A DNA stretch of 64,000 nt, from positions 1 to 64,000 of the forward strand of contig JACVCS010000007.1 of assembly GCA_016741915.1 (NCBI GenBank). Reading direction: 5' to 3'. This DNA comes from Phycisphaerales bacterium (GTDB taxonomy: Bacteria; Planctomycetota; Phycisphaerae; Phycisphaerales; UBA1924). How positions within the stretch are numbered: the first letter of the stretch is position 1; each line of letters opens with the position of its first letter. The translations under genes and the position numbers were made by a program. The notes beneath the pieces were generated by a model, which did not search any database, was not told the DNA's origin, and saw only the letters and a program-made list of their open reading frames with translations. Below, piece after piece: positions 1 through 64,000 of the stretch.

Positions 1-236
1 GCCCGCGGGAGGATCGGGCCAGCGCCCAGATCCAGTTCCGCCGTCCGCACGAGGAAGTCCCGCGACTCCACTCGGTGAATGAGCCCCGCGTCGTCGGCCT
101 GCTCGAACTCGGTCTTGCCGATGGTGGTCTGGACTTCCTTCTCGTCCGTGCCACGCCGGTAAAGGACCGGGCGGGAGAGGTGCTGGTGACGCTGGGTATC
201 GAGGAACGCCGCCCCGCGATCGAGCAGGTCGCCCAC
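1..236 (-). CDS. Phage head-tail protein (N-terminal part)
   Basis: This frame enters from the left edge and is open for 78 codons. It starts at a GTG (234-236) preceded by GGAG six bases upstream. The translation begins VGDLLDRGAAFLDTQR and contains the run IGKTEFEQADDAG followed by VESRDFLV. This resembles the small head-tail joining or attachment proteins found next to DUF2190 genes in lambda-like phages. It lies 12 bases after the DUF2190 stop, so it is the next gene of the structural operon. The family is recalled by pattern only, and the C-terminus is outside the window. Confidence 0.6.
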   Translation of the reverse strand, partial: MGDLLDRGAAFLDTQRHQHLSRPVLYRRGTDEKEVQTTIGKTEFEQADDAGLIHRVESRDFLVRTAELDLGAGPILPR

Positions 237-248
237 AGGTGACTCCGA

Positions 249-587
249 TCACTGCGAGAGGCGGACGCGGACGACTGTGTCCGCGTCCACGGTTGCTTTG
301 GTGCATTTGCCGATCAGCTTGTTGGCCCCGGCCGCCGCGTTCTTGGTGGCGACCTGTGCCCCGGCATCCCAGTAAGTCAACGTCCCAATAGGGATGGCGC
401 TGCCCGCACCAAGTGCCTTGGGGAACTCGAAAACGCCGGCGACCGCCAGTGAGCCGAGTTGGCCCGCCTTGAGGTCCACGCGCGTGACGCCGACCATCTC
501 GCTCTGCACGACGATCGTGCCTGCGGGCGTGTCCGCGCCAGGGGTGTAGTCGAGCGCGGCACCATCTTGAATGAACTTTGCTGGCAT
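249..587 (-). CDS. DUF2190 capsid cement-like protein
   Basis: A 112-residue protein starting MPAKFIQDGAALDYTPG, the hallmark opening of DUF2190 proteins, which decorate or stabilise phage capsids. I chose the ATG at 585-587 because AGGAGGTT lies five bases upstream. An in-frame ATG at 662 overlaps the stop of the capsid gene (TAATG), but it would add a Gly/Glu-rich leader. That leader DNA holds a perfect hairpin at 603-621 (7-bp stem GCCGGGC, 5-base loop) just before the ribosome site, which looks like a regulatory spacer and not coding sequence. The gene follows the capsid fusion, the usual order in such phages. Confidence 0.8.
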   Translation of the reverse strand: MPAKFIQDGAALDYTPGADTPAGTIVVQSEMVGVTRVDLKAGQLGSLAVAGVFEFPKALGAGSAIPIGTLTYWDAGAQVATKNAAAGANKLIGKCTKATVDADTVVRVRLSQ

Positions 588-661
588 GAATGAACCTCCT
601 GTGCCGGGCTCTCCGCCCGGCTCGATCTCGATCCCGCCGCCAATCAGCGTCTCCTCGGGCA

Positions 662-2773
662 TTACGCCTCACCCTTGCTCTTGACCGCCGCGCGGGAGTC
701 CTGCATGGCCACGCCGAAGTCGAAGTAGCCGCGCCACTGCATTCCGAGCTGGTTGAAGTCGGCGTCGCCGCTCTCGATGGTCGGCGTGCGCTTGCCGCGC
801 AGGTACGCGATCTCGATCGCGGCGACGTCCGCCGGGTTGGCGAACAGGTACCACGCCTTCGCGCTCCCCCCGGCCAAGCCCTGTGCGTTGAGGTACGGGC
901 TCGCCACCGGCTTCCACTTGCCCGCGTGCGGGTTGACGGCGGGCTTGCCCTTGTCCGCGGTGGTCGTCTCGTTGATCCGCGTCTCGCTCATCAGCACCTG
1001 AGCGGTGACCTTCAGGGCTGACGGCACGAGGAGTACGGACGGAGTGAGCAGGATGGGCTTGCCGTCGGCGTCCGTCTGATCGAGGAACGCCTGCTCGGCC
1101 TGCGTCAGAGAGTCGATGCTCAGATTGGTGGCCGCGCCGGAGATGAAGTTCTTGTTGCCAACGCTAAAGAAGTTCGCGGGGTTCGCCAGGAGCAGCTCGA
1201 ACACCGCCTCCTCGCGCTTGAGCGCCGACATGCGGCCGATGATGCGTGGGATCTGGAGGAACGCCCCCAGGTCGTCGTTGATGATCATCTGCCGGTTCAG
1301 GGCGAACATCTTGCCGTACGTCTCGACCTTGTTCGAATACGCCTGCTCCGACAGGCCGGCGTGCTTGAGCTCGCCGTCGGGACCGACCTTCTCGAACACG
1401 CCCGCACCGGTGAGCCGGTAGCGGTTGACCTCCTTGAAGTCACCGACATCGGTCTCGGCGCAGAACATGCCCACGACGCTCTCGACTGCGTTGTAGGCCG
1501 CGAGCATGGTCTTGTTGGCCACGTTGGAGAGGATGCCCGACAGCGAGATGGTCGTGAACCCGCTGGATGCACGGATCTCCCGCTCCCGCCGGCGCAGCAC
1601 CGTGTTGGCCTCGAAGGCCGACTGGATGAACTCGTTATCCACGTGGTATGAGCGGAACGAGCCGCCCGCGGCCTCGACGGCATAGGACAGCAGACTGTGC
1701 AGGCCCGCGTTGCGAAGCCTGCCCGACAGCGCGGCGTTCATGGTCCTCTGGTCGTACCACTTGCCGACGGTCTCCTCGGGGATGCCAGCGGACAGGCAGA
1801 GCGCCGCTTCCATCGCGCGCCCCGCGTGAGCAGGGTCCGCGTCACGGCGGACCCCACCCAACGCAAGGGTCGGGCGCTCGGCGCGGAGCACCGCGAGCTC
1901 CGTTGTTGCGGCATCCCACCCTTCGGCGATCGCCTGGACCTCGATCTCGGCGTGCTTGTTGCCGCCAGCCGCCCCGCCTGCGCAGATGCGCCGGATCTCG
2001 GCGATGCGCTTCGTCTCGGCCACGGTCTCGGCGCGAATACGGGCGATCACGTCCGTGTTTTCGCCCGCTCCGTCGCCGGGGTCGGGCGTGTCGCTCGTCC
2101 GCTCGGCGTCGAACATGGCCTGGAGACTGATCTTCTGCGTATCGGTGAGGGATGAGGGGTCAAAGCCCTTTGCCTCAAGCCACTGCTCGAACGTCATGCC
2201 GTCCTCCTTGACTGATTGGTGGGGCGGGACCGCACCGGCGGCCACGGCTGCGCTGGTGTTGTCGTCCGCGCCCAGCGCCACGAAGCTCACCTCGCCCAAA
2301 GTGCTCTTGCGCGCAATGAGCACCGGCCCGTCGAACTCGCGGCCGTTGGCAGAGGCCTTCTTGCCCTTAGGCACGAACTCCATCTGTCCGGCAACCGCTC
2401 CAAGCGACGCCTGCCACGGGAAGCCGTTGCGGCTGCTGTCCACGATCTCGCGAGCCACCGGGCCCGCCCCGGAGATGACTCCGGATACCAGAAGCTGTGC
2501 GCCCTCGACTTTGACCGCGTCGGTATGGCCGACGATGAGCGAGCGGTTGTGGTCCTTGAGAATCGGACGGCTCTTGAGCCCGCCGCCGGCAACCTGCATC
2601 CCCGATAGGTCCACGACCACCGGATGCGGCCATCCGGCAACGACCATCGGGCCGCCGGTGTATGCCACCATCGAGAAGCGGCGAAGGCTCGGGGCCTGCC
2701 CGTCCGCCGTCGGTGCAGCGGCCTCGATCCAGCCCTCGACGGGCGCGCAGAGATTCAGCGTGCGGTCAGGCAT
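662..2773 (-). CDS. Prohead protease / major capsid fusion protein
   Basis: A 703-residue protein. Residues 1 to about 180 resemble a prohead maturation protease: a histidine in the VGHTDAV segment and a serine in the QASLGA segment fit the usual His/Ser pair. Residues from about 350 to the end look like an HK97-type major capsid protein, with ANPANFF, a QTDADGKPI hinge and a C-terminal GMQWRGYFDFGVA. Between them is an acidic and helical linker that may act as scaffold. Fusions of protease and capsid are known in Mu-like and planctomycete prophages. Self-cleavage to release mature capsid is expected but is inferred. The start overlaps the portal stop by 8 bases. Confidence 0.88.
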   Translation of the reverse strand: MPDRTLNLCAPVEGWIEAAAPTADGQAPSLRRFSMVAYTGGPMVVAGWPHPVVVDLSGMQVAGGGLKSRPILKDHNRSLIVGHTDAVKVEGAQLLVSGVISGAGPVAREIVDSSRNGFPWQASLGAVAGQMEFVPKGKKASANGREFDGPVLIARKSTLGEVSFVALGADDNTSAAVAAGAVPPHQSVKEDGMTFEQWLEAKGFDPSSLTDTQKISLQAMFDAERTSDTPDPGDGAGENTDVIARIRAETVAETKRIAEIRRICAGGAAGGNKHAEIEVQAIAEGWDAATTELAVLRAERPTLALGGVRRDADPAHAGRAMEAALCLSAGIPEETVGKWYDQRTMNAALSGRLRNAGLHSLLSYAVEAAGGSFRSYHVDNEFIQSAFEANTVLRRREREIRASSGFTTISLSGILSNVANKTMLAAYNAVESVVGMFCAETDVGDFKEVNRYRLTGAGVFEKVGPDGELKHAGLSEQAYSNKVETYGKMFALNRQMIINDDLGAFLQIPRIIGRMSALKREEAVFELLLANPANFFSVGNKNFISGAATNLSIDSLTQAEQAFLDQTDADGKPILLTPSVLLVPSALKVTAQVLMSETRINETTTADKGKPAVNPHAGKWKPVASPYLNAQGLAGGSAKAWYLFANPADVAAIEIAYLRGKRTPTIESGDADFNQLGMQWRGYFDFGVAMQDSRAAVKSKGEA

Positions 2774-4223
2774 CTTCGTCCTCCCTGCCGCTGGGCGCGA
2801 GCTGACCGACCTGCTCCTGCGCGAGCCCGAGCTCCTTCATCAGCGAGAGTTCCTTGCCCCGCTGGCGGAGTTCGTTCTCCCAGTCGCGTCCCTGCTTGGC
2901 GTACTCGGCGGCCAGCGTCGTGGTGTGCGATGCCAAGCGAGTCGCCTGCGCCGTCGCTTCCTTGGCGGGATCGACGTGCTCGTTGCCATCCCAGAACCAC
3001 TGGTGCGATAGGCTCTGCCCAGTAGCGATGAGGGTGCGCACCGGCAGTGGGAGCAGGTCAGAGCTCAGGACCGCCTCGCGGAGCCACGCATCCAGCAAGC
3101 GGTCGAGCACGGCGCACGCCAGGTGCTCCTGCTCGACCCGGATGCTCTTGAAATACGTCTGGTGATCGAGGCGGCCGCTGGCGTAGTTGTACCCCGAGGA
3201 GTTGCACGCCGCGACGTTGAACGGCATGTTCAGACAGCGCGCGATCTCGTTGAGGATCTCGCGCTTGAACTCGGCGTAGGTCGTGCTCGGCTGCTCGGCC
3301 TGCACCTGCGCCATCTTCCAGCCGCCAGGCATGGTCAACAGCGAGCGGGCCTCAAGCTCGATGGAGTCCATCGGCTCGACACTCTCGGCCTCACCGTTGG
3401 CAGGGGCGTCTGTGTAGAGGATACCTGCGAAGTCGGCGGCGGTCTCCGCAGCACCGAGCACCGCGAGCGTGAACCGACGGAGCTGTGCGAACAGCGGCAG
3501 CGCCGGCGTGATATCGGGAATGCCTCGGCTCTGCCCGGGGCGGTCGGCGCGGAAGTAGTGCAGGACGGACTCGGCGGGCACGCGGTCGTACTCGAGCCCC
3601 AGGAATCCGGTGCGTGTGTCGCCGGGGTGCCCCTTGAGAACGTGGTACTCGGCGGGGTTGCCGAACTCGTCAAAGACAATGCCGTCCACGGCGCTGTCAG
3701 CCAGGAGCGACAGATCGGGCGTGCACACCTGGTCGGCCTCGATCAGACGCACGTCGAGCTTGACGGGCGTCGCCAGGTGGGGGTTGCTGCTCAGGACGGC
3801 GAACACCTCGCCGTCGGTGGCGCGTGAAGCCCGCATGGCGCGTAGCTTCTCGGGCAGGCCAACCGCCTTGGTCCACGCGGTGAAGGCCTGCTCGATGCGC
3901 TGGTTGGCCTGGTCGTCTTCGGTAAGCAGTTGCAGGCGCGGCCCAGTGCCCACAACGTCGTTGGCGAGGGTGAGAACAATGCCTTTGGCGTATGAGTTGT
4001 TCGCGGCCTCGTATCGTGCGCGGTTGCGGAGCGTGCGGCGAACCTCGGGGGACGCCGCAGCGTCCGCGCTCAGGCCGTCGGCGTGCGCCCAGTGCTTGCG
4101 GTTGGCATCGTTGGTGACGGCGGAATCAAATCCCGCCCGGATGAGCCGGCGGAAGATGCCGCCCTTCACAGGCATCGCAGGCTTCGGTTGCGGCGACTTG
4201 GATCGGAACAGCCGTAGCATCAT
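2766..4223 (-). CDS. Phage portal protein, lambda family
   Basis: A 485-residue portal protein. It forms the ring at the capsid vertex through which DNA is packed and to which the tail attaches. Typical lambda-portal features are the N-terminal stretch RTLRNRARYEAANNSYAKG, followed by NDVVGTG, a central LPLFAQLRRFT helix, and NIARCLN- and YNYASGR-like segments near residues 330-360 (seen as ILNEIARCLNMPFNV and GYNYASGR). Length is normal for the family. Its start overlaps the small upstream gene by 4 bases and its stop overlaps the capsid fusion, so the genes are translationally coupled. Confidence 0.92.
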   Translation of the reverse strand: MMLRLFRSKSPQPKPAMPVKGGIFRRLIRAGFDSAVTNDANRKHWAHADGLSADAAASPEVRRTLRNRARYEAANNSYAKGIVLTLANDVVGTGPRLQLLTEDDQANQRIEQAFTAWTKAVGLPEKLRAMRASRATDGEVFAVLSSNPHLATPVKLDVRLIEADQVCTPDLSLLADSAVDGIVFDEFGNPAEYHVLKGHPGDTRTGFLGLEYDRVPAESVLHYFRADRPGQSRGIPDITPALPLFAQLRRFTLAVLGAAETAADFAGILYTDAPANGEAESVEPMDSIELEARSLLTMPGGWKMAQVQAEQPSTTYAEFKREILNEIARCLNMPFNVAACNSSGYNYASGRLDHQTYFKSIRVEQEHLACAVLDRLLDAWLREAVLSSDLLPLPVRTLIATGQSLSHQWFWDGNEHVDPAKEATAQATRLASHTTTLAAEYAKQGRDWENELRQRGKELSLMKELGLAQEQVGQLAPSGREDEDA

Positions 4224-4432
4224 CCGCCCTCCGCGCCGGGTGGAATGAGCCGCGTCAGGCGAAGCGCCTTGGCTGGCGACTTTGCCGCCGCTTTGGATGC
4301 GAGGTACCGATCCGCTTCGATCTGGTCCTTCAGCGGATGCTGCTCCACGCTGCCAGAGTCACCCGCCGCTTTCGCCGGACCAGCCGCGTTATCGCGGATC
4401 GCCTGCTCAAGATTGGGGGTCGGGTCCGGCAT
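4220..4432 (-). CDS. Small phage protein before portal
   Basis: A 70-residue hydrophilic protein, beginning MPDPTPNLEQAIRD and ending in a basic LRLTRLIPPGAEGG. Small proteins with this ending (DQIEADRYL...RLIPPG) commonly sit just before the portal gene in tailed phages; a gpW-like head-completion role is possible but not shown. I prefer the ATG at 4430-4432 with GGAG six bases upstream. A GTG at 4451-4453 in frame lies inside a hairpin (GCGGCA-TG-TGCCGC) and has no ribosome site. A promoter-like motif ends 37 bases before the chosen start, so this may be the first gene of a late transcript. Confidence 0.65.
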   Translation of the reverse strand: MPDPTPNLEQAIRDNAAGPAKAAGDSGSVEQHPLKDQIEADRYLASKAAAKSPAKALRLTRLIPPGAEGG

Positions 4433-4469
4433 GATTGCTCCGAGTCGCGGCACATGCCGCGTCTAAGGG

Positions 4470-4504
4470 CCATCTACGCGAACCATCGCAAAAGTGGCGA
4501 ATGC
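4470..4504 (-). promoter_or_regulatory. Phage promoter-like motif, copy 1
   Basis: On the minus strand the segment reads TTCGCCAC, then a 15-base spacer, then CGTAGATGG. The same bipartite motif occurs at 17505-17539, 24436-24470 and, on the plus strand, at 7283-7314. This copy faces the structural operon (small protein, portal, capsid fusion). The two blocks sit like -35 and -10 elements of an ECF-type promoter. Recognition by the sigma factor at 17541-18062 is an inference. Confidence 0.6.
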
Positions 4505-4525
4505 GCGAGCGGATCGGTTGATAGA

Positions 4526-4717
4526 TCAACCGCCGACCACGGTTTCGCGGGTAAGCGTCCGCTTCCCGCAGTGGCGGCACTCACGCCGACGAAGCACAAC
4601 ACCGCCTGGGCGGTGCTTCACGTACACCACGCGGAAGTGCTGGCAACCGCAGGCTCGGCAGACCAGGCCAACCTTCTCTCGTTCGTGCGACACAACCTGC
4701 TGCTTAACGCGTGGCAT
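4526..4717 (-). CDS. Small zinc-ribbon phage protein
   Basis: A 63-residue basic protein with two Cys pairs, CRAC near residue 20 and CRHC near residue 48, forming a probable treble-cleft or zinc-ribbon. The pattern (VCRACGCQHF...RRRECRHCGKR) recalls the N-terminal zinc ribbon of NrdR and Ogr/Delta-like late activators. Its ATG overlaps the terminase stop as ATGA, so it is coupled to TerL. Roles in transcription or in packaging are both possible; nothing decides between them. Confidence 0.65.
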   Translation of the reverse strand: MPRVKQQVVSHEREKVGLVCRACGCQHFRVVYVKHRPGGVVLRRRECRHCGKRTLTRETVVGG

Positions 4718-7026
4718 CAGCGACGCCCCCCTTGAATCGCGGAGAGCTTCAGCCTTGGACGTTCGGCAACTCTCTGATCAGTTCCGAAGAGCACCGCCCC
4801 CTCCATCGACGCCGCAACCGCGCACCCGACGAGGCCGTCAAGCCAGTGGTTGTCCAGTCCCTCGACCCGGAGCTTCCACTCATCAACCGTTCGGCCCCGG
4901 CCCTCGGTGCGTACGCGGTACTCGCTGGTCAGGTGTTCCGACAGCAGGCGATGATGCTCGGGCTTGTGGCCAAAGAGCGACAGCCCGCCCGGGTCGCCCA
5001 TCGGCACGGCGAGCCGTGCGTGCACGAACGACTTCCAGAAGTTGGTGTCGAACAGCACGTGCCGCACCGCACGTTTTCCCGTGACCACCGGCACCCGCCA
5101 GTTGAGCCCGACCCGCTCGCCGCGCTTCCGCTTGTAATCACTGAAGGGAAGGCTGCTCGCGCCCACGTACCGGCCGTGACTCGGCGTCAGCACGCTCGCG
5201 TGCGAGCTCTGGCGGCAGAACTGATAGACCACATCCGTGGATGATCCCCAGTTGGCGTCAATAAGGCAGCGGTCGATCCGCACCATCGCCCCGTCGTCGC
5301 GCCGCCACTCGCGAGCCACCGTCGCTTCGATGAGCCGCTCGAGCCCCGCGTAGATCGCTCCCTCGGCACCGGCGCGGACAGACGCCGCCCCGAGGGTCCG
5401 CTTGATGTCCCGGAGCGTGAAGTACGGCTGCTTCTGGTCCGGCTCGGTGCCGTAGTCGATGACGTGCCCGGTGAAGTCGTCCTCCCACGCCGCCACCAGG
5501 TAGAACAGCGCCTTCCCCTGCACGTCCACGAACATCGTCAAGTGCGAGCACCCAAGCGGAACAAGCCCGCGGGCGTGGCCGTTCACCTTGGCGGCGATCT
5601 GGTCGGCACTGAGCAGGTCGTCCGCGACCTCGACTTCCGGGAGCGGTTCGTTCTGGTACTCCGCGAAGAACGCCGCCTCGTTCTGCAGGCGCAGGTTCAT
5701 CGCGTGCTGCACGGCGGAGAGTTCGTCGTGGTTGAAACGCTCGGGCCAGGCGATGACCGCGCCGGCATCCATCTCCGCGCGATGCGCCTTGTAGAAGGCG
5801 GTCGCCTCCGCTCCACCGCGATCAGCCTTCAGCCCTTCGGCCCGCAGTCGGGCGTACTCGGCCCACAAGCGGTCTGCGGCGGGGAACGAGTACACCATCT
5901 TGGTCCGCTCGCCCTGCCACTGCGGGTGCTTGTCCCGGTCGAGGATGCGATCGGCCAGGTCGTCGGGGCGTACAACCGTCAGCGTCATGAGCCCGGCGAT
6001 CTTTCGGCCCGGGCCGGCCAGGCCCAGGATCGCGCCGGCGAGGATCCGCTCGCGGTTGGCGCACTGCGAGGGCGACCGGGCGCTCTCGTCGGTCTGCGGA
6101 TCATCGATGAGAACGAGCGATGGGCGAACGCTCACGCCGTCCACGCGCTTGTGCTTCATGCCGCGGATGCGACCGGTGATCCCCGCCACGCGGATGATCG
6201 CGCCCGACGCCGCCGAGCCCGGGATGGTCGGCAGCACAATCTCCCGGGCCGTCCACCCGATGTGCGTCTGTTTGCCTTGGTAGAGCTGCCCCGAGGCCCG
6301 CTGATGGATGCCTTCGAGGGAGCGGATGGGATGGCAGACCTCCGGGAAGTCCGCGCCGAGGATCTCGCTGTTTTCCAGCTCCGCCTTGATCGACTCGAGC
6401 ATCCCCGCCGCGTGCTCCTCGTCCGAGCCGATGAGGGCGACGAACTCGCGGTGTCCGTATAGCAGCGCCCACAGGCACGCCACCTCGCACAGGCTGGTCT
6501 TCCCGCTGCCACGCGGCATCGCCATCGCAAACAGCCCACCGTCGAGCACCGCCAGCTCGATCTTGGCGATGACCTTGAGGTGGTCGTCGGACCACCTGAG
6601 GTGGAAGGTCTGTCCGAAGTACGTCTCGCAGAAGTACCGGAAGTCCTTCGCGGCCCGGGCACGCCGCGCGGGGTCAGCGACGGGCGGCAGATCGCCGATG
6701 TCGCGCCCCGAGAGCGAGAGCATGGCGTTGCGGAGCCGGGCCCGCTCCTTCATCGCCTCGTAGCCCGTGAGCCCCACCCCCTCCCCGGGCGTGCGAGCCG
6801 CTTCCGCGATCGCTTCGTGCCGCGTCGTCACCAGCCACGCCACGTAACGGAAGAGATCGACCTTGCCCGCGTCGCCGTCGGGCCCGGGGGGGGCGATGCG
6901 GAACCCCGCGCGGGTGCGATGTCGGTGGAGCTGCCGCTCGCTGATCACCTCGCCCAGCGGCGTGCTGTTGAGCAGCCGCGCGAGTTCGCCGGGCCTGACT
7001 TGACGCGGGTCAATCGCCACCAGCAC
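4717..7026 (-). CDS. Phage terminase large subunit
   Basis: A 769-residue DNA-packaging motor. Residues 1 to about 70 look like a winged HTH (RPGELARLLN...ISERQLHRHR). The ATPase has Walker A PRGSGKTSLCEVA near residue 175 and Walker B LVLIDDPQTDESARSP near residue 307. The C-terminal part should be the RNase H-like nuclease, with acidic residues in MFVDVQGKALFYLV and RCLIDANWGSS. It is longer than the usual 500-650 residues because of the N-terminal HTH, which may replace a separate small subunit. The start is a GTG at 7024-7026; AAGGAG lies about 14 bases upstream. It overlaps the preceding small gene by 17 bases. Confidence 0.92.
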   Translation of the reverse strand: MLVAIDPRQVRPGELARLLNSTPLGEVISERQLHRHRTRAGFRIAPPGPDGDAGKVDLFRYVAWLVTTRHEAIAEAARTPGEGVGLTGYEAMKERARLRNAMLSLSGRDIGDLPPVADPARRARAAKDFRYFCETYFGQTFHLRWSDDHLKVIAKIELAVLDGGLFAMAMPRGSGKTSLCEVACLWALLYGHREFVALIGSDEEHAAGMLESIKAELENSEILGADFPEVCHPIRSLEGIHQRASGQLYQGKQTHIGWTAREIVLPTIPGSAASGAIIRVAGITGRIRGMKHKRVDGVSVRPSLVLIDDPQTDESARSPSQCANRERILAGAILGLAGPGRKIAGLMTLTVVRPDDLADRILDRDKHPQWQGERTKMVYSFPAADRLWAEYARLRAEGLKADRGGAEATAFYKAHRAEMDAGAVIAWPERFNHDELSAVQHAMNLRLQNEAAFFAEYQNEPLPEVEVADDLLSADQIAAKVNGHARGLVPLGCSHLTMFVDVQGKALFYLVAAWEDDFTGHVIDYGTEPDQKQPYFTLRDIKRTLGAASVRAGAEGAIYAGLERLIEATVAREWRRDDGAMVRIDRCLIDANWGSSTDVVYQFCRQSSHASVLTPSHGRYVGASSLPFSDYKRKRGERVGLNWRVPVVTGKRAVRHVLFDTNFWKSFVHARLAVPMGDPGGLSLFGHKPEHHRLLSEHLTSEYRVRTEGRGRTVDEWKLRVEGLDNHWLDGLVGCAVAASMEGAVLFGTDQRVAERPRLKLSAIQGGRR

Positions 7027-7258
7027 CCCCCACAGACATCTCCTTCACGAGCCACGCGGCGTAGTGCACGAGGTTGATGGTGCCGTTCGCGTTCGTCGGC
7101 GCGCCCGCGTCGATGTCGGCGCGGAGCATCTCCTCGGTGACGGGCTTCCCGCCCATCCGCGTCAGCACCCGCGCGGCGTCCGCGACGCCCAGCGCGGCGG
7201 GGTTCAGCCGGGACATCCCCTGTGCATGCTCGGAGCTAGGCACGTGTTCGGGAGTCAT
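7010..7258 (-). CDS. Small phage protein before terminase
   Basis: An 82-residue protein starting MTPEHVPSSEHA. The body reads like a small helical DNA-binding domain (LGVADAARVLTRMGGKPVTE...NLVHYAAWLVKEM). The last part resembles the N-terminal HTH of the following terminase (both have an L-F/V-x-YxAWLV segment), so the two could be related by duplication or could cooperate in DNA recognition as a small terminase subunit. The ATG at 7256-7258 has GGGAGGT five bases upstream; a longer frame to 7321 lacks such a site. Confidence 0.6.
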   Translation of the reverse strand: MTPEHVPSSEHAQGMSRLNPAALGVADAARVLTRMGGKPVTEEMLRADIDAGAPTNANGTINLVHYAAWLVKEMSVGGAGGD

Positions 7259-7282
7259 CGCGGACCTCCCAAGCAGTGATGT

Positions 7283-7314
7283 TTCGCCACTTGCCCACAT
7301 GTTCCGCGTAGTTG
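7283..7314 (+). promoter_or_regulatory. Phage promoter-like motif, copy 4 (plus strand)
   Basis: TTCGCCAC at 7283-7290, a 16-base spacer, then CGTAG at 7307-7311. It is the same motif as the three minus-strand copies, but faces the plus-strand operon that begins at 7429. It differs from the others after CGTAG (TTG in place of ATGG) and has one extra spacer base, so it may be weaker. Confidence 0.5.
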
Positions 7315-7394
7315 CCCACAAAGGGCAGATTGATGGCGATTCCTCGCGAGGTGGCCTTGCCTGTTCGCGGATGTCATGGCTTCATGTGTGACAA

Positions 7395-7413
7395 CGCGGG
7401 GCCGAACCCCGCG
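7395..7413 (+). promoter_or_regulatory. Conserved leader hairpin
   Basis: CGCGGGG-CCGAA-CCCCGCG, a perfect 7-bp stem, ends two bases before the GGAGA ribosome site of the gene at 7429. The same leader, with a changed but still paired stem, precedes the paralogous gene at 53138. Compensating changes suggest that the RNA structure is kept. Confidence 0.55.
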
Positions 7414-7428
7414 ACGGAGACCACGAAC

Positions 7429-7782
7429 ATGGATGCGACCACGAAGACCACGATCGACCTCACCAAGACCCTGGCCAAGGCCGGGTTCCGAATCCTCGCC
7501 ATCGAACTCCACACGCCCGACGGCCGCTGCTGGAACATCGCCACGGTTCCCGCGGGTCGCGGACGCCACCTCGATGGACACTGGGGACCACGCCCCGGAG
7601 CGCTCGGTGGCTTCCGCCTCTTCGAGATCGACCGCGAGAACGAGGACGCCCCCAACGAGCACGACGCGATTGACGGCGATACCTGGACCGCCGACGAACT
7701 GATCGACTACCTCCGGGCCGTCGGCCAGCCCAAAGACACGACGAGTTGGGACCGCCCCAGCGACAACCGCCCGACGACCTGA
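7429..7782 (+). CDS. Conserved hypothetical protein, element-associated
   Basis: A 117-residue protein of unknown function. Its paralogue at 53138-53455 is nearly the same over about 100 residues, including TPDGR, TVPAGRGRHLDGHWGPRPGALGGFRLFEIDR and TWTADELIDYLRAVGQPK; only the C-terminal tail differs. I chose the ATG at 7429 because it matches the paralogue start and has GGAGA upstream; the longer frame from 7312 runs through the leader hairpin. First gene of the plus-strand operon, ended by a hairpin terminator. Confidence 0.75.
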   Translation: MDATTKTTIDLTKTLAKAGFRILAIELHTPDGRCWNIATVPAGRGRHLDGHWGPRPGALGGFRLFEIDRENEDAPNEHDAIDGDTWTADELIDYLRAVGQPKDTTSWDRPSDNRPTT

Positions 7783-7810
7783 AGCCCGCGTAATGCGGGC
7801 TTCGCTGTTT
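7781..7810 (+). terminator. Intrinsic terminator or attenuator
   Basis: A 9-bp stem GAAGCCCGC / GCGGGCTTC with a 5-base loop overlaps the stop codon and is followed by GCTGTTT. The T tract is weak. Genes downstream have no promoter of their own that I can see, so partial read-through is likely. Confidence 0.6.
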
Positions 7811-7851
7811 ACCAGAGACCACCGGCACCCCCGACCCCAAGGAGCACGACC

Positions 7852-8115
7852 ATGACGAAGCGCACCCCCAAGACCACGAAGCCCGAACCGACCGCTGCCG
7901 AGGTGTACGCCACCAGGCGGAATGACGTAGCCCGCCTGCTCGACGTGCTGAGCATGCACCTCGACATCAACGACAAGGAGCACGCGGCCGCCCCGGGCAA
8001 CTGGGGGCTCGTCGGCAATCTGAACAAGGTCCGCGCCGACCTCGTCAACCTCATCGGGTTCATGGCCAACATGGACCCCGAGCACGTCGAGGAGTTCCTG
8101 AACGACGCTGAGTGA
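7852..8115 (+). CDS. Small hypothetical protein
   Basis: An 87-residue acidic protein with AAGGAG seven bases before the ATG. It begins MTKRTPKTTKPEPT and then has a helical body (YATRRNDVARLLDVLSMHLDIND...MDPEHVEEFLNDAE). No family recognised. The ribosome site and the first codons (MT-x-RTPK) recur at 53501-53540 in front of a different gene, the HARE-HTH protein of the second element, so the two elements have exchanged or deleted genes at this point. Confidence 0.65.
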   Translation: MTKRTPKTTKPEPTAAEVYATRRNDVARLLDVLSMHLDINDKEHAAAPGNWGLVGNLNKVRADLVNLIGFMANMDPEHVEEFLNDAE

Positions 8116-8133
8116 CCAGAACCACCAACCGCA

Positions 8134-8430
8134 ATGAGCCACGCCATGACCATCAAGACGATCGTGATCGAGGGCGTCGACCAAGACATCAGCATCCGCC
8201 GCACCGAGCGCGGTGCGGTAGTGACCATCGAGCAGCACACCCGCCGAGCAGGCAAGCAAGACATCTGCATCGCGCACATCGCCCGCGACGAGAACCGGGA
8301 GAGCCGCTACGCCAAGGCCGCCGAGGTCGCCAAGGTGGTCTACGGCACCGATCGCCGGGGCCACGCCGCTGCCACCAACTCGATGGTCCATGACGTGCTC
8401 AACGAGATGGAGCGCGTCGCGGGCTGCTGA
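8134..8430 (+). CDS. Small hypothetical protein
   Basis: A 98-residue protein with a beta-rich first half (TIKTIVIEGVDQDISIRRTERGAVVTIEQ) and a helical second half ending EMERVAGC. No family recognised. An alternative start is the ATG at 8146. It lies 18 bases after the 87-residue gene in the same operon and has no counterpart in the second element. Confidence 0.55.
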   Translation: MSHAMTIKTIVIEGVDQDISIRRTERGAVVTIEQHTRRAGKQDICIAHIARDENRESRYAKAAEVAKVVYGTDRRGHAAATNSMVHDVLNEMERVAGC

Positions 8431-8523
8431 CAGACCCCACGCGGCGTCGCGGGGAACCGCGACGGCCACGCTTCCCCGCCGCGATGTGCGACGGGATTCC
8501 GCACCAGACAGAAGGAGTTCGAC

Positions 8524-9069
8524 ATGGCACGCAAAGGCACGATCAAGAACATGGGCAAGGTCCAGCGCGAGATGAGCGACGCCCGCAAGGCTCGCGCGGC
8601 GGCGAAGACCGCCCCGAACGCCAAGGCCTCCAGCACCGAGCGCCTCCGCAGGGCAGCGCTCGCCGAGATCAAAGGCCGCTTGGTGGACGGGAAGCAGGAC
8701 CACGAGGTCCCCAGCGAGAAGGAGGTGGCCAACAACGCGAACGTGGACGCGGCGGCCAAGGGGAAGAAGACCAAGAGCGAGACAGCCGCCAAGACGCCCA
8801 AGGCCCCGAAGCCCGCGAAGGACGCCAAGCCCAAGCGGGCCAGCGCCCTTGACGCAGCCGCGCAGGTGCTCGCCGCGAGCGAGGTGCCGATGCGAGCAAA
8901 GGAGATGATCGCCGCGATGGAGGCCAAGGGCTTGTGGAAGAGCCCAGGCGGCAAGACGCCCGAGGCCACGCTGTACGCCGCCATCATCCGCGAGATCGCC
9001 GCCAAGGGCACCGCCGCCCGCTTCAAGAAGCACGAGCGCGGGGTGTTCGTCGCGGGGAATGGAGCCTGA
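8524..9069 (+). CDS. HARE-HTH domain protein
   Basis: A 181-residue protein with AAGGAG before its ATG. Residues 1-105 are rich in Lys and Ala and look disordered and nucleic-acid binding. Residues about 108-178 form a HARE-HTH winged helix ([23 protein letters not shown]...[15 protein letters not shown]...ERGVFV). That fold occurs in restriction endonucleases, RNA polymerase delta and chromatin proteins, and is thought to sense modified DNA. In this operon it sits near a methyltransferase gene (9339-10715, opposite strand), so a link with methylated DNA is possible. A paralogue lies at 53518-54024. Confidence 0.8.
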
Positions 9070-9072
9070 GCC

Positions 9073-9330
9073 ATGACCGCGACGCCCGCCCCCAACCACG
9101 AAACGCAACTCGAAGCCGTGCTCCAGGCCGCCCTTTACCTGCTCGGCGCACGCCAGGACCAGATGCTCACCATCGATGAGTGGACAGACCTGGCCCGCGC
9201 CGTCGCCGCGTGCCAGGAGCGGAAGACCGCCGACTACCTGACCGAGCACGACCTCGAGGACATCGCCGAGCGTTACGCCCTCGAATGGGACGAAGCGGTC
9301 GACGGCCCGCTGCCGACCCTCGACGAGTGA
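9073..9330 (+). CDS. Small acidic hypothetical protein
   Basis: An 85-residue acidic, helical protein (MLTIDEWTDLARAVAACQERKT...DLEDIAERYALEWDE). It starts three bases after the HARE-HTH stop and ends eight bases before the convergent methyltransferase. No family recognised; acidity and size would fit a DNA mimic or an adaptor, but nothing shows this. Confidence 0.55.
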   Translation: MTATPAPNHETQLEAVLQAALYLLGARQDQMLTIDEWTDLARAVAACQERKTADYLTEHDLEDIAERYALEWDEAVDGPLPTLDE

Positions 9331-9338
9331 GGCACACA

Positions 9339-10715
9339 TCACGCCTTGCTCCCAGCCGCGACGCGTGTCGCGGCTTTCTCTTCGGCCACAGCGTTTGAGC
9401 CAACCCGCTCCGCCTTGCGGCCCGTGAACTTCTCCCATCGCTGCACGATGACGTCGCAGTAGAGCGGGTCGAGTTCCATCAGGTACGCCCGCCGCCCGGT
9501 CATCTCCGCGCCGATGAGCGTGCTCCCGCTGCCGCCGAAGAGGTCGAGCACGTTCTCGCCCGGCCGCGACGAGTACTCGATGGCGCGGCGGGCCAACTCG
9601 ACGGGTTTCTCCGTCAGGTGGACCATGCTCTGCGGGTTCACCTTCTTGATGCTCCACGTGTCCGGCACGTTGTTGGGACCGAAGAAGCGGTGCGCCGCGC
9701 CTTCCTTCCAGCCGTAGAAGCACCACTCGTGGTTGCCCATGAAGTCCTTACGCGTCAGGACCGGGTGCTCCTTGATCCAGATCACCGCCTGACTGAAGTA
9801 CAACTCCATCGCCTTGAGCACCGGCGGGTAGTTGGCGCAGTTCGCGTAGCCGCCCCAGATGTAGAACCCGCCGCCGGGGATGAGCACGCGGGCGATGTTG
9901 CCGAACCACGCCGCGAGCAGGCGGTCGAACTCCTGGTCGGACACGAAGTCGTTGGCCAGCGGCCGGTCCTTGGCCCGGAGCTTCTTGTGCGTCGGCTTGG
10001 ACTTCTCCGGGTATCGGTGCAGGTCCGCCGACTGTTGGTCGCCGGCGCTCGCGTCCTTGCGCTGCGTGGCGGTGAACGATGACAGCCCGGCCGCGATCGC
10101 GTTGTTGCTCCGGGGCTCGACCTTCACGTTGTACGGCGGGTCCGTGTTGACGAGGTGGATCGGTTGGCCGTCCAGCAGGCGGTCCAGATCCTCGGGCTTA
10201 GACGAGTCGCCGCACATCAGGCGGTGGTTGCCCAGCAACCAGATGTCGCCGGGGACCGTCGTCGCAGCGTCGGGCGGTGCGGGCACGTCGTCGGGGTCGA
10301 CCAGCCCCTCGTTGCCGGCGGGAGCCATGATCGCCGCGAGGTCCTCGGCGCTGAAGCCCAGCAGCGCGAGATCGAAGTCGACGCCTTTGAGATCCGCCAG
10401 CTCGATGGGCAGCAGGTCCATGTCCCACGAGGTGAGCGACGCGACCTTGTTGTCTGCGATCCGCAGCGCCTTGACCTGGTCGGGCGTGAGGTCGTCGGCG
10501 CGGATCGTCGGCACCTCCTTCAGCCCGAGCTTCCGCGCCGCGCGGAGCCGCGTGTGCCCGGCGATGATGATGTTGTCGGCGTCGATCAGGATCGGCACCT
10601 TGAATCCGAACGCCTCGATGCTCTTGGCCACCGCATCGATGGCGGCGTCGTTGATGGTGCGGGGGTTGCGGTCATACTCCTTGACCGCGTCGATGGGCAG
10701 CGTCTCGATGTTCAC
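9339..10715 (-). CDS. ParB-like / DNA methyltransferase fusion
   Basis: A 458-residue protein. Residues 1 to about 90 are a ParB/Srx-like domain (NPRTINDAAIDAVAKSI, then IIAGHTRLRAARKLG). From about residue 190 follows an amino-methyltransferase with catalytic motif TDPPYN and, later, the SAM-binding motif DLFGGSGST. This order (DPPY before FxGxG) is that of beta-class N6-adenine or N4-cytosine enzymes. Such fusions are common in phages and may mask phage DNA from restriction. I chose the GTG at 10713-10715 with GGAGATC five bases upstream; an open frame extends to 10784. A paralogue lies at 54778-56106. Confidence 0.88.
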   Translation of the reverse strand: MNIETLPIDAVKEYDRNPRTINDAAIDAVAKSIEAFGFKVPILIDADNIIIAGHTRLRAARKLGLKEVPTIRADDLTPDQVKALRIADNKVASLTSWDMDLLPIELADLKGVDFDLALLGFSAEDLAAIMAPAGNEGLVDPDDVPAPPDAATTVPGDIWLLGNHRLMCGDSSKPEDLDRLLDGQPIHLVNTDPPYNVKVEPRSNNAIAAGLSSFTATQRKDASAGDQQSADLHRYPEKSKPTHKKLRAKDRPLANDFVSDQEFDRLLAAWFGNIARVLIPGGGFYIWGGYANCANYPPVLKAMELYFSQAVIWIKEHPVLTRKDFMGNHEWCFYGWKEGAAHRFFGPNNVPDTWSIKKVNPQSMVHLTEKPVELARRAIEYSSRPGENVLDLFGGSGSTLIGAEMTGRRAYLMELDPLYCDVIVQRWEKFTGRKAERVGSNAVAEEKAATRVAAGSKA

Positions 10716-11328
10716 AGCGATCTCCGTTCGGACGCGCAGCGGCAAGCGCCAGCGCGTGGGGCGTCGTGGTGACCCGCCGCACATGCGGCAGGTCCGGGGG
10801 GGCGGGGATGGCTGAATCGCCGGTTGGCTGGTTCGCTCGGGCTGACGGGCCCGTCCGGGGGCGCTCAGCGCCCCGATTCCCGCCCGCTACGGGCCGGCCC
10901 CCCGTCGCCCGTTGGCCACGGGTCCGCCCACGTTGGCCCACGTCGCGCCCTTGGCGGGGCGGCGTACCAACCCCGCCACGGGGCCGCCCCGCGCTCGGAC
11001 GGGCGAAACAAACTCTGTCGCCAAGCGCGGCTGTTCCCGCGGGCCAAGCCTCGCGTCCCCGCCCGGGAAGTACCTAACGCCATCCGCCTCCCGTCCCGTA
11101 AGGCTTCCGGCTGTAAGGCTCCCACCCGGGATTGCCACCCCGCGCTTCAATGAAGTTCGATGGGCCGGATCGTGGCAGCGGGCGCATCGTGGCTTCCGAC
11201 GCGGAAAACGAGGGGTTTGGATTGAACAGAAAGATGATTGCTTGTTTGCACACCACCTCTTTGTGGAGCGCCGCGCGCACACATACGAGGCCGACCCACA
11301 AAGATGCAGTGAAGCACTCGCCGTGCGT
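10716..11328. other. Long intergenic region, no gene seen
   Basis: About 610 bases without a convincing gene on either strand. The part 10740-11100 is extremely GC-rich and contains inverted repeats such as GGGGCGC-TCA-GCGCCCC near 10858-10874. The part 11140-11330 is of ordinary composition. It lies between the stop of the primase-helicase and the start of the methyltransferase and may hold the latter's promoter or a replication site. Confidence 0.4.
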
Positions 11329-13629
11329 TCAGGCCCTGGAAACATAGCGCGTTGCGCTCCTTCCCTTCGTTGCGACGCGGACTTCATTGATCTGCCCGGT
11401 GGCAATCAGGTTCTCGACCACCTCCTGCCGCTCGCGGACGCTCAGCCACCGGGTCTTCCACAGCAGCTGGGTGTGGCTGATCCCTTGCGTGCCGCCGTGC
11501 TCGACTATGAGCCGGAGCACGCGCTTCTGGCGTGCGTCGAACTGGCCGTCGGCCACTCGGACGTGCGCCTCGAAGAGGAGGCGCTTCGTCACGTACGCCG
11601 ACAGCTCGCACGCCCATGCTGCCGCCCGCTCGTCGATCACTGGCTCCTCGGGATTCGCTGAGCACGCGTAGATCAGGGCGAGTCGGCACGCCTTCTCCTC
11701 GGCGCGGGACCACACGGCGGCGATCCCCTCGCCCTTGGCCTCCATCTCCGCATCGGCGTGGTCGGCAAGCGCGTCGAACCTCGCCGCGGCCTCCGGCGTG
11801 GCGGGTACGACCAGCGGCTTCGGGTGTTCCTTGTGCAGATTGCCGCCCGGCACGAACTCCGACCACCAGCGCACGCGGTCGACCACCGACTGCGGCGGGG
11901 CGATCCGGGCGCGCCGCTGCCGCTTCGGTCGCTCGGGGCTCTCAAACACCAGGAGCCGCCCGATGAAGCCGTCGCTGAGGCTCTCGGAGGTCATCGACTC
12001 CCAGAAACTGTCCGGCACCGTCGTGCCGTAGAGCACGACGCACGGCTGGTCCACGGACTTGTTCCGCTTGGCGTCGGCGTACGCCTTGCCCCTGACGAAC
12101 GTGTCGGCCGAGCTGTAGAACTTCATGAACGCCGTCAGTACGTTGAACAGGTGCGGAGCCTTCTTCGGGTCGCCGATGGTCCGCAGGAAGCGGCCGAACT
12201 CGTCGAGCTGGAACAGGATCGCCGGCTGGGTTTCGACGGCGGTAAAGAGCCCGGCGTCGCTCGCGAGGTCCTCGTTGCCCTCAAGAGCATCGGCGCCGGC
12301 GGCGAACAGGATGTCGCGCGTGAGCTTGCGGGCATGGTCCTTGCCGGCCCCGCTCTTGGCTAGGCCGACGCAGTAAACGTTGGTGCGGTTGCCGCGCTCG
12401 TCGCAGACCTTCCTCCCGGCGAGGACCGCCTGCAGGGCGATGGCACCGGCGAGCGCGAGCTGCGGCTGCGGCCTCGGCGCGTACGCCAGGTTGTGCGCGA
12501 CAACCTCGCCGATCAGACCGGGCACGGTCAGCAGGTGGGACGGGAACGGCCCCGGGTCATCCGGCCGCTCCACCCGTTCCACGGGGTCGCACTCGCCACA
12601 CGTGCCGGCCAGCCCCGACAGGTCGACGTCCCCGGTCACGGGCTCCTCTGTCCCGAAGCCCTGCCGACGCAGTTCAGAGGCTGCGGCCGTGAAGTCGCCG
12701 CCGTGCTCCAACATCGCGTACACCGCGAACGGGGCGTATGCCTGGTTGGGGTCGAAGGGCGCGGCGTTGCTCGAGAAGACGTAGAACACGCCGCCCTTGA
12801 GCGTTGCGCTCGTGCCGCTCGCTTTGCCGGGGCGTCGCCAGTGCTCGTTCTCGCCAGTCTTGACGAGTTCCCAACCGTGCCGGCGCAGGATCTCTCGGGC
12901 GTCGCCCCGCCCGTTGTAGTCGTCGCCGGGCCTGAGGTGCGGGCCCGCCGATCGCGCAGGCGCTCCGGCCACGACGGGCTCGGCATGATCCATACGCCAC
13001 GCGCACCCGAGAAGCACCTCGCGTTCCTCGGTGGACACCCTCGGCGGGTTCTCGAGCGACCCCGTGATCGCTTCGTAGCCCGGCGACGGCGCGCACAGGA
13101 ACATCCCGCCCTCGCCGCGAGTCTCGATCAGCGTCACCGCGACCGACCACGTCCCGTCCGGCCCGCGTCGCGGCGTGAGGGTCTTGCCAGCGACTTCCAC
13201 AGCGGCTTCCCCACCGACGACGTCCCGCCGCTGGGCAAGCTTGGTGTTTCCGCATACCGGTGACTCGCACCGGTAGACGACGTGCCGCCCCCCGGAAGGC
13301 GTCGATTCCACGTAGAGCCGGTCGACCAGACCAGGTTCGAGCTCCTCGACCATCGAGCGCCACGCCTCGTACGCCTCCCCAGCGCAGTCGAAGTCGATCA
13401 TCTCGAGGTTGCCCGAAACCGCGCCGCAGACGATGCACAGCGCGTCCGGGTTGAGGTCGCTCCAGGCGGAGACCTCGGCGTCGCTCGGGAGCCGACGCTG
13501 GAACATGGCCCACTTCGGCAGCGCGACGCGCTTCTCATCGCCACGCCGGACCGCCGGGAGCACGGACAGCCCGGCGCGGAGATACGCCGCAGCAGCAGGG
13601 CCGAGATGGGATGCGGTGGCGGTGCTCAG
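11329..13629 (-). CDS. Prim-Pol primase / DUF3987-like helicase
   Basis: A 766-residue replication protein. The N-terminal 200 residues are a bifunctional primase-polymerase domain: the metal-binding pair MIDFDCAG, then STPSGGRHVVY. A middle wHTH-like linker is followed by a RecA-like helicase domain of DUF3987 type, with GLAKSGAGKDHARK as the phosphate-binding loop and ILFQLDEFGRFL as Walker B. A GTG start at 13563 would cut off the first helix of Prim-Pol. The frame stays open to a CTG at 13627-13629 that overlaps the helicase stop as CTGA, with GAGGAG seven bases upstream, giving the natural start MSTATASHLGPAAAAYLRAG. I therefore call a CTG start. Confidence 0.85.
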   Translation of the reverse strand: MSTATASHLGPAAAAYLRAGLSVLPAVRRGDEKRVALPKWAMFQRRLPSDAEVSAWSDLNPDALCIVCGAVSGNLEMIDFDCAGEAYEAWRSMVEELEPGLVDRLYVESTPSGGRHVVYRCESPVCGNTKLAQRRDVVGGEAAVEVAGKTLTPRRGPDGTWSVAVTLIETRGEGGMFLCAPSPGYEAITGSLENPPRVSTEEREVLLGCAWRMDHAEPVVAGAPARSAGPHLRPGDDYNGRGDAREILRRHGWELVKTGENEHWRRPGKASGTSATLKGGVFYVFSSNAAPFDPNQAYAPFAVYAMLEHGGDFTAAASELRRQGFGTEEPVTGDVDLSGLAGTCGECDPVERVERPDDPGPFPSHLLTVPGLIGEVVAHNLAYAPRPQPQLALAGAIALQAVLAGRKVCDERGNRTNVYCVGLAKSGAGKDHARKLTRDILFAAGADALEGNEDLASDAGLFTAVETQPAILFQLDEFGRFLRTIGDPKKAPHLFNVLTAFMKFYSSADTFVRGKAYADAKRNKSVDQPCVVLYGTTVPDSFWESMTSESLSDGFIGRLLVFESPERPKRQRRARIAPPQSVVDRVRWWSEFVPGGNLHKEHPKPLVVPATPEAAARFDALADHADAEMEAKGEGIAAVWSRAEEKACRLALIYACSANPEEPVIDERAAAWACELSAYVTKRLLFEAHVRVADGQFDARQKRVLRLIVEHGGTQGISHTQLLWKTRWLSVRERQEVVENLIATGQINEVRVATKGRSATRYVSRA

Positions 13630-15323
13630 AACGGGATCTCCTCGTCGGGGATGCCGTACGTCATGCCTGCGGGCTCCGGCGTGTGGTCCGGGAGTCCATC
13701 CTCGCTATCCAATCGCTGGGGTTTGTGACCCAGAAGATGCTGCGCCACGCGCTCGAACTGGTCGCCAGCCTTCTTCTCGACGGTGATGGAGAGCGTCGGC
13801 GCGAGCGCCCCGGCCTTGGCCATCTCGACCGCCTCTTCGGTGCTGCCGGGCACGGGCTCCACCGACCGGGCACGCCACCACGCCTCCGCCTTGGTGCGGG
13901 CGTAACCGGTATGGTCAAAGCAGACCCACTCGCGGAAGTAGCGGTTGAACCCGACGCGGTACTCGACGCGCATGGTCAGGGGCGCGGAGGGATCGCTCCG
14001 CTTCATATGGACGTGATAGGTGGTCTCGCTGACGCGGTACTCCTCGCGCGTGGTCTGGCCGCTGAGGATGCCCTCAGTGCTGGCCTTCGCCTCGTGCTGT
14101 TGCCGGTTGGGCTCAGGGAACTGGTGTCCGCACTCTGGACAGGTCTGGTAGCCCGCCGCAATCAGGGCCTGGCAGTTCGGGCACTCCTTGGCGGGCGCTT
14201 CGCCGTCGCCGCGATCATCGGTGGCGATGCGGATGGCGTCGACCGGTCCGTGCCGAAGCACGTTGCCGCCAAAGTCCAGCACCAAGCAGTCCTTCTTGCC
14301 CGGGTTTAGCCGGAAGCCCCGGCCCACCATCTGGTAGTACAGGCCGGGCGACATGGTCGGGCGCACGAGCGCCACGCAGTCGATGTGCGGTGCATCGAAG
14401 CCGGTCGTCAGCACGTTCACGTTGCACAGGTACTTGAGCTCGCCCGAGCGGAAGCGGCCAAGGATCGCCGCACGCACGCCGTCGGGCGTATCGCCGGTGA
14501 CGAAGCCGCACTCGATCCCGTGCTTGGTCTTGAGCACATCGACGATGTGCTGGCCGTGGCGGATGCCCGACGAGAAGATCAGCGTGGCGCTGCGGTCCTT
14601 AGTGTGCTCGGCGATCTCCCCGCACGCGCCCTCGACCAGCCCATCCTTGTCCATCAGGTCTTCGACCTCGCTGGCGACGAACTCGCCGGCGCGGACGTGC
14701 AGGTCGTCGGTGCTGATCTTCTGCAGGCCCGCCTTAGTCTTGAGCGGGGACAGGAATCCCTGCACGATCAGCTCGCGGACGCCGACCTCGTAGCAGATCT
14801 GGTTGAGAATGTTGTGTGGGGGTGGCGCGCATATCGCACCGGACTTGAGGCGGTAGGGCGTGGCGGTCAGCCCGATGACGCGCACGTTGGGATTCACCAC
14901 CTTGGCGTCGGCGATGAACTGCCGATACATCCCGTCATCGTCGGCAGGGATCATGTGCGCCTCATCGACGATGATCAGATCGACGGGGCCGAGGTCGCAC
15001 GCCTTCTTCCAGATGCTCTGGATGCCCGCGACTGTGACGGCGTAGCCGAGGTCTTTCCGCTTGAGGCCCGCCGAGTAGATGCCCATCGGCACGTCGGGCG
15101 CGATGACGCGGAGCTTGTCGGCCGCCTGTTCGAGGAGCTCCTTCACATGCGCCAGCAGCACCACGCGACCGCCCCAGTAACAGACGGCGTCACGGCAGAT
15201 CGTTGCGATCACGGGCGTCTTGCCCCCGCCGGTCGGGATGACCACGCAGGGGTTGTCGTCGCGCGTCCGCAGGTGCTCGTACACCGCGGCGACGGCTTGA
15301 GATTGGTAAGGGCGCAACTGCAT
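13626..15323 (-). CDS. SF2 DEAD/DEAH-box helicase
   Basis: A 565-residue helicase. Q-motif-like RPYQSQAVAAV, Walker A PTGGGKT near residue 32, DEAH box IIVDEAHM near 118, motif III LTATPYR, and motif VI QMVGRGFR near 330 are all present. A zinc ribbon (CPNCQALIAAGYQTCPECG) lies near residue 390-408. Such phage helicases unwind DNA for replication or recombination. The ATG overlaps the resolvase stop as ATGA, and its stop overlaps the CTG start of the primase. Confidence 0.92.
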   Translation of the reverse strand: MQLRPYQSQAVAAVYEHLRTRDDNPCVVIPTGGGKTPVIATICRDAVCYWGGRVVLLAHVKELLEQAADKLRVIAPDVPMGIYSAGLKRKDLGYAVTVAGIQSIWKKACDLGPVDLIIVDEAHMIPADDDGMYRQFIADAKVVNPNVRVIGLTATPYRLKSGAICAPPPHNILNQICYEVGVRELIVQGFLSPLKTKAGLQKISTDDLHVRAGEFVASEVEDLMDKDGLVEGACGEIAEHTKDRSATLIFSSGIRHGQHIVDVLKTKHGIECGFVTGDTPDGVRAAILGRFRSGELKYLCNVNVLTTGFDAPHIDCVALVRPTMSPGLYYQMVGRGFRLNPGKKDCLVLDFGGNVLRHGPVDAIRIATDDRGDGEAPAKECPNCQALIAAGYQTCPECGHQFPEPNRQQHEAKASTEGILSGQTTREEYRVSETTYHVHMKRSDPSAPLTMRVEYRVGFNRYFREWVCFDHTGYARTKAEAWWRARSVEPVPGSTEEAVEMAKAGALAPTLSITVEKKAGDQFERVAQHLLGHKPQRLDSEDGLPDHTPEPAGMTYGIPDEEIPF

Positions 15324-15715
15324 CAGGACTCCCGCTCCGACACGAGCACCATCACTTTGCCGCCTGGAACCGACTTGCTGCGAACAACCTGCAGGGAGTC
15401 GATCTGACCGTCGTCCTGGTACGCGCCGCCATGCTGGAGCGCGTCGAGGAGCGCCTTCAGGATGTTGTCGAGGTCTCTGCGTCGACGATCGGGCGGATGC
15501 ACGCTGATGAACAGCGATATGGACCCGCCAGCGGTACTCACACCCTGGTGCGCAAGCTCGTCCGCGACCCGCTGCCGGTATTCGCGTCCGGCACGGCTGA
15601 TCAGTGTGCGATCGCCAACGTGCCGCCAGTAGTGGTTGACGCTCGGGGGGTAGGACAACTCGTACGCGACGTCCCTGCCCTCGTCGTCCGCGATGTCTTC
15701 AATCACCTCTTCCAC
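15323..15715 (-). CDS. RusA-like Holliday junction resolvase
   Basis: A 130-residue RusA-family protein, cutting four-way DNA junctions during phage recombination and packaging. The family core is clear: YPPSVNHYWR at residue 22, then RRRDLDNILKALLDAL and YQDDGQID, which carry the acidic metal ligands. It overlaps DUF669 by 13 bases and the helicase by 3-4 bases. Confidence 0.9.
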   Translation of the reverse strand: MEEVIEDIADDEGRDVAYELSYPPSVNHYWRHVGDRTLISRAGREYRQRVADELAHQGVSTAGGSISLFISVHPPDRRRRDLDNILKALLDALQHGGAYQDDGQIDSLQVVRSKSVPGGKVMVLVSERES

Positions 15716-16167
15716 GGCGGGGTCCCTCCTGCGGGCGTGCGAGCGCCGGCCGCGTTGCCGATTGGGGTGCCGCCCTTCTTGGCGTAGCCCTTGATGACGT
15801 TGGTGAACTCGCCGTTGTCGTCGCGCTTCTTCAGCCCGACGTTGATCTCCAGGGGGACGTTGTGGAGCTCGACCGAGTCCTTCGGCTGCATCACGCCGAT
15901 CGCGCGGCAGATGGCCGAGAGCTCGCCGCGGGCGATCTTGACGGTCATCTCGCTTTTGTTCTCGAGGTTGAGGCGGGCCCAGACCAGGCGGCCTTTGAAC
16001 TCGCCGTCGATGATCTGGAAAGTCAACTGCAGGTACTTGCCGCCCCCGGTCTTGGTCGGCTTGAGCTCCGACTCGGAGATGACGGCGAGGTACTTGCCCG
16101 CGGGGAGCGGATCGAGCGCGACGGACGGGTCAACCTGGTTGGCATCAAAGTTGTTAAGCGTGGCCAT
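15703..16167 (-). CDS. DUF669 family phage protein
   Basis: A 154-residue DUF669 protein. Family features are the start FDANQVDP, the PAGKYLAVISESELKPTK strand and GGGKYLQLTFQIIDGEFKGR. Members are found beside phage RecA-like ATPases and are thought to bind single-stranded DNA. A Gly/Thr/Pro-rich tail resembles the flexible C-terminus of SSB proteins, though the tip is basic (PPWKR) and not acidic. The ATG has AAAGGA upstream. Confidence 0.85.
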   Translation of the reverse strand: MATLNNFDANQVDPSVALDPLPAGKYLAVISESELKPTKTGGGKYLQLTFQIIDGEFKGRLVWARLNLENKSEMTVKIARGELSAICRAIGVMQPKDSVELHNVPLEINVGLKKRDDNGEFTNVIKGYAKKGGTPIGNAAGARTPAGGTPPWKR

Positions 16168-16226
16168 GAGTCAGTTCCTTTGCGATTGGTGATGGACGGA
16201 TGAAGAATGGACAACGGCAACGGCGA

Positions 16227-17051
16227 TCAGGCCGCGCCGGCGGTGTCGGAGGTGGTGGCAGGTGCAGACGCCTCGGCGAACGGGTTGTCGCCCCGGGCAA
16301 ACGCGCCGTAGACGCGGTAGTCGAGCGGGATCTCCTCGGGCAACCCCAGGCGGTTCTTGGCGACGTGCGCCGGCCGCTCGACGGTGCGGATGATCCGCTC
16401 GCCGGTGCTCACGCCGTTGTGCTTGGCCTTGTTGAAGCCCTCGTCCACCTTGACGGTGTGGACCTTGTACGTGGCGAAGAGCACCTCGTCGGCCCACTCC
16501 TGCACAAGCGCCGACGCGAGCTTGTGCAGTCGCGGCGAGTAGCGGTCGTACGGCACGGTCTCGGGGTTCTCGAACTTCTCGATCTTGGCGTGGGCGATGA
16601 GCACGACAGTCATGCCGCGATCACTGCGGAGCGCATCGAGCGCCCCAAGTACCGAGCGCCACTTGTCGATGGCGAACGAGAAGCCCTTGGCGTATCCGAT
16701 CTTCTCAATGTTCTCGACGTTCTCGTCGGCGCACACCTCGGCCCAGATCAGGCGCTCGAGCCAGTCGAGGCTGTCGATGACGACGGTGCGGTAGTCGTGG
16801 TCGCCCGAGTACAGCGACTCGAGCGCCGCCATGACTTCGCCGAGGCTGCGGGCCAGCGGGAACGACTCGCAGTCGATGTCGGCCAGGCCGTCTTCGGTGG
16901 GAACGAAGATGGGCTTCTCGGCCATCGCGCCGAAGGTGCTCTTGCCGATGCCGTGCGTGCCGTACAGCATCACGCGGCGGGGGCGGGCCTTGCGGCCCTT
17001 GCTGATCTGGTTCAGGAGGGTGTGGGGGCTGGCGGTCGAGGTTGCGGGCAT
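16227..17051 (-). CDS. RecA-like phage ATPase (AAA_24)
   Basis: A 274-residue ATP-binding protein with Walker A YGTHGIGKSTFG at residue 31 and a Walker B-like VVIDSLDWLERL near residue 88. The family is annotated as AAA_24 or Sak4-like; such proteins promote single-strand annealing and work with the neighbouring ssDNA-binding protein. The ATG at 17049-17051 has GGAGAT directly upstream; the longer frame to 17162 has no ribosome site. The order here, ATPase, DUF669, RusA, helicase, primase, is a typical phage replication-recombination block. Confidence 0.85.
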   Translation of the reverse strand: MPATSTASPHTLLNQISKGRKARPRRVMLYGTHGIGKSTFGAMAEKPIFVPTEDGLADIDCESFPLARSLGEVMAALESLYSGDHDYRTVVIDSLDWLERLIWAEVCADENVENIEKIGYAKGFSFAIDKWRSVLGALDALRSDRGMTVVLIAHAKIEKFENPETVPYDRYSPRLHKLASALVQEWADEVLFATYKVHTVKVDEGFNKAKHNGVSTGERIIRTVERPAHVAKNRLGLPEEIPLDYRVYGAFARGDNPFAEASAPATTSDTAGAA

Positions 17052-17143
17052 GGGATCTCCGTGCTTGGGGAATGAGGGATCGAGGTCGTGGGGCCAGATT
17101 TCGCGGGTGAACGCACCCTGGCCAAGGCGGACGAGGGGGACCG

Positions 17144-17488
17144 TCACGTACCAGCCCCACACGCCTGCTTGGCCGTTGAGGGGCGCTTCGGCACCGGTCC
17201 GTCAGCACGCACCATGCTGAAGGTGTCGCCACCGAACTCACGGGTGCAAAACCCGATGAAGATGCGGGCCACCGCGCAACCAATGTCGGTGCTGCCGTCG
17301 ATCACGACCACGCGAGCGTCGGTGTCGATCGCGTAGCCAGCATCGAGACGGACGGCGGCGTCGCCGTAGAGGCAACCCACGGCGAGGATCGCCAGCAGGA
17401 GCGTCTCCTCGACCGCCTCCATATCGACGGGGATTTCAAACGTGAGCCGGTACACAGTCCGGCCCGTGCGGGCGCTGCCGGTGTTCAT
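17144..17488 (-). CDS. Hypothetical phage protein
   Basis: A 114-residue protein of unknown function, with a beta-strand start (RTVYRLTFEIPVDMEAVEETLLLAIL) and two Cys in the C-terminal half. It follows the sigma gene and is the first gene after promoter-like motif copy 2, which ends 16 bases before its ATG; AAGGAG lies within those 16 bases. It may be an early regulator or a small partner of the ATPase, but nothing shows this. Confidence 0.65.
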   Translation of the reverse strand: MNTGSARTGRTVYRLTFEIPVDMEAVEETLLLAILAVGCLYGDAAVRLDAGYAIDTDARVVVIDGSTDIGCAVARIFIGFCTREFGGDTFSMVRADGPVPKRPSTAKQACGAGT

Positions 17489-17504
17489 GGCTGTTCTCCT
17501 TGGG

Positions 17505-17539
17505 CCATCTACGCGAAGCGGTGAGAAAGTGGCGAATGC
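17505..17539 (-). promoter_or_regulatory. Phage promoter-like motif, copy 2
   Basis: TTCGCCAC, a 15-base spacer and CGTAGATGG on the minus strand, between the sigma gene and the next gene. Outside the two blocks only the TTT after TTCGCCAC and the TTCG before CGTAG match copy 1. Placed here it would let the sigma factor drive the replication operon. Confidence 0.6.
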
Positions 17540-17540
17540 A

Positions 17541-18062
17541 TCAGAGGTATTCCTCCAGCCCGGCGTCGCGGAAGATCTGACGGATCTTGGTGACGGCGTA
17601 GCGGAGCGTGCTCCGCGGCACGCCCATCTCCTTGGCGGCGGGGGACACCACGTCGCGCAGGAGCTGATCGCACACCGCTCGCTGCTTCGGGGTGAGCTTG
17701 CTGAACGCGATGTTCAGATCCATCCGACGGTCAACGTTGAGAGACCATTCCTCGCCAGACCAGGAGCGGTCGACTAGACGCTCGTCGCTTGGGTCGATCG
17801 CCTCGACCTTCGCGCTGCGCTTCTGTGCGTTCCGGTCACGAAGGAGCGAGAGCAGGCGGGTGCTCACGACCTGGTTGATGTACGCTTCGCGAGTGCCACG
17901 CGCGGGATCGAAGCGGTCCCACTCCTCGAGCAGGCGGGCCATGACCTCGCTGGCGATGTCCTCCGCATCTGCACGGCGGATGATGCCGCGCTGGCGGAGC
18001 TTCTTGACTTCGGTGCGGATGACGACGTTGGAGAAGGTGAGATGCTGGGGGTCGATCTTCAT
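17541..18062 (-). CDS. Phage-encoded sigma70-family (ECF-like) sigma factor
   Basis: A 173-residue sigma factor with only regions 2 and 4. Region 2 spans roughly residues 20-80 (ADAEDIASEVMARLLEEWDRFDPARG...YINQVVSTRLLSLLRDR), and region 4 residues 122-165 (LTPKQRAVCDQLL...AKEMGVPRSTLRYAVTKIRQIF), the last part being the HTH for the -35 element. I start at ATG 18060-18062; a GTG at 18087-18089 would add nine residues. It heads the minus-strand replication operon and lies directly before motif copy 2, so it is the obvious candidate to read the four motif copies. Confidence 0.88.
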   Translation of the reverse strand: MKIDPQHLTFSNVVIRTEVKKLRQRGIIRRADAEDIASEVMARLLEEWDRFDPARGTREAYINQVVSTRLLSLLRDRNAQKRSAKVEAIDPSDERLVDRSWSGEEWSLNVDRRMDLNIAFSKLTPKQRAVCDQLLRDVVSPAAKEMGVPRSTLRYAVTKIRQIFRDAGLEEYL

Positions 18063-18417
18063 TGGATGGGTCTTTCGGTGCGCAGCCACAGCGCCGAGGC
18101 GATGGGCCGCGTTGGGTGCTGTTTTGGATGGAGCGGATCACGGAGCGCGAGTCGGGACGATGTGGCTGGTCCCGCAGGACCCACAACGCCACCGCCCCGC
18201 TACCCGATCGTGACGAGAGGGGGCAGGAACGCTGGGGGCGTGCGGCTACGGGCCGACGCACACTTGCGATCTGGTCGAGACGGACTCCGAATGCTGGTCA
18301 TTGCAGTGCTTCCTCAAGTCGCTCGGCACCACGCCGGACGAACTGAGGGAAGCATGCTGTGATGCGATTACGTCCCGTTGGACGAGCCGATTACCTGTCG
18401 ATGAAATCTCGCGCGTC
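18063..18417. other. Intergenic region between sigma gene and defence pair
   Basis: About 355 bases. It holds the upstream region of the sigma gene. No conserved gene, terminator or repeat was recognised. A short Cys-containing plus-strand frame runs through 18230-18370 but has no ATG or ribosome site and continues antisense into the next gene. Confidence 0.35.
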
Positions 18418-20208
18418 TCAGAGTGTCTGAAGGCAGTAGTGGTCCTTCTGGCTGCCGTCGATCTTGATGCCAGTGACCGTGCCGTTCAGTTTGCGGCGGA
18501 GATTGCACACCGTCTTCGCAAGCGTGTTCTTCTGAACTACCTGCCCTTCCCAGACGTCCTCCATCAACTTGCCCGTATCGAGAAAGATGCCCGGAGACCG
18601 ACACAGCCGCTCGATCAGTTTGAACTCCTTGCTGTTGCCGAGCTGACAGGAGCCGGACCCATAGTGAAACGTAAACGTGTCACGGTCCGCGGTTGGCTTG
18701 TCATGGTGCTTCGGACCGACGACACTTGCGCCGTGGACCGTGGCTGGGCCGGCACCAGGCGTGCGAAGCATTGCCATGCCAAGTAGCGAGTTGGTAGGTA
18801 CACCTTTCAGCACGTGGTCATCCGCCCGATCGCGAGCCACGCCTGCGAGAGCATCGAGGATCTGCTGTGCGTGCAGCTGATGGAGGTTGAACACGGCCTC
18901 GGCGATAGACTTCGGGTCTTTGCCGGCATGCCGCAGTGCCTTCGCTATCTCCGGGAAGCGAGTCAGAAACGCGTGGGGCGTCCCGAGTGCCTTGACCTCC
19001 TTGATGGTCCTCACGTATCCCTCGACGAGCGTACATTCTTCCGGGTCGGACCAGGAGTGAGTCATCAGGTCCGCCTCGTACATTCCAGGCGGGTCTTCGT
19101 CGGCGGTGAGCCCTGCTGCCAAGGTCACCATCCGCCGGTCAATGCACTGCGAGCAGGTGCCGCAGTGAGTGTGGGCGTTTGTGCGCTCCCACGTGTGCGC
19201 ACAACTGATCGTTGTGGCACAGAGCTTGCCGAAGCCCGATGCCTTGATGCCCCGCACAATGTCGGTCTTGGTCTTCCACAGGAACGGGTTCTCAACCGTG
19301 AAGTCGCATCCGAAGATCGCGGTGAAGAGCTTGCTGAATCCCGCGAGGGTCTGCGGATGCGTGGTGCGGCTTGCACGCCCGCCCAGGCACTGCATGCTGA
19401 GCGGCAGGTTAAAGCTCACGACACCGTTCTCATAGAACCGGATGCGAGACTTGCCGAGCATTCTGGCGACGATCGCGGCGAGCGAGGCGTAGACGAAGGA
19501 GCGTGCCCGTTGGGTGTACTCCTTGCCGAGCGACTTGCCCTTGTTCAGCGACACCTGAATGTGGAAGGGAACAGGAGCTGTGCCCCCGAGCTGCTTGTTC
19601 AGCGCCTCCACGACGCGGCGCTGCGGAGCACCCACCTTCGTCGTCGGTTCATGGCTGACCAGGGCGACCTTGCGTCGTCCGTCCGCGATCTCTTTGATGG
19701 CTCCACCGAAAGAGTCAAGCCCCCCCGAGAACAGCATGACTTCCTCGATACCGCTACTGTCAGTGTCGTCCTTCCGGAACTCCAGGTACCCATCAACGGC
19801 CGGCGGCTTCTTGAGTTTGGTGAAGTTGAGCTCGTAGTCGTCGTCGGACAGGAACGTCAGGACTTCTCGGAGGGGATTCAGTACGCCTGGGGCCATCCAG
19901 AAGTCTGGATTGCGAACCGGAATCTCCAACCACAAGTGGCGCCGCCACTTCAGACCGTACTCGAACTCCGCCTTCCCTCCGCGACGAACCGCCTGATCCG
20001 CTGCGTAGATGAAGGCAGCGATCTCCAGGAGATCGGTGTGCACGTCAGACAGATTGGCCGTCATCGATGACGTCAGGTCGTGCAGGCGCAGATGCACATC
20101 ATGAACACCATCCCCAAGAACGAGGTTGATTGGGTCGATGGACTTCCACGCTCCGCCGCGAGCGGAGAGTTTCGTGCCGCCGCACAGGATGACGTGCTTA
20201 GCCGACAT
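18418..20208 (-). CDS. QueC-like PP-loop ATPase with C-terminal winged helix
   Basis: A 596-residue protein. A PP-loop, FSGGLDSFGG, lies near residue 160, and a QueC-type zinc site, CGTCSQCIDRR, near residue 350. QueC makes the 7-cyano-7-deazaguanine precursor of queuosine; QueC-like proteins are also parts of defence systems (QatC, type IV CBASS). No queuosine genes are nearby, so a defence role is likelier. Residues 525-596 look like an OmpR-type winged helix (FKLIERLCRSPGIFL...NTLAKTVCNLRRKL), an unusual fusion. It is preceded by about 150 extra N-terminal residues. The ATG at 20206-20208 has GAGGTG upstream and overlaps the partner gene by 11 bases. Confidence 0.75.
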   Translation of the reverse strand: MSAKHVILCGGTKLSARGGAWKSIDPINLVLGDGVHDVHLRLHDLTSSMTANLSDVHTDLLEIAAFIYAADQAVRRGGKAEFEYGLKWRRHLWLEIPVRNPDFWMAPGVLNPLREVLTFLSDDDYELNFTKLKKPPAVDGYLEFRKDDTDSSGIEEVMLFSGGLDSFGGAIKEIADGRRKVALVSHEPTTKVGAPQRRVVEALNKQLGGTAPVPFHIQVSLNKGKSLGKEYTQRARSFVYASLAAIVARMLGKSRIRFYENGVVSFNLPLSMQCLGGRASRTTHPQTLAGFSKLFTAIFGCDFTVENPFLWKTKTDIVRGIKASGFGKLCATTISCAHTWERTNAHTHCGTCSQCIDRRMVTLAAGLTADEDPPGMYEADLMTHSWSDPEECTLVEGYVRTIKEVKALGTPHAFLTRFPEIAKALRHAGKDPKSIAEAVFNLHQLHAQQILDALAGVARDRADDHVLKGVPTNSLLGMAMLRTPGAGPATVHGASVVGPKHHDKPTADRDTFTFHYGSGSCQLGNSKEFKLIERLCRSPGIFLDTGKLMEDVWEGQVVQKNTLAKTVCNLRRKLNGTVTGIKIDGSQKDHYCLQTL

Positions 20209-20983
20209 CCCGGGCACCTCGCACCTCGAGCTCGGCCTTCAACTTGACGAGCGCGTAGGCGGCGAAGCTCCGTGCCGATTGCTTCGAGATGCCAGTCTCG
20301 TACTTGGACTTTGAGAACCAGCCACCCGCATAGTCTCGCACGATCAGCGCAGCCTGCCGGGTGTGGACTGCGAGGCGATCGAGAAACGCTGTATGCTCCG
20401 CGGGGTCGCTGAAGCGCTGGTTGGGACCGACATGCTGCGATAGCTCGCGACTCAGGTGATACGTCAGATAGCGCTGCATGAGCCGCGCGAAGAAGTCATG
20501 AGACAGGGAAGCGAACCCTTCGCGCGTCGATAGATCGCGCACCGCGCCCTGCACCGGAGCGGAGTCGTTCTGCCACAGGTTTTCAGAGGCGGGCCCGGTT
20601 AGCGCCGAGAGCGACTCGACCGCTGCCAGCTGCGCCATCTCCCCGATGTCGGTTCGTGAGCGCGTGTTCCGGAGGTGCCGATCGATCGCATCGCTCAAAG
20701 CCCCAGCGAGGTCGTACACGTTCGCGTCCGCTGGTACGTCCAGGCCGAGTTCGTTGAGCCGGGAGACAAAGTTGGCTTCATCTCGTGCCGCGATGGTCAC
20801 ATGCGCAAGCAGGTAGACAGCATGGGCGAGCCCCTCATCGCCCTTGGCCAGTTCAAGGCCACGCTCAGCGGCTTGCAGGGTGGATTGGGCTACGCCAGCG
20901 ACCGGCGCACCTTCCGCGACGAGTGAGACGACCTCGCGCCAAGGCGCGGTGTCGGGAGTTCTGCTGCCTCTTTGGTGGCCCAT
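20198..20983 (-). CDS. Unknown partner of QueC-like protein
   Basis: A 261-residue, mostly helical protein that I do not recognise. The C-terminal third is striking: FFARLMQRYLTYHLSRELS, then FLDRLAVHTRQAALIVRDYAGGWFSKSKY and SFAAYALVKLKAELE. The stop lies inside the start region of the QueC-like gene (11-base overlap), so both are made together. In Qat systems the gene before qatC (qatB) is also a poorly understood protein of similar size, but qatA and qatD are missing here, so I do not call it QatB. Confidence 0.6.
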   Translation of the reverse strand: MGHQRGSRTPDTAPWREVVSLVAEGAPVAGVAQSTLQAAERGLELAKGDEGLAHAVYLLAHVTIAARDEANFVSRLNELGLDVPADANVYDLAGALSDAIDRHLRNTRSRTDIGEMAQLAAVESLSALTGPASENLWQNDSAPVQGAVRDLSTREGFASLSHDFFARLMQRYLTYHLSRELSQHVGPNQRFSDPAEHTAFLDRLAVHTRQAALIVRDYAGGWFSKSKYETGISKQSARSFAAYALVKLKAELEVRGARDVG

Positions 20984-21105
20984 AGCACCGGCGCTGCCGC
21001 CCGGCGACGGTCACGCGCCGGCCTTCCGGGCGTTGGGAGCCGTATCGGGTTCATCGGCACGCCGGGACACGTTCTTCAACGAGGCCGGATAACGCGTTGC
21101 AGTTA

Positions 21106-21134
21106 TTGCACATGCGGTGCGTGAGCGATAGAGT
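21106..21134 (+). promoter_or_regulatory. Candidate sigma70-type promoter
   Basis: TTGCAC at 21106-21111, 17-base spacer, TAGAGT at 21129-21134, 21 bases before the ATG of the excisionase-like gene. It fits the consensus moderately and lies in the divergent region between two operons. Confidence 0.4.
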
Positions 21135-21155
21135 CGTCGGTCCGAGAAGCACACC

Positions 21156-21620
21156 ATGCCCGCAAAGCCATCATCTCGTCGTGCGGTGCGACCCGACCCG
21201 GTCTCACCAACCAAGCGGGAGCGCCGACTTGCCGCCGAGGCATCCCGGCTGCTGCCGCGTGTCCACAAGAATCTGATCCTGCGGATGCCTCGTGCAAAGG
21301 GCACGCAGGTCGAGCTGCCTGCCGTCGCCGTCCGGCTCCTGTGTGATGTCCTATCGCATCTGGCACGCGGCGATGCGGTCGCGGTCGTGGCGACTCCCGA
21401 TGAACTGACATCCCATCAAGCGGCGGCGATTCTCGGTGTCTCTCGTCCCTTCCTCATCAAGGCTCTCGACGCCGGGCACTTGAAGTGTCGGATGGTTGGT
21501 ACCCACCGCCGCATCGCGCTTGCCGACCTCATCGCGTACCGCGACGCGATGGACGATCGTCGCCACACTGCGCTCGACGCGCTGACGACGCAGGCACAGG
21601 AGCTGGGCATGGGCTACTGA
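21156..21620 (+). CDS. Excisionase-like HTH protein, orphan antitoxin-like
   Basis: A 154-residue protein. The MerR/excisionase-type HTH occupies residues 88-130 (LTSHQAAAILGVSRPFLIKALDAG...HRRIALADLIAYRD). A preceding segment (VELPAVAVRLLCDVLSHLARGDAVAVV) is typical of antitoxins that are followed by an overlapping PIN-domain toxin gene. No PIN gene follows: the recombinase operon converges from the other strand and its last gene overlaps this one by 92 bases. It may be an antitoxin whose toxin was lost when the recombinase operon arrived, or a real excision factor for that operon. Confidence 0.7.
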   Translation: MPAKPSSRRAVRPDPVSPTKRERRLAAEASRLLPRVHKNLILRMPRAKGTQVELPAVAVRLLCDVLSHLARGDAVAVVATPDELTSHQAAAILGVSRPFLIKALDAGHLKCRMVGTHRRIALADLIAYRDAMDDRRHTALDALTTQAQELGMGY

Positions 21621-22014
21621 GCCGCGACCACACGTCCCGCTGCCGCCCCCAGTCCGCTTCCGCTGCCACAACCCGCACCTCCCGCTCTGACACCGCTTCC
21701 CGTTCCCCGGCCACCCGGGGCAGGAACAGAATCGCCTCCTGGATGTCCGGTGCGAGGTTCAGCATGTTCACGATCTGGCTCACCCGGGCACGGGTAACTC
21801 GCCCCAGCTCGGCAATCTCCGCGAAGTCGGCCATCTCGCCGCTCCGCACCAGGTCGTCGAACCGGATCGCCAGCGCCATCAGACGTGAGATCCGCGGCAC
21901 GCGGCCCGTGGGTATCACCGTCGGCGCGGTCCGCTCGCCAGCGTGCATCTCCCGCGAACCGCACTGGCCCGTGGTGAAGTGAACCTTGAAGTCGAGCTTA
22001 ATGCCGTCGCTCAT
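21529..22014 (-). CDS. ParB-like HTH protein of recombinase operon
   Basis: A 161-residue protein. A HTH similar to the DNA-binding part of ParB/KorB spans residues 55-95 (FAEIAELGRVTRARVSQIVNMLNLAPDIQEAILFLP). The paralogue at 58958-59386 matches through VRVVAAEADWGRQRDVW; beyond that this copy has an unrelated Pro/Arg-rich tail that overlaps the convergent antitoxin-like gene, so the tail may be new. The ATG overlaps the recombinase stop by 4 bases. It is probably a DNA-binding accessory or repressor for the recombinase. Confidence 0.75.
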   Translation of the reverse strand: MSDGIKLDFKVHFTTGQCGSREMHAGERTAPTVIPTGRVPRISRLMALAIRFDDLVRSGEMADFAEIAELGRVTRARVSQIVNMLNLAPDIQEAILFLPRVAGEREAVSEREVRVVAAEADWGRQRDVWSRLSSPCPAPVPASSARRAQCGDDRPSRRGTR

Positions 22015-23576
22015 GCCGCTTCCTCCTCGTGCCCGCGCTGGCCGATCGACCGCAGACCCAGCGGGTGGAACGTGATCGAGACCGACCCCTTCGTAGCGTC
22101 GTAATCCACGCGCTGGACGAGCATCCGCATCAGCCGGGCCTGTTCCTTGGGCGTGAGGCGGGACCAGACGCCGTCAAACTCACCGAGCGCGGCGTCCACA
22201 TCGGCCTTGGTGATCCCCCCCGCGCTCGCCTCCGCGATCTTCTGGTTCAACGTCGCGGCCCGCTCGTCGCACGCCCGCACCTTCTCGTGCAGGTCGGCCA
22301 GCCGTGCCGCCGCGTGGGCGTCAGTGGCCGCGTCGCGGGCCACGCGGGCGAGGTCTGCCTGGAGCCGGGCCATCTCGCGCTCGACTGCGCTCAGCTCGTG
22401 CTCCGCAGCGGTGCGCTGGTCGGTCATCTGCTCACGGCACTTCGCCAGCGTGAGTGAAAGTAGCGCCGGGTCCCTCCCGATGCTCCGGATCTGCTCGACC
22501 ACCAACTTCTCGATCTGTTCGGCGGGCAGCGACCGGCATGGACACGAGTCCCATCCCTGCTTCTGTGCCTTGTAGCAGACGTAGTAGCGATAGGCGCGCG
22601 ATCCTGCCTTGGTGGTCATCGTGTGGCCCATCGTGAGCCCGCACGGGCCGCAGTGGATGAGCCCTTTGAGCAGCGCGCCGAACTTGTTCCGTGCGACCAT
22701 CCCGCCGTCGCGGCCGTTGTGCCGAAGCATCTCATTGACCTTGGCCCACAAGGCGTCATCCACGATCGCTTCGTGCTCGCCCGCGAACGTCTCGGCCTTG
22801 TACCGCACCCGCCCCCGGTACAAGATGTTGGTCAGGACCTTCAGCACGGCGGGCTTGTCCCACTCACGACCGCCGTACGCCGCACCCTTGGACGTGCGGA
22901 CGGCCTTGGTCCGCAGGCCGCGCCCGTTCAGTTCGCGGGCGATGTCCAGGAGCGACCGCTTGGCGCGATACAGGCCGAAGATCTCGCGTACGAGTTCCGC
23001 TTCTTCCCGATTGACCACGAGCTTCTTCGTCACCGGGTCCACGTCGTACCCAATCACCGAGCGGCCACCCGACCACTTGCCCTTGCGCCGAGCCGCCGCG
23101 ATCTTGTCCCGCGTCCGCTCAGAGATGATCTCTCGCTCGAACTGTGCGAACGAGAGCAGGATGTTCAGCGTGAGTCGCCCCATCGACTGCGTGGTGTTGA
23201 ACTGCTGCGTCACCGAGACGAACGAGATCTTCTTCCGCTCGAAGATCTCCATCATCCGGGCGAAGTCGATGAGCGATCGGCTGAGCCGGTCCACCTTGTA
23301 AACGACGATGCAGTCGACCTTCCCGGCCTCGATGTCGGCCATGAGCCGCTTGAGCGCCGGCCGGTCCATGTTGCCGCCGGTGAACCCGCCGTCGTCGTAC
23401 CGATCCGGCAGACACACCCACCCCTCGTTTTTCTGGCTGGCGATGTACGCCTCGCCGCTCTCCCGTTGGGCGTCGAGCGAGTTGAACTCTTGCTCCAGCC
23501 CCTCCTCGGTGCTCTTGCGGGTGTAGATCGCGCAGCGGATCTGGGCCGGCGACTTGGACTCGGATCGTCTCTTCAT
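22011..23576 (-). CDS. Large serine recombinase
   Basis: A 521-residue site-specific recombinase. Resolvase domain residues 12-165: nucleophile serine in YTRKSTEEG, then DRYDDGGFTGGN and KVDRLSRSL. A recombinase domain follows (residues 175-290), then a zinc ribbon with CGPCGLTMG and a CPC pair (about 305-350), and a C-terminal coiled coil (residues 370-440). This is the architecture of phage integrases such as phiC31, and it is the likely integrase of the prophage. Start ATG overlaps DUF2924 as ATGA. Confidence 0.92.
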   Translation of the reverse strand: MKRRSESKSPAQIRCAIYTRKSTEEGLEQEFNSLDAQRESGEAYIASQKNEGWVCLPDRYDDGGFTGGNMDRPALKRLMADIEAGKVDCIVVYKVDRLSRSLIDFARMMEIFERKKISFVSVTQQFNTTQSMGRLTLNILLSFAQFEREIISERTRDKIAAARRKGKWSGGRSVIGYDVDPVTKKLVVNREEAELVREIFGLYRAKRSLLDIARELNGRGLRTKAVRTSKGAAYGGREWDKPAVLKVLTNILYRGRVRYKAETFAGEHEAIVDDALWAKVNEMLRHNGRDGGMVARNKFGALLKGLIHCGPCGLTMGHTMTTKAGSRAYRYYVCYKAQKQGWDSCPCRSLPAEQIEKLVVEQIRSIGRDPALLSLTLAKCREQMTDQRTAAEHELSAVEREMARLQADLARVARDAATDAHAAARLADLHEKVRACDERAATLNQKIAEASAGGITKADVDAALGEFDGVWSRLTPKEQARLMRMLVQRVDYDATKGSVSITFHPLGLRSIGQRGHEEEAA

Positions 23577-24100
23577 GCGCCGGCCTCCGCCTTCTTCGTT
23601 CCGCGTGCCGACGGCAGCCTGAAGAAGCTCACCCCGTTCCAGTGCGCGCCGGTGATCTTCTGCGCAATCGCCGTGAGCGACCGGTAAACCTCGCCCTCGT
23701 ACTCAAACCCCCGGGGCAACACCCGCACCACGATCGCCTGGCCCTTGTATTCGCGGCGAATCACCGCCCCGGGTTTCGGGAACGAATCGGGGCGGCCCGC
23801 GTCGAACGACGCCGCAACCGTTCGCACCGTGCCGCTCGCGGCCGTGGTGGGAGGGCGCGGGGCACTCAGGCGGATCTCCGCGTCGTTGGCCAATTCCAGC
23901 GCCCGCCGCCTTGCCCGCTCCGACAGTCCGCCCTCGCGGAGTGCCTGCATCCGCCAGACGATCCGCTTGACGAGATACTGCTTGTGGTTCGTCCGCGTTG
24001 GCTCGCCGAAGACCTCGGCGTAGCGCTGCTTCAGTTCGGGAACGGTGAGTCGGCCCAGGGCCTTCACCGTCGCGGGAATGTCGTCGGGCGTATGGATCAT
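23573..24100 (-). CDS. DUF2924 family protein
   Basis: A 175-residue DUF2924 protein. Family features: the N-terminal LTVPELKQRYAEVFGEPTRTNHKQYLVKRIVWRMQ and the C-terminal GARWNG-like motif seen here as GAHWNGVSFFRL, with a Tyr-Lys-Gly-containing strand (IRREYKGQAIVVRVL) between. DUF2924 genes nearly always sit beside serine recombinases in planctomycete and proteobacterial mobile DNA and are thought to assist them. Paralogue at 60900-61382. Confidence 0.9.
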   Translation of the reverse strand: MIHTPDDIPATVKALGRLTVPELKQRYAEVFGEPTRTNHKQYLVKRIVWRMQALREGGLSERARRRALELANDAEIRLSAPRPPTTAASGTVRTVAASFDAGRPDSFPKPGAVIRREYKGQAIVVRVLPRGFEYEGEVYRSLTAIAQKITGAHWNGVSFFRLPSARGTKKAEAGA

Positions 24101-24124
24101 CGAGACTCTCCGGTTCGCAAGGCG

Positions 24125-24358
24125 TCAACCAAGTGGACGATCAAGGCGGACCGGTCCCAAGGGTTCAAGTCCATCTCCCTCTCTTTCTGACGGGGCCGAG
24201 ATGTTGCCCGACTCGCCCATGCGGCAGGCATCCTCGCGCTGGCGCTGGATGCCCTTCGCCAGGATCTGGGCGATAGCGTGCAGCCGCTTGGTCGGGTTCA
24301 GCAGGTGGGAGTGCGCGAGGTCATCGCGCTCGGCCCCCTCGTCGAGGTCGATGGTCAT
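24125..24358 (-). CDS. Small leader-gene protein of recombinase operon
   Basis: A 77-residue protein. The region SHLLNPTKRLHAIAQILAKG lines up with SRLNIGTLAELLAEG of the first gene of the second recombinase operon (61379-61666), although the rest differs. It lies 24 bases before DUF2924, so it is the first gene of the four-gene recombinase operon. Function unknown. Confidence 0.55.
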   Translation of the reverse strand: MTIDLDEGAERDDLAHSHLLNPTKRLHAIAQILAKGIQRQREDACRMGESGNISAPSEREGDGLEPLGPVRLDRPLG

Positions 24359-24435
24359 GCGTGCGTCCGTGCGCGAGCCCGGCCGGGCCAGCGATGGTCA
24401 GTCGTGCCGGCCCACCACTGGAGGGCCGTTAACCA

Positions 24436-24470
24436 CCATCTACGCGAACGGGGCAAAATGTGGCGAAATC
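24436..24470 (-). promoter_or_regulatory. Phage promoter-like motif, copy 3
   Basis: TTCGCCAC, a 15-base spacer and CGTAGATGG on the minus strand, 77 bases before the recombinase operon. It matches copies 1 and 2 in both blocks and spacing, linking the recombinase operon to the phage sigma factor. Confidence 0.55.
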
Positions 24471-24514
24471 GATGACCGCGATCCAGAGGCGAGGCACAAC
24501 CGAACGGCCGAGCA

Positions 24515-26779
24515 TCAACTCTCCGTCGGGGTCTGATTGACCAAACGAACCATCGCGGAGAAGTGACCGTCGTCGAGGCTCTGCATTAGGGCCAGCAGAT
24601 CTTCGAGAACAGCTCGACACTCACCTAGCACGGTCGGGTCGTGCCCAGGATCGAGATCAGCACCGTGGGACTGTGTGTGCAGGAAACGGAGGACGCGAGA
24701 CTTCTTGCTCTCATCGAAACTCACGAGCTGGAGGGCGTTGTGCAACTCACCTGATGCTTGTGGTAACTTGAACGCCAGGAAGGCTTCGAGTACACGTCGA
24801 GCCATGTTGGGAACGTGGTAGTAGTCCGCAATGCTCGTCGCCGGCGGGGCCGACCAAATTCTGTAAACGCTCGCAAACAGAAAGTGATACTCGGACTCGT
24901 ATTGCTCCAAGAGCGAGTCAACCCACCGAAGAGTACTTGTTCGTTGCCCGTTGCGACTGACGCACTCAAGCATGAAGAACCTCGCTGGACGCTGCGCCAC
25001 ATCGTTCTTTCTCTGTCCCGGCAGATAGTGAAACCAGTTTCGGACTTGCCGGAAGAGCGCAAAGTCGTGGGTCAGGAGCATCAACTGGCCCACACCCTTA
25101 GTGCGCTCACGGATCAGGCCAAATGCGAGAAAGAGCGCGTTGCCGTCGAGGCTGGATACAGGGTCGTCGAGCACCACCGTGCCATTCGGCTTGTCAAACG
25201 TTCGATCTTCCAGCGACTTCAGGAAGTACAGAAGCGCGATCGCCGACATCTCACCCTCGCTGAGCATGTCTGCGGGGACGCCGTTCCGGGTGATGGTGTA
25301 GCCGTTGTCCTTGATGGTCAGTTGCAAGTCGCCGTGTCCGAGGTATCGCTTCAGATCTTCGTTCAGTTCCTCGGCGGGGCGCCGGTGCTCCCTGATCTCG
25401 CGCTCGAGCCGTTCGACTTCCGCCGTCAGTCGTTTGATCTCGGCTTCGATAGGACCAATCGCTGTCGTTGCCGCCTGCACGGCGTCCCGGAGCCGAACGA
25501 ACTCTTCCAGGGTCTCTGCGATAATTGCCAGTGCCAGGCGGTCGCGAGCCTCCTTTACCAGGCGGGCGAAGTCATCGCAGGCCTGATTGTGCAGACGGAC
25601 GACCTCGTTGAGCCTGTCGATCGACGCCGCATCAGCAGTCGGCACAGCCTCACTGAGAGAGAGGGCCGCGAACGGCTCGCTCGTCTTGCGCTTCAGGTTC
25701 TCCACGAGTACGGCGAGGTACTTCCGCACAGCATCGATCACCTGCCGGAACGCCTCTCCTGAGGAATCGAAGGCCGCTCCCAGATCGTCGTACAGCTCAG
25801 CCCGATTGGGAACCCTCACCTGGGCAGCCTGCGCGTTGGCTGTTTCCAACGCCCGGATCTGCTCATCAATCCGCTTCAGAAACCTTTCATACTCAGCGTT
25901 GAAATGGGCCTCCAGTTCACCGAGGCGGCCCGCAGGGAGCGGTTGCTCGCAAAAGCGGCACTTGTCTGATCGGCGGTCTTTATGCAGACCAAGCCCATGC
26001 CGGACCCAATCCGCAAGCGCGGAGTCGTCCTTCAGGGCTTGAATGGCCGAGGAGACCACGGTCGTTCGCAGAAGCTCGGCGACCTGATCAGCCAGTACCT
26101 GAAGTGCTGGAACCTGGTACGTGACCTCCGACACCTTCGGCTTGAGGGTGGCCTGGTGTTGCGCCAGCAATCGCTCGCGTTGCTCTTCGCTCAATCGGTG
26201 AGAAGCGGCATCTCCATCGGCCGCCATCTGCTGCGCCCGGCCCTGAAAGTCCGTCTTGTTGTAGTTGTTGTACGCGCTACCTGTTTTCTGGAGCGTGTCC
26301 TTGATCACCTTGGCTCGGTCGATGCAGTGCTTGTCAAAGTCTCGATCGGCTTGCCCCCTTGCCCGCTGCGCGGCACCCAGTTCCTCGTGCTTCACGTTCC
26401 GCTCAGCCTTGACGCGGTCCGCCTCCTTCTGCTTCTCGACGCTCTCCTTGCCAACGACGAAGATCGGCGGGACATCGCGGCCTCCCACGGGGAACACGCT
26501 CTCGTGGATGAAGTCACGATTGAAGACCCGGATCGGAAGCGTCGACTGCGGGAAGTCCTCGCCACGGACATTCCCGCCGTTGATGCGGAACTCCGCCTTA
26601 CCGAGCGGAGGTGTACGACGGAGTTCAAGGGCTCGGAATACACGGCTGAGGGTCGTCTTTCCGGTTCCGTTCCAACCGTACACGAGGTTGTACCGCCCGA
26701 GGTCCGACAGGTCCGTCGGCCACGAGAAGTCGCGGAACACGCCGCAGTCGCTGAGTTGGTGGATTCGGTCAATGGGCAC
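24515..26779 (-). CDS. AAA_13 ATPase, candidate anticodon-nuclease-type defence protein
   Basis: A 754-residue SMC-like ATPase. Walker A is GWNGTGKTTLSR (residue 38), a zinc-hook-like CRFCEQPL lies near 276 inside a coiled coil, the signature MLSEGEMSAIALLYF near 515, and Walker B VVLDDPVSSLD near 538. This is the AAA_13 family, which includes the anticodon nucleases PrrC and RloC. Its C-terminal 150 residues contain R-x3-E in RRVLEAF (about 670) and, 36-40 residues later, His in RFLHTQSHG, which resembles the Arg-Glu-His set and the HEPN-type R-x4-6-H motif of those nucleases. The start is a GTG. A defence role by tRNA cleavage is an inference. Confidence 0.7.
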   Translation of the reverse strand: MPIDRIHQLSDCGVFRDFSWPTDLSDLGRYNLVYGWNGTGKTTLSRVFRALELRRTPPLGKAEFRINGGNVRGEDFPQSTLPIRVFNRDFIHESVFPVGGRDVPPIFVVGKESVEKQKEADRVKAERNVKHEELGAAQRARGQADRDFDKHCIDRAKVIKDTLQKTGSAYNNYNKTDFQGRAQQMAADGDAASHRLSEEQRERLLAQHQATLKPKVSEVTYQVPALQVLADQVAELLRTTVVSSAIQALKDDSALADWVRHGLGLHKDRRSDKCRFCEQPLPAGRLGELEAHFNAEYERFLKRIDEQIRALETANAQAAQVRVPNRAELYDDLGAAFDSSGEAFRQVIDAVRKYLAVLVENLKRKTSEPFAALSLSEAVPTADAASIDRLNEVVRLHNQACDDFARLVKEARDRLALAIIAETLEEFVRLRDAVQAATTAIGPIEAEIKRLTAEVERLEREIREHRRPAEELNEDLKRYLGHGDLQLTIKDNGYTITRNGVPADMLSEGEMSAIALLYFLKSLEDRTFDKPNGTVVLDDPVSSLDGNALFLAFGLIRERTKGVGQLMLLTHDFALFRQVRNWFHYLPGQRKNDVAQRPARFFMLECVSRNGQRTSTLRWVDSLLEQYESEYHFLFASVYRIWSAPPATSIADYYHVPNMARRVLEAFLAFKLPQASGELHNALQLVSFDESKKSRVLRFLHTQSHGADLDPGHDPTVLGECRAVLEDLLALMQSLDDGHFSAMVRLVNQTPTES

Positions 26780-26859
26780 TCAACCTGCTCCAGGGAAGCA
26801 CGAGCGAACTGCCGCGTGCGCCAATCTCGATGAGGATAAGCGCTCTCTCAGTTTCGGAA

Positions 26860-26871
26860 CCGTTCCGATCG
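26860..26871 (+). repeat. CCGTTCCGATCG motif, copy a
   Basis: Identical 12-base core as at 27148-27159 and 32749-32760 (both minus strand). It lies 81 bases upstream of the AAA_13 gene. Confidence 0.4.
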
Positions 26872-27102
26872 ATGTCCACCTCTGATCGGAACCCCGTGTC
26901 AAATCGGCGTGGGCGCTAACCGAGAGTCGGAGAGAGTTTGAGAGGTTGGGCCGAGAGGGCGACGCGAACGCCCGGGGTTCTCGTCGCAGCCCGATCGGGC
27001 TTACGCAAACGGAGAGCGCGACGGTCAACCCCGACCCGCGTTTGGCCCCGGAATCTCCGTCGTTTCCGCCATCCCGCCCGGACGCTGAAAACCGACCGGT
27101 CC

Positions 27103-27136
27103 GTAAAGCAAAACCGGCCCGCTTTCGCGGGCCGGT
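27103..27136 (-). terminator. Intrinsic terminator
   Basis: Minus-strand stem ACCGGCCCGC / GCGGGCCGGT with a GAAA loop, followed by TTTGCTTTACGG. The loop and tail are the same as in the tRNA-Asn terminator at 63332-63366. It would end transcripts of the SIR2 gene about 220 bases downstream of its stop. Confidence 0.8.
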
Positions 27137-27147
27137 CAGAAGCTCCC

Positions 27148-27164
27148 CGATCGGAACGGGTTCA
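27148..27164 (-). repeat. Direct repeat flanking SIR2 cassette, copy b
   Basis: GATCGGAACGG-n-TTCAA (plus-strand reading), repeated at 32750-32766. The two copies are in the same orientation and 5.6 kb apart, enclosing the SIR2-PIN gene and the small HTH gene. Confidence 0.45.
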
Positions 27165-27357
27165 AAGGCCAGTTTCCGACGCGCCAAAGGGGTCTTCGCC
27201 CGTCATTCTCTGGTTAACAGCCCCGGATAGATCCCCGGACAGTGACCCAGTCCGCCTGAGTGGTCGTGGGCCGCACGAAACTCTCAAATCTCCGCCGCTA
27301 GCGACCGGGCTAGTTGAGAGATCGAGCATGGATTAACCCGTACACCCGGAATGGTTC

Positions 27358-30300
27358 TTAAGCCGTCTCTGCGCCTGCCGGACCACCGCCGTGAGAGATC
27401 AGGACAGTCGCTAGGGTCAGCGACGAACACGGCGTGCCGCGAGTGCGACGTGGCTTGAACTCGGCATCCCGCGAACGCCAGGACCTGAGAAACCGCTTCA
27501 GTGCACGACCGTCTCGATCGCCAAATGGGTTTAGCGTGTAGAGAATACGCCGGGCCCATCGACTCCCGTCCTCTGTGCCGGCGGAGCCCACGACCCACGA
27601 TTTCCTATCTACTCCTGCCCTTTTTACTCCTCGGAACCGGTAAATGAACGCTGCGAGCATCGTCTGGCTCCGTTCGCGCCCGATCTTTTCTAGAACGGCA
27701 ACGATGATCGCCTTTGCCCACTCTCTCCGCGGACACTCCGTCCATACACCCTTCATGAACAAAGCCGTGATGAATTGATTGTGCGGGTTCATGAGCGCGA
27801 CTGCGCACACAACGCGAATAAGTTCTTCGCCCGGGCCACGGTCCGTCCGCCAGTTCGCATGGCGAAGCACTGCGACCATCTCGCTGGCGGATAGCCGCGT
27901 GAACGCGTATCCACGGTCGAGAAGGCGGCCCAACATCTGTTCGTAGGACTCCTCGCTGATTCGCGATCGGTCCATTGTCGCCCGCATGACGGCCTGTGTC
28001 CAGACAGTGCGAACGCCACAATCGAGTTCGGTCAGAAGGCGTTGTAGCCCTAAGTCGTCCGTCCACAGGGGGGCGCGCCGTTTGATGGCAAGCGCAACCG
28101 CATCGGTCGATGTCGCATCCAGGAACTCCTCGAGTTTGTCCTTCAATTCTTTGGGCAGATCAAGGGTCGCCGCACCACCGACAACCTCGCAATGCGAACG
28201 GACGAACTGGATCACACTCTCGATTCGCGCAACCTCTAGCGCAATCTCCTCGGGAGACGGCTCCAGGAAAAAGAGCTTGCCATGATGCAGCCCGACGGTC
28301 CCCTGCGGCCTCCGCGAGCTTCCAGCTTCAAGCGACAACTCTCGAAGCTCATCCAGCACCGCTTGCGGCACGATGAGTTTGATCCCGAGCTTTGGCAAGG
28401 CTGCCAGCACATCGAGCACGAGCGCACCGGCGAGCACGGTGCCATCAAGGACCAGCTCTGTGCAATCCCTGACTACGGCAAGGGCCTGCGGCCATCGGGC
28501 CGCGTCCCCGTCGTCAGCGCGTACTCCCATCGTTCGATCGGACGCCAGATACCTCACGAGGTCGAACACGCGGCGACCGAGCATCGCCGCGAATGTGGCG
28601 ATCGGTATGCGGTTTTCCCGGTACATCGACTCCAGCAGTTTTCTGTTGCTCTCTTGCCTCTTGAGCTCGCCATATATCTCGCCGAGCTTCTCCTCGATCG
28701 GCGCGTCTGGCGGCGGTGCTGATGGAGCGGAGAACCGTCGGAACATCGGCTTGTCCGGGAAGGTCTCCTCGTAGCGTTCCATGATGTCATGGATACGCCG
28801 AAGAATTCGGTTCTCTGTGCCGAGGATTTCGTACTGGTGTCCGAGGTAGTCGAACTTGTCACCCTTAGCACGGCCCCACATGGCCTTTACGAACTCGTGG
28901 GTGCTCGGGAACTCGCCTCGCGATGTGACCGGGTCGGGTGCTGATTCGATGTACACCCAGTGTGGCTGTTCGTCGTGCCTGCGAACATAGACAGCGGCAC
29001 CATCGCTGACGCGCTGATGTCGTTCGATTGTCAGCGGATTCGCCGAGGGGTCTAACTCGCAGGAGACGAGAGCGCGGTGCGAATCTGGATGCTCGGGGAA
29101 TCGGCGGTAAAGGGCGTATGCGACTTCGAGCGATCGCCCTGGAGCCGGTCCGCGACGAAGCACGAATACAAGCGCGGCTCCCTCGCCGGGATGCAACACT
29201 TCGGGCACCGCTGGCAGCCGCGACTCATCAAAGACTGCCAGGTCTAGGCTGCCATCGCGCACTGCAAGTAGAGAAAGGTGCAGAACGGCGTGCTTGTCGT
29301 TTGGATGAGATGACACCCAGTCTTTGAGCAGCCCAATGGCTCGTCCCACCTCCCGTGATGCCGCAAGAACTTCAACCTCGGCCTCAAGGTGCCGCCGCGT
29401 CATACCGCCTGCCGCCCGAACGGTGGCGCACACATCAAGCACTGTTCGCCAATCCCCTGCGAAGTACGCCGCGCGTACCAAATGGACGGTGTCCGAACCA
29501 GCATCGTTCGGAGGAATCACCGTTCGCCACAGGCGAACTGCCTCCGAGTGAAGGCCGCAATCCTGAGCAAGCTGCGCGGCTTCCCGGCGATCGAACCACG
29601 ACGCGCCATCACCCACCGCACGAATTGCTTTTTCCGCGATCCTGGTTGCCTCTTCGCGGGAACCGACCTGGAGATATGCCCTCGCAAGCAGCGCTGACCG
29701 CTGGTGCTCGGATAGTGCCCCACCAGCCAGTCCATTCACAATACCGGGGCCATCGCGGGAGCGGCCCTGCTCGTAGCACACGCGCAGCGCCATTCTGACA
29801 ATGTCCGCCCGGTGGGTCGCGGGTTCTACACTGACGAGGCGAGCGCACAACTGCTCGACCTGCGCTCGAGCCGCCTCGATGTCACCTTCAGCGCGTCGGC
29901 GCAGCCGCAGCATGACAGTTGCAAACTGCACCTGATCCGCCACCTCTTCATTTGGCGGAAGTGCCGAAAGGGCAGCAATCGCCGCATCCATGTCTGGTCG
30001 CGCCTCCGCCTCCATCGCAAACCCGAGCACAATGACGGGCTCTGTTGGATCGCGGCGGAAGGCTTCGCGAAGGTCCGCGGTGGCGTCCGCTTCTCGACCA
30101 AGGAGACGCCTAGCAACGGAGCGATTGAAATGGAGCCCAGCAAGTCTGCCAGCGGCGTCTCTGGAATTTAGCGCATGGATCGCCTTAGAGATCGAGCTCT
30201 CTGCCTCGGCGATGAGATCAGGATGCTCTGGCACCCTCCCGCGATCGGCGTGGATTGTGGTAAAGCGACGCTCCGACGTGATGATCGCGGCACCAAGCAT

Positions 30301-31890
30301 CGAGTGAGCGTCTTCCCATTCAGGAGATGCCGCAACGGCGGCGCGCGCATAGCGCACTTGTGCGTCGAACTGCCCACAACGTGCGGCGAGCTCGGCGAGT
30401 GCCTGCGCCACCTCCGGGTCTTTGCGCACCTCATCCGGAACTGCTGCTTCAATCGCCCCAAAGTCTGAGTCCTTCTCGTGCGTGCGAACCCAGATAGACC
30501 ATGCACGCCCATAGGTCGGCTCGATTGTGCACAACTCAGCCGCCAAGCGCTTCGTCTCGACAAGATCTCCGGCGAGAAACGTCCCGAGCAGTTCGATGCC
30601 TTTCGCATCCCGGCTATCGCGGTAGTGGCTCGCCGCCCGCAAATAAGCCTTCGATGCCAACTCCGTTTCACCCTTCGAGTACAGGGCATTGCCGATGTTG
30701 GCATCCAGCCGGTAACGCAGCTTTGCTGTCAGCTTGGCACCCTCGCGGATTCTGATCGCCTCGTACTCTGCGATTGCGTCGTCAGGCAACCCACGCGCGA
30801 CGAGTTTGAACACGCCATCGATCTCGCGATCAACATCCGTCGCGCTGCCCGCGCCGGCATCACTGACAGATACGGCGACACTGTGTTTGCTGACCAGGCC
30901 CGGAAGGCGCTGCAATGCCGCCTTCTGCAGATCGGGATCGCTTCCCAACAGCTCGGTGACCAATTGTTGGAGCGCGGCCGCGGGGACGAGCCCGTTCTTG
31001 GCTCTGTGCGCATCTACATCCGCACGCAGCTTCCCGATCAGGGTCCACAGGCCGGAGAAATCGCCCGCGGCGTTGTCGAAGTACACCGGCTCGATGCCTT
31101 GCAATCGCCGCAGATTCGTCGCCTCGATGCGCTCCGCATTCGCGTCGGCAGGGGCAGCGAGAATCGCAAAGTGTCTCGGGCCCGACGGCTGTAGGCTGCC
31201 TTCGACTTCACGCAGAATGTACTTGAATGCTTCATCGGTCAGGCTGAAGCCGACAAAGACCAGCCGCTGTCCGACCAAGAACTCACGAAGAAAAGCAGTG
31301 TACCGCTGCTCGTGGTGATAGCGCTGGTCGTACTCCTCCTTGCAGAGCACGATGCTCTGCGGCCGCTCGATCGAACCGTGGAGATGGACATACGAACGGG
31401 CTGCTCCAATGGCTGACTGTCGCTGCCGTAACTCAGATAACTTGTCCCACTCGTCGGCGTCGAGGCTGCTTGCCATCGTGCCATGTGCCTTGTGGTGCGC
31501 CGACTGCAAGACCCCGTCATAGTTCGTGGTCAACACATGACGGAACGGCATCGCTACCAGGGCCTCGTGTGCTGCATCATGCGGAGGCGTTCGCGGCGCG
31601 AAGGTCTCGCGGAGGATCCGCTGATACTCACCCGGTCCCAACACCGTCTTGTAGGTGCTCGCGCGCAGAAGACTGTCAACCCCATCGACCTCCTTGACTT
31701 TCGGCTCATCGACCTTCCGCGCCGCCGCCTCCAACTCGGCGAGAAGACCGTCCCACATGGGATATCCGACCTTCCGGCTACTTCCCGCCCCGACAAACAA
31801 CACCGCGCCACCCGCGATCGCTTCAACCAGCGATCTGTAGGTTTGTTCGCGCGCATCGGGCGCAGCTACGGGGGCGGGATCAGGTGGCAA
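27358..31890 (-). CDS. SIR2-TPR-GreA/B-C-like-PIN multidomain protein
   Basis: A 1510-residue protein. Residues 18-290 are a SIR2-like domain: FVGAGSSRKVGYP, the Asn of TTNYDG (about 121), His of HLHGS (about 170) and LVFVGFSLTD. Such domains degrade NAD+ in phage defence (ThsA, DSR, SIR2-HerA). Residues about 360-900 are TPR-like helical repeats. Around 1000-1030, HEFVKAMWGRAKGDKFDYLGHQYEIL resembles the C-terminal domain of GreA/GreB. Residues 1145-1290 look like a PIN nuclease, with acidic residues in LVLDGT, VLDEL, DAVALA and TDDLGL. The start is a TTG with GGGAGGA six bases upstream. It is probably a single-gene defence system with two effectors; this is inferred. Confidence 0.75.
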   Translation of the reverse strand: MPPDPAPVAAPDAREQTYRSLVEAIAGGAVLFVGAGSSRKVGYPMWDGLLAELEAAARKVDEPKVKEVDGVDSLLRASTYKTVLGPGEYQRILRETFAPRTPPHDAAHEALVAMPFRHVLTTNYDGVLQSAHHKAHGTMASSLDADEWDKLSELRQRQSAIGAARSYVHLHGSIERPQSIVLCKEEYDQRYHHEQRYTAFLREFLVGQRLVFVGFSLTDEAFKYILREVEGSLQPSGPRHFAILAAPADANAERIEATNLRRLQGIEPVYFDNAAGDFSGLWTLIGKLRADVDAHRAKNGLVPAAALQQLVTELLGSDPDLQKAALQRLPGLVSKHSVAVSVSDAGAGSATDVDREIDGVFKLVARGLPDDAIAEYEAIRIREGAKLTAKLRYRLDANIGNALYSKGETELASKAYLRAASHYRDSRDAKGIELLGTFLAGDLVETKRLAAELCTIEPTYGRAWSIWVRTHEKDSDFGAIEAAVPDEVRKDPEVAQALAELAARCGQFDAQVRYARAAVAASPEWEDAHSMLGAAIITSERRFTTIHADRGRVPEHPDLIAEAESSISKAIHALNSRDAAGRLAGLHFNRSVARRLLGREADATADLREAFRRDPTEPVIVLGFAMEAEARPDMDAAIAALSALPPNEEVADQVQFATVMLRLRRRAEGDIEAARAQVEQLCARLVSVEPATHRADIVRMALRVCYEQGRSRDGPGIVNGLAGGALSEHQRSALLARAYLQVGSREEATRIAEKAIRAVGDGASWFDRREAAQLAQDCGLHSEAVRLWRTVIPPNDAGSDTVHLVRAAYFAGDWRTVLDVCATVRAAGGMTRRHLEAEVEVLAASREVGRAIGLLKDWVSSHPNDKHAVLHLSLLAVRDGSLDLAVFDESRLPAVPEVLHPGEGAALVFVLRRGPAPGRSLEVAYALYRRFPEHPDSHRALVSCELDPSANPLTIERHQRVSDGAAVYVRRHDEQPHWVYIESAPDPVTSRGEFPSTHEFVKAMWGRAKGDKFDYLGHQYEILGTENRILRRIHDIMERYEETFPDKPMFRRFSAPSAPPPDAPIEEKLGEIYGELKRQESNRKLLESMYRENRIPIATFAAMLGRRVFDLVRYLASDRTMGVRADDGDAARWPQALAVVRDCTELVLDGTVLAGALVLDVLAALPKLGIKLIVPQAVLDELRELSLEAGSSRRPQGTVGLHHGKLFFLEPSPEEIALEVARIESVIQFVRSHCEVVGGAATLDLPKELKDKLEEFLDATSTDAVALAIKRRAPLWTDDLGLQRLLTELDCGVRTVWTQAVMRATMDRSRISEESYEQMLGRLLDRGYAFTRLSASEMVAVLRHANWRTDRGPGEELIRVVCAVALMNPHNQFITALFMKGVWTECPRREWAKAIIVAVLEKIGRERSQTMLAAFIYRFRGVKRAGVDRKSWVVGSAGTEDGSRWARRILYTLNPFGDRDGRALKRFLRSWRSRDAEFKPRRTRGTPCSSLTLATVLISHGGGPAGAETA

Positions 31891-32103
31891 GATTCCTCCC
31901 GGACATGGTCGCCAAGCGGACGGACCGACAAATCACTACAGGCTGACACGCCCACCGCGCGAGCGTCATTGAAATCTCTTTGACCGCTTAGAGGTGCCGT
32001 ACCCATATCCGACTTTCGCGCAGTTGTCTATTCGCGACGGCAACTACTGATGCGGGTGGTTCGATCTGGGCTAACAGCAGCTGAAATGAGGCTGGAATCA
32101 CTA

Positions 32104-32310
32104 TCATGTGGCACGGCGGTTGTGCGGCGACTGGTTTGTAGGTTTGAGCGAGATGCTCTCGTCCGAGGCCTTCGCTCGCACAGCTTCCTCGGACCGACCC
32201 ATCTTCAGTCCAATCACCCTCGTCGGAGTGTTCTGATCCGCAAGCTTCTGGAGTTGGCGAACTTCCTGGGGTGTCCACGGCTGACGATGATTCGATGGGG
32301 TCTTTGCCAT
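32104..32310 (-). CDS. Small Myb/SANT-like HTH protein
   Basis: A 68-residue protein starting MAKTPSNHRQPWTPQEVRQL, followed by a HTH (TRVIGLKMGRSEEAVRAKASDESISLKP). Such small WTPxE-type proteins are common, and the fold suggests DNA binding. AAGGGAA lies upstream of the chosen ATG. It lies 213 bases before the SIR2-PIN gene in the same direction and could regulate it, but this is not shown. Confidence 0.8.
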   Translation of the reverse strand: MAKTPSNHRQPWTPQEVRQLQKLADQNTPTRVIGLKMGRSEEAVRAKASDESISLKPTNQSPHNRRAT

Positions 32311-32607
32311 TGCTATTCCCTTCAAGTAACAGAACACGAAGATTTGCTCATCGAAGACGCTCGGTGATCATCACTCAATGAGCGCGTTGAACAGCGCGGT
32401 CGAAAACACGGTCCTGTCGTGTTCGCGCTCGTACTCGGCGCGATGATCGCCGGGGTTTGTGGAGGACCGAGGCCGCTCCTTGCTCAGCAGTTGCTTCCAG
32501 TTCATGGTCATCGCCGAATACTACACGCCTCTGTCGCGGCTCGCCTGGCTACCGATCAGAGACCGCTCCAGAGGCGAGGTACTCCGATACAGTCACCGGC
32601 TACGGAG

Positions 32608-32625
32608 ATGTTCAGCGCTGAACAT
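32608..32625. promoter_or_regulatory. Perfect 18-bp palindrome, possible operator
   Basis: ATGTTCAGCGCTGAACAT is fully symmetric and lies in non-coding DNA 298 bases upstream of the small HTH gene and 183 bases downstream of hsdM. It could be the site of a dimeric repressor. Confidence 0.5.
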
Positions 32626-32749
32626 CGTGCCTCGTTCAGGCAACTCTCGGTGCCGAGAGAGACATCACGACATTCCACCAGATGAAGCTGCCTTCGAAAA
32701 ACGACACTCGGGGTTTATCGAAGCGAAATAGGCACCCATAGACATCCTC

Positions 32750-32766
32750 GATCGGAACGGCTTCAA
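32750..32766 (-). repeat. Direct repeat flanking SIR2 cassette, copy c
   Basis: GATCGGAACGG-n-TTCAA (plus-strand reading), as at 27148-27164. Confidence 0.45.
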
Positions 32767-32807
32767 GCCCTTCTGAGGCCACCCTCAGGACACACGCAAG
32801 AACTCAT

Positions 32808-34391
32808 TCATGGTGCAGAGCCATCCTGTAGAGTCTGCTTTGACTGGGTGAGCGTCGTCGCGATCCCGGTGAACTGTTCGAGCGCATCCTGCAGATCCTC
32901 AACGATCTCCGCTGCCAGCACATCGGGGTCGGGCAGGCTCGCGCTGTCCTCCAGGCTCTCGTCCTTGATCCAGAACAGGTCCAGGCTCAGCTTGTCCCGC
33001 TTAAGCAGATCTTCGTAGTCAAAGCAGCGCCATCGGCCGTCGGGCTTCGCGTCGCTCCACGTCGGCTTCCGCTTGTGGATCGCCCCGGGCTTGAACAGCT
33101 CGATGAACTCGTCAAAGTCCGAACGCTTGATCGCGTTCTGCTTGAGCGTGAAGTGCTTGTTGGTTCGCAGGTCGTACACCCACAGTCGTGAGGTCCACGG
33201 CTTCTCCTGCGGCGGCTTGCGATCGAAGAAGATCACGTTGGCCTTGACGCCGGGCTTGTAGAAGATGCCCGTCGGCAGGCGCAGCAGCGTGTGCACGTCG
33301 CACTGCTTCATCAACTGGTCGCGAATCTTCTGCCCTGGGCCGCCCTCGAAGAGCACGTTGTCGGGCACGACGACGGCAGCGCGGCCGCCCACTTTGAGCA
33401 GGTTGAAGATGTGCTGGACGAAGTTCAACTGCTTGTTGGCGGTAGAGACCCAGAAGTCCTGGCGGACCACGACTTCGTCCTCGCTGTCGAGGTCGCCCTC
33501 CTCGTTTACGGTCTTGAGACTCTGCTTCTTGCCGAAGGGCGGGTTGGTCAACACCATCGAGTACTGCTTGCTCGGCGGCGTATCCAGGCTGCTCTTGCCG
33601 CTGATCACGGGCGTCGCCAGTTCATCCTTCCCTCCCGTGATCCCGTGCAGGTACAGATTCATCGCGCACAGACGGGCCGTCTCCGGCACCAGTTCCTGTG
33701 CGATCACCAGCGACTCGCGAATCCGACGCTTCTCGTCGCGATCCATCTCCTTGTCGTGCCGGCGGAGCACGCTCTCATACGCCATCGTCAGGAAGCCGCC
33801 CGTGCCCGCCGCGGGGTCGATGATCGTGTCATCAGGCTCGGGCCGCATCACATCGACCACCGCCTGGATGATCGGCCTCGGCGTGAAGTACTGGCCCGCG
33901 CCGCCGGTGCTCTCAGCCGCGCTGCGGCTCAACAACTCCTCGTAGATCACGCCCTTCACGTCCAGATCGAGACTCAGCCACCGCTCCCGATCGATCAGGT
34001 CCACGATCAGACGGCGGAGCTTCGCCGGGTCCTTGATCTTGCACTCGGCCTCTTTGAAGATCGTGCCCAGCAGACCCTTCTGTCCGCTCAGGGCCGTGAG
34101 CAGGCGACGATAGTGGGCGTAAAGATCCGCGCCGTCAAGCTTCAGCAGGCTTGACCAGTCGCAATCGAACGATCGGCCGTTGTCGTCCTTGCCCTTGGGG
34201 ATGCGGTTGGGCTGGCTGTACGGTGGCTTGGTCAGCTCGTCCGCCATCTTCAGGAAGAGCAGGAAGGTGAGCTGCTCGACATAGGCCATGTACGACAGAC
34301 CGTCGTCCTTCAGCACGCCCGCGTAAGACCAGACGCGCGTGCCGATTTGCGATGCACTTGGACTGTTTCGTGATTCTGATTCGCGGCTCAT
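32808..34391 (-). CDS. hsdM: Type I restriction-modification methyltransferase subunit
   Basis: A 527-residue HsdM. It has the N-terminal helical domain (RVWSYAGVLKDDGLSYMAYVEQLTFLLFLKMADE), SAM-binding IIDPAAGTGGFL near residue 185 and catalytic NPPFG near 282, giving N6-methyladenine. Two copies pair with one HsdS. Length is normal. Its ATG overlaps the stop of the SecB-like chaperone gene as ATGA, so its translation is tied to the toxin-antitoxin-chaperone genes and not to hsdS as is usual. Confidence 0.95.
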   Translation of the reverse strand: MSRESESRNSPSASQIGTRVWSYAGVLKDDGLSYMAYVEQLTFLLFLKMADELTKPPYSQPNRIPKGKDDNGRSFDCDWSSLLKLDGADLYAHYRRLLTALSGQKGLLGTIFKEAECKIKDPAKLRRLIVDLIDRERWLSLDLDVKGVIYEELLSRSAAESTGGAGQYFTPRPIIQAVVDVMRPEPDDTIIDPAAGTGGFLTMAYESVLRRHDKEMDRDEKRRIRESLVIAQELVPETARLCAMNLYLHGITGGKDELATPVISGKSSLDTPPSKQYSMVLTNPPFGKKQSLKTVNEEGDLDSEDEVVVRQDFWVSTANKQLNFVQHIFNLLKVGGRAAVVVPDNVLFEGGPGQKIRDQLMKQCDVHTLLRLPTGIFYKPGVKANVIFFDRKPPQEKPWTSRLWVYDLRTNKHFTLKQNAIKRSDFDEFIELFKPGAIHKRKPTWSDAKPDGRWRCFDYEDLLKRDKLSLDLFWIKDESLEDSASLPDPDVLAAEIVEDLQDALEQFTGIATTLTQSKQTLQDGSAP

Positions 34392-34933
34392 GTCGGTTTT
34401 GTACTCGATGCATTCTGAGGAGCGGGCTCGGTTCGATGAATGGGCGCCAGAACCGGCGGCAGACCCGCGCGGCGCATCGAAGAATCGAGATACTCGCGCC
34501 AGAACGGAACGATGTTTAAAGGCACGTTGATCCGCCCGAAAGCATCAAGTTCGTCCTTGTCGAACGCGGGGCCGGGGTTGGTCGCGTACCGAATCTGAAA
34601 AGCCGCTGCGCCGAAGAACAACACGCCCGGGTAGCTGCCGGATTTCTGAATCGTCTCCGCCGCTTCTTCCGGACGCACGCCATGTTTCGCGATCACGCAG
34701 CAATACCCGATCTCGACCACCAGAAGTTCTCCGCTTCGTTGCTCAACAACGGGGTCGGTCTGCAGGAAGTTCACCTCAAGTTCCTGCTGCGGGTCTTCGC
34801 CGGCGACATCCGGGAACCGACGAAACGTGCCGGAGGTGTGAACGACATCCGACACGGCGGTCACCCTTCGGGCAACCGCGGAAGGATCGCTGCGGAGGGA
34901 TTCTGTTTGAGGGTTCATGTTCTCAGGCGGCAT
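34388..34933 (-). CDS. SecB-like chaperone of a toxin-antitoxin-chaperone module
   Basis: A 181-residue protein. The C-terminal part, LNIVPFWREYLDSSMRRAGLPPVLAPI, matches the SecB signature and is close to the corresponding YPYIREY...LPPLTLEI segment of the M. tuberculosis TAC chaperone Rv1957. A central ELEVNFLQTDPVV and a VVEIGYCCVIA strand fit the SecB fold. It follows the MqsA-like antitoxin with an 11-base overlap and is fused by ATGA overlap to hsdM. In TAC systems the chaperone folds and protects the antitoxin. It is not the housekeeping SecB, given its context. Confidence 0.8.
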   Translation of the reverse strand: MPPENMNPQTESLRSDPSAVARRVTAVSDVVHTSGTFRRFPDVAGEDPQQELEVNFLQTDPVVEQRSGELLVVEIGYCCVIAKHGVRPEEAAETIQKSGSYPGVLFFGAAAFQIRYATNPGPAFDKDELDAFGRINVPLNIVPFWREYLDSSMRRAGLPPVLAPIHRTEPAPQNASSTKPT

Positions 34934-35567
34934 GGGAATCCCCTGTCTTTAGTAAGTCTGCGGAAGTCCCCATCCCCCGGATGGTGAGCTTGGGCCCGCC
35001 CACAGAACGCGAACTCGAATACACCTGCCCCTTTCCCACCAGATTGAAGTCGGGCAGATTTGTCACGCCAACCGGCACAAGCCCGACAAACCGTTCGGCT
35101 TCAACCACGATCGGCGCTTCCTCGCCCCGATCAATTGCCAAAAACAACTCTCGCACTTCCGGCGAACCGAAGTACGCCCGCAGCAACCGGTCGTACGCAC
35201 GCGACTGAACAAGCAGCCCGCCCTCCCAGCGGCAGACCGACTCCTTCGCGCACCGGATCGCCGACGCGAGTTCGATCTGCGAGATGCCGAGCGCCTGGCG
35301 CGCATCGCGGATCTCCTCGGCCATCAACAAGCCGAGGTGCTTCCGAAGGGCGCGATCGACCGCCGCGTCCGAATCGTTCCCGTACGTGGTTGCGCCGCAG
35401 TTCTCGCAGCGCTCGGCGGGCATTCCGCGCACGATAATGCTGTGCAGCCTGCCTTCGTATTTCACATCCATCGGGCGATCAATCACCACCGACCGCACCC
35501 GCTTCTCGCGGCACTTTGTGCAGGTCCGGGGATACGAACGACCGGAATTCGCAGTGGATTCACCCAT
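34923..35567 (-). CDS. MqsA-like antitoxin
   Basis: A 214-residue antitoxin. A zinc domain has CTKC at residue 16 and CENC near 51, as in MqsA. A Cro/CI-type HTH follows (IRDARQALGISQIELASAIRCAKESVCRWEGG, residues 83-115). MqsA of E. coli is 131 residues; here about 80 extra C-terminal residues (FVGLVPVGVTNLPDFN...) may be the chaperone-addiction segment described for TAC antitoxins. I start at ATG 35565-35567; a TTG at 35588 is in frame. It lies 28 bases after the probable toxin gene and overlaps the chaperone gene by 11 bases. Confidence 0.8.
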   Translation of the reverse strand: MGESTANSGRSYPRTCTKCREKRVRSVVIDRPMDVKYEGRLHSIIVRGMPAERCENCGATTYGNDSDAAVDRALRKHLGLLMAEEIRDARQALGISQIELASAIRCAKESVCRWEGGLLVQSRAYDRLLRAYFGSPEVRELFLAIDRGEEAPIVVEAERFVGLVPVGVTNLPDFNLVGKGQVYSSSRSVGGPKLTIRGMGTSADLLKTGDSHAA

Positions 35568-35595
35568 GGTTTCTCGCTTCCCTCTCAAACCAAAC

Positions 35596-35967
35596 TCAGT
35601 GCGGCGGATGAGCGCTCACGATCTCAAGCCCCGGGTTTTCGTCCTCCTCCGGTTCGATTACCCACTTGATGAACCGTTCCACTCCTTCGATCTCGATGTT
35701 GACGCTGTACCAACACGGGTGCTCCCTGCCCTTCTCGTTCCATTGCCCCTTGACCTGGCCGCCACCAAGCACATAGTCGCGCAGGAGCGCGTTGACCGTC
35801 CGCTGGTTGTATTTACGACGGTCAAAGTGTTTCGCAAGCCACACGCTGGTCCGTTCGTCCCATCGCACATCGCCGCGCTGTAGCGCAAGGCGGATGCGGG
35901 AGCCATCGGGCCCTCCAGAAGCACCTTTCGCAGTCCCTTGCACCAGCCATGAGGTCCCCTCAGGCAT
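35596..35967 (-). CDS. Probable toxin of the TAC module
   Basis: A 123-residue basic protein, first gene of the module. It has TSVWLAKHFDRRKYNQRTVNALLRD and a C-terminal strand LEIVSAHPPH, which recalls the ending of RelE/BrnT-type RNases, but it is not clearly MqsR. The toxin call rests on size, basic charge and position before an MqsA-like antitoxin. I chose the ATG at 35965-35967 because the upstream ATG of the open frame (36042) lies inside the promoter -10 region. The leader between is unusually G-rich on the coding strand. Confidence 0.6.
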   Translation of the reverse strand: MPEGTSWLVQGTAKGASGGPDGSRIRLALQRGDVRWDERTSVWLAKHFDRRKYNQRTVNALLRDYVLGGGQVKGQWNEKGREHPCWYSVNIEIEGVERFIKWVIEPEEDENPGLEIVSAHPPH

Positions 35968-36032
35968 ACAACCGGCCCCCCCGTCGCCCCCACACCCCAC
36001 ACCGACGCGTCCACGAGGCTGTCGGTCCAACC

Positions 36033-36060
36033 ATCGTACCACCGAATTGATCTATGTCAA
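36033..36060 (-). promoter_or_regulatory. Strong sigma70-type promoter before TAC-hsdM
   Basis: On the minus strand TTGACA (36055-36060), a 16-base spacer and TACGAT (36033-36038). The -35 hexamer matches the consensus fully. It lies just after the hsdS stop (36067) and 66 bases before the toxin ATG, so toxin, antitoxin, chaperone and hsdM can be made without hsdR and hsdS. Confidence 0.65.
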
Positions 36061-36066
36061 TTTCGT

Positions 36067-37674
36067 TCATCGAGCCGCCTTAGTTCTCTCCAAAGGCCTC
36101 TTTCTTCGGGAATCGGTGCCAGCGGCGTGGTTCTCGGGCCCACTTCCGAGCCTTGCTAGCAGCACTCCGGCCGGCTCATCGTTTGGGTCCTGTTGGACGA
36201 GCTTGCCCTCGAAAGCCGCCTTGAGGATCGCCTGCCGCAGACGCGCGGCCCGGGCAAGCCCGCGCTGCACCTCCAGAGTCAGCGCATCGATCAAGGACAA
36301 CTTCTCTTTCACAATGTCGATAATGGCTTCCTGCTCCGCGATCGGCGGAAGCGGAAACTCGAGGGCTGCGAACCTCTGAGCGCCGAGATGGGCGATGCTC
36401 GTGGTAATCGATGCGATTTTGCGAAAGCGGCCCGCCCGGAACTGGGCAAGACAAACGATAAGCGCGTACTCAGGCACCAATGGGGCGATTGCGCGTTGGC
36501 GAACCAGGGTGTTCTGGAAGCAACCTCCAGGAAGCTCATCCCGGTACATCGCAGGCCGCCCGACGAGTTCCATGCTCTGGCCTTCGTTGAGCAGGATGTC
36601 GCCGTGGCGCAGTTCATAGGTCTCGAACTCCTCCGGCGTGAAGTTCATCTGCAGCACATCGCTGGTGTCGATTCGGTCTTCGTAAACATTGGCCACGCGG
36701 AGATAGGGACGCATGTGCGTGCCTGTGTGGTGTTCCGGCGCTCGCTGGCGGCCGAGTTGCACATCGCCGACCTGATCGTGTGTGGCCCAGCACCAGGTGT
36801 CTGGCAGGCCAGGCAATACCGTACTATGCGCGAGCGTGCCGGGAAGGAAGGGCTCCGGATAGCGGCTGCGCCACCCCTTGGGCGGCTGCTTGCCGTCCTT
36901 CTCGTACTTGGCGAGTGTGCGGCGTTCCCACTGGCGGCGGCGCTCGGCGAGGATGCGTTCCAGCAGCTTCGGCCCCGGCTCGTCGGGTGTGCCGTGCTGC
37001 TTCCGCCACGACTCGGTGAGCCGTCCCGTGACGGCGGCGTGCAGCACCGCCGCCCGATACCGCGACAGGTTCCGCTTCACCCGCTCCAGCGCCGCCACGC
37101 CCGCGGCCAGATCGGTGAACAACTCGTCGATCCGGTCGGCGATGCGGGTTTGCTCGGCGAGGGGAGGAATTCGCACATTCAAATGGTGAAACCGCTCGTG
37201 CGTGAGGTTCAGGCCACTATCGCTGATGCCTGTTTTCATCGCGTCGATCTGTGCCTGGATCGGCGGTGCTTGTAGATATGCCTCCATGAATCGTGGCTCA
37301 ACAAGATCGGGCCGAACACGAAAGCGGTACATCTTGCCGGAGAGAATCAATCGCGGTCTCGTTGCCCGGACTAGACACGGCACACCGCAGCGCACGCGGG
37401 GCCCAGCACATGTCATGAGGATGTCACCCGCCTTGACCTCAAGATTCGCGCGCGGGCGGAGTTTGGATGGCAGCAACTTGTTGTGCTGTTCCAGGTACTG
37501 CCCGTGCTGCACTGCCGTTGTCTTGAGCACGCCCCAGATCGCGTCGTCGGTCGATGGTTCCGCCTCGCACTGCGGACTCCAACCGTGGTGCAGCGTCCGA
37601 CCATCGTGCAATCGATCGAGCACGTCGGCGAGTGGCACGACACACCAGCCTGTTGGAAGCGGTGTATCGCTCAT
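36067..37674 (-). CDS. hsdS: Type I restriction-modification specificity subunit
   Basis: A 535-residue HsdS that chooses the target sequence for HsdM and HsdR. Two target-recognition domains are each followed by a conserved helix: IRIPPLAEQTRIADRIDELFTDL near residue 175 and FPLPPIAEQEAIIDIVKEKLSLID near 450. Between them lies a long spacer (LTESWRKQHGTPDEPGPKLLE...). Its start overlaps the hsdR stop as ATGA. Confidence 0.93.
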   Translation of the reverse strand: MSDTPLPTGWCVVPLADVLDRLHDGRTLHHGWSPQCEAEPSTDDAIWGVLKTTAVQHGQYLEQHNKLLPSKLRPRANLEVKAGDILMTCAGPRVRCGVPCLVRATRPRLILSGKMYRFRVRPDLVEPRFMEAYLQAPPIQAQIDAMKTGISDSGLNLTHERFHHLNVRIPPLAEQTRIADRIDELFTDLAAGVAALERVKRNLSRYRAAVLHAAVTGRLTESWRKQHGTPDEPGPKLLERILAERRRQWERRTLAKYEKDGKQPPKGWRSRYPEPFLPGTLAHSTVLPGLPDTWCWATHDQVGDVQLGRQRAPEHHTGTHMRPYLRVANVYEDRIDTSDVLQMNFTPEEFETYELRHGDILLNEGQSMELVGRPAMYRDELPGGCFQNTLVRQRAIAPLVPEYALIVCLAQFRAGRFRKIASITTSIAHLGAQRFAALEFPLPPIAEQEAIIDIVKEKLSLIDALTLEVQRGLARAARLRQAILKAAFEGKLVQQDPNDEPAGVLLARLGSGPENHAAGTDSRRKRPLERTKAAR

Positions 37675-40529
37675 GCCGTCAGCGCCTTGTTCATATCGGC
37701 GATGATGACCTCAAGCCGATCGCCAAAGAGTTCGTAGGCTTTGCCGAGGTTGCCGCGCTGGGCGAACCAGCCGTCGTGGAAGTCTTCCATCTCGATCGCC
37801 AGGCTGGTGGCGATGTGCTCGGCGATCTTGTCGAGCCACGCGGCCTGTTCGGCGGTAAACGTCACGCCCGCCGCCGCCTGCTGCGCACGCCAGGCCTGGT
37901 ACCGCTGCCGGACGACATCGGCGAACGGCGTCAACGGCTCCCCCCCGCCCCCCCCGGGCCGGAGCGTGTGCCGAATGAGCGAGACGAGGTCCGTGATGAT
38001 CTGCCCACCCTTGCCCTTGACCCTCGATGCGTCGAGAGCCTCAAAGCACCGCCAGAGTTCTTCGGGCGTTGCGGAGACGGGCGGGCGCTTGATCTGGTCG
38101 GCCAGTTCTTTCAGGTCGCGGAACTTCAGGCGGTCGGGCGTGGCCATGCCGAAGAAGACCTGGAGGGCGGTGAGTTCGTCCTTGTGCTCCTCGATGAACT
38201 TCTTGAAGTTCTCGATCTTGGTCTTGGCCTTGTCCAGCGCGGCCTGGGAGTAGCCGACCCCGAGTACCTCGTCTTTGCTCACGCGGTCGATGGTTTGCTC
38301 GTTGTCCAGCTTGATCTGCAAGAGCAGGTCGCGGAGCTTGGGGTCATAGAAGGGCTTGACTGCGTCCTTGATCAGCTCCTGCTCGGCGGCTTCGAGCTGC
38401 TTCTCCGTCAGCATCGAGAGCGCAACGCCGGGGTTCATCGCCTGCGCCTTGGCCTCAACATTGGCATCGTCGATCGCGGCGACGAGGCCGCTGACGAGTA
38501 TGTCGACGCTCTTGCCGCCGGCGTGGGCCTTCACGTCGGCGTGCTGCTTCTCCGACATGTCGGCGGCGAGGCGGTTGAGCTTGCCCGCCAGCGCGGAGAC
38601 GGCATCGGGGTCGGTGCCGCCGGCCTTGATGTAGTCCAGGACCTGCTTGAGCGACTTGTTGGGCTCGCGGTCGATCGGCCCCTTCTCGCTCTTGCACTGC
38701 TCGCAGACGCCCACGGCGTCGATGATGACGAAGCGGGTCTTGCTCTTGGCGTCGGGGGTGACGCCCTTGAGCATGTCGGGCGGCATGACGCGGACGCCGC
38801 GACCCTTCATCTGCTCGAAGTAGTTGCTGCTCTTGATGGAGCGCATGAAAAAGACGATCTCGACCGGCTTCACGTCGGTGCCCGTGGCGATCATGTCGAC
38901 GGTGACGGCGATGCGGGGGTTGAACGAGTTGCGGAAGGCGACGAGGACGTCCTCGCCCGTCTTGCCCTTGGTCTTCTCGTAGTAGGCCTCTTCGCGTTCC
39001 GTGCCGTCAGGACCGGTCACCTTGCGGGTCAGGCGCATCACGCCCGTGCGATAGGTGATCTTCTGGCAGAAGTCGTTGCCCTTGCCGAACTCCTCACGGA
39101 CGATGCGGACGATGTCGTCCGCGTGGGAGTCGTCCTTGGCGAAGATGATGGTCTTGGGAACCTCAGTGCGGCCCGGGAAGATGTCCACAAAGAGACGATC
39201 GCGGAAGGTCTGGATGACGGTGCGGATCTGGTCCTCGGCGACGACGGCGCGGTCGAGGTCGTCCGCGCCGTACTGGAGGTCTTGATCGAGTGCCTCCTGC
39301 CGTTCGGCGCGGGTCTTTCGGCTGCGCTTCCCGACGAAGTAGCCCGCATCGAGTTGGGAACCCTGGGCCGTGATCCGCGTGCGGATCTCGTACACGTCAT
39401 ACGGCACGTTCACGCGGTCGGCGACGGCTTGCTCGTGCGTGTACTCCATCACGAGGTTCTGGTTGAAGAACCCGATGGTCTGCTTACTCGGCGTCGCGGT
39501 GAGGCCGATCAGGAAGGCGTCGAAGTACTTCAGCACGTCGCCCCAGACGCTGTAGATGGAGCGATGGCACTCGTCGACGATGAGCACATCAAAGAACTCG
39601 GGCGGGATCGCGGCGTTGTAGGTGATTGGGACAGGCGGCTTCTTGAACGCGCCGGGTCCCCCCGCACCTTCGAACGCTGATCGCTCCTCGTCCTCCTCCG
39701 GGAGATCTGGCTGGTCCGTCAGCACTGAGTACAAACGCTGGATCGTGGTGATGACGACGCGGTTGATCGGGTCAAAGCGGTTCTTCTGCGGGAACGCGAT
39801 GTTGTAGAGCTTGTCGAACGTGTGCCGTTCGCCGGGTGGCTGGAACTGCTGGAACTCCTTGAGCGTCTGCGTGCCGAGGTTTGTGCGATCGACGAGGAAG
39901 CACACGCGACGCGCGTGACCGTGCTTGATGAGGCGGTACGCGATGTTCGCAGCTGTGAAGGTCTTGCCGGAGCCTGTGGCCATCTGGATCAGGGCCTTGG
40001 GTTTGGCGAGTCGGAGCGACTTCTCCAGGTTGACGATAGCGGTGTGCTGCTTGGGCCAAAGGCCGTCGGGCGTCAGCGCTGGCATCTCCCGGAGGCAACT
40101 GCGGAGGGGCTTCTCATCCTGCACCATCTCGCGGAGCGTCTCGGGTCGGTGGAATGAGAAAATGTCGCGGCTTCGAGCGTGCGTCTCCATCCAGTTGGTG
40201 AACTGCGTCACCTCGCCTGTGGATTCGTATTGGAAGGGGAGGGGGCGACGCCACGCCGGAAGGGTGGATGGAAGGCCGTCGCTGTAGCTGGCGGATTGCC
40301 CCTCAACGCCGCGAAGTGTGTGGCCGGCCGGCTTCGCTTCGACCACTCCGATCGCCTTGCCGTCAACGTAGAGCAGATAGTCGGCCGGGCCGTGAGCGCC
40401 GGGGAACTCCGTCACGGCGAGTCCGAGACCGGCACCGAGGTTCATGTCGCGGTAGGACTGCACCATCCATCCGGAAGCGGCGAGCTTTGCATCGATCTGT
40501 TCGCGGGCGAGTTGTTCAGGGGTGGGCAT
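37671..40529 (-). CDS. hsdR: Type I restriction enzyme, R subunit
   Basis: A 952-residue motor and nuclease subunit. The N-terminal nuclease domain has the PD-(D/E)xK end GVVEAKPAGHTL near residue 60. The helicase has TATGSGKT-type Walker A (MATGSGKTFTAANI), DECH box LIVDECHRSIYSVWGD, motif III LTATPSKQT and motif VI MKGRGVRV. A C-terminal EcoEI-type domain follows. I chose the ATG at 40527-40529 with GGGAGGT upstream; the open frame extends 63 bases further. It is the first gene of the operon. Confidence 0.93.
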   Translation of the reverse strand: MPTPEQLAREQIDAKLAASGWMVQSYRDMNLGAGLGLAVTEFPGAHGPADYLLYVDGKAIGVVEAKPAGHTLRGVEGQSASYSDGLPSTLPAWRRPLPFQYESTGEVTQFTNWMETHARSRDIFSFHRPETLREMVQDEKPLRSCLREMPALTPDGLWPKQHTAIVNLEKSLRLAKPKALIQMATGSGKTFTAANIAYRLIKHGHARRVCFLVDRTNLGTQTLKEFQQFQPPGERHTFDKLYNIAFPQKNRFDPINRVVITTIQRLYSVLTDQPDLPEEDEERSAFEGAGGPGAFKKPPVPITYNAAIPPEFFDVLIVDECHRSIYSVWGDVLKYFDAFLIGLTATPSKQTIGFFNQNLVMEYTHEQAVADRVNVPYDVYEIRTRITAQGSQLDAGYFVGKRSRKTRAERQEALDQDLQYGADDLDRAVVAEDQIRTVIQTFRDRLFVDIFPGRTEVPKTIIFAKDDSHADDIVRIVREEFGKGNDFCQKITYRTGVMRLTRKVTGPDGTEREEAYYEKTKGKTGEDVLVAFRNSFNPRIAVTVDMIATGTDVKPVEIVFFMRSIKSSNYFEQMKGRGVRVMPPDMLKGVTPDAKSKTRFVIIDAVGVCEQCKSEKGPIDREPNKSLKQVLDYIKAGGTDPDAVSALAGKLNRLAADMSEKQHADVKAHAGGKSVDILVSGLVAAIDDANVEAKAQAMNPGVALSMLTEKQLEAAEQELIKDAVKPFYDPKLRDLLLQIKLDNEQTIDRVSKDEVLGVGYSQAALDKAKTKIENFKKFIEEHKDELTALQVFFGMATPDRLKFRDLKELADQIKRPPVSATPEELWRCFEALDASRVKGKGGQIITDLVSLIRHTLRPGGGGGEPLTPFADVVRQRYQAWRAQQAAAGVTFTAEQAAWLDKIAEHIATSLAIEMEDFHDGWFAQRGNLGKAYELFGDRLEVIIADMNKALTA

Positions 40530-40808
40530 TGGACCTCCCGCCCTTCGCGCTTCCAACCCCGTCATCGTTGAGCCAAAGTTCGACCGCTCCACTACGAAGC
40601 CGCTCGCTCTCTCCGTCGTGCTGGCCCGGCCCTCTCCCCTTGTGCACCATGGGTCTCTGCGATGCCAATTTCATTACCAAAATGCACTCGAAGATCCCAC
40701 AAATGGTGATCCTCACAAGCGTCTGGACAGAATCGCTGGATGCGAAAGCGCCACCGGCCATGCTCCGAGTGTAGCTGTTCTGGTCCTCAAGTTGGTATCC
40801 ATCGCCTC

Positions 40809-41672
40809 TTAGGCGAGTCCGGATCGCGCACAAGCCGGATGCTCTTGCTGCTTGCGACGTGCCCGCACCCACGAACCCAGCCATCGTACTGCGTATGGGC
40901 TTAAAACTCCCGCCGCGTGGTAGGTGTAGAGCTCCTTCGCGTCGGTGTCGCTGCCGCGGATCGTCGCCTTCGCCTGACCCTCGGCACTCGCCACCGAGTA
41001 GTACCACGCATCCGACCCGTCCAGCCCGTCCGCCGGAACGCTCACATCTTCACGCCACGCCAGCAGCGTGCACCCCGGGTCCCACTTGTACTCCTTGATC
41101 GTCGTGGTGGCGGTGGAGTCCTTCGCCGTCACCACCCGCCCCAGCATGTCGTAGGTGTAGGTGTAATGCCGCCCGTCGGCGGTCAGCATGTTCGCGTCGT
41201 TGTACGTCGGCGTGTAGTCCGCCGTAGCGTCGTTGTTCGTGTCACGCGCCGTGACCTTCCCGGCCTTGTCCAGCGTCCGGCTCTCCGTCGCCCCGCCCCA
41301 GAAGCTCTCGTTCATCGAGATCGTGTTGAACGTCGCCTTCCCGTCCACACGCAGCGTGAAGTCCTCGTCGGTCCGCTTATCGCCCGTGACAATCTCGTCC
41401 CCCGTCCCGCCACCGGCCTCGCCCGTGCGGAACTTGGTGATCCGCCCCATCGTGTCACGCTTGATCTCAACCGAGTCCTTGTGCTCGTAGTACAGATCGC
41501 GGATCGTCGTCGTCAGCCCGCGGTCGTCGTACGAACGGCGCTTGTGCTCGAACTTCGTCGCCGTGCCGGCGTACCGCTCCCAACTGTCGATCACCACGCG
41601 GTTGAACCGGTCGATGATCTCCTGCGAGCCGCTGACGTACGTGGCGCTGAGACTCTGGATTGCGAACCACAC
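40809..41672 (-). pseudogene. Detached Rhs core fragment
   Basis: An open frame of 287 residues that is a piece of Rhs/YD-repeat core with no start of its own. The first dozen residues are unrelated. Then about 245 residues copy the main Rhs protein with few changes, and after YTYHAAGV it breaks off into an unrelated tail (LSPYAVRWLGSW). It has no secretion signal and no toxin tip. It looks like the 5' remainder of an old displaced Rhs cassette, useful only as recombination substrate. Confidence 0.75.
40906..41645 (-). repeat. Rhs core duplication A'
   Basis: A 740-base direct repeat of 45220-45959 inside the main rhs gene, nearly identical by eye, same orientation and same length. Confidence 0.85.
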
Positions 41673-41684
41673 GGCAGATTTACT

Positions 41685-42122
41685 CTACGAGCGCTGCCCA
41701 CACTCCGGACATGTGGATCCTTTGCTGCCCGGATATCCGCACTTAATACAGCACCCAGATGCTGGAACCCTTCGACGCCACTTCCATACGGAAAAAACTG
41801 TTATACAGGCAACTACTGGCCAGAGGGGCAAACCAATCATGCTGTGCATTGGATACTCTCGAAAACACGGCAAAGCATAATCTGGGACTTCCCTCTTTAA
41901 ACTGTAATAGCTCGTTTCCATACATCCGATCTCAATCGAAGATCGAGGGGTGATAGAAACACTGTCCCATGTATACCTTATCGCGCCGCGTCCCGAATAA
42001 ATCGATGAGTTCGGCATATTACAATAAAACAACAACCAGAACGATGCCAAATAATAAACCCAAACAGCGCCAGCAATAAATAAGTACCAGCATCTTATTG
42101 TCAAAGCTTTTAATCGAAGCAT
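41685..42122 (-). CDS. Probable immunity membrane protein for displaced tip
   Basis: A 145-residue protein that starts one base after the stop of the displaced Rhs tip (TAA-C-ATG). Two membrane segments are seen, residues 10-33 (CWYLFIAGAVWVYYLASFW) and about 98-115 (LPLWPVVACITVFSVW), and a C-terminal zinc ribbon (CCIKCGYPGSKGSTCPEC) common in planctomycete membrane proteins. Position directly after a toxin tip and low GC suggest an immunity protein in the inner membrane; the sequence family itself is not recognised. Confidence 0.6.
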   Translation of the reverse strand: MLRLKALTIRCWYLFIAGAVWVYYLASFWLLFYCNMPNSSIYSGRGAIRYTWDSVSITPRSSIEIGCMETSYYSLKREVPDYALPCFREYPMHSMIGLPLWPVVACITVFSVWKWRRRVPASGCCIKCGYPGSKGSTCPECGQRS

Positions 42123-42123
42123 G

Positions 42124-43455
42124 TTATGGCCATTCAGTGGGGAGGTATGGAATACGAGGTCCAGGGATGAATGGCGGAACAACTGGCGGAGAATCACTGT
42201 TACATTCTGCTCCGGTAGCGTCTGTGCCGACAACCGTTCCGGGAACACACTTTTGAAAGAGGCTCTTTATTGAGCGGTCAACGTCTTTGTGACATTCGTA
42301 CAATATAACATCGTACTGTTTCACAAACTGCTTCCAGCACGTTGAAAAAGAGCGACCACCTGGCCTACGGCTCTCGTGACAGCATGAATACCAATGAGCA
42401 CGCAACTCGGAGCACGCGAGTGCGCAGTAATTCACTTTTGTGAAACCGTCTTGCGGGGATCGATATGCAAAGCTAACACCTAAACATGCCCCGTTCTTGC
42501 ACATATCCCCAGCGTGAATCAGTTCATGAAGCAATGTGTTGCACTTGTCGGGAGCCCCCGGACGCAGGCGAATAGTGCAACCACCGCATTCCGTTCGGCC
42601 GTTTGGGGGAAATAGTCGGTCTTCACCAATCTGATCTTGGCAAACAATCTTCCAAGAACTGCAAAGCGAACTGCCACTACACGACGATTGCATGTATGAT
42701 AGTGCAACGTCAAAGTACGGGTCGCCGCGGCATCCTTCAATAGCATCAGCTGCGCACTTGTCCATTTCACCGATACCGGAGAATTTTGCTCTACATCTGC
42801 TGATACAGTGGGTTACAACAGCATTATCTTGATCGCTCAACCGTGAGCAACAGGATTCGCAGTCGGCAAGTGTTCGGCTTGTCATACACTCGCCAATGAT
42901 CCATGAACACAAGATCAATGGCCAAGGTACCCACCTCGCCCTCGCCGTGAGCGTCATCGTCGACGGATCCGTCGGCCCGCTCAGCGTGTCGTCGTACATC
43001 TGGCCCGCCGCCAGGTAGACCATCTTGAACACACTCCCCGCCGCCCGGCCCTGCGCCGGGGCTTCGAAGAACGTGTCCATGAACCGGTTGTAGTCCGCCG
43101 TGTCCGCGTCGCCGTCCTGGTCGAAGTCCGTCTTCACGTTCGCGGCGATGAAAAACCCGTCCGTCCCCGAGAAGAACGCGTTGTAATCACCTTCGTTCGT
43201 GCCGCCGTTGGCACCCGTGTTCCCCGCGTCGTCGGCCACATCGGTGACAAACAACTGCGTCGGCACCCGATTCGCACGGTTGTGCTGCCAGCGTTCGACC
43301 GTCATGCCGCCCGAGGTCTTCACGTGCGTGAGGTTCCCTTCCGCGTCGTACAGCGGATAGTACCGGTGCGTGAAGGTCCCGGTTGCCGCGTCGGACCACT
43401 TCGCCGCGTCGGTCCCGCCGTTGCCGTACCCGGCCATGTGCCCGTTGCCGTGCAC
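42124..43455 (-). CDS. Displaced Rhs tip with HExxH metallopeptidase toxin
   Basis: A 443-residue frame starting at a GTG. Residues 1-170 copy the end of the main Rhs protein (HGNGHMAGYG to STMTLTAR), including the dockerin-like DYNAFF...DFDQDGDADTADYNRF. From about residue 172 the sequence is new, Cys-rich and AT-rich. A zinc-metallopeptidase motif HELIH lies in CNTLLHELIHAGD (about 318), and a downstream CSELRAHW may give the third ligand. It has no signal peptide or ribosome site, so it is probably silent until recombined into the main gene. Confidence 0.75.
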   Translation of the reverse strand: MHGNGHMAGYGNGGTDAAKWSDAATGTFTHRYYPLYDAEGNLTHVKTSGGMTVERWQHNRANRVPTQLFVTDVADDAGNTGANGGTNEGDYNAFFSGTDGFFIAANVKTDFDQDGDADTADYNRFMDTFFEAPAQGRAAGSVFKMVYLAAGQMYDDTLSGPTDPSTMTLTARARWVPWPLILCSWIIGECMTSRTLADCESCCSRLSDQDNAVVTHCISRCRAKFSGIGEMDKCAADAIEGCRGDPYFDVALSYMQSSCSGSSLCSSWKIVCQDQIGEDRLFPPNGRTECGGCTIRLRPGAPDKCNTLLHELIHAGDMCKNGACLGVSFAYRSPQDGFTKVNYCALACSELRAHWYSCCHESRRPGGRSFSTCWKQFVKQYDVILYECHKDVDRSIKSLFQKCVPGTVVGTDATGAECNSDSPPVVPPFIPGPRIPYLPTEWP

Positions 43456-43461
43456 ATCACG
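42943..43461 (-). repeat. Rhs duplication B'
   Basis: About 520 bases, a direct repeat of 44668-45185 in the main rhs gene, with a few changes and one added codon in the dockerin-like part. In the main gene this segment is contiguous with segment A (45220-45959), but here the two lie apart and in reversed order. Confidence 0.85.
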
Positions 43462-43548
43462 CAGGATAACATGAATGCAACCTTACTGATATATGTTTAT
43501 ATTAATTTGCACATACACGGGTTTTGGCGTGTACAATGCGGGATTATG

Positions 43549-43983
43549 TCATTCTCGATTAATTATCACATCGACGTATCTATCCGGATAAAACCTCCAA
43601 GCTGTCACCGTACTTGAAGCATCGATAAGACGCCTGGGCACAATAATATACTTTACGTCATTGCTGTCTTCATTTTTCGAAAGAACAATACTAATCTTAT
43701 CCGTTGAATATACAATGTCATTATCATCCTCATAACCATTCAGCACTACTAAATCAATACCCATGCGCTGGTTGTTAATCACAAGACTTTTTTTCTCTCG
43801 ACTCATGTATGCATACTTATCTGTAAAAAGCAAATCTGCGACGGCTCTGGCGACCATTTTATCTCTGATAATTGACGATTGTGATATATTTGTATGCGAG
43901 TTAATAGTTGTCAATATGCAGCTCGTCACGCTTGCAGAAACTATTGCTAAAGCAATGAGTATGACAATTGTTTTGCGTCTCAT
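43549..43983 (-). CDS. Probable immunity lipoprotein or secreted protein for main Rhs tip
   Basis: A 144-residue protein whose ATG overlaps the rhs stop as ATGA. The N-terminus MRRKTIVILIALAIVSASVTSC is a signal peptide, with VTSC as a possible lipobox. The mature part is charged and beta-rich and has no recognised family. Strongly AT-rich compared with the surroundings. Position and coupling make it the likely immunity protein against the metallopeptidase tip; an outer or periplasmic location would protect against toxin delivered there. Confidence 0.65.
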   Translation of the reverse strand: MRRKTIVILIALAIVSASVTSCILTTINSHTNISQSSIIRDKMVARAVADLLFTDKYAYMSREKKSLVINNQRMGIDLVVLNGYEDDNDIVYSTDKISIVLSKNEDSNDVKYIIVPRRLIDASSTVTAWRFYPDRYVDVIINRE

Positions 43984-46900
43984 TTATTGTACCTCGCACA
44001 GCCAAACATCTGCATGCAGTAGCCAAATGCCAGACTGCGTCGTTTGGGCTGAAGAAAAGTTCGTCCACACGGCACAAATCCAATTCCAGTAGGCACAGCA
44101 TTGATAGAACTTTCAACCATTTCGCATATTTCCGCTGCAGCTTGGCATCTACGTGGGTCTCCGAGTTGTGAAGCCTTCTTGCATAGCCTCTTGAGCCCGG
44201 GCTCGGCGCAGTATGCTTGTATCTCCATGCCTACTGTTTCTTTGCAGCCAGCAAATGTAAACGAGGTGCAGCCCATGTCGCAAACTTGGCGATAGTGCAT
44301 TAATTCATGAATTATTGTATCAATCCATTCTCGTACTGTGGGACACAACCCTGTTATACCTCTACACAGTTTGATTGATACAGAGCCAGATAACAAACTG
44401 CATGACGTGACGCCTGCATCAGGGCCTGACAAGCAAGGCATGCTACTAAACGTCACGCTGCGACCTTTGCAGGCTCCGCTAGTTGCGAGGTCTTGAAGTA
44501 GTTGCTTGACACGAGGATCGTTCAGTGCGGCGTTGATTTGATGCCAGCAAATATCGTCTTCCTCGATATCAGGTTGTATCGGTGGGGGTAAAGGATCTGG
44601 AACGCGAGGGCCAATCTCCCCAGGCCAGCCTGGTGAGCATACTGCCAGATCCCCCACCCACTTACTCCTCGCCGTCAGCGTCATCGTCGAAGGATCCGTC
44701 GGGCCGCTCAGCGTGTCGTCGTACATCTGCCCCGCGGCCAGGTACACCATCTTGAACACACTCCCCGCCGCCCGGCCCTGCGCCGGCGCTTCGAAGAACG
44801 TGTCCATGAACCGGTTGTAGTCCGCCGTGTCCGCGTCGCCGTCCTGGTCGAAGTCCGTCTTCACGCTCGCGCCGTTGAAGTACCCGTCGGCCGCGAAGAA
44901 CGCGTTGTAATCACCCTCGTTCGTGCCGCCGTTCGCACCCGTGTTCCCCGCGTCGTCGGCCACATCGGTGACAAACAACTGCGTCGGCACACGGTTACCC
45001 CGGTTGTGCTGCCAGCGTTCAACCGTCATGCCCGCCGAGGTCTTCACGTGCGTGAGGTTCCCTTCCGCGTCGTACAGAGAATAGTACCGGTGCGTATAGG
45101 TCCCGGTTGCCGCGTCGGACCACTTCGCCGCGTCGGTCCCGCCGTTGCCGTACCCGGCCATGTGCCCGTTCCCGTGCACATCACGAACGATCACCCGCTT
45201 ATCACCCGAACGCCCGCCCACTCCCGCCGCGTGGTAGACATACAGCTCCTTCGCGTCGCTGTCGCTGCCGCGGATCGTCGCTTTCGCCTGACCCTCGGCA
45301 CTCGCCACCGAGTAGTACCACGCATCCGACCCGTCCAACCCGTCCGCCGGCACGCTCACGTCCTCACGCCACGCCAGCAGCGTACACCCCGGGTCCCACT
45401 TGTACTCCTTGATCGTCGTGGTCGCGGTGGAGTCCTTCGCCGTCACCACCCGGCCCAGCATGTCGTAGGTGTACGTGTAGTGCCGCCCGTCGGAGGTCAG
45501 CATGTTCGCGTCGTTGTACGTCGGCGTGTAGTCCGCCGCAGAGTCGTTGTTCGTGTCACGCGCCGTGACCTTCCCGGCCTTGTCAAGCGTCCGGTTCTCC
45601 GTCGCCCCGCCCCAGAAGCTCTCGTTCATCGAGATCGTGTTGAACGTCGCCTTCCCGTCCACACGCAGCGTGAAGTCCTCGTCGGTCCGCTTATCGCCCG
45701 TGACAATCTCGTCCCCCGTCCCGCCACCGGCCTCGCCCGTGCGGAACTTGGTGATCCGCCCCATCGTGTCACGCTTGATCTCAACCGAGTCCTTGTGCTC
45801 GTAGTACAGATCGCGGATCGTCGTCGTCAGCCCGCGGTCGTCGTACGAACGCCGCTTGTGCTCGAACTTCGTCGCCGTGCCGGCGTACCGCTCCCAACTG
45901 TCGATCACCACGCGGTTGAACCGATCGATAATCTCCTGCGACCCGCTGACGTACGTGGCACTGCCCGCACCGCTGTGCAGACGTTGACGCACCTGCGGCT
46001 GCGGCAGATCGGTCTCGATCACCCGCGAAGCTCCGAGATAGCGGTATTCCGCCACCGTCACCGGCGTGCCGTCGTTGATGACCACCTTCGTGACGCGGCT
46101 GGCCGCGTCGTCGAGCGAACTGCTCGATGAGTACTGCAACTCGATGTTGCGCTTCTGGGTCGCGGCGCGGTAGGTGCGCTCGTTGGTCTTGCGGATCAGC
46201 GCCGGGCCCTCGCTCCCGCCGCCGGTGGCCTTGGCGTAGTCGTACTGCACCGACCAGTCGTCCCCGCCCGACGAGGCCACGGCGGAGTTGAAGTCGGTGT
46301 ACTTCGCCAGCACGTTGCCCCAGCCGTCATAGGTGGTCTTGATCTCGTTGACCACACTCCCCGAGCCTGCGGTGGCGTTGTCGTACTGCGTGACGGTCTC
46401 GGGCATGCCGCGGTCGTTGAAGACCGTGCTCACCCGGCGGACCCAGCCGTTGATGTTCGTCCCCAGCGTGGTGCCGCGCAGGTGCGTCTGCCGCCCGGCT
46501 GTGTCGTAGTCACGTTCCAGTACGCCGCCGATCTGATCCTCGGACCAGATGACCTGTCCGAGTGCGTTGTAGCGGTAACGCTGGCGGCGCTGGGCCTCGG
46601 TGGTCGAGGTCGTTGAGATCGGGTTGAGGACCTTCAGCAGCAGCCGGTTCGAGGCGAGCTGCGAGTCGGGCGAGCTGCCCTTGGCCACGCCGTAGACGTA
46701 CTCGGTGACCTGATCGTTCACGTCCGCGCCGGAGGAGAAGTTCGTCGGCGGGTTGCCGTCGGTATCGTCGCCCTGCATGTCGATCCAGGTGTGGGTGCGC
46801 TGCCCGGTGGAGGCGGAGTATTTCGTTCGGGTGTAGAGGTCCGTCGAGCGGGCCTCGTCGGTCAGCGTCGCCGTGCCGGTGTAGTTGCTGATCACGCAGA

Positions 46901-49900
46901 CCTGCCGCCCCGCCGCGTCGTACAGCACGCGTGTCGTCACGGCCGTGGCCTGGTTGCCCGACGTCCGCAGCAGGTTCTCCTTGGTCTCAAGCACCGCGCC
47001 GTCGTCGGCGTACACCGTCGAGGTGCGGATCACCGTGCTGGAACGGTTCGGCGGCGTGCCCATCGACGAGCCGCGGGCGTACGTCGCGTCCCCGTTGGTG
47101 CCGAGCTGCACCGTGTCGGTGCCCCGGCCCAGTTCGTCGTAGTACATCGCGGTGATCTGCGCACGCCCCGCGAGGTTCGCGTACGTCACCGTCGTCAGGT
47201 CGTTATCGGCGTTAGAGTCCAGCGCACCCGTGCCGGTGGTGTCGGTGTGGTGCCGCTGGATCAGCACGCTCATGCGCACCTGACCGGTGTTGTTGTCGTA
47301 GACGCTCTGACGCTCTTCGAGCACGTGATCGCCCGTGACCGTCCCCGCGTCGGCGTACGCGCTGTCGTTGGTCTTCGCCAGCACGAAGCTGTGCGTGCCG
47401 CGCCCCAGCCGGTCGTAGCGGGTCTTGCTGAGCTGCGATGAACGGGCCTTGATCACACGCCCGCCGTCGTCGAACCACGTCAGCGATTGCAGGTTGTCGT
47501 CGTCCGCGCCGGTGGACTGGTTGATCTTGTGCGTCTGGCTCTTCCACGTGCGGCCGCGCTCGTCGTAGAACATCTGGCTCAGCGTCACGCGCGAGGTCGC
47601 TGTCGAAGTTGGATCCGTACTGACGCTGAGCCCGGCGGCGGAGGAGTACCCGCCCACCGCCAATGTCCGCCCGAGGTTGTCGTACTTGATCACCGTGTGC
47701 GGCGCAGCGGGGTTCTCACGCACCACCGCGCGCCCGCGGTAGTCGTACGTCACGACGGTCACACGCTGATCGGTCGTCGTGCCCCAGTTGCCGTCGGCGT
47801 CCTGGATCGAGCGGGTCATGTGCCCGTTCCCGCCCGAGGCCGAGCCCCCCGAACCGTTGCCGTCGTATCGCATCTCGGCAATCTTCGTCATGTTGTCGGT
47901 GCCGCTCTCGCCGCCCGGGAACGACGAGTCGTTCGTCCCGATCCAGCTCTCGTACGCGCGGCCCGCCTCGTCAAACTTCGTCCGCGAGATCGTGCCCGAG
48001 GCGTCCTTCATCCGCACCCGGCGGCCCATGTCGTCGTAGCCGGTCTTGCTGGCGATGTAGTCGGTCCCCTCCGTCCCCGCCGACGACGGCAGGCCCGAGG
48101 GCACGGTGTTGTACATGCGGCTTTCTTCCAGACGCGAGCCGTCCTTGGAGTACACCGACGTGTTTACCCGGCTGAGGTTGACGTTCGAGCCGCCACGCAG
48201 CGACGAATCGATCGCCGTCACCGGGTTGCTCGACGACGAAGAGACCCAGGTGCTTAACGCCGCCGATGTCCCCGAAGACGACACCGCCAGCGTGAGGGAG
48301 AGCTCACTGCCGCCGGCGAGGTTGCTGACGCTGTAACTCACCGGGCCGGAGTAGATCGTCGAGGGCGTGCTGACCGCCCGGGGGACGGAGAAGCTCACCA
48401 TCCGCTGGTCCGCCAGCCGTGTGACGAAGCTGCTCGTCACACGCCCGTCCGGCAGCGTGACCGTCGAAGTGCGCCCCTGCGCGTCGTAGGTCATGGTGGT
48501 GATGACACGCGTGCCCTCGGCGGTCTCAGTAATCCCGAAGTTCGTCGACGGGTCGTCGCCCGAAGCAAAGTCGCTGCCGTGGCTCGTCTGCGCATCGCGG
48601 ATGGTCTTGATCGGCAGGCCGAACGAGTCGATCGCCGTGTAATCGAAGATGTCGGAACTCCCCGACGCGCCGCTGGGCCTCGGGGAACGCGTGAACGCCG
48701 TGGTCCCGTCCGTACGGATGTACCGCACCATCGCCGTGGTTGTGTTGGCACCGTTGTTCGCCAAGGCGACCGCCGGCATCGTCGTGGTGACAACCTTCGG
48801 CTGTAAATAAAGCGGGTTGCTGGTGGTCGAACTGTGGTAGGTGTAGCCGTAGGTGGTTTCATCGTACGCGCTGGTGGTGCCCGATGACGACGTCTCGTTC
48901 TTGTACGACCGCGTGGCCGTGACGAACGGACGAACCACCGTGGCGGTGCCGATCACCAAGTCACGTTGCGAGAAGGTCATGAACGACTGGTACGCCGCCG
49001 TACCGCCCGAGCCCGCCTTCACCTTCACCCCCTGCACGAGCCCCGCAAGGTCGCCCGTGCTGATCCGGTCGAACTCCGTCACAAGCCCCGATCCCGCATG
49101 CGAGAATGTTCCGCTGCTGTGCGTGTACCCGGAGTTTGCCGCGGGCGAATAGACCGTCGTAACCAACCCCGCCGAGTCGCGCACAACCTCCGTCGCCCAC
49201 ACTTTGCTCGGCGATCCCGACGGATCCGAACTCGTCAGCACCTTCGAGAGTCCTTGCCCGGTTTCGTCGAAGTAAAAAGTTTGATAGGTCCCGTCGGGCT
49301 GGGCCACCACGGTGCGGTGGTGCCAGTCCGTGTCGTAGCCCGATGTCCCGCTGAACGAACCGTTGGTCGAGTACGTCACTGTGTGCGTGCCGTTGAGCCC
49401 GCCGGCGCACCCGCACGTCCCGTTGGCGAAGACCTTGCTCACCCGAAGATCCCCGCTCGAGACATACTCAAGCCACAACTCGCTGTACGGCTTCAGATCC
49501 GCGTCGGTCGCGGTAACGAAGTCGTCGTCGAGGTTCCCGTCCTGATCCCAGTCGAACTTTCTCGTCCCTTCGAACCCCACAACCAACTTGATCTGGTGCG
49601 GCGAGCCACGCGAACCGTCGCTGTTCGACCAGGTCGTGTCGTAGTAGCGGTAGTATTTCTTCTTCACGCTGCTCACCGTCGGGTCCGACAGCGGCGTCGT
49701 CGTGGTCACGAGTTTCAGGTCCCCCGCCATGCCGTGCGCGTCGGTGTCGCTGGTGTAATAGCTGTATTCAACCCGCCCGACCTCGCTCAGCCCCGTCGGG
49801 CTCGCCCACGAGCCGCCGGTCTTGGTCTCCGCCTTCACTTGTGTCAGGCGGATCGCCGCGCCGATGCTCGACCCGGAGTAGCTGTAGGTGTAACGACGGT

Positions 49901-50753
49901 CGGCGGAGTCGTACGCGACCAGGATCCGCCCCGCCCCGTCCCAACCAGCCGACACGGCCATTCCGAGCGTTGTGCTCCCGACATACGCGGTGTTCCCCGC
50001 CGCATCCAGCATCTTCCACATCTGGCCCGTCGCCGCGCCCGCACCCTCATTGAACCCGAGGAACACGAAGCGATTGCCGGATTGATCGGTGTACGTGTAG
50101 GTCTCCGGGGTTTCTTTATCGCCCGAAGCAAACTCGATGACTCCCGCCGTGCCGTTCTTCCCCTTGAAGACCGAGGAGCTCTCACCGGTCCGTTTGAACT
50201 CCAAGTACCGATCGGCCCCAACAATGATGTACAGCACATCGTCCACCGATGAGCTGCCCGCCGCAAAGACGAGCTCCGGCTGAGAGGTCTGCGACCAGTT
50301 CCATCCCTGCAGGCCGTTGGAGTTCATCGCCCCGACAAGATCCTGCTGCAGCGGGTTGTACGTCCGACCGACGATCCACGCCAGCCCCTTGCTCGGCAGC
50401 GCCAGATCCACGTCCGTCGGCGCGTACGCGCCCGTGGCGAGATCAACATCGCCCAGTCGACCGCCGGGCATCGAACCGCCCATCGGGTTCGCCGATGAGG
50501 ACCAGCCCAGCGGCGCACCGGCACGCGTTGAGCCGTCGATCCCCGTTGAGCGCCAGTTCGCCAGCGGGCGCAGCCCCTGCACCGACGTTGTCGTCGTGCT
50601 GTACGTGGTCGTCAGCGTGGTGGTGTTCAGTTCGAGCAGCGCCTGCGCACGGCTCTCGCTGCTCATCGCGGCCAGGCCGCACACACCGCCCGCGAGCATC
50701 ATCGCCGCGCGTGAAGACAACCGCCAAGAAAGCCGCTTGATCGTGGTGCGCAT
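43980..50753 (-). CDS. Secreted Rhs/YD-repeat polymorphic toxin, metallopeptidase tip
   Basis: A 2257-residue protein. A signal peptide (MRTTIKRLSWRLSSRAAMML... ending SRAQA) is followed by a long beta-rich region and dozens of YD-type repeats (GRVTSSF, YDDMGRRVRM, YDELGRGTD, YDMLGRVVTAKD). Near residue 1920 a dockerin-like segment has two EF-type loops (DFDQDGDADTADYNRF). After STMTLTAR a Cys-rich tip begins, with the zinc-metallopeptidase motif in IIHELMHYRQ and a third-ligand-like EIQAYCAE. Rhs shells wrap such tips and release them into rivals. The ATG at 50751-50753 has AAGGAG upstream. Confidence 0.88.
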   Translation of the reverse strand: MRTTIKRLSWRLSSRAAMMLAGGVCGLAAMSSESRAQALLELNTTTLTTTYSTTTTSVQGLRPLANWRSTGIDGSTRAGAPLGWSSSANPMGGSMPGGRLGDVDLATGAYAPTDVDLALPSKGLAWIVGRTYNPLQQDLVGAMNSNGLQGWNWSQTSQPELVFAAGSSSVDDVLYIIVGADRYLEFKRTGESSSVFKGKNGTAGVIEFASGDKETPETYTYTDQSGNRFVFLGFNEGAGAATGQMWKMLDAAGNTAYVGSTTLGMAVSAGWDGAGRILVAYDSADRRYTYSYSGSSIGAAIRLTQVKAETKTGGSWASPTGLSEVGRVEYSYYTSDTDAHGMAGDLKLVTTTTPLSDPTVSSVKKKYYRYYDTTWSNSDGSRGSPHQIKLVVGFEGTRKFDWDQDGNLDDDFVTATDADLKPYSELWLEYVSSGDLRVSKVFANGTCGCAGGLNGTHTVTYSTNGSFSGTSGYDTDWHHRTVVAQPDGTYQTFYFDETGQGLSKVLTSSDPSGSPSKVWATEVVRDSAGLVTTVYSPAANSGYTHSSGTFSHAGSGLVTEFDRISTGDLAGLVQGVKVKAGSGGTAAYQSFMTFSQRDLVIGTATVVRPFVTATRSYKNETSSSGTTSAYDETTYGYTYHSSTTSNPLYLQPKVVTTTMPAVALANNGANTTTAMVRYIRTDGTTAFTRSPRPSGASGSSDIFDYTAIDSFGLPIKTIRDAQTSHGSDFASGDDPSTNFGITETAEGTRVITTMTYDAQGRTSTVTLPDGRVTSSFVTRLADQRMVSFSVPRAVSTPSTIYSGPVSYSVSNLAGGSELSLTLAVSSSGTSAALSTWVSSSSSNPVTAIDSSLRGGSNVNLSRVNTSVYSKDGSRLEESRMYNTVPSGLPSSAGTEGTDYIASKTGYDDMGRRVRMKDASGTISRTKFDEAGRAYESWIGTNDSSFPGGESGTDNMTKIAEMRYDGNGSGGSASGGNGHMTRSIQDADGNWGTTTDQRVTVVTYDYRGRAVVRENPAAPHTVIKYDNLGRTLAVGGYSSAAGLSVSTDPTSTATSRVTLSQMFYDERGRTWKSQTHKINQSTGADDDNLQSLTWFDDGGRVIKARSSQLSKTRYDRLGRGTHSFVLAKTNDSAYADAGTVTGDHVLEERQSVYDNNTGQVRMSVLIQRHHTDTTGTGALDSNADNDLTTVTYANLAGRAQITAMYYDELGRGTDTVQLGTNGDATYARGSSMGTPPNRSSTVIRTSTVYADDGAVLETKENLLRTSGNQATAVTTRVLYDAAGRQVCVISNYTGTATLTDEARSTDLYTRTKYSASTGQRTHTWIDMQGDDTDGNPPTNFSSGADVNDQVTEYVYGVAKGSSPDSQLASNRLLLKVLNPISTTSTTEAQRRQRYRYNALGQVIWSEDQIGGVLERDYDTAGRQTHLRGTTLGTNINGWVRRVSTVFNDRGMPETVTQYDNATAGSGSVVNEIKTTYDGWGNVLAKYTDFNSAVASSGGDDWSVQYDYAKATGGGSEGPALIRKTNERTYRAATQKRNIELQYSSSSSLDDAASRVTKVVINDGTPVTVAEYRYLGASRVIETDLPQPQVRQRLHSGAGSATYVSGSQEIIDRFNRVVIDSWERYAGTATKFEHKRRSYDDRGLTTTIRDLYYEHKDSVEIKRDTMGRITKFRTGEAGGGTGDEIVTGDKRTDEDFTLRVDGKATFNTISMNESFWGGATENRTLDKAGKVTARDTNNDSAADYTPTYNDANMLTSDGRHYTYTYDMLGRVVTAKDSTATTTIKEYKWDPGCTLLAWREDVSVPADGLDGSDAWYYSVASAEGQAKATIRGSDSDAKELYVYHAAGVGGRSGDKRVIVRDVHGNGHMAGYGNGGTDAAKWSDAATGTYTHRYYSLYDAEGNLTHVKTSAGMTVERWQHNRGNRVPTQLFVTDVADDAGNTGANGGTNEGDYNAFFAADGYFNGASVKTDFDQDGDADTADYNRFMDTFFEAPAQGRAAGSVFKMVYLAAGQMYDDTLSGPTDPSTMTLTARSKWVGDLAVCSPGWPGEIGPRVPDPLPPPIQPDIEEDDICWHQINAALNDPRVKQLLQDLATSGACKGRSVTFSSMPCLSGPDAGVTSCSLLSGSVSIKLCRGITGLCPTVREWIDTIIHELMHYRQVCDMGCTSFTFAGCKETVGMEIQAYCAEPGLKRLCKKASQLGDPRRCQAAAEICEMVESSINAVPTGIGFVPCGRTFLQPKRRSLAFGYCMQMFGCARYNK

Positions 50754-51218
50754 AACCGCTCCTTGATTCGGAACCACTGAACCGTTTTCAACCAGGTACC
50801 CCGCCCTCACCGCCGCCAACACCAAACTCCCCGCGAGTGTGGGCCTCATGGTGTACCAAGCCGCAATGTTCGACACAAGATGCACGCAACAAAATCAGGT
50901 AAAGCAGGGAAAACCCGATCATCGCGAGCACGAACAGGTTCACATACTGTGGATGAACTTCAATCTGCAGCCAAACAGGCTTGGTTTGCATCCGATCACT
51001 TTCGATAACAGTTGCGTTCAAACATGTGTTCATGGTGCATTGATGTGTTGTTGGTGCGTGAATGAACGATTTTCTATTGCGTCGGCGAGATTTTGCATGA
51101 ACCATCTTCCATCGCGCTGGTGTCTCTGGTACGCTCCTGCCGAGTTGACGACGAGTCATCTCGTGGCGGGTGCATTGAGTTCAACGACACGCACGCACAA
51201 CAGCAGGGGAGTCGAACA
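50754..51218. other. Divergent intergenic region
   Basis: About 465 bases between rhs and the plus-strand gene at 51219; no credible gene. It must hold promoters for both, but I see no clear consensus site. Confidence 0.4.
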
Positions 51219-51989
51219 ATGAAGAACCGACCCAAAGGCGTCACGTACATGCACGCATCGCTTGCGGTGGTGGGGATCGCCGCCTGCACCGCCGGGCTTC
51301 TCAAGCTTCTTCCCACCGCTTCCGCCTCGAACGCGAGCGCGATCCAGCCACGTCGCATCGCGCCGATGAAAGGCACCGACGTCGCCGCTCTGCTGATGCG
51401 CTGCGGCATCGACGGCGAGTCGCTCGCCGCGGCGGGCGCGACCGAACAGCAAGCCGCCCGGGTCTTCGCCGACGCGCGGACGTTCCTGTCCTCACGCCAC
51501 GAGACCTTTGTCAACGCCGACCTGGACTACGCATCAAAGAACCGCGAGTTGAACACCGCGGAGCAAGCGGTACGTTCCGGCGTGGCGACCCCAGCCCAGC
51601 GCGATGGTTTGGTGGCGCTGCGGGCCAGTGTCGCGGGCCTCAAATCCACGCGAGACCAGATCATTTCCGCGGGGTTCACCGCCGCCGCCGCGTCCTTGAA
51701 TGAACAGCAGCGGCAACTGATCTCCACGCTGCACACCAACCGAGGCCGCGAGGTGCCGATCGAATACCGAGCCAGCGCCCGCAGCGAAGCAGATTGGGTA
51801 TCACTCCGCGACGCCCTCAGCAACGCCCGCCAGCAAGCCCAGGTCGGCAACTCCGCCAGCCCCGAAGCCGCGGCCACGATCCAGCGCCTCGCCGAAGACT
51901 CCGGCGGCCTCGTCTCCACCATCCGGTCACGGATCGATAGCAAGAGCCTCAATCTCAAGCGGGTGCTTACACAGCTCGCCTCGCAGTAA
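51219..51989 (+). CDS. Membrane-anchored or secreted helical protein
   Basis: A 256-residue protein. Residues 11-30 (MHASLAVVGIAACTAGLLKLL) form a signal anchor or signal peptide. The rest is almost entirely helical, with heptad-rich Ala, Leu and Gln; one stretch, SLNEQQRQLISTLHTNRG, recalls LTxxQ-type periplasmic proteins such as Spy/CpxP, but the family is not certain. AGGGGAG lies seven bases before the ATG. It is divergent from rhs. Confidence 0.6.
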   Translation: MKNRPKGVTYMHASLAVVGIAACTAGLLKLLPTASASNASAIQPRRIAPMKGTDVAALLMRCGIDGESLAAAGATEQQAARVFADARTFLSSRHETFVNADLDYASKNRELNTAEQAVRSGVATPAQRDGLVALRASVAGLKSTRDQIISAGFTAAAASLNEQQRQLISTLHTNRGREVPIEYRASARSEADWVSLRDALSNARQQAQVGNSASPEAAATIQRLAEDSGGLVSTIRSRIDSKSLNLKRVLTQLASQ

Positions 51990-52264
51990 GAGCACACGCA
52001 GTGGGCGCGCAAAAACGCACTCGTGGGGATTGAACGCCGATATCCATCGGTCGGTGTGTTGGCACGCGAACGGTTTGTTGCGTGATTTCGTTGTCCATCG
52101 CCTTCACTACGCTTCAATAGCCGTTGTTTATGTAAACACGACGTGAACATCGCTCTGATGATCGATGAGCGTCGAGAATTTCTACTTTTCCTTTCACAGC
52201 GAGCTTTGTGCATCCGCGTTGCCCGTACTCATCCGGCTTTCGTTGCATCACGTCGCCAAGTTAC
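51990..52264. other. Intergenic region with palindrome
   Basis: No credible gene. It contains TGTTTA-TG-TAAACA at 52125-52138, possibly an operator or part of an attachment site next to the tyrosine recombinase. Confidence 0.35.
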
Positions 52265-52858
52265 TCACCACTTCCGACCCGCAACCACCTGAACCACCCG
52301 CCAAGGCGCGATATGGTCCAAATACCGCGCTGTCGTCGAGATGTCCGCGTGGCCGAGCTGCTTGCTGATCACGCCGATGTCGATGCCTTCCTCGCGTAGC
52401 TCCGCGGCCAGCGTGTGCCGCAGGCCGTGGGGGTGGACGCGCTTGGCGATCCCCGCGGCTTCGCCCGCTCGTTTGAGCATTCGCCGCACATGCCCGGGAG
52501 CAACCGCCCGGCCCCAGGCGGTGCAGAAGATTGCTTGCCCGGCGTCGTAGCCCATGGCCGATCGGCGTTGCAGCCACTGGTTCAGCACGTGCAACGCACC
52601 GTCGTCGATTCCCACCGTTCGTGATCGGCTGCCTTTGCCCCGCATCACTCGCACGGCGTGTCTTGCGGGGTCCACGTCTTTCTCCCGCAGCGCCAGCGCT
52701 TCGCTGACCCGCAGGCCCGTGCGGTAGAGCACGGCGATGAGGGCGCGATCGCGTAGACACGCCCAGCGGTCGCCCGCGAGGGCGTTCAGCAACCGGCGCA
52801 CTTCCTCGGGGGTCAGAACCTCGGGCGGGAACCGCCGCCCGTGTGTTGTCGTCGTCAT
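52265..52858 (-). CDS. Short tyrosine recombinase
   Basis: A 197-residue integrase-type protein that has only the catalytic domain. Residues seen: Arg in TGLRVSEAL, HGLRHT (His-x2-Arg), LGHADISTTARYL with the last His and the Tyr nucleophile. XerC/D-like enzymes are about 300 residues with an N-terminal core-binding domain; here only about 20 residues precede the catalytic fold. The upstream DNA stays open to 52975 but shows no SAM-like domain. It may be a truncated integrase or a naturally short one. Confidence 0.8.
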   Translation of the reverse strand: MTTTTHGRRFPPEVLTPEEVRRLLNALAGDRWACLRDRALIAVLYRTGLRVSEALALREKDVDPARHAVRVMRGKGSRSRTVGIDDGALHVLNQWLQRRSAMGYDAGQAIFCTAWGRAVAPGHVRRMLKRAGEAAGIAKRVHPHGLRHTLAAELREEGIDIGVISKQLGHADISTTARYLDHIAPWRVVQVVAGRKW

Positions 52859-53105
52859 CGTGGGAGCATCCCGGTCTCGCGGTGGGGGGGTGGGTACGCA
52901 GCACACCGCGTTGATTGCCGCGACCCATGTTCGTACCGCTTTGGTGGGAAAGCGGCACAAACACCTTGACCTCAACGGGCGCGGAACGCCAGCGCTTTCC
53001 CCGACCTTGCCGCGATTGCAGGAGATCCCCTCGATGTGCGACGGCTCGCGGAATCAACGCCGCGTTGCCTTGCTGTTCCGCACGGGCATGCCAATGTGTG
53101 ACACA

Positions 53106-53123
53106 CGCGGGACGGAACCCGCG
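53106..53123 (+). promoter_or_regulatory. Conserved leader hairpin (second copy)
   Basis: CGCGGG-ACGGAA-CCCGCG, two bases before GGAGA of the next gene. It is equivalent to 7395-7413 with one base pair fewer and another loop. Confidence 0.5.
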
Positions 53124-53137
53124 ACGGAGACACGAAC

Positions 53138-53455
53138 ATGAACGCGACCACGAAGACCACGCTCGACCTGGCCAAGACCCTCGCCAAGAGCGGGTTCCAC
53201 ATCCCCGCGATCGAGATCCACACGCCCGACGGCCGCACGTGGAACGTCGCAACGGTCCCCGCCGGACGCGGCCGCCACCTCGACGGGCACTGGGGCCCAC
53301 GCCCCGGCGCGCTCGGCGGCTTCCGCCTCTTCGAGATCGACCGCGACACCGACACCCCCGACGAGCACGACGCCATCGACGGCGACACCTGGACCGCTGA
53401 CGAGCTGATCGACTACCTCCGGGCGGTCGGCCAGCCCAAGAACACGACGAACTGA
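53138..53455 (+). CDS. Conserved hypothetical protein, paralogue of 7429-7782
   Basis: A 105-residue protein, nearly the same as residues 1-105 of the 117-residue protein in the prophage; it stops earlier, after QPKNTTN. Leader, ribosome site and following terminator hairpin are all conserved between the two loci, so the whole unit was copied. Function unknown. Confidence 0.75.
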   Translation: MNATTKTTLDLAKTLAKSGFHIPAIEIHTPDGRTWNVATVPAGRGRHLDGHWGPRPGALGGFRLFEIDRDTDTPDEHDAIDGDTWTADELIDYLRAVGQPKNTTN

Positions 53456-53482
53456 AGCCCGCGCGTTGCGGGCTTTGCTGTT
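53454..53482 (+). terminator. Intrinsic terminator or attenuator (second copy)
   Basis: Stem AAGCCCGC / GCGGGCTT with a 5-base loop, then TGCTGTT, overlapping the stop codon as at 7781-7810. Confidence 0.6.
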
Positions 53483-53517
53483 GTCCAGAGACACCCCGAA
53501 CCCCAAGGAGCACGACC

Positions 53518-54024
53518 GTGACGAACCGAACACCCAAGCAGGCCAGGACCGCCAAGCCCAGCACCCCCCGCTCCGCCAAGAGCGCCAAGCACGCCGCCCG
53601 CGCCGAAGGGGCGGCCAAGACGGACCGCCTCCGCAAGGCCGCCCTGGCGGAGATCAACGCCCGCATCGACGCGAACGCGGGCGAAGCGTCAGCCGACAAC
53701 TCTCCCGCGAACGCCCAACACACCCACGCATCGCCGGAAACCCTACCAAAGCCGAGCACCCGCCGCGGCAGCACGAAGCCCGGCAAGCCCAAGCGTGTCA
53801 GCGCCCTCGACGCGGCGGCGGCCGTGCTCGCCGAGTCCGCTACGCCCATGCGTGCGGTCGATCTGATCGCCGAGATGCAGAACCGCGGACTCTGGCGGTC
53901 CCCCGGCGGCCGGACCCCGGAGGCCACGCTCTACGCCGCGATCATCCGTGAGATCGCCGCCAAGGGGGAGAACGCCCGCTTCAGGAAGCACGCCCGGGGG
54001 CTCTTCACCGCGGGCCAACGCTAA
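53518..54024 (+). CDS. HARE-HTH domain protein (second copy)
   Basis: A 168-residue protein with a GTG start and AAGGAG seven bases upstream. Residues 1-95 are basic and low-complexity; residues about 97-165 are the HARE-HTH winged helix (SALDAAAAVLAESATPMRAVDLI...[15 protein letters not shown]). The first codons (MTNRTPK) and the ribosome site equal those of the 87-residue gene at 7852, while the body equals the HARE-HTH gene at 8524, so this gene looks like a fusion made by deleting the two genes between. Confidence 0.8.
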   Translation: MTNRTPKQARTAKPSTPRSAKSAKHAARAEGAAKTDRLRKAALAEINARIDANAGEASADNSPANAQHTHASPETLPKPSTRRGSTKPGKPKRVSALDAAAAVLAESATPMRAVDLIAEMQNRGLWRSPGGRTPEATLYAAIIREIAAKGENARFRKHARGLFTAGQR

Positions 54025-54040
54025 GACGAACCGCCACGCG

Positions 54041-54322
54041 CTACACACCTTCGACCATCGAGCCGGGCCGGACCATCGCGTAGCGGGGTTCGCCCGGTTC
54101 GCTCGTGCCGGGCGGCACGCACTCGCAGCGCCAGTTGGCGAAGCACGCCTTGCAGAAGACCGTCGTGCACCCATCGTCGCCGGGAAGCACCACGTGCGAA
54201 GCGCCGGCGAGCCCGTCGTTGCGCAGCCGCATGCACCACGGGCAGCGCGACGACGGCGGGAGGGCACGGACCTTGTCCCGCTCCAGCCTCGCGAGCTTGT
54301 TCATCAGTGATCGGTACCCCAC
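54041..54322 (-). CDS. Small zinc-binding hypothetical protein
   Basis: A 93-residue protein with two Cys pairs, CPWC near residue 27 and CKAC near 57, plus CEC near 67, probably a zinc-binding fold. The start is a GTG with GGAGA eight bases upstream; an ATG seven codons in is the alternative. It ends 16 bases after the HARE-HTH stop on the other strand and is the last gene of the methyltransferase operon. Confidence 0.6.
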   Translation of the reverse strand: MGYRSLMNKLARLERDKVRALPPSSRCPWCMRLRNDGLAGASHVVLPGDDGCTTVFCKACFANWRCECVPPGTSEPGEPRYAMVRPGSMVEGV

Positions 54323-54363
54323 GCCGTATTCTCCGTGCAGCGGTGGTGCGAGACTCCGGACCG

Positions 54364-54771
54364 TCAGCCGTTGCTGCTGTCCACGGCGTTCCGCTCCAGC
54401 CGCTCGATGCGTTCGGCCAGATCGTCCAGCTCGATGGACTCCCGGCTGAACTTCAGCAGGGCTGTGGCGGCCGCGACCTTCGCCGCCGCGTTGACGTTGC
54501 TCTCGGCCATGACCTTCACGAGCGTCTGCACCGCGAAGGGCGCGTACTTCTGCGTAAGGCCGATGGCGTGGGCGAACATCTCCCGGCGGGCTTTGCGGTA
54601 GGCGGCCAGGAAGACAGGTTGATCCAACCAGCGGTGCAGCGTCTTCTCGCCCACGCCCGCCGTGGACGCCGCCTTCGACACGGTGGGCTCGTTCAAGAGC
54701 GCCGCGATCGCCCGCTCCTGCCGGGCCGTCAGTTCGCTGCCGCCAACTTCCGCGTGGTCATCGTTGGACAT
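54364..54771 (-). CDS. HTH protein resembling phage small terminase subunit
   Basis: A 135-residue protein. An N-terminal HTH (LTARQERAIAALLNEPTVSKAASTAGVGEKTLHRWL, residues 14-50) is of the phBC6A51/TerS type, followed by long helices (MFAHAIGLTQKYAPFAVQTLVKVMAE) and a C-terminal coiled coil (LDDLAERIERLERN), as in small terminase subunits. No large terminase is in this element. It starts six bases after the methyltransferase stop. Confidence 0.65.
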   Translation of the reverse strand: MSNDDHAEVGGSELTARQERAIAALLNEPTVSKAASTAGVGEKTLHRWLDQPVFLAAYRKARREMFAHAIGLTQKYAPFAVQTLVKVMAESNVNAAAKVAAATALLKFSRESIELDDLAERIERLERNAVDSSNG

Positions 54772-54777
54772 GCTCGG

Positions 54778-56106
54778 TCATCCCTGGGCCGCGACCGCCG
54801 CCAGCCGCTCGGCTTTCTTCCCCGTGAACTTCTCCCAGCGCTCCACGATCACGTCGCAGTAGAGCGGGTCGAGTTCCATCAGGAACGCCCGCCGCCCGGT
54901 CATCTCCGCGCCGATGAGCGTGGATCCGCTGCCGCCGAAGAGGTCGAGCACGTTCTCGCCGGGACGCGATGAGAACTCGATGGCCCGCCGCGCGAGCTCC
55001 ACGGGCTTCTCGGTCAGATGGACCATGCTCTGCGGGTTGACCTTTTTGATCGACCACGTGTCGGGCACGTTGGCCGGGCCGAAGAAGCGGTGCGCCGCGC
55101 CTTCTTTCCAGCCGTAGAAGCACCACTCGTGGTTGCCCATGAAGTCCTTGCGCGTCAGGACCGGGTGTTCCTTGATCCAGATGATCGCCTGGGCGAAGTA
55201 GAGCTCGCAGCGCTTCAGCACGGGCGGGTAGTTGCCGCAGTTGGCGTAGCCGCCCCAGATGTAGAACGTGCCGCCAGGGATGAGCACGCGGGTGATGTTC
55301 CCGAACCACGCCGCAAGCAGGCGGTCGAACTCCTGATCCGACACAAAGTCGTTGGCGAGCGGCCGATCCTTGGCCCGGAGCTTCTTGTGCGTCGCTCGGC
55401 TCTTCTCCGGGTATCGGTTGAGGTCGGCGCTCTGCTGGTCGTGCTGGTCGGCCTTGCCCGGCAGCGCGAACGAGCTCAGGCCGGCGACGATCGCGTTGTT
55501 CGAGCGCGGCTCGACCTTCACGTTGTACGGCGGGTCGGTGTTCACAAGGTGGATCGGCTGCCCGTCGAGCAGGCGGTCCAGATCCTCGGGCTTCGACGAG
55601 TCGCCGCACATGAGGCGGTGGTTACCGAGCACCCAGATGTCGCCGGGGACCGTCGTCGCCGCGTCCGGCGGCGCGGGCACGTCGTCGGGGTCGACGAGCC
55701 CTTCCGTGCCGGGCGGTGACATAAGTTCGCGGAGTTCATCCGCCTCCCAGCCCAGTTGCCCGATGTCGATGTTCAGGTCCTTCAGCTCGACCAGCTCGGC
55801 ACGCAGCAACCCCAGATCCCACTCGGCGATCGTCGCCGTCTGGTTGTCCGCCAGGCGGTACGCCTTGGCCTGCTCGGGCGTCAGGTCCCGCGCCACGTGC
55901 ACGGGGATCTGCTTCAATCCCAGCCGCCGCGCCGCTTTCCATCGCGTGTGCCCAACCACGATCACCCCGTCGCCATCAACGACGATCGGCTGGCGGAACC
56001 CGTACGTCCTGAGCGACTGGGCCACCGCCTCGACGGCCGAGTCGTTCTGGCGGGGGTTCTTGTCGTACGGCTTGAGCGAATCGATATCACGAAGTTCAAT
56101 GTTCAC
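54778..56106 (-). CDS. ParB-like / DNA methyltransferase fusion (second copy)
   Basis: A 442-residue paralogue of 9339-10715. ParB-like part: NPRQNDSAVEAVAQSLRTYG and VVGHTRWKAARRLG; methyltransferase part: TDPPYN and DLFGGSGST. The catalytic half is almost the same as in the prophage copy, while the ParB-like half is much more different, so the DNA site chosen may differ. The start is a GTG at 56104-56106; an ATG at 56130 is in frame. Confidence 0.88.
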   Translation of the reverse strand: MNIELRDIDSLKPYDKNPRQNDSAVEAVAQSLRTYGFRQPIVVDGDGVIVVGHTRWKAARRLGLKQIPVHVARDLTPEQAKAYRLADNQTATIAEWDLGLLRAELVELKDLNIDIGQLGWEADELRELMSPPGTEGLVDPDDVPAPPDAATTVPGDIWVLGNHRLMCGDSSKPEDLDRLLDGQPIHLVNTDPPYNVKVEPRSNNAIVAGLSSFALPGKADQHDQQSADLNRYPEKSRATHKKLRAKDRPLANDFVSDQEFDRLLAAWFGNITRVLIPGGTFYIWGGYANCGNYPPVLKRCELYFAQAIIWIKEHPVLTRKDFMGNHEWCFYGWKEGAAHRFFGPANVPDTWSIKKVNPQSMVHLTEKPVELARRAIEFSSRPGENVLDLFGGSGSTLIGAEMTGRRAFLMELDPLYCDVIVERWEKFTGKKAERLAAVAAQG

Positions 56107-56119
56107 CCGTGTTCCCCTG

Positions 56120-56129
56120 TGTGTACACA
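56120..56129. promoter_or_regulatory. Short palindrome before methyltransferase
   Basis: TGTGTACACA, symmetric, 13 bases before the GTG start. It may be an operator or part of a hairpin. Confidence 0.3.
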
Positions 56130-56302
56130 TCAGTCTAGATCACTATGCGTTCCGAACTGCTTATCGATGACGCCCGCAAGCCGACTTTGTGTTAACCACA
56201 ATCGTGCCGGTTTGTGCAGATGCCCGCAGTACCGATCCCCGCCTTCCCCCCGAAGCGAACTCAGGCGATCGCGAAGCCCGTCTTTCGTCTCAATGACGAT
56301 GA

Positions 56303-56467
56303 TGACGATCATGACGCGGGTTTCGGCCCTTCCGAGGAGCGCGCGTCACGCCATGCCGTCGGTTGTGGACTTCGCCGGTTTCGTCATCTCCCCGTCACCC
56401 GGCGTTGCGGACCGGGGTGCCCGAAGTGCGCGCAGCGGCAAGGGCTTCAAATCTGCGTCATGATCGT
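56303..56467. repeat. Inverted repeat at end of primase-helicase gene
   Basis: Arms at 56303-56331 and 56433-56467 share GACGATCATGACGC followed by a TTT and GCCCTT in matching places. The right arm encodes the His-Asp-rich C-terminus (HDDHDDHDADLK) of the primase-helicase; the left arm lies just after its stop. Confidence 0.6.
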
Positions 56468-58940
56468 CATGATCGTCATGCACCCCCCCCTGGGACGAGC
56501 GAACCGATTCACCCGGGACGGGCTCAACCATCCAGCGCACGCCGAGCATCGTCTTGCCACCGGAGACCAGCCGCCGCCCACCCGCCACGCGGTCCCGGCA
56601 TCGACGCAGGATCGTTCCAACGCGCTGGGGCGTCAGTTGCTCGTCTCCGAGCTGAAGTTCGATCAGTGCTTCACGGATCGGGTGGTACATCTTTGAGCCG
56701 CTGTGAGCGATGTTCACCAGGTCCGCGGCGTGGAACCCGCGTGAGAGCGTTCGCTCTTCCGCGATCCCGCTGAGCAACCTCGCCAGCGCCTCCGCCTGCG
56801 CGTCCGAAGCCGCCCCCATCTCCCCCGGCTCCGGCAGCGGGTCCGGCTCACCCAGCCACACCAGCGCCGCCCGCACCAGGCTCGACCAGCCGCCGAAGCT
56901 CCCCATGGCGCGGATCTTGGTTTGCTCGCCGCAGGACAGGTACGCCTGCAGGACCCGCAGGCAGGCGGCGATGTACCGCTGCCGGTTCCGCGTAACGTGC
57001 GCCAGCAGATCCGGGTAGACGAAGGTGCCGCGATGCTCCGGGTGTTCGAGCGGCGTGCACAGCCGGATCGGGATGATCCGCCGGTGGATGTCGGCCTGAA
57101 GGTCCGGGTTGTTCCCCGTGGCGATCCAAACCGTCGACATGGGCACGTCGATGATTGTTGAAGATCCCAGCGGGCGGTCGGACCACTGCGTGGCCGTCAG
57201 CACGCGGTCCAGGGTTGACCCGCCGATGGAACCGCTGAGGTTGTCCAGGATCACCACCGACTCGCCGCGTATCGCGGCCGACGTCACGAACTTGCGGAAC
57301 TCGTCGTCCTTGGTCATTGAACTTATCGCCACCCCGCCCATCCTCGCCAGCATCCCCGCCACCAACGCCAGAAAGGTCTTTCCGCTGCCGCGCTGGTTCG
57401 CCTCGATCAGGAACAGCGGTGTCGGACCCTCGTACGCCGATCGCGCAACCATCGTGATCAGCATCGCCAGCGCCGCCGAGAGGTCACGATCAGTGGCAAA
57501 CGGAAAGTCGCACATGAGGTCCTTGAGCACCATCAACGCCGCGCGTGCCTCTGCCTTCGCCATTTGAGTCGGGCTTTGGGCATCGGCCATTTCGCCTACC
57601 CGCAGAACCTTCGTGGCCAGGTCGTATCCGATCTCCGAGAAGATCGACCCGTCTGGACGCAGGATGGGGAAATCAAGAACGCCGGTGAGCTCGCGAACGC
57701 CCGGCCACGTCCCGTGTGCCATGATCTGGGCTGTCAGCCACGCAGGAGGATGTGCGTCGATCTCCTCGCCGTCCCGCACGCTCAGCAACCGGACACGCCG
57801 CGTGAGCACCCGTCGGAGCGTCGGCTCGGTCACCGGCTCGACCCGAACCCCGTCGCCGTTTGGCACGACGCGCACCAGCAAGCCGCCGCGCTGAAACAAG
57901 ACCGGCTCCGCGCCCAGATGCCCGATCACCTCGTCCACCACCCGGTGCTCGTCGGTCCCCAGCACCACCTCCGGCTGATCGACCGCCACCGCCGGCGTCG
58001 CGGCACGCTGCATCGCGCGTTGAATGGTCATCATGCCGTAGGTGCCCTCTCCGCGCCGTTCGTCCCACTTGTCACGCATGAGCTTCGAGGCTCGAAAGAG
58101 CCGGTCGATCTGACCCGCGTCGGCGGTGAACCGCGCCAGCCATCGACAGACCGCAAAGTCGCCGCGGCTGTCATCGCCGGCTACCCGTGACAGATCACCC
58201 CGATCGTACATCGCCGCGAACCGTTTCCCGCCGCGTCCCTTCCTCGCCAGTGCAAGAACCTCCTCATCGGATGCGCCCGCGTTCACCCGGCCCGAAGCGG
58301 CGCTCGTCCGCGGTTCCTGCTCTCGCCAGAGCTGCTCGCACAACGTCTCCAGTTCCGCCTGCCGGGCTTCAATCTGCCGATGAAGCCCGTTCACCGGACG
58401 CCCCGTCATGGTGAAGTACCGTCCCGAGTCGTAGATCTCGATCTTCTTCGCCCCGCAGACCGACGACGCCGTGCACTTGGCGGTGGTCTTCTTTGCCAGG
58501 ATGATCACCCGGACCCCGCGACCGCTGGGCGTGAACTCGGCGTAGCTGTTCAGCCGGGCAATCAGCCCCGCGGCCTCGGCGGTGATCTGGCCTTGTTCGT
58601 CAACACACTCGTCCAGATCGATCCCCACCAGCCCGACCTCGTCCGTAAAGACAAAGCCGAGCCCGAGCCCCCTCTGCCGCGCGAAAGCCTCGGCCTTCTC
58701 GAGCGAGGTCCACCCGCTGGGATCTTTCACGCTCGCCGCGTTGCCCGTCACCGGGCTGATCGGCACCTTCGTCCACGCCGCGCCGGGCTCTTTCTGCACC
58801 GGCCGCCAGCAGATCCAGTTCGCGTGCGTACGCAGCGCGTCGGGGAAGCCACTCGGATCGAACCCCACGTGTGGCTCCACAGCGCCGTGCGATCCCGCCG
58901 AGACACCGCCAACGCCCATCCGGTCGTTCTGACTGTTCAT
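56346..58940 (-). CDS. NrS-1-type primase-polymerase / helicase
   Basis: An 864-residue replication protein. The N-terminal Prim-Pol domain has the acidic pair in VGIDLDECVD near residue 107 and FTPSGRGVRVIIL. A segment FRASKLMRDKWDERRGEGTYG (about 290) is typical of the phage NrS-1 polymerase family. The helicase domain follows, with Walker A QRGSGKTFLAL near 530 and Walker B-like SVVILDNLSGS near 568, then IWIATGNNP-like sensor VWIATGNNPDL. It serves autonomous replication of the element and is unrelated in detail to the prophage primase. AAGGA precedes the ATG. The C-terminus is an odd His-Asp-rich tail. Confidence 0.85.
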   Translation of the reverse strand: MNSQNDRMGVGGVSAGSHGAVEPHVGFDPSGFPDALRTHANWICWRPVQKEPGAAWTKVPISPVTGNAASVKDPSGWTSLEKAEAFARQRGLGLGFVFTDEVGLVGIDLDECVDEQGQITAEAAGLIARLNSYAEFTPSGRGVRVIILAKKTTAKCTASSVCGAKKIEIYDSGRYFTMTGRPVNGLHRQIEARQAELETLCEQLWREQEPRTSAASGRVNAGASDEEVLALARKGRGGKRFAAMYDRGDLSRVAGDDSRGDFAVCRWLARFTADAGQIDRLFRASKLMRDKWDERRGEGTYGMMTIQRAMQRAATPAVAVDQPEVVLGTDEHRVVDEVIGHLGAEPVLFQRGGLLVRVVPNGDGVRVEPVTEPTLRRVLTRRVRLLSVRDGEEIDAHPPAWLTAQIMAHGTWPGVRELTGVLDFPILRPDGSIFSEIGYDLATKVLRVGEMADAQSPTQMAKAEARAALMVLKDLMCDFPFATDRDLSAALAMLITMVARSAYEGPTPLFLIEANQRGSGKTFLALVAGMLARMGGVAISSMTKDDEFRKFVTSAAIRGESVVILDNLSGSIGGSTLDRVLTATQWSDRPLGSSTIIDVPMSTVWIATGNNPDLQADIHRRIIPIRLCTPLEHPEHRGTFVYPDLLAHVTRNRQRYIAACLRVLQAYLSCGEQTKIRAMGSFGGWSSLVRAALVWLGEPDPLPEPGEMGAASDAQAEALARLLSGIAEERTLSRGFHAADLVNIAHSGSKMYHPIREALIELQLGDEQLTPQRVGTILRRCRDRVAGGRRLVSGGKTMLGVRWMVEPVPGESVRSSQGGVHDDHDDHDADLKPLPLRALRAPRSATPGDGEMTKPAKSTTDGMA

Positions 58941-58957
58941 TTTCGAGTCCTTTCGAT

Positions 58958-59386
58958 TCAGTGAAGGTTCATTCCAACTCGGTCCCGTATCGCCCGCCAC
59001 ATCTGCCTCTGCCGTTGCCAATCCGGTTCACGCACGATCCGCCGCAAATGCCGCTCGGTGATCGGTTCCCGCCCACGCGGCGGTTTCTCTAAGAACAGAA
59101 CCTCCTCCTGCACGTCCGGAGCCAGCAGCCCCAGGTCCGCGATCTGGCTCGCCCGCGCCCGCGTGATCCGCGCCAGCCGGGCCGCGTGCGCCAGATCCCG
59201 CACCACCCCCGACCGCACCAGCGTTTGAAGCCGGTGCGCCAACGCCACCAGGCGAGCCACCCGGGCCGGAACATCCGTGTGCGCAACGCTCTCGGCCGCC
59301 GACGGTTTCGGCGCTGGTCCGTCCATCAGCGAACGCTCTCCGCCGCTGCTGCGGCTCCAGTGGATCTTGAAGCTGCTGGTGTTCAT
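58958..59386 (-). CDS. ParB-like HTH protein of recombinase operon (second copy)
   Basis: A 142-residue paralogue of 21529-22014. The HTH reads LAHAARLARITRARASQIADLGLLAPDVQEEVLFLE, and the C-terminus (ITERHLRRIVREPDWQRQRQMW) is shorter and more regular than in the prophage copy. The ATG overlaps the recombinase stop as ATGA. Confidence 0.78.
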   Translation of the reverse strand: MNTSSFKIHWSRSSGGERSLMDGPAPKPSAAESVAHTDVPARVARLVALAHRLQTLVRSGVVRDLAHAARLARITRARASQIADLGLLAPDVQEEVLFLEKPPRGREPITERHLRRIVREPDWQRQRQMWRAIRDRVGMNLH

Positions 59387-60903
59387 GACCCGTTCTCCTC
59401 GTTCGCCCCAACCCCGGCCGCATCACTCCACCGCGACCAGCCGTCGCGGAAGTCGATGTCGATCTGTCCCCCTTCGCCGTCGTACCGCACTTCGCCGATC
59501 GCGTGCCGCAGCAGCGACCGTTGCTCCGTCGGAGTCAGCACCGACCACAGGTCTTCGAGCCTGCTCAGCGCCGATCGGACCGACTCGCGCGTCGCCAGGG
59601 GCTCGGCAAAGCGCGTTCGCGCCGCACCGTCGCCGGTCTGAGCCTCCCGCGATGCCGCCTCGTCGCGCCGACGCAGCACGTCCAGCACCGCGGTCTGAAG
59701 CTCCGGGTTGGTCAGCACCGACCGGCATTTCTCGAGTACGAACCGCTCGATCTCCGCCGCGGGGACCAGGCCTTTCCTGCGCGCCGCCGCCCCGCCCGCG
59801 GACCGCGAGGCGCAGACGTAGTACCGGTACGCGGTTTCGGGCCTCGGGCCGCCCGCGTTCGCGCCGCCCCGCCGCTTCTGCCCTTTCGTGGTGCTGTGCC
59901 CCATCGGCCGATCGCACCGCTTGCAGCGGATCAGCCCGCACAACGCCCCGCCCGCCTTACGAGCACCGGGCAGGTTCTCCCCGCTGAAGCGGTTCCGCGC
60001 CCGCACCCGCTGCACCCGGGCGAACAGCTCCTCGTTGACGATTCGTTCGTGCAGACCGTCATACAGCTTCCCGTGGTGCGCGATCCGTCCCGCGTAGAGC
60101 GGGTTGCTGAGTATCGACCAGAGCCGTCCCTTCGTGATCGGCTTGCCGCCCATCACCACCCCGCGCTTGCTCGTCCAGGATTTCGTCACCACGCCCCGCT
60201 CGGCCAGTTCGCGGCAGATGGTCATCAGCGATTCGCACTCGGCGTACCGCGAGAAGATCCAGCGGACCATCTCCGCCTCCGCGGCGTTGACCACCAGCCG
60301 CGTCCCCGCCGCGATGTCGTACCCCAGCACAGGCCGCCCGCCCGTCCACCGACCCCGTTGCCGCGAGAGCGCGATCTTGTCCCGCGTCCGCTCGGCGATG
60401 AGCTCCCGCTCGAACTGCGCGAACGAGAGCAGCATGTTCAGCGTCAGCCGCCCCATCGACGAGGCGGTGTTGAACTGCTGCGTGGTGCTCACGAACGACA
60501 CACCCCGTTCGTTGAAACGGTTCATCATCTGCGCGAAGTCCAGCAGCGAGCGGGACAGACGATCGACCTTCACAACCACCACCACGTCCACCCGCCCGGC
60601 GTCGATATCGTCCAGCAGCCGCTTCAACGCGGGCCGATCGGCGTTGCCGCCGCTGTACCCGCCGTCGTCGTAGCGCGTGGGCAAGCACACCCAGCCCTCG
60701 CCCCGCATCGACGCGACGTACGCCTCGCAGGCGACCCGCTGCGCGTCCAGCGAGTTGAACTCCTGCTCCAGCCCCATCACCGTGCTCTTGCGGCAATACA
60801 CCGCGCACCGCACAGGGCGTGGGATCGCATCCGAACGCTTCTCGTTCCGAACGCCCGATGATCGCCCCGTCGCATCCATGCCCGTGCCCTCGATGGTCCT
60901 CAC
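59383..60903 (-). CDS. Large serine recombinase (second copy)
   Basis: A 506-residue paralogue of 22011-23576. Nucleophile serine in YCRKSTVMG, DRLSRSLLDF, GRPVLGYD and the recombinase domain are present. In the zinc ribbon the first pair CKRC and one later Cys (YYVCASR) remain, but the CPC pair of the prophage enzyme is replaced by an Ala/Gly/Arg-rich stretch, so zinc binding may be lost. Overlaps DUF2924 as ATGA. Confidence 0.9.
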   Translation of the reverse strand: MRTIEGTGMDATGRSSGVRNEKRSDAIPRPVRCAVYCRKSTVMGLEQEFNSLDAQRVACEAYVASMRGEGWVCLPTRYDDGGYSGGNADRPALKRLLDDIDAGRVDVVVVVKVDRLSRSLLDFAQMMNRFNERGVSFVSTTQQFNTASSMGRLTLNMLLSFAQFERELIAERTRDKIALSRQRGRWTGGRPVLGYDIAAGTRLVVNAAEAEMVRWIFSRYAECESLMTICRELAERGVVTKSWTSKRGVVMGGKPITKGRLWSILSNPLYAGRIAHHGKLYDGLHERIVNEELFARVQRVRARNRFSGENLPGARKAGGALCGLIRCKRCDRPMGHSTTKGQKRRGGANAGGPRPETAYRYYVCASRSAGGAAARRKGLVPAAEIERFVLEKCRSVLTNPELQTAVLDVLRRRDEAASREAQTGDGAARTRFAEPLATRESVRSALSRLEDLWSVLTPTEQRSLLRHAIGEVRYDGEGGQIDIDFRDGWSRWSDAAGVGANEENGS

Positions 60904-61382
60904 GGCCGCTCCTTCCTTGGTTCAGCGCCCGACAGCCCGAAGAACAACCGGCCGTTCCAGTTCGAACCGGTGATCTCCTTCGCCAGCGCAGACAAAGACG
61001 AATACACCCGACCCTCGAACGACACCCCCGACCGCAGCACCGTCACCTCGAGCGTCCGCCCCTTGTACACCCGCCGGATCACCGCACCGGGCGCGGGCAT
61101 CGCCGGCCGTACCCGCACCGTCGATTCGCCGAAGGCGCGGTGCACCCCCGCGTCGGGCCGGACGCGCAGGTCAAGGTCCCAGGCGATCTGCTCCGCGCGG
61201 GCCCGGGCCCGCTGGGAGAGATCACCCTCCGCCGCCGCCTGCATCCGCCAAAGAACCCGCTTGACAAGGAAGGTCTTGTTGTTCGACCGCGTCGGCTCGC
61301 CCCAGAGCCGCTCGTACTCGTCGCGCAGCCGCCCGACGGTCAGCCCCTTCAACCTCTCGGCCTCTGCCCGGATGTTCATCAC
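60900..61382 (-). CDS. DUF2924 family protein (second copy)
   Basis: A 160-residue paralogue of 23573-24100: LTVGRLRDEYERLWGEPTRSNNKTFLVKRVLWRMQ and SNWNGRLFFGL. It overlaps its neighbours by 4 bases on both sides, so the operon is tightly coupled. Confidence 0.9.
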   Translation of the reverse strand: MMNIRAEAERLKGLTVGRLRDEYERLWGEPTRSNNKTFLVKRVLWRMQAAAEGDLSQRARARAEQIAWDLDLRVRPDAGVHRAFGESTVRVRPAMPAPGAVIRRVYKGRTLEVTVLRSGVSFEGRVYSSLSALAKEITGSNWNGRLFFGLSGAEPRKERP

Positions 61383-61666
61383 TGGCCCGCTCCTTCCGCC
61401 GCGCTGCCCCCTCCCGCTTCCGCGGCGTGAGCACCATCAGGGTCCGAGCATCCCGGACAGTCAACCGTCAGAGCGCCCCGATCCGGATGCGGCGGCGTAG
61501 CCACCGCACCGGCACCGATCCCGCCGTGCACCACCCCCATCCCCCGCCGTGTATTGAGTCGACGAACCCCCTCCGCCAGCAGTTCCGCCAGCGTCCCGAT
61601 GTTCAGTCGAGATTCGTCGGGGTGTAAGTCCCGGTCGCGATCGATGTTTGTGCGCGTGCTTTCCAT
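61379..61666 (-). CDS. First small gene of recombinase operon (second copy)
   Basis: A 95-residue protein. The segment DESRLNIGTLAELLAEGVRRLNTRRG corresponds to the small protein at 24125-24358. A Gly/Ala-rich C-terminus has CPGC. The ATG at 61664-61666 is preceded by GGGGAG at very short spacing; a TTG at 61675 is the alternative. Function unknown. Confidence 0.55.
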   Translation of the reverse strand: MESTRTNIDRDRDLHPDESRLNIGTLAELLAEGVRRLNTRRGMGVVHGGIGAGAVATPPHPDRGALTVDCPGCSDPDGAHAAEAGGGSAAEGAGQ

Positions 61667-61721
61667 GCTCCCCAAAGGATTTCGGGGAGCGGGGGTCTTC
61701 TCAGGAAACCGATGTCAGATT

Positions 61722-61770
61722 GGTCTTCTTGGGTCTCCTGTGGTCTTCTGGTGGTCTCCTTGTGGTCTCC
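61722..61770 (-). repeat. Five tandem GGTCTYC repeats
   Basis: GGTCTTC or GGTCTCC starts at 61722, 61732, 61742, 61753 and 61764, a period of 10-11 bases, with a sixth outlying copy at 61694. On the coding strand they read G(G/A)AGACC. One helical turn per repeat suggests a row of protein sites on one face of the DNA, upstream of the recombinase operon. Confidence 0.6.
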
Positions 61771-61874
61771 AGACGGGCCCATGCGGCCGCTGGTGCAGGT
61801 TGTCCAGCACGATTCGGGCCGGTTCACAACGCTCGGCGGCAATGTCCGGGAGCGCTCCGCGGCGATTTATTGAC

Positions 61875-63071
61875 TCAGGCTTGCCCGTCTTCTCTGTCCA
61901 ATGCGGCTTGCAAGTCCTTGCGGTACATCGACAGGTCCGGACAGTTGATCAACGAGTGCACGTCGTACAAATTTTGTTTCCCTTTGCCACTGTTCAAACT
62001 CTTGACCTTCCCCCGAGACGCAAGCCGCCGCAGTTCTCTGGCTTTTAGCTCCACGTACCCATCGGGTTTATCTCGCTTCGTGGCCTCAATAACCCACTCG
62101 ACCTTCCGCCACGCGGGTTGTTCACCGGGCTCTTGCACTTCAGCGGGTTGGAGGTCAACCGTCCACCATCCCGCTCTTCTCATCAACCGAAGCAGGAGTT
62201 CCGAGAACTCCAACAAGATTGCTTGGATCTCGCCCGTGTTCCCATGCGGCCTCTTCGATAGACGACTGAGGACCGACTCGACCGCCGAGCGCACCCGATT
62301 CCGCTCTTCCAACGAAAGAGCCTGGTAGAACGCTACAGGCCATTCTTCATCGAACCGCGATAGCCCGCCCTCCAGCACCTCGAACGCCACCTCCCAGCAC
62401 TGATCAGGCAGGTGCTTTCTCGGGCTTTGCAACTCGCCGACGATGAGCACCGCTGCGTAGTAGATCTTCTGCCAAGTGCCGAGGTTGCAGAGCACGTCCG
62501 TCAGCCGCCTTTGCGGACTTCGCTCCATGATCCGTGCGCACGACTGTTCGACAACGTCAAGCAGATTTGACCACTGTTGTTCTTTCGCTTGCGCTCGCGC
62601 CAAGGCCAAGTTGCGTGAACTTCCAGTACCCTGTGTGTCGCTCACACACGCGTACAACTCGGTCACCGGTCCCAAAGCCCCTTCCACCCGCTCATTGAGT
62701 ATGAGGAACATCACCACCGCTTCCCACTGTTCGTTCGTCGACCATTGCCCCGTATCCACAGTCGTTGCAGAAACACGCTGGATCTCCGCCTTAAACCGAT
62801 CTGCCCGGCCGATGGATGGTGGAGCCTTCGTCACCCTCTCGGTCTTGGTCCGCTCCAACGGCCTGTCCATCTCATCGAGGTAAATCGCCGGACTGATCAA
62901 CCCTTGAATGTCACGCTCTTCCCTTGGCGGCTGCAACTCCTCCGGAACTGTGCATTTGTTCAGTACTCGACGCACCGCCAGCCTCGCCTCATCGGCTCGG
63001 CCCAAAGCCAACTCCTCGCACCGTTTCACAAGTTCATCTGCACGGGACGCTTTCGAAGCATGCTTTGTCAT
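61875..63071 (-). CDS. Hypothetical protein
   Basis: A 398-residue, largely helical protein without recognised family. Seen: a charged N-terminus (MTKHASKASRADELVKRCEELALG), a middle part with helices resembling a solenoid (LCNLGTWQKIYYAAVLIVGELQ, WEVAFEVLEGGLSRFDEEWPVAFYQALS), and a C-terminal part that may bind nucleic acid (VELKARELRRLASRGKVKSL). AGGAG lies seven bases before the ATG. Base composition is more AT-rich than the recombinase operon beside it, so it is probably acquired separately. It lies between the element and tRNA-Asn. Confidence 0.7.
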   Translation of the reverse strand: MTKHASKASRADELVKRCEELALGRADEARLAVRRVLNKCTVPEELQPPREERDIQGLISPAIYLDEMDRPLERTKTERVTKAPPSIGRADRFKAEIQRVSATTVDTGQWSTNEQWEAVVMFLILNERVEGALGPVTELYACVSDTQGTGSSRNLALARAQAKEQQWSNLLDVVEQSCARIMERSPQRRLTDVLCNLGTWQKIYYAAVLIVGELQSPRKHLPDQCWEVAFEVLEGGLSRFDEEWPVAFYQALSLEERNRVRSAVESVLSRLSKRPHGNTGEIQAILLEFSELLLRLMRRAGWWTVDLQPAEVQEPGEQPAWRKVEWVIEATKRDKPDGYVELKARELRRLASRGKVKSLNSGKGKQNLYDVHSLINCPDLSMYRKDLQAALDREDGQA

Positions 63072-63331
63072 GTCAAAGCTCCTTTCGCGCAGAATGTAGC
63101 GCCCAGTCATTGCGTAATGAACGGGCAACCGATCAAAACTCAGGACTTGTTAACCTCTGCAAAGTCAACCGCAGAGTTCAGAGTTTTCAGAGTTTGCACG
63201 CCAGCGGCGATTGAAACTCAACCCCGCCACGGGCATGACAACGATCATCCCCCGCTCTGCCCGGTTCGCAGCAGCCCGAGAATCCTCGGGAAAAGGCGGA
63301 CGATTCCGCCGCCAACCAAAACCACACGGGC
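63072..63331. other. Intergenic region between unknown gene and tRNA terminator
   Basis: About 260 bases with no gene seen. It holds the promoter region of the gene ending at 61875. Confidence 0.4.
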
Positions 63332-63366
63332 CGTAAAGCAAAACCGCCGGGCTTTCGCCCGGCGGT
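63332..63366 (-). terminator. Intrinsic terminator of tRNA-Asn
   Basis: Minus-strand stem ACCGCCGGGC / GCCCGGCGGT with GAAA loop, then TTTGCTTTACGG, six bases after the tRNA. Confidence 0.88.
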
Positions 63367-63372
63367 CTTCAG

Positions 63373-63444
63373 CTCCTCGAGCAGGACTCGAACCTGCAAC
63401 CTGCCGGTTAACAGCCGGCCGCTCTACCATTGAGCTATCGAGGA
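63373..63444 (-). tRNA. tRNA-Asn (anticodon GTT)
   Basis: Acceptor stem TCCTCGA / TCGAGGA, D arm GCTC-AATGGTA-GAGC, anticodon stem-loop GCCGG-CTGTTAA-CCGGC with anticodon GTT, T arm GCAGG-TTCGAGT-CCTGC, discriminator G. CCA is not encoded. 72 bases. Confidence 0.97.
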
Positions 63445-64000
63445 ATCAGCTTTTCTATCCTCAAAGGCCCGACTTCTCGCGGCCTTCGATACTCTGCATC
63501 ACATCACCGAAAATTCCAATCAAACACCAACCAGCCTTCTCTTCCGCCCACAAAGACCATCCCTGCCAGTCGTCGCGGAGGGCCAAAACAGTAGCGGCCT
63601 CACTCCATCGGTCAAGTCACCCAACGCGCTCACTTCCCTCTTCAACTTCTCCGCCCAATCACGCCTTTCACCCCCCACTCACCCCCCACTCTCACCCCCA
63701 CTTTCCCGCATTCATCCTCTTCTGCACCAGATTTCAGCCTCTCGCCTGACCCCCCATTTCCCCTTCACGCCCCCACCCTCCCCACTCTCTCCACCCGGTC
63801 CAATCGCCCCTGACACCCACCACTCGATCTCGCACCCAGCACCACCCCGCTACTCGCTCTTCACCCCGTCGAGTCACCACCGCAAACGACGGGATCATCG
63901 TCCTATCAAAATCCGATCAGCCCACAATCAACGCACTCCCTATGGCTTCTCCTCGCTCAGATCAACCCGCCGCCGAAGTTCCGCCCATCCACGGTTCAGC
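63445..64000. other. Pyrimidine-rich non-coding end
   Basis: No credible gene. From about 63620 to 63860 the plus strand is very rich in C and T. On the minus strand 63671-63707 has four G runs (6, 6, 5 and 3) with loops of 5-7 bases, a possible G-quadruplex upstream of the tRNA gene. Confidence 0.5.

What the first reader, a model, noticed from the sequence alone, without database searches (positions are those of the whole stretch)
40809..50753. Rhs locus with two exchangeable metallopeptidase tips and paired immunity genes
The main Rhs tip and the displaced tip are different sequences, yet both are Cys-rich HExxH domains, and each is followed at once by an AT-rich small gene with signal peptide or membrane segments (overlap ATGA in one case, one-base gap in the other). 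The displaced tip keeps about 520 bases of shared core, enough for recombination into the main gene. This is a textbook tip-switching layout, here in a planctomycete with a dockerin-like segment just before the switch point.
Basis: partly seen in the sequence, partly recalled or inferred. Interest (0 to 1): 0.7.

Follow-up and report, generated by a model that had tools for sequence, protein, structure and literature searches.

The report
Rhs tip-switching locus with Atp23-like protease tips
This planctomycete carries a large secreted Rhs protein whose variable end is a zinc-protease domain related to the mitochondrial protease Atp23, with a second spare protease end and its partner gene parked just downstream; the layout is a known one, but this protease family as an Rhs tip appears not to have been described in the papers I could search.

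Summary
A 2,257-residue Rhs gene (50753-43980, minus strand) ends in a Cys-rich HExxH tip and overlaps (ATGA) a small lipoprotein-like gene. Downstream lies a displaced copy of 522 bp of core (93.9% identical) with a different Cys-rich HExxH tip and, one base later, a small membrane-protein gene. Both tips fall into one family. Profiles built from six other planctomycete Rhs tips recognise both, and the best member matches Pfam Peptidase_M76 (Atp23) at E 4e-10. In a sample of 392 planctomycete genomes every place above the M76 cut-off is an Rhs tip. A class relative carries a tandem array of displaced M76 tips with membrane-protein genes, so this is a recurrent system. The core ends before the canonical DPxGL switch motif, so 'textbook' is only partly right. 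Toxicity, protection and exchange between strains could not be tested. Verdict: a new variant of the known main-plus-orphan Rhs design, most likely an envelope-acting protease toxin with membrane-anchored immunity.

The parts
43980..50753 (-). main Rhs gene (ATG at 50753; the ORF is open up to 50885)
   Evidence: YD repeats TIGR01643 E 2.8e-8; 27-41% identical relatives in the same family and order
50640..50753 (-). predicted Sec signal peptide MRTTIKRLSWRLSSRAAMMLAGGVCGLAAMSSESRAQA
   Evidence: read from sequence; no predictor available
45220..45963 (-). core part A of the main gene, duplicated downstream
44667..45185 (-). core part B of the main gene, duplicated downstream; ends at the switch point
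44793..44966 (-). dockerin-like EF-hand segment (NEGDYNAFF...DFDQDGDADTADYNRFMDTFF)
   Evidence: same kind of segment at about 59 places in the own genome, often at C-termini; a different EF-hand insert at the same position in family relatives
43983..44651 (-). tip 1, Cys-rich M76-like metallopeptidase (HELMH at 44295-44309; MEIQAYC)
   Evidence: profile of six other Rhs M76 tips, E 2.7e-7; relative P0001 E 5e-9
43549..43983 (-). putative immunity gene 1, 144 aa, lipoprotein-like N-terminus (VTSC)
   Evidence: ATGA overlap with tip 1; KD 2.70; no relative in 198 class genomes
42940..43461 (-). displaced core B' (no upstream part, no ATG in frame before it)
   Evidence: 93.9% to main over 522 columns; dN/dS 0.14
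42127..42939 (-). tip 2, Cys-rich M76-like metallopeptidase (HELIH at 42514-42528; ACSELRAH)
   Evidence: profile of six others, E 2.8e-5
41685..42122 (-). putative immunity gene 2, 145 aa, two membrane segments and a C-terminal zinc ribbon
   Evidence: one base after tip 2 stop; KD 1.91; TM plus zinc-ribbon relatives in 59 of 198 class genomes
   Evidence: 96.6% to main 45963-45220; dN/dS 0.11

Best explanation
A polymorphic-toxin (Rhs) locus of the main-plus-orphan kind whose tips are M76/Atp23-like zinc peptidases. The long YD-repeat protein is exported through a Sec signal peptide and presents a Cys-rich, probably disulfide-bonded protease at its C-terminus. The protease is inferred to cleave an envelope protein of a competitor. 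The gene directly after each tip encodes a lipoprotein or membrane protein that would protect the producer where the tip acts, outside the cytoplasm. Homologous recombination between core B and B' (522 bp, same reading frame) would fuse tip 2 to the main gene and delete tip 1 with its immunity gene. Recombination between A and A' (744 bp) would remove both tips and leave a tipless protein. Shown: architecture, tip relationship, recurrence in other planctomycetes, displaced copies. Inferred: toxicity, target compartment, immunity, actual switching.
For: Sharp loss of identity at the tip with a 94% core copy. Both tips recognised by a profile built without them, with 500 shuffles each scoring at most 8.7 bits against 26.7 and 20.1. 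Relative P0001 matches PF09768 above the cut-off, and 7 of 8 family members match PF09768 at E up to 1. Every above-cut-off M76 place in 392 planctomycete genomes is a C-terminal Rhs tip or displaced Rhs fragment. G093 holds an array of displaced M76 tips, each followed by a single-TM protein. In 24 Rhs tip/next-gene pairs, 18 next genes pass a hydrophobicity test and 2 more have a signal or lipoprotein N-terminus by eye; the three Cys-poor tips have soluble neighbours. Two inverted Rhs genes in G030 share 6,191 bp at 100% but have different tips. Low dN/dS of both displaced cores. In Salmonella LT2 an orphan tip sharing 95% over 522 bp with the main gene recombines into it and becomes toxic (PMC3967940).
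Against: No activity or protection data. Neither window tip passes the Pfam M76 cut-off alone. Structure models were poor and gave no fold match. Gene imm2 belongs to a common planctomycete membrane/zinc-ribbon family; the clusters of it that I looked at were not beside Rhs genes. The DPxGL motif associated with tip release is missing. No second strain is available.
Confidence: 0.72

Rival explanations
1. The tips are not toxins but processing or maturation proteases of a surface protein of the cell itself, and the next genes are anchors or assembly factors.
For: Surface-type protein with signal peptide and dockerin-like segment; metallopeptidases that release toxins are known in PVC-delivered polymorphic toxins (PMC3482391); mitochondrial Atp23 is a processing protease (own knowledge).
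Against: Position at the extreme C-terminus, very different alternative tips on the same core, displaced tip-plus-gene pairs, and other tip types (Cys-poor tips with soluble neighbours on C135) on Rhs genes of the same genome.
Confidence: 0.13
2. The displaced copies are inert debris of past duplications and deletions; there is no functional switching.
For: B' has no in-frame ATG ahead of it and no export signal; A' has lost its tip; truncated core fragments also lie on C135.
Against: Tip 2 and imm2 are intact open frames; dN/dS of 0.11-0.14; the same state in Salmonella was shown to be functional after recombination (PMC3967940).
Confidence: 0.2
3. The arrangement is partly an assembly artefact that joins variants of several strains in a metagenome bin.
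For: Draft genome of 160 contigs; the near-identical copies are the kind of sequence that assemblers confuse.
Against: Copies differ by 3-6% and have unique flanks; the same layout occurs in other genomes and on a second contig; contamination estimate 1.2%.
Confidence: 0.07
4. The tips act on predators or other eukaryotes rather than on bacteria.
For: Atp23-like family; Sec-exported large YD-repeat protein.
Against: A gene of immunity type beside nearly every M76 tip with DNA downstream (G493 ambiguous) implies that the producer is sensitive.
Confidence: 0.07

Closest known systems
Rhs main plus orphan tip/immunity loci of Salmonella LT2 (PMC3967940)
   Same: full-length Rhs gene, downstream orphan tip with about 522 bp of shared core at 94-95%, immunity gene after each tip, orphan lacking start and export signals
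   Different: planctomycete; Sec signal peptide; tip junction upstream of the missing DPxGL motif; tips are metallopeptidases; extra tipless core piece after the second pair
Peptidase M76 (PF09768, mitochondrial Atp23)
   Same: HE[LMF]xH, following Cys, ACxELRAY-type third-ligand motif; the closest relative of tip 1 is above the Pfam cut-off
   Different: C-terminal tip of a bacterial Rhs protein; window tips below the cut-off; extra cysteines
Tox-MPTase1-5, Tox-HopH1 (PMC3482391)
   Same: HExxH zincin tips on RHS proteins; Tox-MPTase1, Tox-MPTase4 and Tox-HopH1 are listed in planctomycetes
   Different: Tox-MPTases are described there as distantly related to Wss1, and no M76 or Atp23 is mentioned; no Pfam Tox-MPTase match to the window tips up to E 10. 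Identity with Tox-MPTase1 could not be excluded, because I could not see its alignment

Membership tests
Rhs main/orphan polymorphic toxin locus | long YD-repeat N-terminal body | tested here: met
   TIGR01643 E 2.8e-8
Rhs main/orphan polymorphic toxin locus | variable C-terminal tip after a sharply bounded conserved core | tested here: met
Rhs main/orphan polymorphic toxin locus | displaced tip with partial core, without start or export signal | tested here: met
Rhs main/orphan polymorphic toxin locus | small gene directly after each tip | tested here: met
   protection itself not testable
Rhs main/orphan polymorphic toxin locus | DPxGL at the core/tip border | tested here: not met
   present in most family relatives. 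This motif marks the usual border; its absence also recurs in other Rhs proteins of this group (G290, G103, L065), so I treat it as a variant, not as exclusion
Rhs main/orphan polymorphic toxin locus | tip exchange between strains | not testable with these tools
   one genome per species; the same-genus genome has no match to this core. Within relative G030 two identical cores carry different tips
Peptidase M76 | profile match above the curated cut-off | tested here: inconclusive
   tip 2 11.6 bits and tip 1 none against cut-off 25.2; relative P0001 40.2 bits; family profile E 2.7e-7 and 2.8e-5
Peptidase M76 | HExxH plus downstream Glu motif | tested here: met
   invariant HE..H, Cys and E..A columns in 8 sequences
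Peptidase M76 | zinc-dependent proteolysis | not testable with these tools
   needs protein
Tox-MPTase families | profile match | tested here: inconclusive
   no Pfam match to E 10; it is not certain that all five families have Pfam models
T6SS-delivered Rhs | PAAR or other T6SS N-terminus instead of a signal peptide | tested here: not met
   Sec-like N-terminus read from sequence and no such domain; the genome does encode a T6SS sheath protein
Dockerin | Pfam dockerin match | tested here: not met
   none; only EF-hand-like loops

The most novel reading that the evidence does not exclude
Bacterial Rhs tips are a main prokaryotic home of the M76 family, and mitochondrial Atp23 and these toxins share a recent common origin (one was captured from the other), so the toxins attack membrane-embedded respiratory or ATP-synthase subunits in the target envelope.
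Probability: 0.1. Interest if true: 0.75.

Novelty: new variant of a known kind. Interest (0 to 1): 0.48.

Why it matters
It adds an Atp23/M76-like protease class to the Rhs toxin repertoire, shows tip displacement at work in planctomycetes, and suggests a rule that can be tested: Cys-rich tips come with membrane-anchored immunity and Cys-poor tips with soluble immunity. If the protease target is found, it may say something about where mitochondrial Atp23 came from.

Tried and rejected
Structure: both AlphaFold models had low confidence (pLDDT 47 and 53, three-sequence alignments) and Foldseek found nothing. I kept to window and the search for related loci sequences for those jobs, as the tool requires, so deeper alignments were not used. 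PDB sequence search: only sub-threshold zincins such as Spartan. Tip 1 in viral contigs and two M76 tips in plasmids: none. Alignment search of viral contigs: not possible, too divergent. imm1 relatives: none. The idea that imm2-type zinc-ribbon genes cluster beside Rhs genes: their clusters showed no Rhs proteins. The idea that the Rhs dockerin segment copies the host's common tail in every genome: not so in G030. A circular-permutation origin of B'/A' (A' ends 34 bp before B' begins in the main gene) was considered; it is possible, but remnants of separate displaced units explain it as well. A rank test of Cys content against membrane-type neighbours was not significant as scripted (p 0.11); the contrast appears only after two signal-bearing neighbours are reclassified by eye, so it is a lead.

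Full report
OBSERVATION. The main ORF is 50885-43980 on the minus strand (2301 codons from a GTG; the likely start is the ATG at 50753, followed by a Sec-type signal peptide ending AQA). Its last 223 residues hold 17 Cys and HELMH; the core has 0.25% Cys. Its stop overlaps the ATG of a 144-aa gene (ATGA) whose N-terminus is strongly hydrophobic (KD 2.70) and ends in VTSC, a lipobox-like sequence. Downstream, 43461-42940 repeats main 45185-44667 over 522 columns at 93.9%. The identity stops abruptly, and a different 271-aa tip with 25 Cys and HELIH follows. One base after its stop starts a 145-aa gene with two membrane segments and a zinc ribbon. GC drops from about 65% in the core to 38-51% in tips and small genes.

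WHAT THE TEXT OF THE FINDING LEFT OUT. After the second small gene lies a third core piece, 41649-40906, equal to main 45963-45220 at 96.6%; it runs into unrelated sequence and has no tip. In the main gene the two displaced pieces are adjacent, separated by only 34 bp. Both displaced cores differ from the main gene mainly at synonymous sites (dN/dS 0.11 and 0.14), as expected if they diverged as parts of working genes. Recombination of B with B' would put tip 2 in frame on the main gene; recombination of A with A' would leave a tipless protein (inference from sequence).

WHAT THE TIPS ARE. Alone, the tips give no Pfam match above cut-off. A relative of tip 1 was found at the C-terminus of a YD-repeat protein in a Phycisphaerales MAG; it matches Peptidase_M76 (PF09768, the Atp23 family) at E 3.9e-10, above the cut-off, and tip 1 matches it at E 5e-9. 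A profile of six Rhs M76 tips made without the window sequences scores tip 1 at E 2.7e-7 and tip 2 at E 2.8e-5 (search space 1000); 500 shuffles of each reach at most 8.7 bits against 26.7 and 20.1. HE..H, the following Cys and E..A are invariant in eight sequences, and 7 of the 8 match PF09768 at E up to 1. Structure prediction failed to add evidence.

RECURRENCE. Of 392 planctomycete genomes, four have PF09768 matches above cut-off, and all are Rhs tips or displaced Rhs fragments (G106 judged from its near-identical match places and scores to G093). G093 has a main Rhs gene with an M76 tip and a single-TM neighbour, then displaced units with a second M76 tip, a copy of the first (98.4% over 1.9 kb) and a different tip, each with a TM-type neighbour. 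G103, in the same family as the window, has a YD-repeat protein with EF-hand loops, an M76 tip and an overlapping lipoprotein-like gene. So the combination M76 tip, Rhs body and membrane-type neighbour recurs in distant relatives. The neighbour of the G493 tip is ambiguous, and the contig with P0001 ends inside its tip.

THE WIDER RHS FAMILY. Relatives of the main protein (27-41% identical over long stretches) occur in many genomes of the family and order; none was found in the same-genus genome. Most carry an EF-hand insert at the position of the dockerin-like segment, then the canonical GRWTRRDPLGYVDG...DPxGL stretch, then Cys-rich variable tips. The window Rhs lacks that stretch in both main and displaced copies, as do G290, G103 and L065. 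Several relatives have displaced core copies. In G030 two inverted Rhs genes share 6,191 bp at 100% and end in different tips, which is direct evidence of tip mosaicism in this group. The window genome has a second Rhs locus on contig C135 with main, displaced and truncated units, Cys-poor tips and soluble neighbours.

MECHANISM. Most likely a Sec-exported, surface-presented Rhs body carries a zinc protease that works outside the cytoplasm, guarded by lipoprotein or membrane immunity. The compartment inference rests on the Cys-rich tips and on 18 of 24 next genes passing a hydrophobicity test, plus two with signal or lipoprotein N-termini by eye. The three Cys-poor tips have soluble neighbours. 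As scripted, the rank test gave p 0.11, so the contrast is a lead only. The switching step has a close precedent in Salmonella LT2: 95% identity over 522 bp, orphan toxin activated by recombination (PMC3967940). A comprehensive survey (PMC3482391) lists five Tox-MPTase families and others, but neither M76 nor Atp23 occurs in its held text, and I found no paper linking Atp23 with Rhs toxins. Only open-licence papers were searched, so prior description elsewhere is possible.

CONTEXT. The locus lies between a type I restriction system (32808-40592) and an integrase (52265-52975), with a resolvase further along, which fits a mobile island. The genome also encodes a T6SS sheath protein, but the Rhs N-terminus looks Sec-dependent.

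Noticed in passing
L049 (own genome, contig C135), 8200-15924: Second Rhs locus in the same genome: main gene with canonical core and Cys-poor tip, displaced unit with another tip and gene, a truncated third core, and a 231-bp piece of the window-type core (90%) fused behind it out of order.
   Followed up: partly
window 44793-44966 and about 59 places in the own genome (L006-L020): A NNGVNEGDYNAFF dockerin-like segment, often doubled, sits at or near the C-terminus of the 15 proteins checked and inside the Rhs core; it may be a genome-specific attachment or sorting tail.
   Followed up: partly
L129, L131, L132: Tandem arrays of six to ten small proteins with membrane segments and a C-terminal zinc ribbon (YNLTGNVSGVCPECG), the family of imm2, without Rhs genes nearby; they look like possible polyimmunity clusters.
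   Followed up: partly
L056 (G030), 1291-7481 and 18598-12408: Two inverted Rhs genes with 6,191 bp at 100% identity but different C-terminal tips.
   Followed up: partly
window 7384-10321 and 53094-55716: Two related element pieces (75-88% identical; one includes a ParB/DNA-methylase gene) lie at either end of the restriction/Rhs region, with integrase (52265-52975) and resolvase (59383-60903) genes near the second.
   Followed up: no
window 27358-31890: 1510-aa protein with SIR2, TPR and PIN (TPR-GreAB-C-PIN) domains next to the type I restriction genes, a possible defence gene.
   Followed up: no
L066, tip ending near 3710: Another Cys-rich HExxH tip (LYHELLHAWHHC) on an Rhs protein of the same order, perhaps a further relative of the M76 tips.
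   Followed up: no
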